A DNA stretch of 58,751 bases from Zygnema cylindricum (Eukaryota; Streptophyta; Zygnematophyceae; Zygnematales; Zygnemataceae). Under the pieces are notes generated by a model, which did no database searches, was not told the origin of the DNA, and worked only from the letters and a program-made list of their open reading frames with translations. Location: positions 1 to 58,751 of the forward strand of contig JBBHKE010001145.1 in assembly GCA_037447655.1 (NCBI GenBank), in the 5' to 3' direction. This document shows, one piece after another, positions 1-58,751 of this stretch. Position numbers and translations under genes: made by a program. How positions within the stretch are numbered: position 1 is the stretch's first letter; every line of letters begins with the position of its first letter.

Positions 1-208
1 TAATGGTTAAGGCGTAAGGCTATAAATAATCTAGAGGTCATAGGTTCAAATCTAGACCTAGGCATCATTTTAGCCAAAATACCCTAAACTGCAAAAACTG
101 CCACTTTCTAAATATGGCGGCAGCCATAGCGCGCCTTTGGTCCTCACTCTCTTTCTTTAAGGCGAAACTAAAATAGGGAAGTGAACTATTAATTACCTCT
201 TTTCAACA
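1..208 (-). mobile_element. Inverted partial LTR of the local Copia LTR family
   Basis: Read on the minus strand, 208 downwards matches the start of the LTR at 10573: both begin with TGTTGAAAA, then share a C/T-rich stretch, the box GCCATGGCTGCC (here imperfect) and, further in, a tRNA-like segment. The piece is therefore an LTR 5' end in reverse orientation, cut by the window edge. It abuts the last bases of the Copia-2 5' LTR (209-226), which suggests that it inserted there. No target duplication can be checked because the other end is outside the window. Confidence 0.6.
2..60 (+). repeat. tRNA-like segment in the inverted LTR
   Basis: An A-box-like stretch (TAATGGTTAAGGCG, from 1) and a B-box-like GGTTCAAATCT (43-53) lie about 40 bases apart, as in a tRNA gene. 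The same pair is found antisense in the other LTRs of this family; because this LTR is inverted, here it lies on the plus strand. I do not call a working tRNA, since the acceptor stem is not convincing. Confidence 0.5.
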
Positions 209-241
209 CAGAGCCCACAAAATTTCATGTTATGGGCCCAC
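209..241 (+). mobile_element. Copia-2 remnant: 5' LTR end and leader
   Basis: The bases ending at 226 (AGCCCACAAAATTTCA) match the end of the LTR at 11675. The next bases, TGTTATGGGCCCACC (227-241), match the leader after the Copia-1 5' LTR, GGTTATAGGCCCACC (1250-1264). This is the left stump of Copia-2; the rest of that element resumes at 7081, after Copia-1. Confidence 0.55.
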
Positions 242-251
242 CACCTAGGGT

Positions 252-1249
252 TGTTAAAATCACTAGATTAAGGAGAGGTATTTTCTAGGTTTTAATTAGT
301 GAAGTTGAATAAAAGATAAAAACAGGCAGCTTGCCTCCACCTTCTCTCTATAGCCCCCATACTTGCTGCAGTCACTAAAGGAGAGAGAGGGCGGTGGAGC
401 CATGGCTGCCTTAGCTCTATAGGCAGAGCTAAAGAGTGACCTAAGTCACTCTCAACCAAAAAGGTTGAGTCTGGCTAGACTCCAACCTCCGACCGGCAAG
501 GCGAGGTGTAGCTGTCAAACCTTACCAGTTTGTCATAGTAAACCGATAAAATACATAGGGTATTATTGCTATTTTAACAGTAATTTGAACATTAATCTGA
601 TTCACGAAATTACTATTAGAGGACATAGAAACTAGTTGGGTTTATAGTACGCACGAAACAAATGAATCGGACATTTGTTTTGAACGGTGAAAATTAAAAG
701 CCAGTTTAGAATTGACGACCCACATCATCGCCGTAATCCCGAAATGGACGCCTTGGTGCTTTTCGGACGTGACATGAATTGGCGACACGTGGCAAGATAT
801 CATTGAGAAGCGGGAATCCCGGGAGTATGAGGACGAGTCTAAAGGAGACAGGCGTCCACTCCATGGCCTTATCCTACACATGCCGTACAAAAAGTAGATC
901 GGCCTTAGTACCTTTCTGTACTATACAGTCTTCTGGTTGGTTCGTACATCAGTAGATAAGGGTTGTGAGAGGGATTTAGAACTTAATGGATTGAGGAGGT
1001 AGCCGCCTCTCTCCCAACAAGCATTGAATAAATTTTGGAATCTTTGCCACATGATAATTAATCGCCTGGTTGGGCGTTTTCATTGATTTTTAATCTTGAG
1101 GACTCAGGGGAGTCCAGACTGCACAGGGGTGCAGTCAGAGTGTCTTTTTGTTTGCTTGTGTAACATTGATCCTATTTGAAAGTGGGTTAGCCAAAAGCTA
1201 TCTAAAGGCTTCTTTGAGTTTGTGATCTAATGGAGGACACAAAGTTACA
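252..1249 (+). repeat. Copia-1 5' LTR
   Basis: It starts TGTTAAAATC and ends AAAGTTACA. It aligns over its full length with 6082-7080. It carries the family box GCCATGGCTGCC near 400, the antisense tRNA-like segment at 471-534, and a 3' part with GGACTCAGGGGAGTCC that also occurs in the LTR copies near 11500, 27560 and 29890. Confidence 0.88.
471..534 (-). repeat. Antisense tRNA-like segment in Copia-1 5' LTR
   Basis: On the minus strand an A-box-like AACTGGTAAGGTTT is followed by a decayed B box (GGTTGGAGTC; the sister LTR has GGTTCGAGTC). Spacing is about 43 bases. The position, about 220 bases into the LTR, is the same as in the 3' LTR. Confidence 0.5.
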
Positions 1250-1264
1250 GGTTATAGGCCCACC
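1250..1264 (+). promoter_or_regulatory. Copia-1 leader, possible primer-binding site
   Basis: GGTTATAGGCCCACC follows the 5' LTR directly and is shared, with two changes, by Copia-2 at 227-241. Position and conservation suggest a primer-binding site. The match to the initiator-Met primer (TGGTATCAGAGC) is weak, so the primer tRNA is not identified. Confidence 0.35.
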
Positions 1265-1468
1265 CTTTAGGGTGCCCATTTTGAACGAATCTGGGTTCAT
1301 TTACTGGGAAGCCATGATGACGGGGGCATTGTGTGAGAAGCGATACTAGGGTATTGTCAGTGGACAATTGAAAGGTCCATCTCAGGGGACCCCACCAGGG
1401 TTTCGTGGAGTGAGTTTTCTTCAACAACATCTTCTACAACAGAGGAGACAGACGATGGGGATAGCAAT

Positions 1469-3602
1469 GTGTCCCAAAAGGGAAAAGAAAAGGAGACACC
1501 TCTCACTCCTATTGCCACAACACCCGGATCTGTGGCTGTGAAGACCGAAGAAAACGATATCCAGATGTGGGAGTATACCAACATGAATGCCAGGCATTTC
1601 ATTCTTAGGCATCTCACTCAAGCATTTGCGACCTCTCATCTTCACATCTTCAAGGCCGAGGAGTTGTGGATGACCTTAGTTGAGATCTATAGAGGTGGTA
1701 CCATTCAAGAGCTCCAGTTAGCTGAACAAAGGTTGAGGAGTTATAATTACAAAGGAGGATAGATGTTAGACTATTGTAATGACCTCTCGTGTCTATATAT
1801 AGAGATGGAGAGTGACGGATGGACAAGCACAATGAAGATGAAAGTTAACACCCTCATCATGAAGTTGCCCGAAGAGTATGAAAATATAGTGTACCGAGTG
1901 CAACAAATGGATGAGAGTGCTTGGAAGTGGAGCACCATGGTTCGAATGATACTCGTGCAGGAGAACACGATTGAGATCCGAAGAGGAGGTAAGTGCATTC
2001 AAGCTCTGGCTGCCGGAGCAGACCGATGGAGAAAGGATTCAAAGAAGCCGTATGGAGGCTTCAAAGGAGAGAAAGGTCAGTCCGGAGGACCGAGGCCCAC
2101 AAAAGGTCTTTGTCATTTCTGCAAAAAGTCGGGACACTTCATCGAGGAGTGTACCAAGCTGGCTGAGCTGAGGCTACAAGAGAATAGTGGAGGAACCTCT
2201 TCTGGAGAGAAGAAGAAGGTGCTTGTTTTCATACAAGTGAAAGGGGAGACCGAGGAGGAGGATAGAGAACTCCTTGACGGAAATTTGGAAGAGAAAGAAA
2301 TCCCTCGATTACAAAAATGTGCTCTTGGAGCTATTCGGGAAGCTCCACAAAAAGGATGAATCATTGACTCAGGTGCAACTATGCATATGTGTCGTGACCG
2401 AAACCTCTTTACCAAACTCAGAAAGATCCCTACTGTAGAGATAGAGTATGGAGATGGGAGAGTAGTTACTACATATCTAGTGGGATCCGTAGATCTAAAA
2501 GTCTTAGTGAAAGTAAAGACTTATATTCTCACTTTCTCTGATGTGTTATACATTCGTCAGCTGAGTAAAAATCTTGTGTCTACTTTTGTGTTAGATGACA
2601 AGGATTTTGATATCTTCACTAGAAAGGGAGTCTTTACAGCTAAGTATGGAGATAAAGTCTACTTCACAGCAGATAAAGGTAGCCAAGGAATGTTTTGGCT
2701 TAACCTAAGTAATAAAAAGAAAAGTGCTTACTATGGTGGTGTCCCGAACTTGATGATTTGGCATAAGCGGTTGGGGCATATGCATTTTGATAAGCTAAGG
2801 GAAATGAAGAAGCTTGGTGTAGTAAAAGGCATTTAATTTGGGGATAATGAAATAATGGATAATTGTAGTGGTTGTGCCCAAAGTAAGGCTCACAAACTGC
2901 CCTTTCCCAAAATTGCCACATGTAGAGGTGAGAAAGTACTAGATCTAGTCCACACAGATATATGGGGACCAACTAGAGTGCCCTTCATTGGGGGGAAGAG
3001 GTATATGCTGACAATTACTGATAACTGGTCCAGATATTCTAGAGTCTACTTCTTAAAACCAAAGTCTGAAACACCAAAGTACTTCAAAGAATACCAAGCC
3101 TGGAGTGAGAAGTTGCACGGAACCCCTATTAAGAGAATAAGGAGTGATAATGGGGGAGAGTACACCTCTAACCAGTTCGAGGAATACTTGAGAGATGAGG
3201 GAGTTCAGCATCAAAAAACTATACTGAATAATGTAGAACAAAATGGGGTAGCTAAGAGGTTAAACCGGACTTTGGGAGATAGTGTGTGCAGGATGTTGGC
3301 AGATAAGAAAACAGGAAGAAGATTTTGGGCAGAAGCCATGAACTCTACCAACTACATTAAAAATAGAGTCCTCACTACAGTCGTTAAACGAATGACCCCT
3401 TATGAGAGATGGGTTGGAACGAAACCAGATATCTCTCACTTGAAAGTACTCGGTAGTCAAGTTTACAATCTTGACACAGATAAGAAAAACTCGAAACTGA
3501 ATGCTAAAGGGAAACCGGGATATTTTGTGGGATATGATGAGGATGTCATGGGATATAGGGTCTATGACTTAGCCAAACAAGATATCATTCTGGTAAAGCA
3601 TC
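1469..3602 (+). pseudogene. Copia-1 gag, protease and integrase (interrupted)
   Basis: One reading frame runs from 1469 with in-frame stops at 1760, 2357 and 2834. In order it shows a Copia-type Gag, a CCHC zinc knuckle (CHFCKKSGHFIEEC, near 2111-2152), the protease motif DSGATMHM (near 2363), the integrase HHCC finger (HKRLGHMH, then CSGCAQ near 2760-2880) and the integrase core with VHTDIWGP and SDNGGEY. The third catalytic position, normally Glu in the NGVAERMNRT-type motif, is Lys here (NGVAKRLNRT, near 3244), and Copia-2 has the same change. The frame runs into a MITE at 3605. In a live element this part makes the capsid, matures it and inserts the cDNA. Confidence 0.85.
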
Positions 3603-3604
3603 TA

Positions 3605-4104
3605 CACCGCGCATCGTAATTAGAGTAATGAGAAATTAGAGTAAAAAAATAGAAAAAAACAAATAGAGTAATTTACTCTAATTTATGTGATAGAGCTGTT
3701 TCAAAAAGGAATTTACTCTAATTTATGCGGTGTACTCTTATTTGGCAAGATAATATCATCTATTGTAAATAAGGTATTCGTACAGAATCTGACAAAACGT
3801 ACAGTTTATCTTCACTATGACGTTTGCACTACGTGGTTTGTTAAAACACAGTTACATGATAATGGCCTGTATTAAATCATTATTTGTACTTTTATACTTA
3901 TAAAAGTACAATTTTGCACGGTCGGACGTCGTCCGTGCTCCACACTATTTAAAATGATCATATATTAGAATTAAAAACGCTAATTAAACCTTACCTTAAA
4001 TAGCATAATGAAAAAATTAGAGTCATTTACTCTATTTGATGTGATATAGTCGAAATTTCGAGCGACCGAATTAGAGTAATTTACTCTAATTACAATTCGC
4101 GGTG
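3605..4104 (+). mobile_element. MITE copy 1, TA-flanked, inside Copia-1 pol
   Basis: It has terminal inverted repeats of about 25 bases (CACCGCGCATCGTAATTAG at the left; the right end reads CACCGCGAATTGTAATTAG on the minus strand). TA lies on both sides (3603-3604 and 4105-4106). Removing the element with one TA makes the flanking pol codons read KHLVVMDE, as in Copia-2 (KHIVVMDE), so it is a clean insertion with a 2 bp TA duplication. The inside is AT-rich with TAGAGTAATTTACTCTA palindromes and no ORF. The TA duplication points to the Tc1/mariner (Stowaway-like) class. Confidence 0.85.
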
Positions 4105-4106
4105 TA

Positions 4107-6063
4107 GTTGTCATGGATGAAGGTAAGTCTTTTGATCCCTTCAAATACACTAAGAAAATCAGAATCGGTTGTTAGTCTGAAAGTGAGGAGGACTTAGATT
4201 TTCCCAGAATGAACACAAGTGAAAACATGGTTGCAGAGTCAGGGGAGATCAAAGATGAAGGAGATATACCAGAATCCCCTCATATTTCTACACACCTTGA
4301 GGAGAGAAAGGAAGAGGAGTCAGAACCGGTTTCCATGGATAGGGGAGCTAATGAGACAGTGCGAGAATCCAAGACTTCCCTCCATTCCAGCTTCGGACTT
4401 TGAGGGAGGACGGAGGAGCAGCAAAAGACTAGAAGAGAAACACGCTGCTCACAAGGTAATAAACCTTTCTCACCCAGAAGAGCCTAAATCATATTCGGAG
4501 GTAATGGACAGTCCGGAAAAAGATAGATGGGTAAGAGCCATAAATAATGAGATGGCTTCAATCATGGAGGCAAATACTTGGGAAGGGGTGAACTCTCCAC
4601 CAGACAGAAAACCTATTGGTTGTAAATAGGTATTTAAGCAGAAACTGAACCCGGATTATACTTTTGAGAGATATAAGGCTTGGTTGGTAGCAAAGGGACT
4701 CAATGAAAAAGAGGGGATAGATTATGAGGAGACTTTTGCTCCGGTAGTTTGGTTCCCATCTGTAAGGATTCTCCTTAGTCTAGCGGCAGCAGAAGACATG
4801 GCAATACATCATATGGATATTAAGACCGCCTTCCTCTACACTGAACTGGAGGAGGAAATATTCATGCGACAACCAGAGTGATTTGTAGAGGATGGAGAGG
4901 AAAGTAAAGTCTGCAGACTTATAAAGTCCTGGTATGGACTGAAGCGGCCCCCCAGACAATGGAATAAGAAACTGGATGAGTTTCTCACCAGTCTGGGGTA
5001 TATTCGAATCAGTTTTGAACATTCTATTTATATGTTTAAGGATGAGAATGGTATGATTTTTATTGCAATATATGTGGATGATTTGCTAGTGTTGAGTAAG
5101 TCTATGGAAAAGATGAATAAGCTAAAAAAAATCTTAGAAGCAGATTTGACATACAAGATTTAGGGGAGGCTAAATATATTCTAGGAATTCAAATGGAAAG
5201 AGATAGAGGAAAGAGAATAATTAGACTTACTCAAAAAGAAGCTATAGGAAATATGCTTCAAAAATTTCAGATGGAAAAAGCAAACACTTGTACCACTCCC
5301 ATGGACTTGAAGAAAGTAAGTGATGGGAGTGTAGAAGGAGGAGTGATCATACTAGATAATTAGATGAGTCCAAAAGAGAGACAATTTATGAAGTCTATCC
5401 CTTACAGACAAGTTGTAGGGAGTCTGATTTACTTTATGAATTGTACTAGACCGGACATAGCAGTAGCACTTGGGACTCTCACTAGGAGTCTTAATGACCC
5501 TAGGAAGAGAGACTGAGAGACAACCAAGAGAGTAATGAGGTACCTAGTAGGAACTAGGGATTTATGGTTCCATTTGGGAGGAAAACACACTGGCATCACT
5601 ACTTGGAGTGATGCCAGTTATGGGGATGCACCTATGAGAAGATGCACTTCTGGGTATGTGTTGTATGTGGGGGAAGGTGCTTGTTGTTGGGGCAGCAAGC
5701 AACAAAAGGTGGTTGCTCAGTCCACTATGGAGGTTGAGTACATGGCCTCTTGTTCTGCTATGAAAGAGTTAATGTGGACCAAGTCTTAGTTACAAGAACT
5801 GGGGTATATGAAAGAAGTGCATGAATTGTTTTGTGATAATAAGGCTGCAATTGCAATTGCAGCCAATCCAAAACATCATTTCAAGGCTAAGCATATGGAT
5901 ATTAGACTAAGTTTTGTGAGGGAAAAAGCAAAAAATAAAATTGTGAATCTGGTGTATATGGTTGATGGGGAAACGGTGGCTGATATGATGACAAAACCTG
6001 TGCCCTCTCCCAAGCTAAAGTACTGTAGTGAAAAATGTGGTTTAAAGGATAAACTAAAAAAAA
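4107..6063 (+). pseudogene. Copia-1 reverse transcriptase and RNase H (interrupted)
   Basis: This is the continuation of the polyprotein after the MITE. Visible are the linker with MDEG, the RT start (VAKGLNEKEGIDYEETFAPV near 4690), the RT catalytic box YVDDLLVLSK (near 5071) and RNase H with SDASYGD, EVEYMAS, CDNKAA and HMDIRL (5600-5915). Several stops (for example near 4627, 4879, 5161 and 5788) and frame changes break it, so it makes no protein. It ends just before the polypurine tract. Confidence 0.85.
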
Positions 6064-6069
6064 ACTAGA

Positions 6070-6081
6070 AAATAAGGGGAG
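6070..6081 (+). promoter_or_regulatory. Copia-1 polypurine tract
   Basis: A purine run (AAATAAGGGGAG) lies directly before the TGTT of the 3' LTR. Copia-2 has the same tract at 10560-10572. It would prime plus-strand DNA synthesis. Confidence 0.7.
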
Positions 6082-7080
6082 TGTTGAAATCACTAGATTT
6101 AGGAGAGGTATTTTCTAGGTCTTAAATAGTGAAATTAACTAGAAGATAAAAACAGGCAGCTTGCCTCCACCTTCTCTCTCTAGCCCCCATACTTGTTGCA
6201 GTCACTGAAAGAGAGAGAGGGCGGTGGAGCCATGTCTGCCTTAGCTCTATAAGCAAGGCTAAAGAGTGACCTAAGTCACTCTCTACCAAAAAGGTTGAGT
6301 TCGGCAAGACTCGAACCTCCGACCGGCAAGGCGAGGCGTAGCTGTCAAACCTTACCAGTTTGTCGTAGTAGTCCGATAGAATACATAGGGTGTGATTGCT
6401 ATTTTAACAGTAATTTGAACATTAATCCGATTAACGAAATTACTATTAGATGACATAGAAACTAGTTGAGTTTATAGTACGCACGAAACAAATGAACACG
6501 ACATTTGTTTTTAACGGTGAGCATTAAAAGCCGGTTTAGATCTGACGACCCACATCATCGCCATAATCCCGAAATGGATGCCTTGGCATTTTTCGGACGT
6601 GACATGACCTGGCTACACGTGGCAAGATATCATTGGGAAGCGGGAATCCCGAGGAGTATGCGGACGAGAGTAAAGGAGACAAACGTCCACTCCATGGCCT
6701 TTTCGTACACAGGTCGTACAGAAAGTACATCGGCCTTAGTACCTTTTTGTACTGTACAGTCTTTTGGTTGGCTCGTTCATCACTAGATAAGGGTTGTGAG
6801 AGGGATTTAGAACTTAGAGGATTGAGGAGGTAGCCGCCTCTCTCCCAACAAGCATTATATAAATATTGACATCTTTGCCACATGATAATTAATCGTCTGG
6901 TTTGGCGTTTTCAATGATTCTTTTTCCTGAGGACTTAGGGGAGTTTTGACTGCACAAGGGTGCAATCAGAGTGTCTTTTTTTTTGCTTGTGTAGCCTTTA
7001 TCGTATTTGAAAGTGGGTTAGCCAAAAGCTATCTAGAGGCTTCCTTGACTTTGTGATCCAATGGAGGACACAAAGTTTCA
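6082..7080 (+). repeat. Copia-1 3' LTR
   Basis: It starts TGTTGAAATC and ends CAAAGTTTCA; it is collinear with the LTR at 252-1249, with scattered substitutions. Next to it, at 7081, Copia-2 internal sequence resumes. Confidence 0.88.
6301..6365 (-). repeat. Antisense tRNA-like segment in Copia-1 3' LTR
   Basis: This is the best-preserved copy. On the minus strand it reads ACTGGTAAGGTTTGACAG (A-box region) and then GGAGGTTCGAGTCTTGCC, a canonical B box and T-arm like stretch. A Pol III internal promoter is conceivable; whether it is transcribed is unknown. Confidence 0.55.
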
Positions 7081-7134
7081 ACGGTGGCCATTAACGATAG
7101 TGTGGGCGTTATCTTTAAGGGAAAAGGAGGAGGA

Positions 7135-10100
7135 CAATAGAATGAACAAGAAATGGGAGCTCAAAAGACATGCGTTTGTCACTTTTGCATAACATTAGGA
7201 AATTATATGGTTGATTGCACCAGATTGCAAGAATTAAGTATCACATAGGGGCAAGTGAACAACAACAAAGAGGAGATGGAGGAGCGTCTCCACAATAAAA
7301 AAGAAGATAATAAAGTGGAAATACGAAGAAAGCAAAAATGTGCATTTGGAGGTAAAAAATAACCTTCGGAGGAAGGGTGGATCATCGATTTTGAGAGCAT
7401 TTATGTATACGTGCAAAGACAAAAGGTGGTTTACAAAGTTGAGAAAGATCCCCATCGTTGAAATAGAATATGGGGATGGTAGAGTTATGACTACAATCGT
7501 TGTATGAGTGGATCTAAAGGTCATAGTTGAAGGGAAAGTATCCATTGTCATTCTTTCAGATGTGCTTTATATACCACAGCTTAGCAAAAATCTGATCTTA
7601 GATGAGAAAGGATTTGTCACAAGAACTTAAAAAGGAAGGTTCACAGTTAATTTTGATGGTGAGGTTTATTTTATAGTTGAGAAGGGTAGCCAGGGAATGT
7701 TTAGAATTGTACTTTGCAATGAAAAGAAAGGTGCCCTCTACTCTTGTGTAAGTGATATTATGTTGTGGCGTAAGAGACTTCGACATGTGCATCTAGATAG
7801 ATTAAGAGAAATGAAGACCAAGGGAATAGTGGATGGGATAAAGATTGGGGAATCTGAAATGATAGATGATTGTAGTGGTTATGCACAACGGAAGATCCAT
7901 AGACTTCCTTTCCCAAAGGTTGCCACTTATAGGAGAGAGAAGGTCTTGGAGCTTGTATACACAGAGGTGTGGGGACCGGCGACATATCTCTCACATGGAG
8001 GAAAAAGGTATATGTCCACCATCACCAATGACTGGTCTAGATATACTAAGGTATACTTCATTAAGCATAAGTCAGAAGTGTTGCGGTACTTTAAAGAATA
8101 TAAAGTTTGGAGTGAGAAATTTCATGAGACCTCCATAAAAGATGTAACAAGTGATAATGGGGGGGAGTACACCTCAAATGAGTTCAAAGAGTTTTTGATA
8201 AACGAAAGAATTCATCATCAGAAAACTGTTCCCGATAATCCGAAACAAAATGGAGTAGCCAAAAGACTAAATAGAACACTTGGTGATATGTCAAAGAGCA
8301 TGCAAACTGATAAGAGGATACGTTTGCGGTTTTGGGCGAAAGCTATGAATTATGCAAACTGCATCAAAAATAGAATTCTAACGTCAGCTAATAAAAATGA
8401 AACTCCATATGAGAGGTGGACCGGCAAAAAACCAGATTTGTCTAGTTTGAGAGTGTTTGGAAGTCAAGTGTTTAGCTTGGATAATGACAAAAAAAAGTGG
8501 AAGTTAGAAGGAAGAGGAAAGCCTGGATACTTGGTCGGATATGATGAGGATAGCAAAGGATACCGAGGGCATGATCTAAAGAAAAAAAATATAATCTTAG
8601 CCAAACACATTGTAGTTATGGATGAAGTAAAATCCATAGATCCGTTTAAATACACCAAAGAAGTTAAAATCAAGATAGTCCCAGATCTAGATTTTAATCT
8701 TGACCTTGAAATAATTGAGGAAAAACACAACGGAGAAACTGAATTTGCAGGAAATTTCAGATGACAAGAAAGTGGAGGAGACGCATGAGGCTCCACTTCA
8801 AACTGAAACTGAAGAAGAACCACAGTCGACGGATAGGGGAGATGAAGTTGTACCCAAACAGAATCCGATGATGCCCTCAATACCGATATCAAAATTTGAG
8901 GGAGGACAAAGAAGGAGCAAACGGATTCAAGAGAGAATGGCCAACAATAAGTTAACCAAGCTATCCAATCTGAAAGAACCTAGAACATATTTGGAAGCCA
9001 TGAATAGCTTGGAAAGGGATAGATGGACAACAACTTTTAATGAGGAAATGAGCTCCATAATGGAGGCAAACACTTGGGAGTTAGTAGATTGTCCTCCGGA
9101 TAGAAACCAAATCGGTTGTAAATGGGTTTTTTAACTATAATTGAACCCAAATAATTCTATAGAAAGGTAAAAGGCTAGGTTGGTAGCAAAATGATACACT
9201 CAAAAAGAGGGAATTGATTATGAGGAGACCTTTGCACCGGTAGTCATGTTTCCCTCAGCTAGAATCCTTCTAAGTCTAGCTGTAGCGGAAGACATGGAAA
9301 TACATCAAATGGACATAAAGTTTTCTTTTCTAAATAGGGAACTAGAAGAAGAAGTTTTCATGAAACAACTGGAGGGACTTGTAGAGGAGGGAGAAAAAAA
9401 CAAGGTGTGCAGGTTGATTTAATCACTATACAGGCTGAAACAAGCGCCCTGACAATGAAACATAAAAGTGGATGAGTTCTTTCAAAATGGGTTACATAAG
9501 GATCAGCTCATATCACTCTATTTATCTTTTTGAATATGAAAATGGTGCAATTTTCATTGCAGTGTATATCGATGATTTGTTTGTTTTGAGTAAATCTATT
9601 GAGAAAATAAATCAACTAAAAATAAGTTTGAGTATTCGATTTGATATGAAAGACTTAGGAGAAGCTAAGTACATTTTGGGAATACGAATAGAAAGGGATA
9701 GAGACAGGAAAATAATCAGACTATCTTAAAGGAAACAATCGGTAATATGTTTCAGAAATTTCAAATGGACCATGCCAATGGTTGCTATACTCCTATGGAA
9801 CTTAAGAAGGTTGGTGAGGGGAATAACGAAGGGGGAGTAATAGTCCAAGATGATCAGATTACTCTAGAAAAACAGAAATTTATGCATGATATTCCCTACC
9901 GACAAATTGTAGGAAAGCTTGATCTACTTTATGAAATGTACACGTTCGGACATAGCGACGGCTGTAGGAGTTCTTAGTAGAAGTCTAAATAATCCGAGAA
10001 AGAAAGACTTGGAGGCAGCCAAGAGGGTAATGGGATATCTTGTGGGAACAAAAGAATTATGGTTAAATCTGGGAGGGGAGGATACTAACATCACCACTTG

Positions 10101-10559
10101 GAGTGATGCTAGTTTTGGAGATGTGCCACTCAGAAGGTCAACTTCTGGATATGTTTTGCAAATTGGGTTGGATGCATACTATTGGAGTAGCAAACAACAA
10201 AAAGTTGTTGCTCAGTTTACAATAGAGGCTGAGTATATGGCATCATGCGCAGCTGTGAAAGAATTGATATGGGTAAAATCTTTGCTGCAAGAATTGAGAT
10301 TTATAAAGAATGGAGTGCAAAACATTTTATGTGATAACCAGGCACCAATTGCAATTGCTCAAATCCCAAACATCATTTTAAGGCCAAACATATAGACATA
10401 AGGCTTAGCTTTGTGAGAAAAAAAGTTGAAAACAAAATCATCAAACTTGTGTTCAAACCAGATGAGGAAATGCTAGCCGATATGATGACCAAAACAGTTC
10501 CTTCACCAAAATTAGTTTATTGCAGAAAAGGTTGTGGGTTCAGAGAAAGAGAGAGCTAA
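7135..10559 (+). pseudogene. Copia-2 gag-pol remnant
   Basis: A zinc knuckle at about 7168-7212 has lost its His (CHFCITLGNYMVDC). The protease region is decayed. The longest open stretch (7697-8764) holds integrase: SDNGGEY-type second Asp (SDNGGEYTSNEF) and NGVAKRLNRT, with Lys where the third acidic residue should be. RT follows in pieces, with catalytic YIDDLFVLSK near 9570, then RNase H (SDASFGD, EAEYMAS, CDNQAP) to about 10540. The order and similarity to Copia-1 are clear; no intact polyprotein remains. Confidence 0.8.
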
Positions 10560-10572
10560 AAATTAAGGGGAG
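10560..10572 (+). promoter_or_regulatory. Copia-2 polypurine tract
   Basis: AAATTAAGGGGAG stands directly before the TGTTGAAA start of the LTR, matching the Copia-1 tract. Confidence 0.65.
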
Positions 10573-10693
10573 TGTTGAAAAAGGTAATTTATATCTTGTC
10601 TCTATTTTAGTTTAGTCTTTAACGAGAGAGAAGGAGAGAATGAAAGATACGCCATGGCTGCCTCGCTATTTATAAAGATGGTAGACTGAAGTA

Positions 10694-10891
10694 TACCTTG
10701 AATCGTTATTAGCGTATAGAAATGATTAGTGTTAAGAAAAAATTAGCGTCATTCATTCTATTTAGAGTTAGGAGACGTGGCAAATTATGGTCCATGTCCT
10801 TTAATAGTGAAATTCATTATATTTAAGGTATCAATGTCAAAGTTTTGGGGTGTCGATATAGAGCAAATAAGGTTAATAACGATTCACGGTG
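10694..10891 (+). mobile_element. MITE copy 2 in Copia-2 3' LTR
   Basis: The left end TACCTTGAATCGTTATTAGCG pairs with the right end AATAACGATTCACGGTG as inverted repeats. TA flanks both sides (10692-10693 and 10892-10893). It is about 198 bp with no ORF, and belongs to the same family as 3605-4104. Confidence 0.75.
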
Positions 10892-10921
10892 TAGAGTGCA
10901 TTTTTATCAAAATAGTGCCTA

Positions 10922-10985
10922 CTGCCGAATTTGAACCTACGACTTCAGGATACTATATAGTCGGGCACCTTAACTATTAAGGCGC
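10922..10985 (-). repeat. Antisense tRNA-like segment in Copia-2 3' LTR
   Basis: On the minus strand TTAATAGTTAAGGTGCCCG (A-box like) is followed by AGGTTCAAATTCGGCAG (B-box like). It is the same arrangement as at 1-60 on the plus strand and at 26962-27024. Confidence 0.5.
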
Positions 10986-11426
10986 TATAAACGATGAACT
11001 CATTAGATTTCATACGTACTTAAACTGTGACACAACGGAAAATTCACATCTAACTCACCAAGAGGAACAATTCATGCACGTACGCGAATTTGAACCGTGT
11101 AAAATATGTTTTGATTGGACGACCAGTATTCTACCCGCCACCCAAAGTGACCTTTTGGCGGCATTCGAAGATTGCGTCACGCGGCGCCACGTGGGGCCGC
11201 ATTATTTGATATTGGAGAAGATGGGAGGAGGAACCATGGCTCCTGATTTGAGAGGTGTCACCTTGTAGACCATGTCGTACAATGGACATACAATAAGTAC
11301 ATCGCCCATTGTACCTTCTTGTACTATATAGTGTTCCTATTAGACTAGGGTTTAGTAATAGGTAGCTAAGAGTAAACAAACTAGGACTTAGTAATATTTG
11401 AGGCGCCTCTCTCCAGGTGACATTTT

Positions 11427-11437
11427 GTATAAATAGG
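11427..11437 (+). promoter_or_regulatory. TATA box in Copia-2 LTR
   Basis: GTATAAATAGG lies about 240 bases before the LTR end, a normal place for the U3/R promoter of an LTR. The solo LTR ending near 30047 has CTGTACAAATAGG at the matching place. Confidence 0.5.
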
Positions 11438-11675
11438 TTGTCTTTGGCCAGCCATAACTAATTGCTCAAGGGAACTAATTGCCCAAGGGAGCAAATTCAG
11501 TGATTCTTTTTTCGTTAGACTCAAGGGAGTCTTTCCTCATAGGGGTGAGAATGGTGAGAGTCATTGCCTTCCAGGGTGGTAGTTATTATTGGGGAAACAA
11601 AAGTGGGTTGATGCTATCTTAGTGGCTACTAGTGAACTGTGCATTCTGTAGAGCAACAAAGCCCACAAAATTTCA

Positions 11676-12239
11676 AGTTCAAAAATTTGTGGGCAATCTC
11701 CCACCCAATCTTAAAGTTTCATTCAAAACCACTTGACTGAGGCATATGGCCTCAAATTTACTTTCAAGCAAGCTGCAGAATATGCCGTAAGGTATGAAAT
11801 GCAGACCACCAGGTGAGACACTCATGAGCGACCTATCTCTTCTCCTAGAGAATTTCCGAATCCGAATCCTAATCCACACAACCCATGGCCTAATCCGAGG
11901 CCTCCAAGAGCTCCAGCCATGGGAACACTACCAACAACCCCTTGGGTGCGTATTTGTTTCCGGTGTGGTAACAGTGGTCACAACGCACGTGGCTGTTCAG
12001 ATAAGACTGCAACATGTACTCATTGCAATCAGACAAGTCATTATGTACATCGATGTCACATTAAAAATCCCGATTTCAGTTATCAAAATCAAATTAAAAA
12101 CGGTGGTGTACCTTCTTGCTCGGCAAAATTGGTCACTCCACCTAAAGGAGTAGAGAAAGACAACCCTCCAAAAATCAGCAGGAGGGACCGAGAGAAAGCC
12201 GAGATGCAGGTTACCGTGGCGACCAAGACGAAAGACTAG
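11676..12239 (+). pseudogene. Gypsy-A gag, 3' part with double zinc knuckle
   Basis: The frame before 11919 reads a Gag capsid-like stretch (KFVGNLPPNLKVSFKTT, about 11685-11735), a Pro/Asn-rich linker, then two CCHC knuckles: CFRCGNSGHNARGC (about 11950-11991) and CTHCNQTSHYVHRC (about 12013-12054). The amino part of Gag is missing because Copia-2 abuts at 11675. In a live element this is the capsid and nucleocapsid, which packs RNA. Confidence 0.75.
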
Positions 12240-12525
12240 TTTGCCACGCTTATGGCGCAGGTCAAACCCCAATTAACTGGAATGGCCCAAACTGGGGTCC
12301 ATATGCCCTCTTTTGCTGGTCGATCGCTTTGAGAGTCCACTGTTCAACAGCAGGCAACTCAGTTTAAAGGGACTCTTGATCATAATCGGGATACAAAATC
12401 CATTAAAACCCGTATTCCATTTATCATTTGTTAAAAAACCACTCCTACTAATGCCGGAAACAACCTCTAGCATCACCATTGAAGCATAAACAATCCTAAA
12501 GAGAAGCATACAAGACACTTATAAT

Positions 12526-12903
12526 GTGAAAGAACGTTTATCAATCCATTCCTCCCTGCTTCCTGTTCTGGATAGTAACGGTAAAATCGTAGATCTAACC
12601 CCGGAAGATGTTGCGTTACAGGCTTTTCAAGACCATCGTATTGCTCTCTCCCTTCAAGCTATTACTCTTGAAGAGCGTTCTAGCCTCACTCCTCACTTCA
12701 GTTTCTTGAAAAACAAATTGGTCGTATTCATAGTTAATGGGGTTACCGTGGTATTACCTTTTATGGATGCAGGCAAAAAACTAATTATCCTCGGATCAAA
12801 TTTTGCCATCAAAATAGGTCTTACTGCAGAGCCTGTCCGCGGTATTACAATAGAACCAATATGTTTTCAGTTTCAGAGTCAGTCAGCGACCGATTTCGCA
12901 TAA
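12526..12903 (+). pseudogene. Gypsy-A retropepsin-like protease region
   Basis: A 125-residue open stretch includes VNGVTVVLPFMDAGKK followed by FAIKIGL, which fits the flap-less half of a retroviral-type aspartyl protease: Asp is present (DAG instead of DTG). It lies where Ty3/Gypsy protease should be, between the zinc knuckles and the next domain. The first 60 residues are not recognised. Confidence 0.55.
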
Positions 12904-12977
12904 ACATATGCTCACGCCTTGGTCACCAAGTGTAGTGATTATGAATGCTTGGTTGGTCAAGACGTTATTTTTTGAGT

Positions 12978-12995
12978 GGGGGGGGGGGGGGGGGG
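12978..12995 (+). repeat. Poly-G tract
   Basis: A run of about 18 G (after GAGTG) lies between the protease and methyltransferase parts. A similar run is at about 18081-18092, near the Gypsy-A 3' end. Both may be slippage products or sequencing artefacts. Confidence 0.6.
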
Positions 12996-13214
12996 GAGGG
13001 GAATATGTATGATCAAACATTTTTGTATAGACAAAACAATTTTCCAGAACGCGAAGTTTAGAAACCTCTTATCTCAGCTCTGCAACCCATGCCTACTACG
13101 ACTCATTCTGTGACTGTCTTTCCAGCCTAAGCAACACTTAACATAGGTTTTGATATTCTTGAATCTTTAACAGCGGACAAAATCTCACAAGATCCCCCGG
13201 GAATACCAGAGTTA

Positions 13215-14381
13215 TTGTGCGCACCCGGATTTACCATTGACTCGTCAGATTTTGACCGGCTATATAAATTTACCATACCAATTCTTTTATTTAGTATTCC
13301 TGATTCACCTCTTTTTCCGGTGGATCCTTTTGAGGTTTTGCCTATAAAATGGACACCGGTCAGTTTACAACCCCACCCGAATAGTCTAGTTATCTTAGAT
13401 CTTTTTGCAAGAATTGGTACTTCACTTCTCGCTTGTCTTCGGAACGGTCTTTTCATTAAACATAATTATTTTGTAGACATTGACCCGTTGGCTCGACGTG
13501 CCCAGTTACACCACTGTCAAATCTTGCACGAGCAATATCCTCACCTTTTGCCTCAGTCCGCTTTTCACAACATGCATTCGGCTTTACCACAGGATATCTG
13601 TTTAATACAAAATCATCATTTGTTGGAGTTAGAACCAATTGATCTCCTCTTTGCCGGATGAGAATGCCAAGTATGTCCAGGGCCGAGAAAGGTTTAGGTC
13701 TCGCAGATCCACGTACAAAGTGGTTTTTTTGAGGTAGTGCGTCTTATCCACTTCTTCCAAAAACTAAACCGTTCATTTGGACACATCTTTGAAAAAGTCG
13801 CAGTTTATAATGACCCTCGACCCACGGTTCTCGCAGATTACTAACGTATTGAATCATTAATTGGACCTCCACTGATCATCGATGCCACGCGCCACGGTTC
13901 GCTAGCCCAATGGGATCGTTCCAAGTGGACAAACAAAGTGGACATTGGCCAGCTCCAATAAGCTAATCTCGCTGTCCGACTACCTAACCTTTCAATTCAT
14001 GATGCACTTCTTCCATTTCATAAGGTCCACACATGTATCCAGACGGACTATCCCCATGTTTTTTGTCTTAAAATCCCTGGCTAGCCACTACATGCACTTC
14101 CCACTCTAGTCGCATATCCCCACTCTCACGCATATTCCCATAATGGACGGGGCATACTTCAAAATACTCATAAAGGCAGCTTAGAAGAACCTACTGCTGC
14201 AGAACACAAACACCTGCTACATTTCTTCTCAAGCACCATTGGTGCTATGGGACTCTTCAAGAGGCAACGCTGCACTTTATTTGGTCATGTCATGGATCCC
14301 CAATCACTGTCATTTGTCTTGGGTTCGCAGCCGGTCGATATGCTCAAAACCATCCGTCTCAATCCGCTAGGGGAGGGCTGA
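13215..14381 (+). pseudogene. Cytosine-5 DNA methyltransferase (DNMT3-like) inside Gypsy-A
   Basis: An intact stretch to 13661 holds motif I (VILDLFARIGTS, 13389 onward; SAM binding) and motif II (YFVDIDPLAR). Motif IV follows at 13653-13670: FAG, a stop where Trp would stand, then ECQ, so the catalytic Cys (13665-13667) is kept but the usual Pro before it is Glu. After small frame changes come FFEVVRLIHFFQ, motif VI as FEKVAVYNDPRP (13788-; ENV reads EKV), IIDATRHGSLAQWDRSKW (motif VIII region, about 13875-13930) and a motif X-like RQRCTLFGHVMDP (14262-). Motif order I to X is canonical, as in DNMT3 and not the permuted DRM type. It would methylate DNA cytosines; this copy is broken by stops. 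Confidence 0.82.
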
Positions 14382-14558
14382 CACCATTCAAACACACATC
14401 ATCTAAATCCTCACCTTCTCTTCGGGTACAACATTTCAGCTCTCTCTATTTCCTTCCCCTATTAAATCTGACACAGATCGCACTTTTTATGATTTTCTGG
14501 AACCTAGTCACATGAGTTGGTCCCTCCCAGCATACACATCTACTAGATCTCAAGTACC

Positions 14559-14563
14559 GGTAC
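14559..14563. repeat. Left target-site duplication of inverted solo LTR
   Basis: GGTAC here equals GGTAC at 15145-15149 on the other side of the LTR. Confidence 0.8.
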
Positions 14564-15144
14564 TGTAAAAGAGGCACGCTACACCACAACACGTTACAGT
14601 GCACAGCGGAAAACACTGAGGATCTTCCCGTAGCAACAGCAGGAATACACAGAACTCACAGACAAGGTTGAGCTTTATTACTTGAGAGAGAGTACAAAGT
14701 TGCGCTAGCTGTGTAGGTCTACTCCAAGTGTCTCATTCACTCGGTCTACTTGCCTATTTAAACTAGCTAACTGCTAGTCAACCTAGTACTATACNNNNNN
14801 NNNNCGTCGTCGCGTCGTATCGTTGAGTCATCGCGTCGTCGCGTCGTACAACCTAGTACTATACAGCTGTACACGTGGGCCTTCGCGGCCAACCGAGATC
14901 TATCCAAAACTTCCTTCTAGAACTATACAGTTCCAACTACATTCTGCGGCGTTGCTATGCTGCGCTGCTGCGCTACTGAGTTGCTATGCTGCGCTGCTGC
15001 GCTACCAAGTTGCTATGCTGCTATGCTGCGCTGGTCTGGAATCGCAGCTGCGCAGCTCTGGAATCGCAACTGCGCTGCTCTGAAATCGCAACAATAGCAG
15101 CCTAGCCCCAGCCACTAAGTACCCAATTCTGTAACCCTGTTACA
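14564..15144 (-). mobile_element. Inverted solo LTR of the Gypsy-B family, with assembly gap
   Basis: On the minus strand it matches the LTRs at 19031-19507 and 25816-26298 from TGTAA to TTTTACA. No internal element sequence accompanies it, and both sides have GGTAC, so it is a solo LTR left by recombination between two LTRs. It separates the methyltransferase from the RT of Gypsy-A. It contains imperfect GCTATGCTGCGCTGCTGCG repeats (14945-15045) as the full LTRs do, and a 10-N gap. Confidence 0.88.
14795..14804. other. Assembly gap (10 N)
   Basis: Ten N. The 15 bases before it (AACCTAGTACTATAC, 14780-14794) are repeated at 14849-14863, after a CGTCGTCGCGTCGTA-type repeat that the other LTR copies lack. 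The segment 14805-14863 is therefore probably misassembled or locally duplicated. Confidence 0.95.
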
Positions 15145-15196
15145 GGTACGGGCATCCCTACACTGGAGAGTTGCATTTCCGTCTAGAAGTTGCATC

Positions 15197-16030
15197 ATGC
15201 AGTCAATTTTTGCATCAACCCTAGTCACGTATGAGTTGGGACACTCCTTAATAGCGGAGGAACAGCTAGCATTTGCTCAAGCCATGGAAGCCATGACCAT
15301 TAACACTCCTCAAAAACCGACATGGAAATTTGGGACGGGGCTAACAAAACCTGAACACGAACTTTTAGATGGAGTCATAAACCGACGTATATACGCATTT
15401 TCTTTCTCCGTGAAAAACTTAGGTCGACATACCACTTACAAAATGTCAATAGACGTGGAAGATGACAGACCTTTATTTAAGCCCAAGTTTTGTCTCTCAG
15501 AAACTCAATGGGAATCCGGAGACAAACGTTGCATAGATTTTGAAAAGGCAGGTCTGATTTATAGGTCCAATTCCACCTTTACGGCGCCCACCGTCATACT
15601 TCGTAAAAAAGACATGGAGGGGAATTTTACAGAACGTCGCATGTGTGGGGACTATCGAGAATTGAATTCACGTACAATCTAGGACCGACATCCAATGCCG
15701 TTAGCAAAGGACATTTTTGATCATGTCGGAGGTGCTAAATATTTCAGCATCTTAGATTTGCAACAGGGGTTTAACCAAATCGAAATAGAGGAAATGTTTA
15801 TACACAAGACTGCATTTTGGGGAATCGACGGGCGTTGGGAATGGGCAGTTATGACCTTTGGCCTAAAAAATGCACCAACTGTATTCCAAAAAGTCATAAA
15901 CTCAGTCTTGGGGGAATGTAAGTTTGCCTTTTGCTATATCGCTGATCTAATCATCGCTTCAACCTCTATAGAGGAACATACAGTGCATATAGAGTGGGTA
16001 TTGAAGGAATTAAAAAAGGTATGACTCAAA
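15197..16030 (+). pseudogene. Gypsy-A reverse transcriptase
   Basis: Two open pieces in nearly one line (15197-15682 and 15695-16024) give a Ty3/Gypsy RT: RRMCGDYRELNSRT, FSILDLQQGFNQIEI (first catalytic Asp present), MTFGLKNAPTVFQ and the active-site box, which reads YIADLIIAS (15935-). The first Asp of the DD pair is Ala (codon GCT at 15941), which would kill polymerase activity. A stop at 15680-15682 separates the pieces. The family copies DNA from RNA. Confidence 0.85.
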
Positions 16031-16193
16031 TGTCATCCTGCCAAATGCACTTTTGGGGGCCGAAAGGGTACAACTGATTTGACTAGCCCGGGTGCATTCC
16101 TAAGGTAAGCCAATAATAATCCGAGGTTTGTTCCTAGTTTTAACACACTTGCATCTCCACTAAATGAAATCTTGAAATATCAGTTCCGTTCAC

Positions 16194-16652
16194 GTGGGGA
16201 CCCTCTCAGATCAAGACATTTCAGGGATTAAAGAACACACTCCCACCGCTCGCATTCTTTGTCCACCAAATCATATGTTACCATTTTGCCTACAGACAAA
16301 CTTTGGTAAGCCCGCTATTGCGGCCATCCGAACTCAGCCCGAATTCACAGGTGAGGAATATGTGGTGGCTTATGCCAGTCGAAGCAACAATAAAGCGGAA
16401 TCGAATTACAGTGGTTATGAGGGGGAGTGCTTTGCTACAGTTTGGAAAATTGTGCATTTCCGCCAATATCTTTATGGCAAACATTTCACCCTTCTTCCTG
16501 ACCATCAACCATTGCATGGGCTCATGACCAATGACAAGTTGTCATGCATATTAGCCCGCTGGGCTTTTATTTTGCAAGAATATGATATGGAAATAATCCA
16601 TCGACCCGGGCTCCTCAGTTTGAATGCCGACATCCTTTCCATGAACCATTAA
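16194..16652 (+). pseudogene. Gypsy-A RNase H
   Basis: The Ty3-type RNase H pattern is visible: VVAYASRSNNKAESNYSGYE, GECFATVWKIVHFRQYLYG, PDHQPLHGL, IIHRPG and NADILS. The part before 16260 (connection from RT) is frameshifted. It would degrade the RNA strand of the RNA:DNA hybrid. Confidence 0.8.
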
Positions 16653-16673
16653 CCCAACTCTACCAATAATAGG

Positions 16674-17470
16674 GTGCGACAAGATGTCGATGGCGAACTA
16701 GTTGCATCTCTATCGGTTGGAGCACATCTGATTTACAGTTTTCCAGCACCTACAAATCACAAAACCAAACACGATCCATGGCGGGAGAGCTCGTTGATTC
16801 TCTTTTTATCTACCCAGTCTTTTGGAGCAGGCATGCTATCAGTGGAAGAGGAGCGCGTTCGGAAGAGGGCCCAAAGCTACTTATGGATGGGGGGCTCACT
16901 TATTCGTCTTCTCTCAGATGGAAGTCATCGGCATGTTCCACGGCCAACGGAACGACTATTGCTTATTAATCAGATTCATAGAGATCTTGAACATTTTGGT
17001 ACTAAACGGACCTTGAGTTTAGTGCAGAAGCGCTATTGGTGGTCTTGCATGCAGGTCGACGTGGCATCGGTATTTCACAAATGCAGAACATGTGATCGGT
17101 TACAAACTTCATTTTCTAACTCACCACCGCAGCTTTTAAGGAGCATGTGCTCCTCCGATATGGAGCCCCTGCAAAAGTACTTGCGGACTAGGGAACAGTG
17201 CTTCGTGGCGAATTTTAGGGGATCTTAGATGAGGCGCCAATCGACCATCGGTGAACGAGTGGCGACTATCCTCAAGCAAACGGCTTGGTGGAGAGGGTTG
17301 TAGAAACAATTAAGCGGGCTTTGCGTAAACAGTGTTCGAAAAAACAGATTACGGTGTGGGATGAATCTTTAAGATGCATTGTTATGGGTTATCGGATGTT
17401 TCTACTGGCTAGCTTGGAAAACTTCAGTCCCTATTATGTGTGGTTTGGTGAAAAACCACTACTAGGTAGA
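16674..17470 (+). pseudogene. Gypsy-A integrase, core partly deleted
   Basis: A zinc-binding HHCC motif (HRDLEH, about 16977; CRTCDR, about 17083-17100) is followed after SNSPPQLL (about 17135) directly by the late core. The segment with the first catalytic Asp is missing, a gap of perhaps 250 bases. The second Asp (GAC 17186-17188) and the catalytic Glu (GAG 17291-17293, NGLVERVVETIKRAL) are present, with stops near 17189, 17225 and 17250. The piece cannot integrate DNA. Confidence 0.75.
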
Positions 17471-17471
17471 A

Positions 17472-18045
17472 ATGTATAGAAAGCCGCTAGCTTGCCTTTG
17501 CCTCTTATGCTGGATACACTTTTTTTGGAAGAACTTACTAACCGAGCGTTGCTATTTGCTAGGGAAGTGCCCATGGCCTTTGAAAATTTGCAGATTGCCT
17601 AGCATCGTGACTCCTTATGGTTTGCTACAACTCGCAGTGGCAGCTATCGGCCACAACAGAAACCTTTCCGAGTGGGAGACTATGTTTTTATGCGACAGCA
17701 AACTCTTGACACACTCGACGAAAGTTTAAACTCATATTTTGAGGGTTACCGGAATCGACTCTAATGGGTTACTGAGTTTACAACGGGTCGACACGCGCAC
17801 CTTGCGGGAGCATTCAAAAAACTATGCTCCATGCTACTTACCCGATCTTTCCCACAATATAGACCCGTGGCGGATGCCGATCACCGAGGCCACTGAGTGT
17901 CAATTTTGCCAACGCTCGGATGGAGAGACTACTATGTTGCTCTGTAACCACTGCGATTTGGGATTCCATATGGTGTGCTTCGTCCCACATCTGCACACTA
18001 TTCCGGCTGGATAATGGTTTTGCCACGGATGTCGCGACTTACCTA
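17472..18045 (+). pseudogene. Gypsy-A integrase C-terminus with PHD finger
   Basis: After a frame change a GPY-like segment reads PFRVGDYVFMRQQ (about 17660-17700) and, from 17739, TGIDSNGLLSLQRVDTRTL. Then a PHD finger runs from 17898 to 18032 with the Cys4-His-Cys3 pattern: CQFC, CNHC, FHMVC and FCHGC, with spacing C-x2-C-x11-C-x2-C-x4-H-x2-C-x13-C-x2-C. One stop (18012-18014, before WFCHGC) lies inside. PHD fingers commonly bind histone H3 tails, so it could guide integration to chromatin, as chromodomains do in chromoviruses. The role is inferred. Confidence 0.78.
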
Positions 18046-18094
18046 CTATTCTTACCAGCTCCTCTGCAGGCTAACAAGCTAGGGGGGGGGGGGG

Positions 18095-19030
18095 TTCCAT
18101 CCTTATCTACCTGACCTTGCTTTGCCTTTTGTTTATTTGTTTGGCATGTTTCATTTTTCGGGCAGATTCATTTATCATTTTTTGCGGTATATATGTTTTC
18201 TACACCGGTTATGGTCAGGCATACTGTACCTATGGAATGTTTATCTATTTTCTGGAGTTTATCGACGACCCAAGCTGGATTTGATGCATTCCATTCACGG
18301 TTGTACTGTCATGCACGACAGCTATCACGTCGTAAGACGTCGGCAGGTATTTCTACTTAGTTGAATACTAATTGATGTATAGGTGATGTGACACGTTCAT
18401 ATCCGAAATTACAGTTGGAGATACGGACGGGATAAAGACCGGATTATACTCACGTACAGTACAACGGGAACACGATGTGGAATCAGCGTGGAACTAGACT
18501 GGGGTACGGCATCCGATGTCAAGAACTCAAACGGCTCCAAACCTGACATATGTCTGAAGTCATGAATCCTTGAAGGTTAACGCAATATTTTTTGCTTAGC
18601 TTAGGGATCATTTTTATCCTCGAGGTGTAGATGTAAGGCATATCGAGGTGGCCACGGAGCGGTCGTCTTCAAAAACTGGCAGCGTTTGAACATAGAAACT
18701 TGCATGCTCACAAACATATAGGAATTAGTGTGGTTGTACGGTTAGAAAAATCATAGGATAAATGCCATTTGGCATTTTAAGAACATTTGCAAATTCAAGC
18801 ACGGCAATCCAACATTGGGAAATTGTCATTTTCAGGCAAACATTTTCTCTGGATTTGTCGAACCTTGTTTCAATTAGGGTTTCACCAAAATATTTAGTGC
18901 CAGGCTAGTTTGAGTTACGGATTTTCTTTCAGACCCATAGTCTATGCTAGTGATTGTCTCTGATCTCTATATTATCCTTTGTACCAAGTCCTTACCTAAT
19001 CGATCAGCGCAAACCAGCCTGCAATGTTTT
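18095..19030 (+). other. Probable Gypsy-A 3' region, no gene seen
   Basis: The stretch 18098-18335 is repeated, with about 80-90 percent identity by eye, at 26519-26690 and 27863-27910 (shared GCAGATTCATTTATC, TGGATTTGATG, TGTACTGTCATGCACGACA), so it is repetitive and probably LTR or UTR of Gypsy-A. From 18365 to 19030 I see no ORF or other repeat; it may be the rest of that LTR. Confidence 0.45.
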
Positions 19031-19507
19031 TGTAATAGGATTACAAGATTCGGGTACTTAGTGGCTAGAGCTAGGCTGTTATAGTTGCGATTCCAGAGCA
19101 GCGCAGCTGGGATTCCAGACCAGCGCAGCATAGCAACTTAGCAGTGTAACAATTTGATAGCGCCGTAACATAGCAGCGCAGCATAGCAACGCCGCAGAAT
19201 GTAGAATGAGCGGTACAGTTCTAGAAGAATGTTGGATAGATCTAGGTTGACCGGAAAGGTCCACATGTACAGCGTACCGTACTAGTTTGACTAGCACCTA
19301 GTTAGTTTAAATAGTCAGGTGGGCCTGTGAATAGAGCACCTCAAGTAGACCTACACAGCTAACGCAACCTTGTACTCTCTTTAAAGTAATAAAGCGCAAC
19401 CTTGTCCGTGAGTTCTGTGTGCTCCTGCTGTTGCTACTGGAAGATCCTTGGTGGTTTTCGCCTGTGCACTGTGACGTGTTGTGTTGTATTGTCACCTCTT
19501 TTACACT
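19031..19507 (+). repeat. Gypsy-B 5' LTR
   Basis: It runs from TGTAATAGG to TTTTACA. It contains CAGCGCAGCATAGCAAC-type short repeats (19095-19195), a TATA-like GTTTAAATAG (about 19306) and a poly-A signal AATAAA (19388-19393), which lets U3, R and U5 be guessed. Confidence 0.9.
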
Positions 19508-19508
19508 G

Positions 19509-19520
19509 GTATCATAGCTT
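19509..19520 (+). promoter_or_regulatory. Gypsy-B primer-binding site
   Basis: TGGTATCATAGC, two bases after the 5' LTR, differs by one base from the usual initiator-Met tRNA primer site (TGGTATCAGAGC). Confidence 0.8.
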
Positions 19521-19539
19521 TTACCCGTGACTCGAGAGC

Positions 19540-20470
19540 ATGGGTGAACATGGCGTATCTACTACAGAAATGTTGGCGCAAGTTCTCAGGGAGTTGGAAA
19601 GTGTGAGATTACAGAACGCGCAGCTGAGTAACACCTTCAAAGCCTTGGAGTCGCGTCTAGGGGAGCGACCTCATGGAAGCGTAGAGAGAGACTCTCGGAG
19701 ACCGAAATTAAGACTTCCCGACGAGTTTGACCCTGCAAGACACAAGAACCTTGACTCATGGCTATTCTCCGTGGCGAACTATCTCGAGAATTTTCCTAGC
19801 CTATCGGATCGTGAGAAGATTCACTACGCGGGTGGTCTTCTTAAAGGGGCAGCGTGGGCTTGGTGGAGAACATTGGTAGAGGACGATGAGTTACCGACCG
19901 TCTGTGCGCTCTTCGTTCAACTCCTCCGCGACACTTGACAGCCCGTCAACACGATGAAGGCGGCGGAGATAAGATCGCAGTATTGAAGCAACGAACTTCA
20001 GTGATGGAGTTTACGCAGCGGTTCTTAGAGTGCAAAGTTCAAATACCTACGATGACAGAGGATGAAGTCGTGGATCGCTACGTGAAGGGGCTTAAGTCAT
20101 CTATTCGTAGAGATGTGGAACAATGGTTTGCTCGGGAAAGCACGACTCCTCCTCTCTCGGCAATCATCCAGTTTGCGGAGCGGACCGATTTAATCGACTT
20201 TAACCTCCGGAGACCGTATCACTACAGGTCGAGTAGTAGCGGAGGACATCGACGAGACGAAGGTCCAACCCCCATGGAGCTCGGCGCAATTAATGAGGAT
20301 AAGGAAGCGGTCAACGTCCTGCGAAGAAAGAAGAAAACTACCAAGACCAAGACCAATGACTTATCCCCCGAGGAAATCCAGCGGACGAGGCAAAATGGCC
20401 TATGCTTCCAGTGCGGTTCTCCTGATCATATGGCTCGAGAGTGTCCAAAACGGAAAGGTCCCAAAAAGGG
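19540..20470 (+). pseudogene. Gypsy-B gag
   Basis: The ATG at 19540 opens a Gag: coiled-coil start (LRELESVRLQNAQL), then a Ty3-type capsid (KNLDSWLFSVANYL, AWAWWRTL). A frameshift near 19935 moves the rest to another frame, which ends in one CCHC knuckle, CFQCGSPDHMAREC (about 20404-20445). The capsid and nucleocapsid pack the genomic RNA. Only the one frame change breaks it. Confidence 0.82.
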
Positions 20471-23400
20471 AAAAATTACTGTTATGAGGTTAGCCGGTGA
20501 AGGAGGAGACACTTTGATATTTCAGGGTCAAATAGGAGTAAGTGCAGATAACTTGATGGTGGACTCCGGAGCATCGGGGAACTTCATTAACGAGGCGACG
20601 GTGAAAAGGTTGAAACTTCCTCTTGTGGTACTAAATGATCATCAGTCGGTACAATAGGCCGACGGAAGTTCCTTATCCATTACCCATCGTACCCCGAGGT
20701 TACGCGTCGGAATTGGGAAATTCCGATGGTACGACACGCTTCATGTATTACCTCTTGGGGACCATGAGGTAATCTTGGGGAAGCCGTGGCTGCAAAAATG
20801 GAATCCGACAATTTATTGGAGAAGTGGCGCCATGAGAGTGAAGAAAGGTGAAGAAGAGTTCGAGGTAAAAGCGGGAGCGGCTGGTAAGGGAGCGGAAGAG
20901 GGACGCCTGCTTTCGGCCTTACAGCTTAAGAGGGCACTCAAGAAAGGGGAAACGATTGGTATGGCGGTCGTCCAGCCAATGGAGGAGGCGAAGGAGGAGA
21001 TCCCGGAAGAATGGAAGAAGAAGGACCCCGACTTCGACTCCAAAGAAAGTGACGACATTGGAAAGACTTCCGAAGAGGCCCCGGAAGTCGTGACAAAACT
21101 TCTCGAGGAGTACGCAGATGTATTTCCCCCGAAGCTCCCCGAAGGAAAACCTCCGAAGCGCGAAGTAGACCATAGGATAGAGCTTGTTCCTGGAGCGGTA
21201 CCCCCGGCTAATCGGATGTACAAAATGAGCTACACCAAATTGGACGAACTCAAAAAGCAACTCGCGGAGTTGGTCGAAGCCGGAGCAATCGAACCAAGCA
21301 AGTCACCGTATAGAGCCCCCGTCCTCTTTGTGAACAAGAAAGATGGAAGTTTTCGTATGTGCATTGACTACCGAGCGCTGAACAAATTAACGGTGAAGAA
21401 TGCGTACCCCCTACCGAAGATAAACGAATTGTTGGATCGGCTTCGAGGTGCCAAATATTTTTCGAAAATAGACTTGCAGAGCGGCTACCACCAGATTAGA
21501 ATTGCCGAGGAAGATGTGGAGAAGACGGCATTCAGAACTCGATACGGTCATTTCCAGTTTCGGGTAATGCCGTTCGGGTTGACTAATGCACCGGAGACCT
21601 TTATGCATTTAATAAATTCCATCTTTTGGCAATGTCTGGACGCGTTTGTGATCGTCTTCCTAGACGACATACTGGTGTATAGCCAAACGCAAGAGGAGCA
21701 TATGAAGCACTTACGGACGGTCCTCCAGGTCCTTCGGGAAAATAATTTGTACGTAAAAAGAAATAAATGTGACTTCTTCAAGGAGAAGATTGTTTTTTAG
21801 GCCATGTGGTGAGCCGGGACGGAATCGCAGTGGAACCAAACAAGACAAAGGTCGTTAAGGAGTGGCCCCAGCCAGCAAATATCACGCAGTTACGGAGCTT
21901 TCTAGGACTATGCTCCTATTATCGCCTTTTTGTCGAAGGTTTCACAAAAGTTGCTGCACCGCTCACGGAATTGCTCAAGAATGACGTTCCCTATGATTGG
22001 AAAGCGGCACAAGGGACAGCCTTTAACACGTTAAAGAAGCGGTTGGTTACCGCCCCTGTGTTAGCTGTTCCCGACCCGGACTTACCTTGGACGATAATTA
22101 CCGACGCTAGCGATACGGCTATTGGAGCGATCCTTATGTAAGATCAAGGGAAAGGCCTTCAACCCATCGCCTACGACAGTCGAAAACTAAAGGCAGCAGA
22201 GCTGAACTGGGCCACCCATGAGAAAGAGACAATAGATTGATAAAAGATACCATCAATGCGCTGGAGGTTTGGAAGTGTTACGTTCAGGGGAAACGGATCA
22301 CGATTATCACGGATCACCACGCCTTACAATATCTTCAAACCTCGCCGAAGTTGTCCAAGAAACAAGTGCGCTAGATGACGTTTCTGCAGACATTCGGTCC
22401 GGAACTTGTTATAGATTATAAGCCAGGCAAAACGAACCCGGCGGATGCGCTGTCAAGGAGACCTGGAGTCGCTGCGCCAGTAGCGGCGCAACGACCGCAA
22501 GCATCGCAGTTTGGGAACGTAAGCTCTGCGAAAGGGGACGCGGCAGCGTCGACCGCAGCGCAAGATCCGAAACTCAGCGCAGTCACCAGTACGGTGCAGG
22601 TGGACGAACAGTGGTTAGGTCGGATAAAGGCCGCCTATGGCGACGATGATGCACTAAAGGAACTCATTAAACGGAAGGTACTCGTTCGAACCGCCAATGG
22701 TATGTGGCGATACAAACCGAGTAAGACAACCCGACTTTATGTACCAATAAGTACGGAGCTCCGTCACATGATTCTTAAAATGAGTCACGACGAGCCGCTC
22801 AGTGGACATTTTGGGCGGGATAAAACAACTGCACGTGTCGTTGGGACGTATTATTGGCCAAACATGACTCGAGACATTGCCGAATATGTCCGGACGTGTG
22901 ACTCCTGTAATTGGAACAAAACGGACTGAGGGCACCAAGGTCTCTTACAACCCCTTCCGATACCATATGTTCCTTGGGAGGCGATCTCGATGGATTTCAT
23001 CGTGGCCCTTCCACGGACGAAGGAGGGCTACGACTCAATCTTCGTCGTCGTGGATTACTTGACGAAAATGGCACATTTTCTACCCACGTCCACCACAGCT
23101 ACTGCAAGCGATATCGCGAAATTATTTTTTCGGAAGATATTCCGCCATCACGGACTTCCGAAATAAAATCGTTAGCGACCGTGATCGTAAATTCGTGAGC
23201 CACTTTTGGCAAAGTCTATTTACGTTATGTGGCACGTAGCTGGGCATGTCCACAGCCTACCACACTCAAACTGATGGTCAGACTGAAAGGGTGAATCGAA
23301 CTTTGGAGGAAGCATTGCGGGCTTATGTCTCGGTGCACCAAACGGATTGGGTGGACCATTTAACAGCTATCGAGGTAGCATACAACAGTGCAGTGCACTC

Positions 23401-23870
23401 GTCAACGAATGCTACGCCATTCTCCCTCAATGGACGACAGCCCACTCTTCCCCAAAACTTATTGTTAGCGGACTGCCAAACACCGACAGCCCTAGACTTT
23501 GCCAAAACGCTGCAAGGAAACCTGGAAAAGGCGGCCAAGGCGCTCCAAATGGCAAAGGATCGTCAAAAGTCGCAGGCCGACGCCCACCTGAAGGACACCG
23601 TCTTTAGCGTGGGGGACAAGGTTCGCCTTAATATGGCAAACCTCTCCTTGCCGGGTGCCCTCTCTAAGAAGTTGGCACCAAAGTTCACGCGCCCATTCAC
23701 AATTCTTTCCCGTGTGGGCTACGTGGCATACAAGTTGGATATCCCGACGGACTAGCATATCCACAATGTCTTCCATGTTTCCCTTCTTAAACCATTCCAC
23801 GATCCTGATTCACTAATCCCTAATCAACAACGACAAACTCATTTACCACCCGTTCGGGGAACCTCGAACG
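20471..23870 (+). pseudogene. Gypsy-B pol: protease, RT, RNase H, integrase
   Basis: Protease motif MVDSGASGNFI (about 20558). A stop at 20655-20657 interrupts. From 20775, [27 protein letters not shown] and active-site FLDDILVYS (about 21658-21685), the Phe-Leu-Asp-Asp form usual for chromoviruses. A frameshift near 21797 leads to RNase H (ITDASDTAIGAIL; stop at 22139-22141; DHHALQYL; NPADALSR near 22435). Integrase: HHCC with SHDEPLSGHFGRDK and CDSCNW, core [10 protein letters not shown] (about 22990), SDRDRKF (about 23175), TERVNRTLEEALR (about 23284), so all three acidic residues are visible, with frame breaks at 22927 and about 23165. Confidence 0.88.
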
Positions 23871-24030
23871 AGTATGAGGTGAAAGAGATCCTTCAGTCAC
23901 GCCACTCTCGGAATTCCAACTCCACCCAATACTTAGTGCGTTGGAAGGGTTACGGTGCTAAGGATGACTCTTGGGTGGACGAGGAAGATTTGCATTCTCC
24001 GGAGTTACGGCGCCGGTTTCAGCGGAGTGA
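23871..24030 (+). pseudogene. Gypsy-B chromodomain
   Basis: YEVKEILQSRH, then QYLVRWKGYGAKDDSWV and DEEDL form a chromodomain of about 50 residues with the aromatic cage-type Tyr, Trp and Trp positions. In chromoviruses this reads methylated histone H3 and guides integration to heterochromatin. It places Gypsy-B among chromoviruses. Confidence 0.9.
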
Positions 24031-25774
24031 GGACACTCAGCTTTACCGGAGGGGCAATCGCAGCGGCCGCAAAAACGCAATCATCTTGGGGACGTGGCAA
24101 AGGACCGCAGCGGCGATGTTACCACACCGCAACGCTCTAGCAGCGCAGCCACTGCAGCGCAACATGGTTACGATGACGTCAGAGGATCGCAGCACCACCG
24201 CTGCGCTGACAGGAAAGCGCAACGGCGCAATTGTGTTTCACTATGTGGGTAATGACGAACCCTCGGTTTCGCCGCAGCAGCGCAGTTTTATAAATGATGG
24301 ATGTTGCGATACCCTCGTACGCTGCGACGCTTCGCAAAGTCCAAAAGTGAAACCCTCAACCCCCGTGAAGAAAGCCGACATCCGTCCTCACGACCAACCT
24401 AGTCGCGACAGCTTGGAAATTGCTTCTCTCCACACAATAAGTTTACCTTCGTTTATCGAATTACCGGAATTGTCTGGTTCAGCAGTGTCTATGGCGTCGC
24501 CGTCCTTTCCACCACCGAAAAGGAGGAGACTGGTACGGGTGGGACAAGGAGATCCGAACCGTCCCGAGAGATTGTTAAGGGCGACGGAAGCCATGGTGGA
24601 AGCCAGCAGGCGAAGTAAATTAGAAGTGGAGCTGGAACCTAAGGAAAGTGCCAGTAGCGAGGCAGGACCCGCAGAGACCAGTAGAGGGGAGGGGTCAGAA
24701 AACTCACAGGACCCTGAATACACCCCAACCCGGGAAGGTGATCAAGAGTTTAAAGAGGATCATGAGCTATCGGAGGGGGAGGAACCGGAACGAGAACCAA
24801 CGCCTCCGCCAATTGAATAGCGCGCCTCAGATCTAGAGGTGATGCGGGACCCAAACAAGAAGAGTACCGCGGACGAGCAGTCGTCTGAAAGCGCGGAGAG
24901 GAAGGCAGAGGCATAATACCCTTGTGACGAAGATGTGTTCCTCCTGCGAGAAAACCGAAGGGATTCGGAGGAGGAAAGTGAACAAGGAGAGGAAATTCTC
25001 GACTACCTCTTCCCATTACCGGTCGACACCCAGCATCCGGACCTCGCCTTCAGCTTCGTCAAAAGGTTTTATTGGAACCCCTCGGAGTGGCCCGAGGAAT
25101 GGCGTATAGTGAAGCCTGGAGATCCTATCCGTATTCCTGCCGACGTCCCGTCACACCCAGCGTGGAATTTCATGCAGACAAAAGACCTAGGAAATAATCA
25201 TAAAGGTTATGTGCAGTTGAATCCTCACGCTTTACCGTTCGTGGAAGTGGTAGAAGACAACTACAGGTATAGGAGTGATGTTCCCGGGTTACTCCGTCAT
25301 TATCACCCGTGGGATGTCCTCCTCCACGACATCATCTCTAGGGCAGAGGTCACCCTTGAGGTACGGGCACTCAAGCTGGCCCGAAGGAATGCTCTGCAGC
25401 GGGCCCAAGCAGCAAAGAAGCACGTGTCCTTTAAATTACGGAAAGTACCTCGGTGGGAAACCGGCGGACGAGGAAGCGGAGGAAGTTTCCCCAGTGGCTG
25501 AACCTGAAGAACCCCGGATTCCGGCACCGAGGAGCCTGCACCGGCCGCCATTCCGTCGCGACCCGAATTAACCGAGGTTGTACCCAAGGAAGGGGAGGAT
25601 CAGGTTCGGGAGCAAATTACTCGGAGGCAGTTGGCAGCGGCAGATCATCATATCGCGTTGCTGGAGACCCGATGTGAGCAGCTCCAACATCAACTCGACG
25701 CCCTTCGCCAAGAGTTCGAGGAGTATCGCGAGGAAACATAGGACATACTCCGGAAGTTGCAGTTCCCTGAGTAA
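24031..25774 (+). pseudogene. Gypsy-B C-terminal extension of unknown function
   Basis: After the chromodomain the same frame continues for about 580 codons, with stops at 24818 and about 24914, a short frame change near 25500 and a stop at about 25739, ending at 25772-25774. Composition: Ser/Thr/Ala-rich first part, a Glu/Asp-rich acidic part (24640-25000), a globular-looking part rich in Trp, Pro and aromatic residues (25020-25300; SFVKRFYWNPSEW, HPAWNFMQ) and a coiled coil at the end (LLETRCEQLQHQLDALRQEF, about 25655-25715). I recognise no family. It lies in the place where some Gypsy elements keep extra ORFs. Confidence 0.65.
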
Positions 25775-25815
25775 TTCAAGGTTCAGCGGGACGCTGAATC
25801 CTTAGTGGGAGGCAT

Positions 25816-26298
25816 TGTAATAGGATTACAGGATTCGGGTACTTAGTGCCTAGAGCTAGGCTGCTATAGTTGCGATTCCAGAGTAGCGCAGCTGCGATTC
25901 CAGACGAGCGCAACGTAGCAGCATAGCAACTTAGCAGTGTAACAATTTCATAACGCCGCAACATAGCAGCGCAGCATAGCAACGCCGCAGAATGTAGAAT
26001 GAGCGGTACAGTTCTAGAAGAATGTTGGATAGATCTAGGTTGACCGGAAAGGTCCACATGTACAGCGTACCGTACTAGTTTGACTAGCAGCTAGTTAGTT
26101 TAAATAGTCAGGTGGACTTGTGAATAGAGCACCTCAAGTAGACCTACACAGCTAGCGCAACCTTGTACTCTCTTTCAAGTAATAAAGCGCAACCTTGTCT
26201 GTGAGTTTTGTGTGCTCCTGCTGTTGCTACGGGAAGATCCTTGGTGTTTTCCGCTTGTGCACTGTGACGTGTTGTGGTGTATTGTCACCTCTTTTACA
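25816..26298 (+). repeat. Gypsy-B 3' LTR
   Basis: It is collinear with 19031-19507, with about 20-25 differences by eye; it starts TGTAATAGG and ends TTTTACA. A weak purine tract (AGTGGGAGGCA) precedes it. Confidence 0.9.
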
Positions 26299-26865
26299 AT
26301 TTCCCTCGAGACTGTTTTCTACTTGTCGTGGTGCACGAATTGTGTTGTGCGGATTTGGTGTTTTCTTGCTATCAGAGCACTGACTTTGCAGCCTAACTCT
26401 CTACCAGTCTGGCTTAGGGGAACACCGACTATCTCGCCAAGGGTTCTTGTCTGCTGGTTGGACTCCTATATGGAATATTAATGATTTCAGGGCCTTGTGG
26501 CTCTGTCGCAAATAGAAAATTCCGTCTTTACCTACCTGACCTTCTTTTGTCTTTTGTTTATTTGATTGTCATGTTTCGTCTTTTCGAGCAGATTCATTTA
26601 TCATTTTTTGCGGTGAATATTCTTTGTACACAGGTTATTGTCGCGCATTCTGTACATATGGAATGCTTATCTATTTTTCTGGTGTTTATCGAATTTTCTA
26701 GGTTTGAATTTATTCTATGTGTTTGTCAGATGGTCTTGTCTAAGTCATTCATACTTGTCGTAGACCCACGTGTTAAAATTTGTGTATTTTTTAGGTCTAA
26801 ATCTATTCTATGTGTTTGTCAGATGGTCTTGTCTAAGTCATCCATACTTGTCGTAGTCATTGGAA
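26299..26865 (+). other. Gypsy-A-like 3' fragment with a direct repeat
   Basis: TATCAGAGC at 26369-26377 looks like a primer-binding site core of an unidentified element. From 26519 to 26690 the sequence matches 18098-18260 of Gypsy-A; its continuation (TGGATTTGATG to GCACGACA) lies at 27867-27910, after the solo LTR. A 55-base unit (CTATGTGTTTGTCAGATGG onward) occurs twice, at about 26709-26764 and 26803-26858. No gene is seen. Confidence 0.55.
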
Positions 26866-27859
26866 GTTAGAGATAGCCATGGCTGCCCCCATAGTCATAA
26901 AGAAACAGGCAAACAGGCAGGCAGCCAGGCAAAAAAACTGATAGGTGACCAAAATGTTGCCTTAGACCGGATTTGAACCTGGGTCCTACGGAACTGAGGT
27001 AGTGTGACGCCTTAACCATTAAGAAGTTGACGAAACTATACACATAAATGGTTCAATGTTGTATTAAACAATTTCGCAACAATACTTTCATTTCAAGGAC
27101 TAAATTGACGAAACGACACATATGAACGAGGGCGCTCACAGACGCAAATCTAACCGTGTAAAATACTTGATAGGAGGGACGTCGTCACCGCCCCCAAACT
27201 GGAGTGAATATTTGGCGGCCTTCGTACATAGCGACGTGGTGTGCCACGTGGCGCAACATCATTGGACGTCGGAAAAGATGGGAGGAAGAACCATGGCTTC
27301 CGATTTGACAAGCGTCACCTTGTAGGCCTTGTCGTACAATGGTCATACAATAAGTACATCGCCCATTGTACCTTCTTGTACTATACAGTGTTCCTATAAG
27401 ACTAGGGTTTAGTAGTAGGTAGTTGTGAGTAGGTAGACCAGGACTTAGTGAAATTCAGGTACCTCTCTCGAAGGGAGCTTGTAACATTAAAGGTCATTTT
27501 TTACTAGCCATAACTAACTGCTCAAGGGAGCAAATTCAGTGATTCTTTTTGGTGCGGACTCAGGGGAGTCCAAGCTATGAAAGGGAATAGTCGATCAAAG
27601 TTTTTGCTTGCCAAAGTGGTTGCATTTATAAGGGAAAGTCAAAGTGGGTGAATGTGTCCAAAACTCATATTCTAACTTTGCATTCTGTGGTGGAACTGAG
27701 CACACAGAAAGTCTTATTTCACAAGTGTGAAGTTGTATTGGGATTGTGATTGTCAAGGGGTCAATCATTTGGGTTTATATAAACTTAGAGTCGGCACTAT
27801 CTTGATAAGCTTCTTGTGAGCTGCCTACTCTGAGGACCAATGGAGGTCTCAAAGTTACA
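26866..27859 (+). mobile_element. Solo Copia-family LTR (D)
   Basis: It has the GCCATGGCTGCC box (about 26877), the antisense tRNA-like segment, a middle part almost identical to the Copia-2 LTR (CATACAATAAGTACATCGCCC near 27343) and the family 3' end (CTCAAAGTTACA). The extreme left TGTTG is not visible, so the start is approximate. It interrupts a Gypsy-A-like fragment. Confidence 0.72.
26962..27024 (-). repeat. Antisense tRNA-like segment in solo LTR D
   Basis: On the minus strand TTAATGGTTAAGGCGTCAC (A-box like) and CAGGTTCAAATCCGGTC (B-box like, a near-consensus T arm) lie about 41 bases apart. Confidence 0.55.
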
Positions 27860-28109
27860 CCACGCTGGATTTGATGTATGCCTGTCACGATTGTACTGTC
27901 ATGCACGACAAGGTTGTTTTTTGTATTTCCTCCTATCATCTTTGAAGGAACAAAATAAATAGTTGTAGCTATGCTCTAACCTCTCTCTCTCGGTCTCCAC
28001 ACTTGTTGTAGTCACTGATGACCAAAGAGAGAGAGAAAAAGATCCATGGCTGCCTAAGCAGCCTCAGTAGCAAGAGAGGGAAGTGGACACTCTTAGTAGA
28101 CTGTACAAG

Positions 28110-28180
28110 AAAGATACGAACCACTTAGGAATTGATCCTAGTCCCTATAGTTCACCGGAATAGCCGGCAACCTTGTCCTA
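28110..28180 (-). repeat. Antisense tRNA-like segment in solo LTR E
   Basis: On the minus strand GGACAAGGTTGCCGGC (A-box like, weak) and AGTGGTTCGTATCT (B-box like, decayed) lie at the family position. It is the poorest of the six copies. Confidence 0.35.
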
Positions 28181-28609
28181 TAATCTAGGACTTGTGCTGA
28201 GATACATAGGGTTCGATAACTACTTAAAGATGAACATGCGGGATAGACGGATTAACTATATATATGGGAAATCTCACATAGAACTGGAGCAGATTTTGTA
28301 TGCAGCCAACACTGCACTAAACAAATTGATCAAACATTAATTTGGACGGCGGACGTCGAATATCTATAAGGATCGGACGGCGGATATCCAAGCCGGTATC
28401 ACGGAATGGCCATTTTGGCAGTTTATGGATGCTACGTCACCTAATGACACGTGGCACAACATCATTGAAAAACGGAATCTCCGCAGAATCTTCGGGAAGC
28501 ATCAGGGCGAGTCTAAGTGTGACAAACGTCCTCACCATGGCTGTGCCGTACACTCACCGTACAGAAGGTACCACGGAACTTGTACCTTCACGGTACAGTC
28601 CTATGATTG

Positions 28610-29726
28610 TAGTGTTGTGTGTCGGTAAGGATTTGCCGATAACCGATATAGACCTTTTTTCGGGTACCCGATAATCGATATATTGGTATGATATATCGTT
28701 ATCGTTGTTATCGCCGATAAACAACCGATATTTATCGGCGATATATGTATGGATCGCATGCATAGCCGTACTGCCAAACCCAATCGATGCCATATTCTGA
28801 CACCTTCCTGATTTCATAAAAATCGTTATTTTCCTGATTATTTATTATTGGGGTTTACTTGGGTTCCACGCTCCCATACCCTTCCTCAATGTCTTTTTGA
28901 TTGTTAGTTACGCCTGTAGATGTCCAATTCGTACGGATTTGGACTTTTCTGTGAAAATATTCGTCGATTTCATACTTTTCGTAAAATTCGTATAGATTTC
29001 TCTGTACGGACTTGTACGAAAATGTACGAAAAGCGAAATTCTAGAAATTCCTTAAAAAATCTTTAAAATTAAGAACAACTAACATAAATGTACAAATTTA
29101 TACCGAAAGTGTACCTACAAACCTAATAATACGGCAAATCTTTGTCAACCGTACTAAAATACATAGGAACGTACGACAATGTACCCAATAAACCCTGAAA
29201 TCCCCCTTTATATTAACCCTAAGTAGTACGGTTATGTACAAACATTGCACGTAAGCATAAGAAAAATGTAGCGTAGTTGTACTAAAATATTCTAAAATAT
29301 ATGGCAATATACCCTCCAAACCCTAAAAAAAATATCCCTAACAAGTACGGAAAATACGGCCACTGTATGTACATGCATGAAAAGTGTGCGGTAGTTATAC
29401 AGAAATATACGGAATTTAAGGAAATGTACTTCAAAACCCTAAAAATCATTTATATAACCCTAGAAAGTACGGACATATATGGACATTGTATATAACTGTA
29501 CGAAAAATGTATCGGTGCAATGGAAGGTACTTTATTATACAGAGTCAATAATATAATACAGTATGTTATAAAGTACTATTGTTTGCATATTATATATTTT
29601 AAAGTTATCGCCGATATGGAATTTGTTGGTCTCAGGCCGATATATCGGGAACTCTGACTGTTCGATAACCGATAACTATCGGTATCATTGTTATCGCGAT
29701 AATTTTTTTACCGATACACAACACTA
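28610..29726 (+). mobile_element. hAT-like non-autonomous DNA transposon
   Basis: The left end TAGTGTTGTGTGTCGGTAA and the right end (minus strand TAGTGTTGTGTATCGGTAA) are 19-base inverted repeats with one mismatch. Flanking octamers TATGATTG (28602-28609) and TGTGATTG (29727-29734) are an 8 bp target duplication with one mismatch. CCGATA/TATCGG motifs are dense near both ends, as hAT transposase-binding repeats often are. About 1,117 bp; no transposase ORF. Confidence 0.82.
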
Positions 29727-30047
29727 TGTGATTGGTGTTGTACAGCAGCGGATAGGGGTTTAGAGAGGGGTTTTGGGACTTAGGAATTTCTTAGGATAGT
29801 TGCCTCTCTCTAAGAGTGCCTCTGTACAAATAGGCATTTTTGCCTCATGATTTATCGCCTAGTTGGGCATTTTCAGAGATTTCTTCTGTGGACTTAGGGA
29901 AGTCCAGACTACACAAGGGTGTAGTCGGTGATATACTTTGTCTGCCAGGGTGGCAATTGATCTTACACAAAGGAGGCCATTGAGAATTCACTAGGGGCTT
30001 CATACACAAAGGGGATTCTCTGATCCAATGGAGGACACAGAATTGCA

Positions 30048-30428
30048 GTTTTTTTTATCGAGCGCGATATATACACAAATTACAGATACGAATAAATTAG
30101 AGTAAAAACACACGACGTGGTACGATTTCACAGTCTTGTACATTTTTTAGTGTATCTATGGGTGGCGTAATAATTATTCGCTCAAAAACCCAAATTTGAG
30201 TTATGCAAAAATTAGAGTCAAGGACGGGACAGTGTTCGATTTGTCAGATAATGTACTTTTACTTATTTTACTGTAAAGATCGTGATGGTAGACTTGTCGT
30301 ACCAAAATTAGAATTATAGATCAATTAGTGTTAAAGTTATTTTTTAAGCAAAAATCGTAATTAGTGTTAATAACCCTAAATAATTTTTAACACTAATTAT
30401 TTCTCAACGCTAATAACGATTCGCGGTA
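30048..30428 (+). mobile_element. MITE copy 3, left end unclear
   Basis: The right end AACGCTAATAACGATTCGCGGTA is flanked by TA (30429-30430), and the inside shows TTAGTGTTAA and TTAGAGTAA motifs of the family. The matching left end is not visible; the element may start within or next to the LTR at 30047. Confidence 0.5.
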
Positions 30429-30430
30429 TA

Positions 30431-33229
30431 CCCTTCACAATTACAGTACAGTAGCGTTTATTGTAATTTGTGGTTCTCTCGTGTTATGTGACAAGGACGA
30501 GGACTTCATTTTTCCCTCAAATGTACTGTCAATTTCTTCAGCCGGATTATATGTTGCTGTCACGTACCCTTTCGGATAGAAACTAATACAGGTTTAACGG
30601 GTAATGTTGTTGTCGGATGAAAGTTCAAAGTTGGGAAGTAAAGACAGTTAAAATTATACTTTTTTATTAGTGTTGTGGCATGTCAATTAAACGGGAGCCC
30701 CCAGTGGGTACCATTTAAACCCAATGGGAATCTATTCCATTGCGTCATTACCCCCTAAACAAGTTAGAAATGGTCTAGTGAGCGAAACAATCTGAAGTTG
30801 TAGTATAGCTTTACAAGATGAGTTTTGGACAGGGTTACAATATATAGTGTTTCCAATTGTTCCAGCACATTGAACCTATGATAGAAGCTTTTTGAAAATG
30901 CGTGATGGCGAACCGTTTGAGTGTATCGGAACAATAGAAACGAACAACTACAAATAATTTTAAAACATAACTTACAAAATCAATGCTAAGCGAAAAAAAG
31001 AAATGAAAAAAAACTTTAAAGGGTCGCGCACATAGAGAAGGACAAACTAACAAAATAAGAACGAAGGAACAACCAAGACAACAACGACATTAATATAAAG
31101 ACCCTAAAAATAATTACACAAACAACTCCCAACACATAAAAAAGCCACTAAAGCAACCTTTCTAAACCCTCCAAACTTCACAGTGCACGTTGATGGAGAT
31201 ATGGAACACATTGTCAATTCATGACCACAATAGCGGAACGGGGAATAATAAAGGCTTGCACATGCTATGAAACCACGTGTAAGCGCAACGATATATAAAC
31301 GAGAGGAAAGAAGGGGGAGGAAAGGAGGGGGAGGGTTCCTAGGGCCCCTTCCCTCAAAAGATTGTCGACCACAAGTGCACGGGAAGTCATCCAAAGCCAA
31401 GACCCAAACAACCAAAAATCTCAATAGTCATCAAAATAAAATATTCAATGACATGCATAATCACGCCACTTGCTCAAATAACATTAGTTATATGGTTAAA
31501 GCCAAAACTTGTGGCAAAATTGGGCACGTCTATCGGTATTGTCTACGGACGATGGAGTTGTTGGGATAAGAAAAGTCGTAGTCTAAAAAACGGTGGATGC
31601 AGATTAAAAAAGTGGGGTACTAAAGCATTTTTCCTTATTTTTACTTCTTAAAGCCTATTTTTTCGGCAGATGGATATTAGTTTTATTTGATATTACCGAT
31701 AATTAGTTGGTAGGTGGTGGATTTCAAAGACTACCAGTTAGGTGCACTTGTTGTAAAACATATTATTCCATATATGAAATTGTGGGTAAAAAAACATAAT
31801 TCATTTGAAGTGTTTGCATTACATAAGAGTAAAGTTGAAGATAGGTTTTGTGGATTATTGGTTTATTCCAAAAACAAATTGTCTACTATTCTAATCGTTT
31901 TTGTCTCCAACACTCTTCCCTCTCGAGCTATCGAGAAGTTTGTTGTTTTCTTTGTGTTATGAACTACTTAGACGATAAGTTGTTTCATGTCTTGTAAAAA
32001 AAAAATTCTTCTATTATCATAGTTGAAGTGAACTGTTACAATCTTTGATCTGGGTAGGAGCTATAAAATAACGTTAGAGGATTTGCATTTACAATTCACT
32101 AGGGAGTTGTAAAAAACTCATCTTACTATGGTAGTGCAAAGTTTTTTGTTCTTCAAAGGTCTTCTCGGATCCAATTTTCATTGGGATATTTTGTGGAGAT
32201 TATTTCCAGATAGCGGGAAGTAAACTCCACTTTTAGCTCTCTGGTTCGTTTAGGGAAGGAAGTAATATATTTCCTGTGGGAATGTTGGAGTCCTTCCAAT
32301 GAATTTCATGCCTTCCTAATAAAGTGTAAAACTAAACTGTAACAACTTTTTTTCCTTTTTTTATAGAACGATTTTGCAACAACATCAAATCGGTGTCGTA
32401 TATACTATGAAATGCTACCGCAAAAGTGTCGTAAAAACAAGATTTCGGTTCATAAGTAATGTGGACAACATGAGACACAAGTACCCACGCTCTCCAAAAA
32501 ACACAATTCTTAGTTTTGCCCTTTGAGCTGAAATCACAACGAGTAGCTCAATATGCTATCCCTACAATACTGGACGATTGGCAAGCGTCAATCTCCACAA
32601 TTTTTGACACGATCTTAAACTTTGCCTTTTATTTTTAATTAAAAATTACGAGTCTACAGCCTGCGGTACCCATTACCTGAAGCCAACTAGATTGCAGCTT
32701 TTTCCCTCTTGTTTTTCAATTTTTTCTCCGTTTTTGTTGTATTGGCTTTTTTTTTTCTAGCGTGTTTTCCTACCGTTTCGCGACCAGCACTAAACTGCCC
32801 ACCGGTAGTGGTTGCAACCTTTTTTCGCTGAAAACCATGCAGCAACTTTTAATTGAGTGGATTAACCTCTTATCACGTACTAATGTTATAAAGCCTAACT
32901 TCGTGTTAACGCTAATAATTCCTTAATGCAAAAACACTTTTAGATATTCATTATAGTGACCTGCTGAGGATGGCTGCGAAGTTCATAATTTATTGGTGTA
33001 CACTCCATCAGTAACTCTTTTGGATTCAAGAAAGCAGTCTTACAGTATAACAGCCTTCAAATCTGCAAAATTTGCAAAGAATCTGGAAATCCAGGTCTCT
33101 CACATTAACAGATAACTGAAATAATACAAGACTTGTGTTCCACGAAATATACCACAGTGCCTAAATGAGGATATCTCATGAGAAGACCACTTCTTATTCA
33201 CCAGTCATTACTGCTTCTAAAGTCGGTTT
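30431..33229. other. Long stretch without a clear gene
   Basis: AT-rich. At about 31498-31550 a decayed zinc-knuckle-like TCGKIGHVYRYC suggests a Gag relic. A short ORF at 31714-31962 is not recognised. The part from about 33000 is likely the 3' UTR of the gene at 33230. No RNA gene is seen. Confidence 0.5.
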
Positions 33230-36200
33230 TCACGAGGCTTGACTGATTGTCTTTCGCATAACAATAACCGGTGATTGGCCACTCTTGTCCTGTCCTCGAA
33301 CAAATGTACTTTGTCGGTATGAGACACCATTGAGGTCCTCAATGACCCATTTGAGCTCTGTCATATCAGACACTGTATAGTGTACAAATGGTACATCCCG
33401 GTGTTGCGATTTCTGTTTTTCCACATGAAGAGTACCATCGGCAAGCTTCTTATACCAGCTTAAAATAGAACCACTTTCTGTTTTCTCCTTTTTCTGCAAT
33501 CCTTTCTCTCCCTCTTTTAGACGAGCTTCAGATTCTTCGACGGTTTTGACATAAGCATTACTTCCTTTATCTTCCGTCTCTAAATATTCCGTTTTTGCAT
33601 CTTTTGTCTTTGCCTCCGAACTCAACAACAGGTTTGTTTTTTCATTCGCGACACCTGTCTTAATCTCCAACTTGCCATCTGTCGAGAGAGGAAGAGCTGT
33701 ACTCATCTGTACCACAAAATAACCCGACCGGTGTGCTTCTCGGAGAATCTTTTTGCTGGCCTCTCCTGCCCCCAACACCTGGCTCCCATACCTCCAACCT
33801 TCAGCAATTTCTTGGAAATAACACTTCACATAACAAACAATGCCTTAACTACCATATCGTAACCGGCTGCAACTTGCTCCCATACAACCGTTTGTAAGTC
33901 CATACTAGACGTGTTTTTGACCGGATACCTCGTTTCTCTTTGACTTTTGGTTTTGCAGTAAGACAATGTTTTGCGATGCAGACTTGTATTGTGCTCAGTA
34001 TACTAGTTGTTGGTGACCGAATGAAACAGCAAAAAAAATCCTAAAAAAGGGGTAATTTTCTAACAGGTCTAGTGTTAAGATACTTAGACTTGAAACGGAA
34101 TAAGAACCATAACCTCTAGCTTAAGGTTAAGCTCGACATGAAAAAAAAGGAGAAAACTGCAATCCCCCAAAGATTAATATACCTTAGACTTAGAAAAATG
34201 TCCATTAGTGTAACGTCAAGTAAATTAGTGTACAACAACTTCAAAAAATAACCCAGACTGATGATAACTTGACAAAATTCTTTATACACAATTGTATAAA
34301 GATGCGTCTCCTTTGTCTCACTCAAACGTTTTTGAAACAAGGCAGGAGAGACGAAGCTACATCGTATCGCTATTGGAGTTAAGACATGTTTAGTATGAAG
34401 ACCTGTTTTGGTGTTGATAATTATATTTCCAGTGAAAATGACGTGGTCGATTCTTAACCGCTAAATGATTAGCTTAACGAAAAAAATAATTAGTACAAAG
34501 AACGCTATTTGTTGGTCAGAGGGCAAAGAAAAAAACAGGGACAGGATTAATCTTAATAATGGTAATAACGATTCACGGTATAATTTTGCAGTACCATCAC
34601 CATTGCTAATCCCTAGAATAGGCATGACATTATTTGAGATTAAGACGGCGCCCTTGGAAAATTGAGGTGTGGACCGCACCTTTTGAAACCCATTCAGATA
34701 AACCTACCATTAGAAAAAAAAGCTGCAAAACCTTCCGTTAGATCTTTTTTTTTTCGAAAAAAGAGACGTTAAAAAACCAACTGAAAGAAAGAAAAGTTGA
34801 AAAACCTACCACTACAAAAAAAAAGTGCACGGTATTTTGCCTCCAATCCTAGACGAATTAAACGAAACTAAATGAATAACGAGCCTTTCAAGAGACACGA
34901 AAACAAATGGGTATAACTTTTGAGAAGAGAGAATGGGGTCGGTCGAACTAACCAGCATGACCTGTCGAGGCTCGAGGCCCCAACGAGAACTGATGGCCTC
35001 CAAACGCTTACGGCTGAAACCAAAGAAAGGGAAACAGATAGTTTTGAGAAAGAGAAGGAGACGGAAAACATATCGTTTTAAAATGGAGAGGGAGGGAGAG
35101 GGGGAGGGAGAGGGAGAGGGAGAGGGGGAGGGGAGGGAGAGTACATACATATATATATTATATATATATATGCATATGAGGAAAGGGAATGTCCTAACTA
35201 TCCTACCATCCAGAGCAATACCGTGAAAAGTAAAACAATCAAAGCAAGCTTGCCAATCAAAGCGACACTTCACAAACAGCAACATCACAAATGTTTGCGA
35301 AAATGCAAACAAAAATGTCGTTCCAAGCTTCTTTCATTTGCAAGAAAACTTTCTACTAATATATATATTTCAGCCTCAAAACCCTGTCCCCTGTTTCAGA
35401 CCTCTCCTCTCACCTGATAGGCTGGTTCGGACCAATATGAGCAACTGGCTCGAAGGGGAAGTTTCCCAACTGGTCTTGCAAGAGGAAAAGGTCCTCTCTC
35501 TCGAGAGGCTCAAGGAGGCCTTGAAGGAGGCCCCTCTCCTGGCCCCTTCCATTGTGCCCAACATGCCATAGGAGACAGTGTGAGAGAGAATCAATAGCTC
35601 ACATGGAATGAGATGGGATGGAAGAGAAGGATTGCCCCTCTTTCTCCCCCTCCCCTTCCCCTTTCCTTTGGGTTTCAGATGAAAAATACAGAAACTCTTC
35701 TAGAACTATCTAGACTAAAAACTTAACTCCCCATTTAAAAGCCATTTGAACCAAAATGTTAAGGATCCATGTAAAAGCCGCCACCATAAGTGTGGGTTCA
35801 ATAATAGTGTGCTCCACATCATAAAATACATCATGAATCGCTATTAGCATTAATGACACTAATCCCTCCAGCCTTTTTTGCCCTCTGAACACAAAATAGC
35901 ATTATTAATTGTTATTTTTTAATGCGAATTATGTTTGTACTTCGCAATTGTCCACGCCATTTGGACCAGACATAGAACTCTTAATGCTAAAACAGTCCTC
36001 ATACTAATTATTTTTAACGGGAATAGTGGCTCACGGTGTAGCACCACAATAAAATATGTACACTAGTCTTAGAGCAAACATTAGCCTACACATGTTTGAC
36101 AATAATCCTAATTTCGGTGCAGAAATGTAGATAGTTTGAAACAATGTCCACACTCTACCTTGCAAATTGACCTATTAGTACGAGTCCATGTAGCCGACAA

Positions 36201-37759
36201 ATCACAATACACTATATGTACATGTGCCATCGCTCTCAAAAACCAATGACATAACCGTGATATCCTCAAAAAACACCACTATTCGCAATTTAGAATTCTA
36301 GTTCTCCACATTAAGTTCAACAACAGGTAGTGAACCACCCAGGAGTATGTTGACCAGATTAAAAGACAAAAAGATGACAAAAGTTCAGCAAACTTTAGAG
36401 TGTAGGCATATAAATTAGTGTGGATCCTAGAATGACTGGCGAAAATCTACATAAGGTACACCAATATACATGGATCAAGCTAAAAAAAAAGGAATAGCAA
36501 CTGGGGTAAGTAAAGCTACTAACAAAAAAAACAAGCATTAATAAGTGCTTGCTCATTTGACCTAGAACCAACCATACATATGTATTGTCTGTAGAGTTAC
36601 TTCCAATGGACTGTTGAATGTGGTGGCCACTGCATAATGACAAATGCTTTTGAACTCTTCATATTATGTTGGCTTTTCTTGAAGAACTATGGTTTGTGAG
36701 CCTTTCTTTCTGATCCCAAAAACTGAAACAATAACACACAATTACTAAGAGATATGAAAATAAGGAAAGTGAGTGAGACTAATTTCTCACCCTAAAATGG
36801 CGCAGTACACCGAAAGAGCCTGGCATCGCAAACCATCCCTTCTTTTTGGCCGATCCCGATACAGCAATTTTATCATTCTGACCAACTGCGCTTCTCACTG
36901 CCGCTAAGCTGAACTTCCCTCGATCCTCACGAATATCTGCAAGCATTTTCTTTTCCATGATTTTGGCCATGTACTTTGCTCGTACACTCTCCTGTTTTCC
37001 CATCGCTTCTTCGAGTTCTTGCTGTTTGCTTTTTGGAACTTTTTGAGCAACATTAGCAGCTCCTCCTTCGAGGTTTCCCAGTTTTCCACCTTCTGACTTG
37101 ACTGCCCTCCCTAATTTCTGCTGGCGAGCTGCCCCAGTTACCGGATCCTGATCGACTTCTATCATAACTTCACTGACAGTCATTCCTACTTTAACCTTTT
37201 CTGAGCCTGGCGACTTCTTGCCCTCCTCATCGCTCGGTTCCCCTTCTCCAAGCACAAATGCTTCCCAGTCCCTCTTGGCAAGCTCTGCCCTTTTTAAGAC
37301 AGCCGTTTCCCAACCGTCACCCTCTCCTTCAATATCAATTCCTTCTTGCGACGAGGCTTTCTTCTCTCGATGAATTTGCATCAAAGCAGACGCATCATAA
37401 AGAAGAGCTCTTACTAAATATCCCTTTTCTCCTGCTTTCTTCAGCCTTTGCTGTGAATAAATTTGTTCAATGTTAGCCATAGATTGTAGTCTCATTTTCC
37501 TTCTCTCATTGGAATCATGAAGTGTTTCCAACGGAGGGGGAGGTAATCCTAAGAAGTCAGACAAAATTTCCTTTACTACTTGAGAGAGGCCGTTTGTAGA
37601 CAAAAAACTCCAATCTGCCTCGAAAGATAGATTTTTCTCTGCAAATTTCTGCTTATCTTCCTCCCTGTTCACTGAAAGTGGTGTGACAGAAGAGAAGCCT
37701 TTGCCAGGAGGAAGTCCCCTACACCTATGAGAACGCACAAAACGGCCAACAAGCGCCAT
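33230..37759 (-). CDS. Unknown protein, mitochondrial-like N-terminus, two-exon model
   Basis: Exon 1 runs from ATG at 37759 down to 36791 (323 codons), followed by a good GTGAG donor. Exon 2 probably begins at 33823 after ...GTGAAG in matching phase, and ends at TGA-type stop 33230; total about 520 residues. The N-terminus (MALVGRFVRSHRCRG, Arg-rich and free of acids) looks like a mitochondrial presequence. The middle is rich in Lys/Glu and looks helical. I recognise no domain. The 2.97 kb intron holds a MITE (35829-36038), a GGGAGA repeat and a TA repeat. More exons inside the intron, or two separate genes, cannot be excluded. It is divergent from UTP6, with 644 bp between the starts. Confidence 0.5.
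34443..34580 (+). mobile_element. MITE relic 4
   Basis: The right end GGTAATAACGATTCACGGTA is flanked by TA (34581-34582). A decayed left end may lie near 34443 (GTCGATTCTTAACCGCTAA). It is in the intron of the gene above. Confidence 0.4.
35090..35172. repeat. GGGAGA and TA simple repeats
   Basis: A run of (GGGAGA)-type units at about 35090-35141 is followed by a TATATA tract at about 35149-35172, in the intron of the unknown gene. Confidence 0.85.
35829..36038 (+). mobile_element. MITE copy 5
   Basis: The left end CATCATGAATCGCTATTAGC and the right end GGGAATAGTGGCTCACGGTG are decayed inverted repeats of the family. TA stands on both sides (35827-35828 and 36039-36040). About 210 bp. Confidence 0.6.
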
Positions 37760-38403
37760 AACTCAAAAGCTTCCTTGGAACACATGTAGTCTGCACTTCG
37801 CTACGGGCAATTTGCAGCTTTTATGGAAGCTTGCTGCATGGCCCTGTCTTTAATTCAAACGTGATGTGGTGTTCGGACGTAAAGCAGGCCGGGGGCGCCT
37901 TTGCCGAAACGAAAGTATCGCAGCAAAAACGGGCGTCCGAGAAAGAGTATGACACGTGGAACGTTTAACATTAGCCTTTGTGTCACCGTGGCATAATGCT
38001 GTAAACCATGCGCCTTTCCGTACCACCTTTCACAAAAATGTCGTCACCACAATGCGCCTTTTCGTACATTGGACCGGCACCTCATACTAAACATGATCGT
38101 GGCCGTCCAAGTTTACGATATACTTTACCCGTGCATTACATGTCCATTCAATTGTGATATGTTTTTCGATATCTCGGATTTCTCATCGTGGTATATCGAC
38201 CAATTGTATCGGCACGGGAAACTATAAATATATCATTGCGATAAATGCAGTTTACTTCGATACGATATAAAACTTCAATGATGACGATATCATGGTGTAC
38301 GATACAGTAGTGGGATCACGAAAGAAACTTTACAATTTGTACATCCTTTCTCATTGAGAGAAAATTCACGGGTTTAAGCTAGGAGACGAGCTTGACTGTA
38401 GCC
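37760..38403. promoter_or_regulatory. Shared divergent promoter region
   Basis: It lies between the start codons of the unknown gene (minus) and UTP6 (plus). The stretch 38150-38320 is rich in CGATAT/ATATCG words similar to the subterminal motifs of the hAT-like element at 28610, possibly a relic. No TATA box is convincing. Confidence 0.4.
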
Positions 38404-41400
38404 ATGGCTGATACGGTGCGTTACCATTTGGAGCTGATGATACCCGAGCTTGAAGATTATGAGAAAAGGGGTCTATTTAGTAGGCACGAATTGAAAGAGG
38501 TAGTGAAAAAACGGAGCCATTTTGAATACGCGCTAAAGCGTAGGGCACCATTAAAGGAAGATTTTCTTCGCTATGTTGATTACGAGATGCAATTGGACTC
38601 ACTGCGTAAGATTCGAAAAGCAGCTATAGTGCGCTCAATGAAAGAAGCAAACCTGAGATGGAGAGCTTCACTGAGTGATCGCGCCATTACAAAGAGGATT
38701 ATTTATATTTACGAACGTGCTGTACGGAGATTTAAGGGAGATTTACAACTATGGCTGAGGTTCATGGAGTTCTGCCGGATTCGAGGTTCCTCTCGAAGAA
38801 TGCAGAAGGTGCAGTGCTTTTTTCGTAACCTTGTTAGTCTTGAGAGCATAATGGCAGCTGCATGAAAGTACACGGCCTTGTAGTTTACCGTATATTTGCG
38901 GGAGCTCCTCTGCAGGTAGTGACACATGCTCTTCAGCTGCATCCCTGCACTCCCGGGCTTTGGATGTATGCGGCTGCCTGGGAATTCGAACACAACTTGA
39001 ATGAGAGGGCGGCACGGGCATTGATGCAGCAAGGGCTACGCATGTGCCCTAAGTCTGAAAGTCTCTGGCTTGAATATCTGCGTTTGGAATTGGCTTACGC
39101 TCGCAAGATTAAAGCCAGGCAAGTGCTGCTTGGTTCCGGAAAAGTGGAGCAAGCCGGTCCAGAGAAGGTTGTTTCTAGCGGTGCCATTGCAAAGATGGAC
39201 GAGCTCAGTCTCAAGATGACCCGGGCAATTTTCCGTAATATGGTCACAGCGTTGCCACAGAGCGTCACGGTTCGACTGCGATTCTTTGAGCTTTTGAAGG
39301 GGGCAGACTTTACAGGAAAAGAGGAAGTTATGCAGGAAGTGATGGACAGTTTAGATCGTGATTTTCCAGAAAATGTGGAATGCTGCAAGCTCCTTGCATG
39401 GAAAGCTCTTGAGGACCGCGAGAGCTTAGGAGATGCTCGTGAACAAGCAGAGGAAGATGCAATTAAGGTACACGGATGTTCCTTTGCCTTCCTTTGTGAA
39501 TGTAAAGGAGCTAAGGTTGGCAAACAACAGCGCCTAGTGAAACAGCTAACAGCAGTACATTTAGGTCCAAGGTTTTATGTGATGGCTTTCAGCAAGGGCA
39601 ATTTGACCCAACTATGCACAAATTACAAACTTCGAAACAAGTAATGATCTAGGCTCCTATTTTAGCTCCTACTTCTAAGCACATTTGTCCTCAAGCTCGC
39701 AGTCATTTGCTTGATTTGTACCATTAAATGACTTTTAGATATTTTGAGATTTTATTTCGGGAATGCCGAGGATGTAAATGAATGCCGCATATTATTTGTC
39801 ACACCCATGTGTGTATATTAGTTTCACCAGACAAAGGGGCACACTGGGCCAGGCTTGGACTGGGGTTTTCCGACGTTTTGGTAATCTTCACTGTCTTTCT
39901 TAACCAGCGCAGAGAAAGTCGTAACACCTCTGGTTGTTTTTAAATATGGGCTTAAATAACGCATGCGTGTCCTAGCATCAGCAGCCTGTTATAGTTTCTC
40001 ACTGGATATTTCTGGTATATCTAACCCAGAGTGTTTAAGTGGGTTCATTTCTGAAACCCTTCCCTCTTACACATTATCTGTTTAGGACAAATTTATTTTA
40101 ATTTACAGAACAAAATGGCGTTTTTTACTGATAGTTTAAGTGTGAGATGGGTCAATGGGATTTACATCGCGTGTAAACCAACCATTTTCTTCTTATGACA
40201 AATTAACTGCCTTCATGCGTGAATGGCAGTTGACATGTAACGTTTTTTGATATTGGCGCTTGTGAGAATTGTCAAGTTACATGTGCCTTGTTGTTATCTA
40301 GAAGACCTTCAGGCTACTATTTCCATAAGTTGTGTGCACTTCTTTCTTGTTATTTGTGGCTGATGAATTCTTGTTTGAAGACTCTGTTTGTAGGTATATG
40401 AAAGAGTCCTGGAGCGCAAACCATCAGCTATGTTATACGATGCATTTTCAGATTTCCTGGAGAAACTCATAAGAAGAGAAGAAGATCCTAGTGCTTTGGA
40501 TAAAGAAAAAATAGAACATTGCACATCTGTAGATAGAGTAATATTAAAGTTGGTTGATAAGCTTAAAGGTGTATATGAAAGAGCCAGAAGCGAAGGTATG
40601 TTAACTGAAATCATGGCAAGACGTGAAATTGCCCTTCACACCCAAGAAGGCGTCGAGGCATGCAAGCCAACTCAAGCTTGCTCCCAAGGAGCAGGAAGCT
40701 GGTGGGTACAAAGGATGGCATCAGCAATGCAAAGGCATAATGGAGAAACTGCAACGAGTCAAGGTAACAAGGAGGAGCTGTTTCAAATTCTTCATGAAGC
40801 GCTGAAGACTTTGTCGCTGACGGAGTCACTTCCCCTTTGGAGACAGGTTGCTGCCCCACGTCTAATCCTACTGAACTCAAAGCAGTTTAGATACAACCAT
40901 TAGAGAAATTGAACTCCTTTATATGCTTGGGTGTTTTTGGTAATTTGACAACTAAAATGATAGCTATTTTGCATGACTCTCGGTTTGAAGGCAATAAATT
41001 GTTTAGATGTGCCAACCAAGATCTAAAGCTTATTTCACATGCACCAAATCATTGCCTCATTTTGGCGCATCAACAGGATCAGGGACAGTTGTGAAGATTG
41101 AGCTAAATAGAAATTGGCTCATTATACAGAGTGTTTATGGGCACTTAAGCGGGGGAATTTTGATATGAAAGTCTTGGTTCGGAAAATGCATGAAATTTTG
41201 CTGATACTTTTTTATGTGTGTGACAGCTGATGGAAGCTGTAGCTTTGGAACCACAACACATGCACAAGTTGGTAGACTTGGCGGAAACAAGGTTGGCCCT
41301 AAATGGTAGAGACACTGGATCTACGGCCTTAGAGTGTGCTTTAATAACCTGGGTATTGCAACTCAGGGGAGCGGAAGAGGCATGGAATGTTTGCAAACGG

Positions 41401-42566
41401 TATGTTCAACTGCTCACATCTTATGTGAAAGGAACAAAGTAGGAGCATTGGCTGTTAATGGTCTTGCCTTAACTGTCTTGCCCTAACTCCGTCATGGTTT
41501 TGCTTAAATGACAGGAAGAGTAAGCCTTCTGTGTTTGTAGGACATTGGGTCTTGGCAAAGGTATCTGATTCTAATCTGTCTGTGTGTGGTTTTTCACATT
41601 TTGGTCTTTGATTGTTTAACTTGCGAAATATATCATGCCAGTGCTTCATTCAAGCCTGTCATGCATTGATTGGTGGCAGTGTAACCGATGACGTACACCG
41701 TGAATCATTATTAAAGAAATTATTAGTGTGGGTTTTATATTAGTGTTATCAACTCTAATTCAGTTCCAAATGACGCAGCTGTTTTGAACCGTTCAAAAAT
41801 TAGCAGTAAGAAAAAAACGACTAGTAATATTAGCGCTATTTTGCAGTCAGAAAAAGAAAAAAACAGAAAAAAAACGGCAGCGAAGTTGTGTTATCAACGC
41901 TAATCACAATTCACGGTATAGCTAGTGGGGCTGACGAATGTTTGATTTGTGGGATTCAACTGTGAAGGTTGCTTGCCCTTCCCAGTCCAAGTCAAGAGCT
42001 TGTCAGACTCTGGGGAAGAGTGGAGGCCCAAGCAGCGGCTGCTGGTAATGATGGCACTCTGTCACGAATGCGCTCCGCATTTGAAGGAGGGCTCCAAGCG
42101 CACGGTGCCACAGATACAGCTCTGTGGCTGGACTACTGCAGACTAGAATTGCAAGTAAGTTGTGATAGGTGGTAGGTGATGAGGCGGTGGTGGTGTTTGT
42201 GATGGTGGTGAGGTGGTGGGTAGTGGTGGTGAGGTGTTAGGTTGATTAAAAAGATGCTTTAGGCTACATGGGAAGGAGCTTATGTAGCTATTATTCTGTT
42301 TGTCTGCCACAATAACTTTGTTAACTCTTTTCTTAGGTGCCGACTTTGTTGTCATCTTGCATCTTCTTTGCTGTTCTTCAGTCTCTAGGTTGTTATGTTA
42401 TTTGCAACGAAGCTTGTGGCGCAGTTGTTATTCTGAAACCGTTTATTGCTTTATTTTTTTGCAGTTTGGTGGTCATAAAGAGGCTGCGGCATTACATTGG
42501 CGAGCCAAAAAGATGTTGAAAGATCCATCTGAATTCCTGAAAGGATACCAGCAGCTCACGGCTTGA
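38404..42566 (+). CDS. UTP6: U3 snoRNA-associated protein 6 (UTP6)
   Basis: Six exons join in phase: 38404-38808, 38916-39467, 40394-40846, 41227-41399, 41986-42154, 42465-42566; about 617 aa (human UTP6 is 597). The start MADTVRYHLE with RGLFSRHELKEVVKKRSHFE and LKEDFLRYVDYE is the UTP6 N-terminal domain. HAT-type helical repeats follow (LWLRFMEFC, LWMYAAAWEFEHNLNERAARA, LWLEYLRLEL, LWLDYCRLEL), ending GHKEAAALHWRAKKML. UTP6 is part of the UTP-B module of the small-subunit processome, which processes 18S pre-rRNA in the nucleolus. The ATG at 38392 is an alternative start, but MADTV fits the family. AATAAA at 42895-42900 may end the transcript. Confidence 0.93.
41696..41918 (+). mobile_element. 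MITE copy 6 in UTP6 intron 4
   Basis: The left end CACCGTGAATCATTATTAAA and the right end CGCTAATCACAATTCACGGTA are inverted repeats; TA flanks both sides (41694-41695 and 41919-41920). 223 bp, no ORF. It is one of the best-kept copies. Confidence 0.78.
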
Positions 42567-44204
42567 ACAGAGAGAATAGGCTCTGAAGTTTTGAAGGTTT
42601 AAAGATCTCACATTCGGCCCCTATATTGCCCTTAGACAATGCTATGAATTAACCAATAGTTGATACTTTTTTCGAATGGGTTTAAACCGTTTTCTTGCCC
42701 GAAATTTGTTCTGGCTGCATTGACCAAATGGACCACAGAAGACTTCCATCAGCATTGCCGAGAGTCCTTTCGGAAAGTTCATTTGTCAGGCACCTCTCGT
42801 TTATCCGTGGCACAGTTGATCTATTCTTAATTTACTTACAGGTTTTTCTTTTAGGGAATGCTTTTGAGGATGCCTGAGGTTGTTTTAGTTGCATAATAAA
42901 GCAAGTTCTGTAGAGTAACTTACAAATCCAGGTTCGGGATGCTTTTACTTGGAAGTGGTGACTGGAGAAAGTCGAGTTGCACTATGTCTCAGAAGGTTAG
43001 GATCTGAGGAGAAGAGGGGTGAAGAAGAGGATACGTTGCGAATTGATTGTACCATTCATTTTTGTTTCAATAGAAGTGGTCTGTCACAGACCCTTTCTTT
43101 AATGAATACTAGAGAATCAAGACTATGATCAAGATGTTGAGATGTTGACCGTTATTTTGTGTTATCAATGTCTGTGCTTGAAAGAAAACAAATGGATGTT
43201 TTTTGTCTGCATCAACCTTGTCAATTGCATCTCCGCGGCTCGATGCAAAACTAATGGACCTGAAATGCAATGGTTGATTGACTATATAGGGTTGTCTTGT
43301 TTTGCAAATTTGATAGACTAGTGGATGAGGTTTTGGCTAACCAGAGACTATATGGTGCTAATTTGTCAAATTGTATATGTGATGATGACGATCATGATTA
43401 TGATGGTGATGGAAATTTGACATGTTAATGGCCAATCTTGCTAGAAGAGTTAAAATGTGGAAACAGCTAATTTTTTGGTCTTCAGTTGAATGTTTTTAAG
43501 GAGCAATCTTGACAGTTCCACCACTCATGATGACACCTGCTAGTTAAGCAAGACCTGTGTAGCCCTATATCATGCTTTCACAACAACTTTGCTAAATTCG
43601 TCCAACCAATGAGAGTGCCTTACAGATTGTGTTTACATAAGTAAATATATCAATTGCAAGGCCAGAGTGAAGCTGAAAAATAAAAGACATTTGGCATACT
43701 CCAAGCTCATTCTTAACAACGTTCCAAGATGTATGCAATGCAAAACATGAACTTCAAGAGACCAAGATACTATTGAGTGCCTGCAATGTTCTTAAAGACA
43801 GACAATGACATATGCTCATACAGTTTTGACCACATTGCAAAGTTAAAAACAACAAACACAACACAAGTTTCACTGTGGATTTCCTACAGAGATCCTTCTA
43901 ATGAATGTCTTACAAATGTAGGGAACGGGCAACAAAGCTAAACCCTGAAAAAAAAATGGGGGACGTGCCTCAACGTTGACACATCCAGCTTTACTATAAG
44001 TGACCATGATTGCAGTAAGTAAAGTTAAACAATCTACATCTCAAGGTAGCAGATTCTAGAAAGCCAAAGTCTACGCACTGTAACTTGTTTCCTCGGTATT
44101 TAGGGCTGAAAATTCCCACAAAAAAGAGAAAAGCCTGGCTCAATTACAACAAAAATGCAAAACTCCGACATTGTAGCTGTTCCTTTGAGTAACAAGCGCT
44201 GTAG
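42567..44204. other. Intergenic, 3' ends of UTP6 and SRP19
   Basis: The two convergent genes end here. The first 330 bases are probably UTP6 3' UTR, up to AATAAA at 42895. I see no ORF, RNA gene or repeat in the rest. Confidence 0.5.
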
Positions 44205-45890
44205 TTATTTTTTCTTCTTGCCACTTTTTCCTTTCTTTTCACTGGTGCCAGCAGTACTTGCTGTTGACTGAGTTTGCTGACTGCCCTGCGGCTCCTGTTG
44301 CTTGCGAGTTCGTCCATGATGTTTTGGAACCAAGTTTCCAAGTTTCATTAGAAGAGATTTTCCTGCTCACAACCAGAAATTAATATAGATGCCTCACAAC
44401 CTAGTTGAACTAGATTTTGACTGAAATTGAACAGAGATGCCTCCAGTGTATTATAACTAAAATCTAAGTGCAATTGCACCATGATAAGAGCAAAGATCAA
44501 AATTATAAAACCTGTGGAATTAACGGAGGAAGTTCCATCCACTCGACAACTTATTAAGACAGTTGGAACAAATTCAGAAAAGCATGACATCCGGAAAAGC
44601 TAGGGTCTCGCATTCTTTCTCTTTCACCCTTTCTCCCTTTCTCGTCTCCTGCTTAATTTCTCATGTTTTTCCCTTCCTTTCACCTCTGCTGAACCTAACA
44701 GCAAATTTTTACATAAGTGCATCTCCATTTTGTGCTGCCAAGTCAAGGAAAACTGTGCATGTTCTTCTTTCTAGCCCATGACTCAAAATATTAGCTCAAG
44801 AAGTGACTTCGCAAGAAATCTGAACGTGTGAAAACTTACTAGTGGGAATAAGTGCATTGACTGGAGCCCCATCGTCCTTTTTAAGTTGCACCTTCAAACG
44901 GCCACGCTGTGTGAAGTCACGGGAATAGGTCTTTTCCGGCTGCAAAGTAAACATGATGCCTCTTTACAACCAGAACCTTAACAATACCGATTTTAATAAA
45001 GACATGAAGTTTGTCAGCTTCGCAAACAATAACATGCTACTTAATACATATTAGGTTTCATTAGAGAACTATGTCAGCAGGCTTGAGCAATATCTAATTA
45101 TACAAATACTCCTCCTAAATTCCAAAGGGCTGCAGGAACAGAGTTTTTGTTAATGCCTTCAACAAAAAGTCCTTTGTCATTCATTCGCCAGAAATTCATT
45201 AAGCAACAATTGCCGTGCGCAGAGCTCAGAAGCTAATGTACTAGCCACAAAGCATGCCTAGCACAAATGATACAGCATTCAATTGAAAACTTTGAAATAC
45301 TGTACTCCTCCAAAGTCAAAATGCAGGTCAATGAGTCATAAGCCCCTCCAGGTTTAATCAGTCATCCACTGAAGCTTGAACTAGTGCGACCGTTTTGATC
45401 ACCATGCTATGAGACAACGCTTAAGATATCAGCGAGTCAACTGCATTTAAGCCATTGCAAGGCTTCGACCATTGTGCCGTAAAGTCCCTATTGACTCAAT
45501 AGAAAGGTTCAGGAAAACTTTAAATGCTAAAAAAGGTAATTCACTCATCCTCATGTGCAGAACAACTCTCTATTCTCATTCATGAACATTTTTGATGTGA
45601 AATTCAGTTGATGGAAAAGTCCATTTACATTTATTCACCCGGATCCCATTGTCCAGATGACCGTTTGGCACAACAAAAGAGGACAAGGAAAAAAAGGAGT
45701 GGTAGTAGTCGCGCACCTCAACTCGAAAGGTGAGCTTCAAATACGACAGACAATCGCAAAGCTCCACCAAGGTTGGATTCTCGCAAGCTTTGGCAACAGG
45801 TATCTTCCTTCCCTCGGCTAAAGTCTTCTTTGAGTTAATATAAATGGGATAAACACACACCCATCTCTTCGAGTCAGCCTCTGAGGCCAT
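44205..45890 (-). CDS. SRP19: Signal recognition particle 19 kDa protein (SRP19)
   Basis: Three exons on the minus strand: 45890-45717 (58 codons, donor GTGCGC), 44939-44840, 44362-44205; they join in phase to 143 aa (human 144). RWVCVYPIYINSKKTLAEGR, ENPTLVELCDCLSYL, YSRDFTQRGRLKVQLK and NLVPKHHGRTRKQQ are the conserved SRP19 segments; the tail ends in KKGKSGKKKK. SRP19 binds helices 6 and 8 of the SRP RNA and lets SRP54 assemble, for cotranslational targeting to the ER. The upstream in-frame ATG at 45902 is possible; the one at 45890 (MASEADSKRW) fits the family length. Confidence 0.95.
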
Positions 45891-45902
45891 GAAAACTTCC
45901 AA

Positions 45903-46805
45903 GCAAAATTAAGTCTCGCTATACTGAACTAAACTTCTTGTGCTGAATTGAACATGTTCTCTATGAACCTATCATGTTTGTCATGCCCAAGCAAACCTTT
46001 TGCGTACAGAGGGATCACCAGGAGATGAGAATCCTACACTATAACTTGACGACTGCTGCTTGAAAAGGAAACCATTATCTTGTCGATGTCGATACCGAAT
46101 AAAGCAGGACAAAGTAAAGAAAAGAGGCGTAATAGAATTTGAGCTTGAAAAGTCCGTCCTTCTTCTTTGGTTCTTTTGGAAAGTTTCAACTTCTACTGCA
46201 ATTTCGTATACTTGAGCGAAAGATTTGGACGCGATCCGCCCTTCTTTTGCCAGAAGGGAGATGGTTTGACTTTTGAATATAATGGAGATTTTTTTCTGGC
46301 GGGCCTTTCGCCAGAAGGGACATGATTTGAAGCTCGAATGGAGTTTTCTTTAGGCAAGATTCTTTGATAGTTGACTTTTTCAGCATGAAGAAGGCTCAGG
46401 CGAAAGCCAAAAGGCATATTTACACTTCCGGCTTGGCAGGATGTGGAGGAAAATCTGAGCCAACCAATGCGAAGAACACTGGTCAAGTGAGGACAGCTTA
46501 GCCTATTTTCTCATTATATCTCTCTTGCTAGTTGGCATAAGAAATATAGAGGAACAGGTTCTAGGGCTGGCCGGGGTCTCTAACTTATCGGATATGATGT
46601 GTGAACTATTGCCAGTCCATTTGTTACTGGGCCCAAATTTAGAAGTTAGTTTAATTTGTTCTTTGCAAGGAATTGCCCAGATGAAGCCTCGCATTCGTCT
46701 GTTTATCTCTGGAATCGGAGCTGTATCAGTTACTCTAGGAAAGGATGGCTTGCTTGGTGTTCTTTTAAGAATACTGAATCGCAAACCATATTCACTGCTC
46801 TGCAG
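45903..46805. other. Region between SRP19 and the helicase finger exon
   Basis: It holds the SRP19 upstream region and probably the unseen 5' exon(s) of the helicase. Between about 46180 and 46780 there are open frames on both strands and repeated GCCAGAAGGGA words (46249, 46311) unlike the neighbours. I could not assign them; an organelle-derived insertion is one possibility. Confidence 0.4.
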
Positions 46806-49800
46806 CCCATTTTCTGCCCCTTCTGCGACCGTATATTTAAGCAAGATGGCCGCTTTAAGGACCACCTTAAGTCCAAGCATCCCGAGGATGTGGCAACAAC
46901 TTCTCAAAATAAGACTCCAACACCGACGGAAACAACTTCGGAAGTGAGGCCAGATGGAAAGATGGCTTATCATGTTAAGACACCAAAGACGTTGCTCAGT
47001 GAATGGTGCCAGAAGAACAAGTCACCAACGCCTCGTTACAAGCATGTAATCACCATTTCTCATATGCCTAATTCATTTGTCCTCGACTTTTTCCTAGCTG
47101 CAAATCTTTGTTAAACTTGTCCTGCTTGCTTCTGATAGCTATTGAGAATGCATTTTGTTCAATCTGTGAAAGTCTGTGCAGTATGCCCAGAAAAGTCACC
47201 GGCCTGATGTTTTTTGAGGTTCTGGCATCGATTCAGGTTGAAGTTGAGGGAGGCTTTCATTGTAGACTCGTTCTGCCTGATGTACGTGATTCTGAGAAAG
47301 ACACTATTTTTTGGTTTCGAGAGTCAGCTTGTTCTTCAGCACAAGATGCCCAAAACCGTGTGGCAGTTATGGGTCTTCACTGGGTTATGGGCGATCGCAG
47401 GTGAGCTTCTTTACAAATTTTGATTTTAGTTTTTTTGTTGCTTTCCATTTATTATTCACTCTCCATTTTCTTTTAGTTTGCAATTTACGGTAGTTCTTAT
47501 TGCAAGTTTATTCAATTCCTGCAAGTTTATTCAATTCCAGCAAGTTGAACTTGGGCTCGGAGGTAAACCGCGTCTATTGACAATTTAGTGTGTGGATTTC
47601 CTGGCCTAGGCCTCATAAGGTTCTTGGGAGATAACTTTCTCTGTTCAAGGCATCATTTGCAATACCGATTTATTCTGGATACTTTGTTAGTAACCATGCT
47701 GCAATCAACAAGGTCCAATCCTGACTATAAGATATGCTTTAGGCATTTGGTTTACACCCTAAGGCTGGCCGTAGGTTATTATTGAGATGTGGTCCTTGGT
47801 TGAATAATTATGGTTTAAGCTTAGCAGGTTTAGTAATGTTAGAATTGTGGCTCCTCCGCTGGAAATGGACTCAAGTGATAACTTGAGAGGACACATCATC
47901 ACTCATTTTGTACATTGCCTGAACTCTGTACCTTCCTCATTAGCATATGCAATGGAGTGGACTAACGTCTTTACCCTTAAAGCTCTCAAGAAATGAGTGT
48001 TAACTATGACAAAAAATGTACGTACCTGTGTATGCACTGTTTTTGGACTTATTTGCAGCAGGAGTTGGGGATTCATAATGGCAAGCAGATTGCAGTGTTA
48101 CCAATGAAGACCTAGATTCTAAGCTTTTGCAAGCTTTAGAATCCATTATAAAATTTCCAGTCTCATTGTGACTCTGATGGGACCTTCCAACCGGAAATGT
48201 GGTAAACATATTCAAATCTAATTTTTTCGGAGTGTGAACAGGATGGATCGAGTGTTAGAAGAGCAATATCAACGACAATGGAAGGACCTCGACGTGGCAA
48301 TGGAAGAGCGTAAAGAACGGGAGAGACGTCAGCAGCAACAGTCAAAAAAGCGGCTTGGACCTCAGAAAGAACTACAGGCAGTCTTTATGAGTGAACACAG
48401 TCGTCGTTTGGTCGAAGGACTCATTCATCGAGAAGGTACAAGTGCGGCTGAACAGGATCTGAGTGCTTACTCAAGTTTGGATTCTGAGGGCAATGGAGAC
48501 AAAGAAGTCCATATTGGAGAAGAAGACACCGGAGACCGAGATATGGAAGAACATGGTTGGGACACAGACAGTAATGGAGAAACATGGGACGTGCCAAGCA
48601 GTCAGGCTGAATCAGATGAGGCTGAGATACAGAAGCCTTCATCCACTTCATTCAATGTGGGGGATGAACTTAATGCTTCTCGTGTTGACATAAGTGGAGC
48701 CGCTAAAGCAGCCAATTTGGCCAAAACTCTTTCCAGTAAAGCAGGAAGTAGTGTTGAGGCTCAGTCTGCAACTGAGTCACCAAGTACTTGTAGTGACACT
48801 CAGAAAATTTCAGAGCGAACCAATGCAGACAGGCAGGTGCAGGAAAGTAAGCCGAAAAATTTGTGGCCAGAACTCAAAAGTTTTGGTTTTCAGGACAAGG
48901 ATATCACCAGAGCTCTGGAAACAACAGGATCTATAGCCGGTGCTTTGGATTGGTTGGTGCTACACGTGGCAGAAGCTGATTTGCCTGCGGCATTTGCTCC
49001 TGATGCGTCAATGGCGTCCATTAAAGTGGCAAGGAGAGGAGAACAACATCAAGGTGAAGGCTTCTCAGGTGATCGGACCAAACAGGTGGCACTGCGGCTT
49101 TGCCAAAGTGGATATTCTGCTAGTGATGTTCAGTCGGCGCTTTTTTCTTCAAATGGAGATGAGGTTTTGGCCTTATGCAAATTGTTTAAAGATTTGGCAA
49201 AGGAGCAGCAAGACACAGATGATGCTCGGAATAAAGATAGAGATTGGTTAACCAGTAGCAGAACGGCCAAAGAGTTGGCAGAGATGAGAGAGGAAGAGTG
49301 GATGGCGATTAAGGCCATTTATGGAGAGGATGTTGTGGAAATGACGGACTCTTACTTAATGCTACGTCTACCTTGGGAGAGGCCAGAGGAGCTGCTCTTG
49401 GAGGTACTTCTGCAATATCTGTTGACCCGCTAACTCAATAACCGGCCTTGTTTGATTAGTGTGTCTTGAAATATTTCGACTGTCTCATTTTCCCATTTTC
49501 GGTAGAGATAAGGCACAGCTCTGGCAACAGCCCTTTGAAGGGTGTATATCTATTTTAGACTTGACAGCTGTGCTAACCTACCTAAATAGGTTGCTAAGGA
49601 AGACATAGTTTACTTATCTGGTTGACCCATAGAGACAAGGGTGGGCACGTCTTTGGATGATTGTCTGTCCATTTTTCATCATTCTCCCAGTTTGCTATTA
49701 TTTACCTGGTTAAGTATGCAGGACTTGTCCCTTTGGCCTTTGTCATACTCTCCATATAACTCTGCTGCTTATGAATTTAAAACTTAATCATGTACATGTC

Positions 49801-52800
49801 TATGTTATTATGATCACGAAATTGATATTTTTGCTCCTGTGCTTCCTGTAGGTCCACATTAATTCACAAAGCTTCTACCCGCTGGAGCTCCCAGCCTTAC
49901 GTTTTAAAGGAAAGGGTTTCTCTCCATTTTTTTTCCGTTCCCTGACGGAAAAGACGGCATCACATGCTTGGGAACTAGTGGGGCAGAGCATGGTGTATGA
50001 GTTGGCATGCTTTGCCTCAGAAATAGCTCCTTCTTTGTACCAACAAACTTCCAGACAACAACAATTGGTCAGAGGGAGGACCAGCAGTGGGTTTCATGGC
50101 AAAATAGGAGGTTATTCTTCTACTGGCAGGTCTTCTAACTCGCAAGAGAGTAACAACAGTCATATCCATACGAAGAAACAGGCTAGTGTGCATGCTAACA
50201 GTGAGCAAAAAGATAAATTTGTGTCACAGACTGTTACCAGGAATAGTGTCAATTCAACAGGAAATTTAACAGATGCATCAGTCAAACCTAGGTTGCAGTT
50301 GAAGGTTCAAGAAGAAGGATCTGTGGATGCTACAAGGGCTGAATCTTTGAGACTCCTCGATGATTGGAAACGATGGCAAAAGGATGGGAAGTTTGCAAGT
50401 ATGCGAGAATGTCGGTCAAGATTACCATCCTTCAGAGAGCGTTTGAAGTTGCTCGAAAACATAAAGAACAGCTCTGTCACTATAGTATCGGGCCAAACCG
50501 GTTGTGGAAAGAGCACGCAAGTGAGGAGACATCTTCCATGACTTGAAATTTTGGTTACATATTTAGTAGAGTGCTGAAATTTCAAATAAGAACAAAATAA
50601 TAGAACCAGAATGGTATATAGAAAAAATACTTTTTTGTTTGCCTGCTCATTCTAGGAAAGAAAGGCAGTGTAGTGGGAGATGAACAAGGAGAGGGGGAAA
50701 AGGGAGAGAGGAGGGTGAGGCAGTATAGAAGAACATGTGACCTCGGCGAGTGCTCCTCTAGAATATTGTGTGCCTCTTCTGCTCATAAAGGATATGAATG
50801 TTTAAACTTCTTGTGCCACCAAAGGGTAGTAAGGAAAGTCTCACTCGAGTTGATTGTGATACCAAATTTGCTGTTGCAGGTGCCTCAATATGTAATGGAG
50901 GAAGCCATTGTGAATGGTTTTGGGGCCTCATGCAACATTATTTGTACGCAGCCTCGTAGAATATCGGCCATTGGAGTAGCGGAGCGTGTGGCACAAGAGA
51001 GAGGCGAAGCTGCTGGACTTACAGTGAGTATTTTTTTTTCTTTCTCAGGCGAAGGAGTATTGTTTTTCTTTTTTTGGTGGTGAAAAGAATAAGGACTTGC
51101 CTGGGAGTCTGTATTGATGATACGTGTATGGATTCGACTCCATCCTCCTGAATACATCTTACATTCTTTCATATACTCGAGTACATTAATCCTCACATCA
51201 GAAGCCGTGCCGATTATCTCACGAAGGGGATTCAGTCCTCATGGACTCGTTCATAATGTTTGTGCTTGACTTTAATACTGTGGCCTTATTTGACATCAGG
51301 TCGGCTATTCTATCCGTTTGGAGAGCAAACAGTCGCAAAGGACTCGTCTCCTGTTTTGCACAACGGGCATTCTGTTGCGCCGTCTCCAAGCTGATCCGGA
51401 TCTCGTGGGAGTGACACATGTCATCGTTGACGAGGTTCATGAGCGCAGTCTGGACAGTGATTTGCTTTTGCTCCTCCTACGTGACGTTTTGCGGCGCAAC
51501 AGTCAGACAAGGTACATTTTCTTTACGTTTTCCTATGTTCATTTGATTCTGTGTCGAGAATTCCTACGTTCATTTGATTTCATGTCGAGAATGGCGAATT
51601 ATATTTTGACATACCATCAGTAAGATGGCATCTTGTTCCTGCCTTCATCTAATCTCACCAATTTCCTTCCTATGTAAGAATGTATAAAATCAGTTTAACT
51701 TATGGCACGAGTCTTTGTTTGTAACAAAATTTTACCAATTCAGTTGTCAATAATAAGTAAATGATGTGGAACATTGCATATTTTTTGAATCAAACGACAC
51801 AAACCTTTTACTTAACGCAGTGAAACTGTGTCTTGACTTATGGAAAGGCTCAGATTTGTCACAGCGGTTCTCTTCATTGCTGCAGAAGTCAAGTAGGTTA
51901 TTGAACTTTGATAAAGTGGAGAAGATTGTAAAGAGGTTTGTCGATGCTGCTTCTTTTGAAATTTGTTTCTTTTGTGCATTATAAGGACGTTTGTCTCCTT
52001 TCAGATGAAGTTTTACCAGTTTGCTGGTAAACACATTGCACAATTTGGTGCAAAAAGTACTTCCAGAAAGATCTAGGCGTTTCCCTTGTAGTGTGGCGAG
52101 AGAACCACACATCTTGGTCTCTGAACTTGCCAAAAAAAGTCTCGTGGGCTCAGATTAGGCAGTCTTAGCACCTAACAGAGCAAAGCCGTCTAAGTTTTCT
52201 TATTCTTTCATAAGCTGTGTAAAGGAGGCATGTTGATTACATTTTGTTTTGTTTATTCTGGTTTGACTGGGACACTGTTGCTAGTCATAGGGATAAACAA
52301 GCATCAAATGTAGGCCCAGTCATATAACTTAGTCACTTAATAACCTTATTCCGGCACCGTCAAGGTGATGGCAAAGCCCTCCGGAGGTCGTGAAAATGCA
52401 AGGAACTTAACTTTGTCATGATAGACTTCCTTATTCTTTTTGGAATTCCTGCTTAGCGTGTGCCTGGATCTGAAGGTGGCAAAGGAACTTGGCACTTTTG
52501 GAAGAAAAGGAGCTCAACTTTTTGCACTGTTCTGTCTTTTTTTTAAGGACTGTATGCAATGTTTTATAGTATTGTATGCCACCCTTTTTGTACCCCTGGA
52601 CTCAGATGGTTTACCATTGTGCTTTTTAATTCAATCTGCCTTTCTATCTCGCAGATCAGGCTCTCAAAAGCTGCGAGTTATTCTTATGTCAGCCACAGTA
52701 GACGCTGCGTTATTCGCGACGTACTTCGTGACAGGTGGCAATATTCAACCGCCGGTGGTAAACATCCCAGGATTCACCCATCCAGTGCGAGAGCTTTACC

Positions 52801-55800
52801 TAGAAGATGCCTTTGAACTCACAGGTTATCGCGTAAGTAAAAGTTCTAAGTATGCTCTCAAAAAGCCAAAAGGACCTGGACCTCCAGCGAGCGGCTCCAG
52901 ACAGACTGAATGGGACTCTGTCAGAAATACCGGCCATGTCCCAGATTCCTGGGAAGGTCAGGCTACACAGTCAGGTAGAGGTGGGGAGGCTGGGATAACA
53001 TATTCTGATTCAACATTGCAGTCTGTTGCTATTGTCGACGAGGACATGCTGAATTATGAACTCATGGAAGCAGTAGTTTACAAAATTTTGTTAGATTTGA
53101 AAGAGCCTTCCCCGATATACGGACTACTCGCAGCCAATTCTGGAGAGGATTTAAGCAATACAGCTTCAGTGGAAAAGTTATCCTTATCAGAGAGGTTTGG
53201 AGCAATACTTGTGTTTCTCCCGGGAGTAGCCGAGATTCGCCGATTACAAAACACTTTGCAGGCAAGCAGGAGAATTGCGGACCTTAGTGGCAACAGGGGC
53301 CCATGGATTCTTCCGTTGCATGGATCACTCACAGGTGATGAACAACGACGGGTTTTTTCAGAGCCACCTCGGGGTGTCCACAAAGTAGTACTGGCGACAA
53401 ATATTGCTGAAACCAGTATCACGATTGATGATGTCGTGTGAGTTTTGCTTCTCCAAATTACCTCCCTGATGGATTTTTTTTTGCCTCCCTGTTGTCATAC
53501 TTAGAACTTATCATTTCAACGAATAGAGCTCGCTGGCATTGCAGATTTGTTCACAAGACATGGTAATAAGGAGGACTTCTGTTAGGTAACACCCATCAAA
53601 AGCCTTCATTGTCTGTCTAATGTTTAATGTCTCTCAAGGCAAAAAATTATAATTTTTCAAGTAAGAAAGCATTAAGTATATTATTCAGTATCATAATTTG
53701 AGCACTGCATGAAGTCAAGGTAACTTTTAGATGTTCTGGTAGCTGGACTATGACTGACCGGCAATAGCCACCATTCCGGTTGAGGATGTGAGAACAAGGA
53801 ATATGACAGATTCACTAAACTTATATCATCGCATGTAAATCAGCGTTCTCAGTTTTCTCAGTGATGGATTTCACACAACAGGAGTGGAAATGAAGCCAAA
53901 GTCTGATAGGGTTATTACACTGTTGATGTTTTACCCTTGTTTTGAGGCTAAATTTTACATTTCGTACAGCTGTTTGATTAATCGTACGGTTACTCATAAA
54001 AGAATACGATTCACCCACGACATGAACGTAAAATTTTATTCCTCTCATGTAATTACCCTATGACGAGGCTACTAAATTTTCCTGTCTAATCACCTTATCA
54101 GATGTGTTTGATTGGGCCAAAACAGGTATGTGATTGACAGTGGAAGTTTGAAGTTGGTGCAATATGAACACAGTTGAGGGCATGGCCTGTCTTATGTCTC
54201 GTCCAATTACCCTGTGACATGTGTCTACGATGGTGAACTTCTCTCGTGTGTTTCTCTTTGTATCCATTACTGAAAGTTTTGAATTTTAAAATCCTACGAG
54301 ATGTGTGTATTGGACGTACAGATATGTGATTGACAGTGGACGTTTGAAGGAGATGCAATATGAACACAGTCGAGGCATGGCCTGTCTTGTGGATGCCTGG
54401 GTTTCCAAAGCGAGTGCCGGACAGAGGCGTGGGAGAGCCGGTCGAGTGAGGCCGGGATGCTGTATTCGGCTTTTCAGCCGAAAAAAGTATTCACAAATGG
54501 CGCAACAACAGGAACCGGAGATGCTAAGAGTTCCGTTGGACAACCTCTGTCTCCAGGTCAGTCAGACCTGGAACCCTAGTTTCGGTTTAAGGTTTTTTAG
54601 GTTTTTAGGGTTTTGCAAGGTTTTTAGGGACGGCGGCTGACCAGGGGTGCATGTTTGTTGTTTTTGGTTGAGGAGTAATTCTGTGGATTGAGGGGCTGAA
54701 AACGCGAGGCTTTATAATAATTGTGAGGAGAACCTAGCAAAAATAGGGAAGGAAGGGAAAAATGATGCGACTGTAAGTGTATATTGCTGAACTCAGGATA
54801 AGTACACAGGAGTCTATATCCTGTGTTTGGATCTCTTCGTCCTTGAATGTTGTCACTTGAAATTTAGTTCTGTTCTTCCAAAGGACTGACGTCACAGGCT
54901 CGCATTTTTTATAAGTGTGTTTTTTATATGTATGTGTTAGGTCAAATCCATTCTTCCCGGTCCCCTCAAAGCTAAGCTGGGACAGGCTCTGACACCCCCG
55001 TCCCCTGAAGCAATTGACGCGGCTCTCAGGACTTTGGTTGACCTTCAAGCTTTATCTGTTCCTGAAGAGGAACTTACTCCTTTAGGGCGCCATTTGGCGA
55101 AGATGCCTGTCAATCCACAGATCGGGAAGATGCTTATTTTTGGTTGCCTATTACGCTGTCTTGATCCTATTCTCACCATTGCCGCGGCAATCAGCAACCG
55201 TCCACCTTTCTTGTCACCAATGGAACGTCGAAACGAGGCAAACGAGGCAAAACGTAAGTTCGGTGGGAGTTCAAAGAGTGATCATCTCGCGGTGGTAAAT
55301 GCTTATAATGGTTGGCGTGAGGCTCGCATAGAAGGACGAGAGGCAGAGAGAATGTTTTGTGACACAATGTTTTTATCGCACGACTCGTTGGTAACCATGG
55401 AGCTCAGTCGGATAGACTATACCAAGGTTCTTGTGGATCTCGGATTTGTCTCTGACGATTATTATTGGTCCATGAAGACAACCACCAAACTGGAACCTGG
55501 GTTAATTTCACCACAAAGTCTTGATACCAATTCTCGTAACATTCGGGTGGTTAAAGCAGTATTATGTGCCGGTCTTTATCCTCATGTGGTCAGAGTACAA
55601 CATCCGGAAACCACATATGCTCAGCAACATGGGGGAACAGTCGCAAAGGATGCTGCGGCACATGAAGTGAAGTTCTATACTAAAGATGATGGGAGAGTGT
55701 TCCTTCATCCCGCGAGTATCAATTTCGTTACAGGAAAGTTTGAAAGCGGCTGGTTAATTTATGGAGAAAAAGTGAGAACTTCGAAAATTTTTATTAGAGA

Positions 55801-56053
55801 ATGCACTATGGTACCTGCCTATGCCTTACTGCTTTTCGGAGGTGAAATACGTGTAGAGCATTTAAAGCAAGTACTCAGGGTAGATAACTGGATGGATTTC
55901 CAGGCTCCGGCACGAATTGCAGTTTTGGTGAGGGAGTTGAGGACTCGAGTTGATGACGCTCTCGCTATGAAAATTAATGACGTGTCATTAGATATTTCAG
56001 TATTGCCCGTTGTCGAGGCACTCGTTCACCTTTTGACAACTGATGGATTCTAA
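46806..56053 (+). CDS. DHX57-like DExH-box RNA helicase (5' end not resolved)
   Basis: Nine exons join in phase: 46806-47045, 47237-47400, 48242-49403, 49852-50520, 50880-51023, 51300-51511, 52655-53437, 54322-54556, 54941-56053; 1,573 codons plus stop, without the true start. Order: C2H2 finger ([22 protein letters not shown] split as CPFC and HLKSKH), a dsRBD-like part ([19 protein letters not shown]), UBA ([20 protein letters not shown]), RWD ([12 protein letters not shown]), then the helicase core: motif [47 protein letters not shown], then HA2 and OB-fold. UBA plus RWD is typical of DHX57 and plant DExH7-type proteins. It is an ATP-driven RNA helicase; its targets are unknown. Confidence 0.9.
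54047..54197 (+). pseudogene. Decayed duplicate of the motif V-VI exon start, in intron 7
   Basis: GGTATGTGATTGACAGTGGA (54125-54144) onward repeats the start of exon 8 (54322 onward), including QYEHS- and GMACL-coding bases, with changes such as a stop after EHS. The preceding intron part (CAATTACCCT, GATGTGT) is also duplicated, so the unit spans about 150-190 bases. Confidence 0.75.
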
Positions 56054-58466
56054 ACCGTTTTTCCTAGGTGTTTCGGTTTTATGACCTGGTGCTGGTACTC
56101 TTGAAAGGCTTACAGATAGATGTAAAGATGAACGAGCATTTACTAAAGCAGTTTTTGGAGGCGAACGTTTTTGTTCGGTTTTTGTCCAAATTTTTGGTAT
56201 ACCAGTAGTTTTTCTCTTATGAATCATAGAATGTTTCAGGGCTCCACAGGTGTACAGTCCATTTTTGCTCGTGCCGCAACAATGTGCAATTAAGTGTAAC
56301 TCTGCGAGGTGTAAGGCTGCCAGTGTATTGGAGATTAGCATCATTTTGGAATTACATCATGTGGTCAGATTCAAGTACTGTAATTGGCAGTAAAAATTGG
56401 TTAATCTTCCCTCAGGAAAGCTCAACTTGCGGTTTTGTGTGTTCAGCAAATGAAGAGCATTTCCACATTCCTCTTTAATTTGGCTTTGTTGATGGACAAA
56501 ATAAGTCCAAATCGTGGTGATAGCTACTCTAGATATAGTGTGAGAGCACGCTCTCAAGGTTTCACTATCATTTCCATTTGACTAGAGATGAAAGGGGTGA
56601 TTTGTCATTTTTAGTGAAATTTGTGATTTGTGATTAGTGAAATACTTCATTGGGAACTTGCTTTTGGGCTTACAGGGTAATTCCATTTGGTTTATGTCAA
56701 GCTTACAATACATCATCCCATCATTGTTAGAGTCAATCACTCTATTTTGAGTACTAATTCTACCCAATATCTTTTTGTTTCAATGGCCCAAAATGCACCT
56801 CATCATGGACACAAATTATTGTAGCTAACAGTGTTAAAGCTAATGTTTCACAAACTCTAACAGCAGTGACAAAGCTTTTCCCATTTTGGACACTCTTCAC
56901 TGAACCTCATTAGAGTTAATTTCCCATGCTGAGTTGATAACCATCAAAAATGAAAATCTATCTGTCTTTTCTTTGTACACAATTTCATTTTGTCATGTTT
57001 ACATTTTGATGATGCTGGCTAACATAATCACGTATTAACAGAAAGGTGCTGTGCAATTTATTACTGTTCACTAATTTTCTGATAGATGGATATATCCAGG
57101 AACAATCGTTGATAATACTAGTTACTCTGACAGAAAACAAAAACAGTTTTGATACATTCCCAAGCCACAACACATTTATTCGGACCCTGGGATTTTGTTA
57201 ATACAGATGTTATTCTACAATATCTCATGTCTCTTTGTGAGGATACTGGCTTTCTAACTTTCTTTGTAACTACGCCGTGTATCGCTACTGGCGTAAGCAT
57301 TTTGTTAACCACATAAAAAATCTTTTCTTCATACACACGTACGAATTTTAGATGAAGCTCACCAAATCGGAAGGTGAAAATCTTACTTTTCAATCGCAAC
57401 CGTCAGATCCTTAATCAGATAAGTGTGTTCGGAGAAAAGATGTTTTAAGTGGCGAAAAAAACATTAACACTAATAGCGATACACGGTGAAGTCTCCACAT
57501 TACTGTAGCTCTTCTCAAATAAAAAATACTTCAGTGACATTACATCATCTATGTGATTTTTTTTGACAATACGATCAATATGTTAGTGTATTCATCCACA
57601 TTATTTACATGTATGAGAAAATAACAGCATCGTTTTGTTTTATTCTATTTTGTTTCTGGCATGCCAGACTTCTCATCAGTCATTCATTCATCATCATTCA
57701 TTCATCACAATTCATCAAATCTGTCAATTCGATGGCACAAACCCCCATCGTTAACTTCATGTAGGCATATTTCTCCATTTCAATACGAACAGGACCGTCA
57801 ACTGTTGTGACGATCTAGCACGTTCAATTTGAACATTACAACAAAGTGACCACAGATGAAATTTCGCCAAAGAACAATCAGCAAGTATAATAATGGCTTA
57901 TTGCAATTAGAAAGGCACATAATCCAAAATGTTAACCTGTAGTAAAAACTTGGCCATATCCACAAAACTGAGTTTTGAAGAGACTCAGAGCACTGAAACT
58001 CAGCAGCGACCTTGAGCTGGAAACTTCTGCAAACGGCGTATTACAAAACCTGCTAAAAGCAGTTCCACATTAGGCTATCTATTTGAAAATTACACTCAGC
58101 AATAAGACAGCTGTCACTGACATTAAATAAACACCAAGAAATACTAATGTATGGATCTGACACAGGCCAACAACCGATTTTTCAGCCATTGCCTCTGTAG
58201 ACCATAGAAGTAACAAATGGGGGACACGACTAGGGTCCACCATACAGGGGCCCTAGGATCAATGCATTGTGCTGCAATGCTTCTCCAAACCATCCTGCCG
58301 CAACAGCCTACTCTCTGCCATAACCTCATTCGAATGACAAATCGACTGTCTACCAGGTCAGGCAAAAGGAAAATTTCCTCCACTAACAACTGCCTACCAC
58401 TCACCTCTCTCGCATCTATCTACAGTTGTGATGTGTAAACTAATCGACCACAGAGTCAACAGTAGC
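56054..58466. other. Intergenic, no gene seen
   Basis: The first part is likely helicase 3' UTR. A decayed MITE end (AACACTAATAGCGATACACGGTG, cut short) is near 57462-57483. Short repeats of TCATTCATCA occur at about 57680-57715. Nothing else is supported. Confidence 0.5.
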
Positions 58467-58751
58467 TCATCTCCTCTTCTTGGGAGTGTCCTCACTATTT
58501 TTCGCGATCATGTTGCCGACCTGGCGGAGTGCTGGCTGTAAGATGTTGAACAGCACCCAGCCAATAGCCGGTACGAGGACGACCAATAGAATGAGAGGTC
58601 GAGCATCAGCTGCCAACTGTGCGACTTCCTGTGCCGCGTCAGCTTGAGGAGCCGCCAACAATGACGCAGCAGCTCCCAATCCTACAGCTCCAGCTACAGA
58701 TTTGGCGCCTTTCATTTTGTTGAACTGGTTCAAGGCCGGCTTCAGGATGTT
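58467..58751 (-). CDS. psbY: Photosystem II protein PsbY polyprotein, 3' part
   Basis: The frame is open to the window edge on the minus strand and ends at 58467. It begins within one PsbY unit (ILKPALNQFNKM), passes a linker with a second thylakoid-type signal (AGAVGLGAAASLLAAPQADA, cleavage likely after ADA), then a full second unit: AAQEVAQLAADARPLILLVV, one membrane helix, GWVLFNILQPALRQ. Nuclear PsbY genes of land plants and algae encode two PsbY copies that are cut apart; this matches. PsbY is a small one-helix subunit at the edge of PSII, near cytochrome b559. The start and first unit lie outside the window. Confidence 0.92.
   Translation of the reverse strand, partial: NILKPALNQFNKMKGAKSVAGAVGLGAAASLLAAPQADAAQEVAQLAADARPLILLVVLVPAIGWVLFNILQPALRQVGNMIAKNSEDTPKKRR

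Follow-up and report, generated by a model that had tools for sequence, protein, structure and literature searches.

The window analysed here, a stretch of 58,751 nucleotides from Zygnema cylindricum (contig JBBHKE010001145.1), carries a decayed Ty3/Gypsy retrotransposon, Gypsy-A, with a C5 cytosine methyltransferase (DNMT) domain. The features of the element are given below (numbers of the form P0002 denote related proteins; L032 is a related open-frame element).

11817-12236, + strand: C-terminal open stretch of Gag in which two zinc knuckles of CCHC type were recognised by eye (open frame; zf-CCHC E 0.076, weak and below the curated cut-off).
12670-12972, + strand: aspartic protease (pro), decayed (P0002 tblastn E 5.3e-11; family PRO profile E 2e-7).
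13386-14321, + strand: DNMT3-type C5 cytosine methyltransferase domain, decayed, with 5 in-frame stops (profile of relatives).
14564-15144, - strand: solo LTR of a second element, Gypsy-B, between DNMT and RT (blastn to 19031-19505 and 25816-26298, 73-88% identity).
15272-16201, + strand: reverse transcriptase (RT), decayed (P0008 tblastn E 8.52e-99; RVT_1 E 5.4e-17 on 15683-16021).
16194-16649, + strand: RNase H (PF17917 E 4.6e-27 on 16176-16649).
16653-17719, + strand: integrase, H2C2 zinc domain and core, frames broken (PF17921 E 1.7e-14; family INT profile; L032 ORF2 tblastn to 17719).
17895-18035, + strand: PHD finger, C-terminal in the integrase (PF00628 E 2.3e-7, above cut-off; family PHD profile E 1.6e-16; alignment).
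18082-18094, + strand: G run after the PHD finger, a putative polypurine tract (sequence; similar run after the PHD finger in L032).

The window copy has the Ty3/Gypsy domain order of pro, RT, RNase H and integrase (H2C2 and core). The Integrase_H2C2 domain separates it from DIRS elements, which have a tyrosine recombinase. Chromoviruses are Gypsy elements whose integrase is followed by a chromatin-reading chromodomain. A chromatin reader in this position is common to both, but no chromodomain was found in a Pfam scan of 17730-18011, where the PHD finger lies instead, and the window family has the PHD finger and a DNMT. The initial annotation had placed the DNMT between protease and RT on the same strand, and tblastn supports this placement. 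An insertion, the 581-base solo LTR of Gypsy-B in reverse orientation, increases the distance from DNMT to RT; it is flanked on both sides by GGTAC (14559-14563 and 15145-15149) and contains the only run of 10 N in the window. No LTRs of Gypsy-A were found around the window copy, and the tRNA search found no tRNA. A run of 19 G (12978-12996) directly follows the protease.

The methyltransferase domain was located with a family DNMT profile built from relatives, the window copy being left out. The profile matches the window with E 2.4e-72 over positions 2-316 of 318 (315/318 covered). Among 588 six-frame segments of the window, only three overlapping ones, all at the DNMT site, reach E <= 0.05. 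The tblastn match of P0001 covers 13308-14225 (E 4.25e-56). The enzyme had been assigned to 13215-14381; the domain is real, with the narrower bounds 13386-14321, and 13215-13385 forms the linker between pro and DNMT. The profile match also bears out the strand and the canonical, unpermuted motif order reported earlier: I (LDLFARIG), IV (a stop followed by ECQ), VI (FEKV), VIII (AQWDR) and X (LFGHVMD).

The copy had been described as decayed and is in fact dead, with five in-frame stops in the DNMT (13659, 13695, 13842, 13959 and 14082) and four damaged motifs. Motif I reads FAR, against FSG or FAG in kin of the same layout (type 1, below); in motif IV a Trp has become a stop while the catalytic Cys is retained; in motif VI ENV has become EKV, and in motif VIII AHRLR has become AQWDR. 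The conceptual translation alone, with stops read as X, matched no Pfam family and no solved structure, so that the match to PF00145 proposed earlier as a check was not obtained directly. It had one protein match at E <= 1 among 2251 candidates from a large protein collection, namely P0001 (E 1.1e-53, 39% identity over 76%). P0001 itself matches PF00145 (E 8.8e-8), and its top solved structures are DNMT3C and DNMT3A. Depletion of CpG as a scar of methylation was considered and dropped: the observed/expected ratio of the DNMT region (0.78) is below that of Gypsy-B (1.05) but above that of the whole window (0.72).

Relatives were collected with P0001, which returned 8 proteins including itself (scoring was limited to the 7999 candidates with the most words in common), and with the DNMT domain of P0001 against candidates of polyprotein length, which returned 99; together these are 106 different proteins. 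Two layouts are seen. Type 1, with the DNMT after the protease or before RT, accounts for 28 of 107 rows, window included. Type 2, in which the DNMT follows RT or RNase H or else immediately precedes the integrase with no RT between them, accounts for 72, of which 26 are without RT or RNase H and are placed by the integrase directly following the DNMT alone. The remaining 7 rows are unassigned. Protease and DNMT are joined in P0002 and P0007; DNMT, RT, RNase H and integrase are joined in P0010, P0015 and P0017, with the PHD finger also present in P0015. In P0038, P0047 and P0079 the DNMT stands between RNase H and integrase, with the PHD finger at the end. One protein, P0105 (E 2.9e-3), shows no pol domain and is a doubtful member; it was kept out of the trees and the distance correlation and is included in the motif counts.

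The named sources of relatives are Haematococcus lacustris, Closterium sp. NIES-54 and Monoraphidium neglectum, with the labels Chrzof1 and Mesvir1, which we take to be Chromochloris zofingiensis and Mesostigma viride; most rows have no organism. The Mesostigma row contains pro and DNMT only. In P0086 (Closterium sp. NIES-54, 579 aa) a DNMT of the Gypsy family is fused to a Copia-type Gag (PF14223, E 1.6e-17), which possibly reflects capture of the family DNMT by a Copia element too. Viral contigs searched with P0001 and P0007 gave no relative; searched with an alignment, they gave 31 loci with partial matches, 28-56% identical in the best segment. A pattern search of genome contigs gave at least three loci (L032, L033 and L034) among the 598 pattern matches listed, L033 and L034 being weak partial matches. 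Several type-2 polyproteins (P0037, P0042, P0044, P0050 and P0075) also carry a G-patch domain (PF01585).

The solved C5 methyltransferases nearest to the family DNMT are DNMT3A/B/C (1.1e-25 to 1.2e-19), followed by 4onj (1.1e-11), HhaI (3.6e-11) and DRM2 (2.4e-8). The DNMT profile (267-464, then 549-590) aligns from N to C on DNMT3A, the C-terminal part included. An enzyme of the DRM type, with motifs VI-X before I-V, was rejected, the profile being collinear with DNMT3A and the window motifs running from I to X. In a modelled relative, the top-ranked folds were again DNMT3A/B/C, with an alignment over 277 residues; this comparison covers the chains ranked by Foldseek. An earlier structure model from 7 sequences was poor (pLDDT 42.7) and was left out. 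The catalytic Cys of motif IV is present in 96/96 rows, the EN of motif VI in 96/98, and the Arg of motif VIII in 101 and 102 of 102, counts which include the doubtful P0105. The residue preceding the catalytic Cys is Glu in 67/96 rows, instead of the usual Pro.

The PHD finger is conserved in the family, being present in 48 of 49 ORFs that extend at least 240 residues beyond the integrase core. In the window it keeps 8/8 zinc ligands, with one in-frame stop preceding the last ligand pair. Among the best 60 of 62 matches, the PHD finger of P0015 is nearest to KDM5A, Lid, JARID1D, CHD4 and KDM5B, then to WSTF, PHF12, PHF21A, BAZ2B and AIRE, and the matches also include KAT6, DPF3, UHRF1 and KMT2D. 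The window piece is nearest to BAZ2B, Lid and KDM5A. Several such PHD fingers read the H3 tail unmethylated at K4. Judged by these resemblances, the family PHD finger may bind the H3 tail, and targeting to chromatin without H3K4 methylation is proposed because readers of unmethylated H3K4 are among its nearest relatives.

An element with open frames was found in L032:1-9285 (CADCWO010000201.1), a contig of 9285 bp assigned to a cyanobacterial MAG, within which its content is probably a eukaryotic-type Gypsy element. The ends share an exact 127-bp repeat. This fits a circular assembly, most simply of an element in multiple copies whose two LTRs have been collapsed, and possibly of a real circle. 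No primer-binding pattern was found in L032. ORF1 encodes protease and DNMT as far as a TAG stop (3489-3491); ORF2 follows in frame and encodes RT, RNase H, integrase and PHD. From DNMT to PHD the two ORFs find their counterparts in the window in the same succession (tblastn), the protease part having no match at 1e-3. Open frames of this kind fit the earlier proposal that live relatives exist or existed.

The stop context of ORF1, TAG CAA TCA, is the single + strand match in L032 to UAG-CARYYA, the type-I readthrough consensus of plant viruses (PMC5382211); the window linker has no such match. At the protein level, P0016, P0021 and P0022 end in nearly the peptide of ORF1, and P0012, P0013, P0019, P0020 and P0018 share another end peptide. 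From the stop context and the shared ORF ends, the DNMT of the L032 subclade is probably produced at the Gag level. This is not valid for all type-1 elements, since DNMT and RT share one ORF in 8 of 27 type-1 proteins (window excluded), including P0008 and P0015, the nearest kin of the window.

In the DNMT tree (102 rows), one branch (support 99) holds 70 type-2 rows, 2 unassigned rows and P0084. A more careful tree of 41 hand-chosen rows, in which 10 of the 72 type-2 rows are included, gave the split of type 1 and type 2 again (100/98). The window DNMT, on a long end branch as expected for a decayed copy, groups with P0001, P0002, P0003, P0009 and P0015 (96 in the 102-row tree, 99/95 in the 41-row tree). 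The RT tree (39 rows) has the same split (97), and in it the window adjoins P0015 and P0008 (99), its RT being 66% identical to that of P0015. DNMT and RT distances are correlated (r 0.61, n=35; 0.51 for type 2 alone, n=30), with 0 of 2000 permutations as high. The agreement of the trees and the correlation of distances thus indicate that the methyltransferase has long been associated with its element. The two layouts may stem from one capture with a subsequent move of the DNMT or from two captures. P0084 is type 1 by its domains, yet its DNMT clusters with type 2 beside P0038 (both Haematococcus); we interpret it as an RT-less element of type 2.

Gypsy elements with a captured DNMT3 are a known kind. 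One study (PMC5890265) describes DNMT3 in a Gypsy of Klebsormidium and in the DIRS elements of Symbiodinium, together with an orphan DNMT in the LINEs of the latter. A 2025 survey reports DNMT retrotransposons in streptophytes and dinoflagellates, naming Copia and DIRS (PMC12344493). Green algae are not entirely without earlier reports of transposon methylases of one sort or another. KnitGypsy-Dnmt3 of Klebsormidium nitens (de Mendoza et al. 2018, PMC5890265) is likewise of the Ty3/Gypsy kind, its Pol polyprotein including a Dnmt3-type DNMT that is intronless and unrearranged. Compared by description, it differs in that the main text, figures aside, contains neither "PHD" nor "chlorophyte", that its repeats are arranged as in DIRS according to the legend, and that the acquisition is presented as that of one charophyte lineage, whereas the present family has chlorophyte members. 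SymbioDIRS-Dnmt3 and SymbioLINE-Dnmt (PMC5890265) are also retrotransposons with DNMT domains, and SymbioDIRS, whose enzymes methylate CG in yeast, has, like the present family, two layouts differing in domain order. These are a tyrosine-recombinase DIRS and an endonuclease LINE, respectively, whereas the window family has an H2C2/rve integrase. Ginger1 elements (PMC2836005) share the Gypsy-type integrase with extra C-terminal domains, including a PHD finger in Ginger1-9_HM, but are DNA transposons, in whose description RT or DNMT is not mentioned. Among the open-access papers listed in the literature searches, none was found to report the PHD tail, the two layouts, the Gag-level placement or the chlorophyte elements.

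The best explanation, to which we assign a probability of about 0.6, is that the window holds a dead copy of a green-algal Gypsy family which carries its own DNMT3 and PHD finger and works by packaging, self-methylation and targeting. Gag, protease and DNMT would be made together, and RT, RNase H, integrase and PHD would be made, in the L032 subclade, by leaky reading of one UAG. The DNMT would be packaged with RT and integrase and would methylate CG sites, either in the freshly made double-stranded cDNA or in the new insertion. The PHD finger would steer the integrase to chromatin lacking H3K4 methylation. The already methylated copy would resemble the resident silent DNA there and do little harm, so that host and element could persist. 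We infer the packaging of the DNMT, its substrate, the binding of H3 and the benefit, as well as the self-methylation of cDNA by the element. The identity of the family, a Gypsy of green algae with its own DNMT3-type methyltransferase and PHD finger, is almost certainly right; the mechanism has slightly less than an even chance of being right in its main lines. A joint reading is offered tentatively and as rather doubtful. It would make this an old green-lineage Gypsy family, of chlorophytes and streptophytes, fully equipped both to read silent chromatin and to write it: the integrase would bring a PHD finger of the H3K4-unmethylated class and the polyprotein a DNMT3 catalytic domain, the two pieces together rebuilding what animal DNMT3 achieves through its ADD and catalytic domains. 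In one subclade the DNMT, placed before a leaky stop, would be made in Gag amounts and be a major particle component methylating element DNA before or at integration.

Adjacency alone could suggest a host DNMT3 gene or pseudogene hit by a retrotransposon, a reading to which we give practically no credence. Single ORFs of relatives (P0002, P0005, P0008, P0010 and P0015) link the DNMT to pro or RT, as ORF1 of L032 links it to the protease, and these fusions exclude an element fallen into a host gene. They uphold, together with the nearness of DNMT3A/B/C in sequence and fold, the initial proposal of a DNMT3-like enzyme captured by a Gypsy element. That proposal did not include the solo LTR, the occurrence in chlorophytes, the PHD finger or the second layout. 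The enzyme may instead have come from the ChloroDNMT lineage, named in 2025 and reported in chlorophytes and charophytes (PMC12344493). The comparison here covered solved C5 methyltransferases; among these, the clear margin of DNMT3A/B/C over 4onj, HhaI and DRM2, and the alignment of the C-terminal part with DNMT3A, make such an origin quite unlikely. There is an appreciable, though minor, chance that the window copy is one more decayed KnitGypsy-Dnmt3 element of the published charophyte kind, its layout not being new: a Gypsy Pol with an unrearranged Dnmt3 is on record from Klebsormidium (PMC5890265), and KnitGypsy, compared by its published main text alone, may share the layout and the PHD finger. 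That main text, without "PHD" or "chlorophyte", describes an acquisition in one lineage, and named members here include chlorophytes.

Two further alternatives concern function. The element DNMT could have ceased to matter for methylation and serve as a DNA-binding or decoy module, as the Glu in place of the usual Pro and the lack of activity of the KnitGypsy DNMT in yeast, an inconclusive result (PMC5890265), would allow. This is unlikely given the conservation of the catalytic Cys, the EN and the motif VIII Arg, and the alignment of the modelled relative with DNMT3 over 277 residues. A service to the host against DNA viruses, in line with the antiviral role proposed for retrotransposon accessory domains (PMC6338049), is very unlikely; the DNMT is fused into the polyprotein and its distances track those of RT, which points to the element's own cycle.

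The family bears on the puzzle of why a mobile element would carry an enzyme used for silencing that element, a question which, in the literature consulted, rests on dinoflagellates and one charophyte. Many relatives, a conserved PHD finger, two DNMT positions and, in one subclade, a DNMT ahead of a likely readthrough stop now make it testable. Host DNMT3 is reported to be missing in the chlorophyte species surveyed (PMC9861306), and the elements of this family suggest a source of de novo methyltransferase in chlorophytes.

Elsewhere in the window, Gypsy-B (19031-26298) has two LTR-like copies (19031-19505 and 25816-26298) and a chromodomain (PF00385, E 8.6e-10), in addition to its solo LTR within Gypsy-A. 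Two retroelement remains, Copia-like by ORF reading and with integrase-profile matches, lie at 1763-3619 and 7697-10395. Two apparently intron-split host genes are also present, one UTP6-like (38392-39644; PF08640, E 1.2e-26) and the other for a DHX29-like RNA helicase (48234-56053; PF24899, PF00271 and PF07717).
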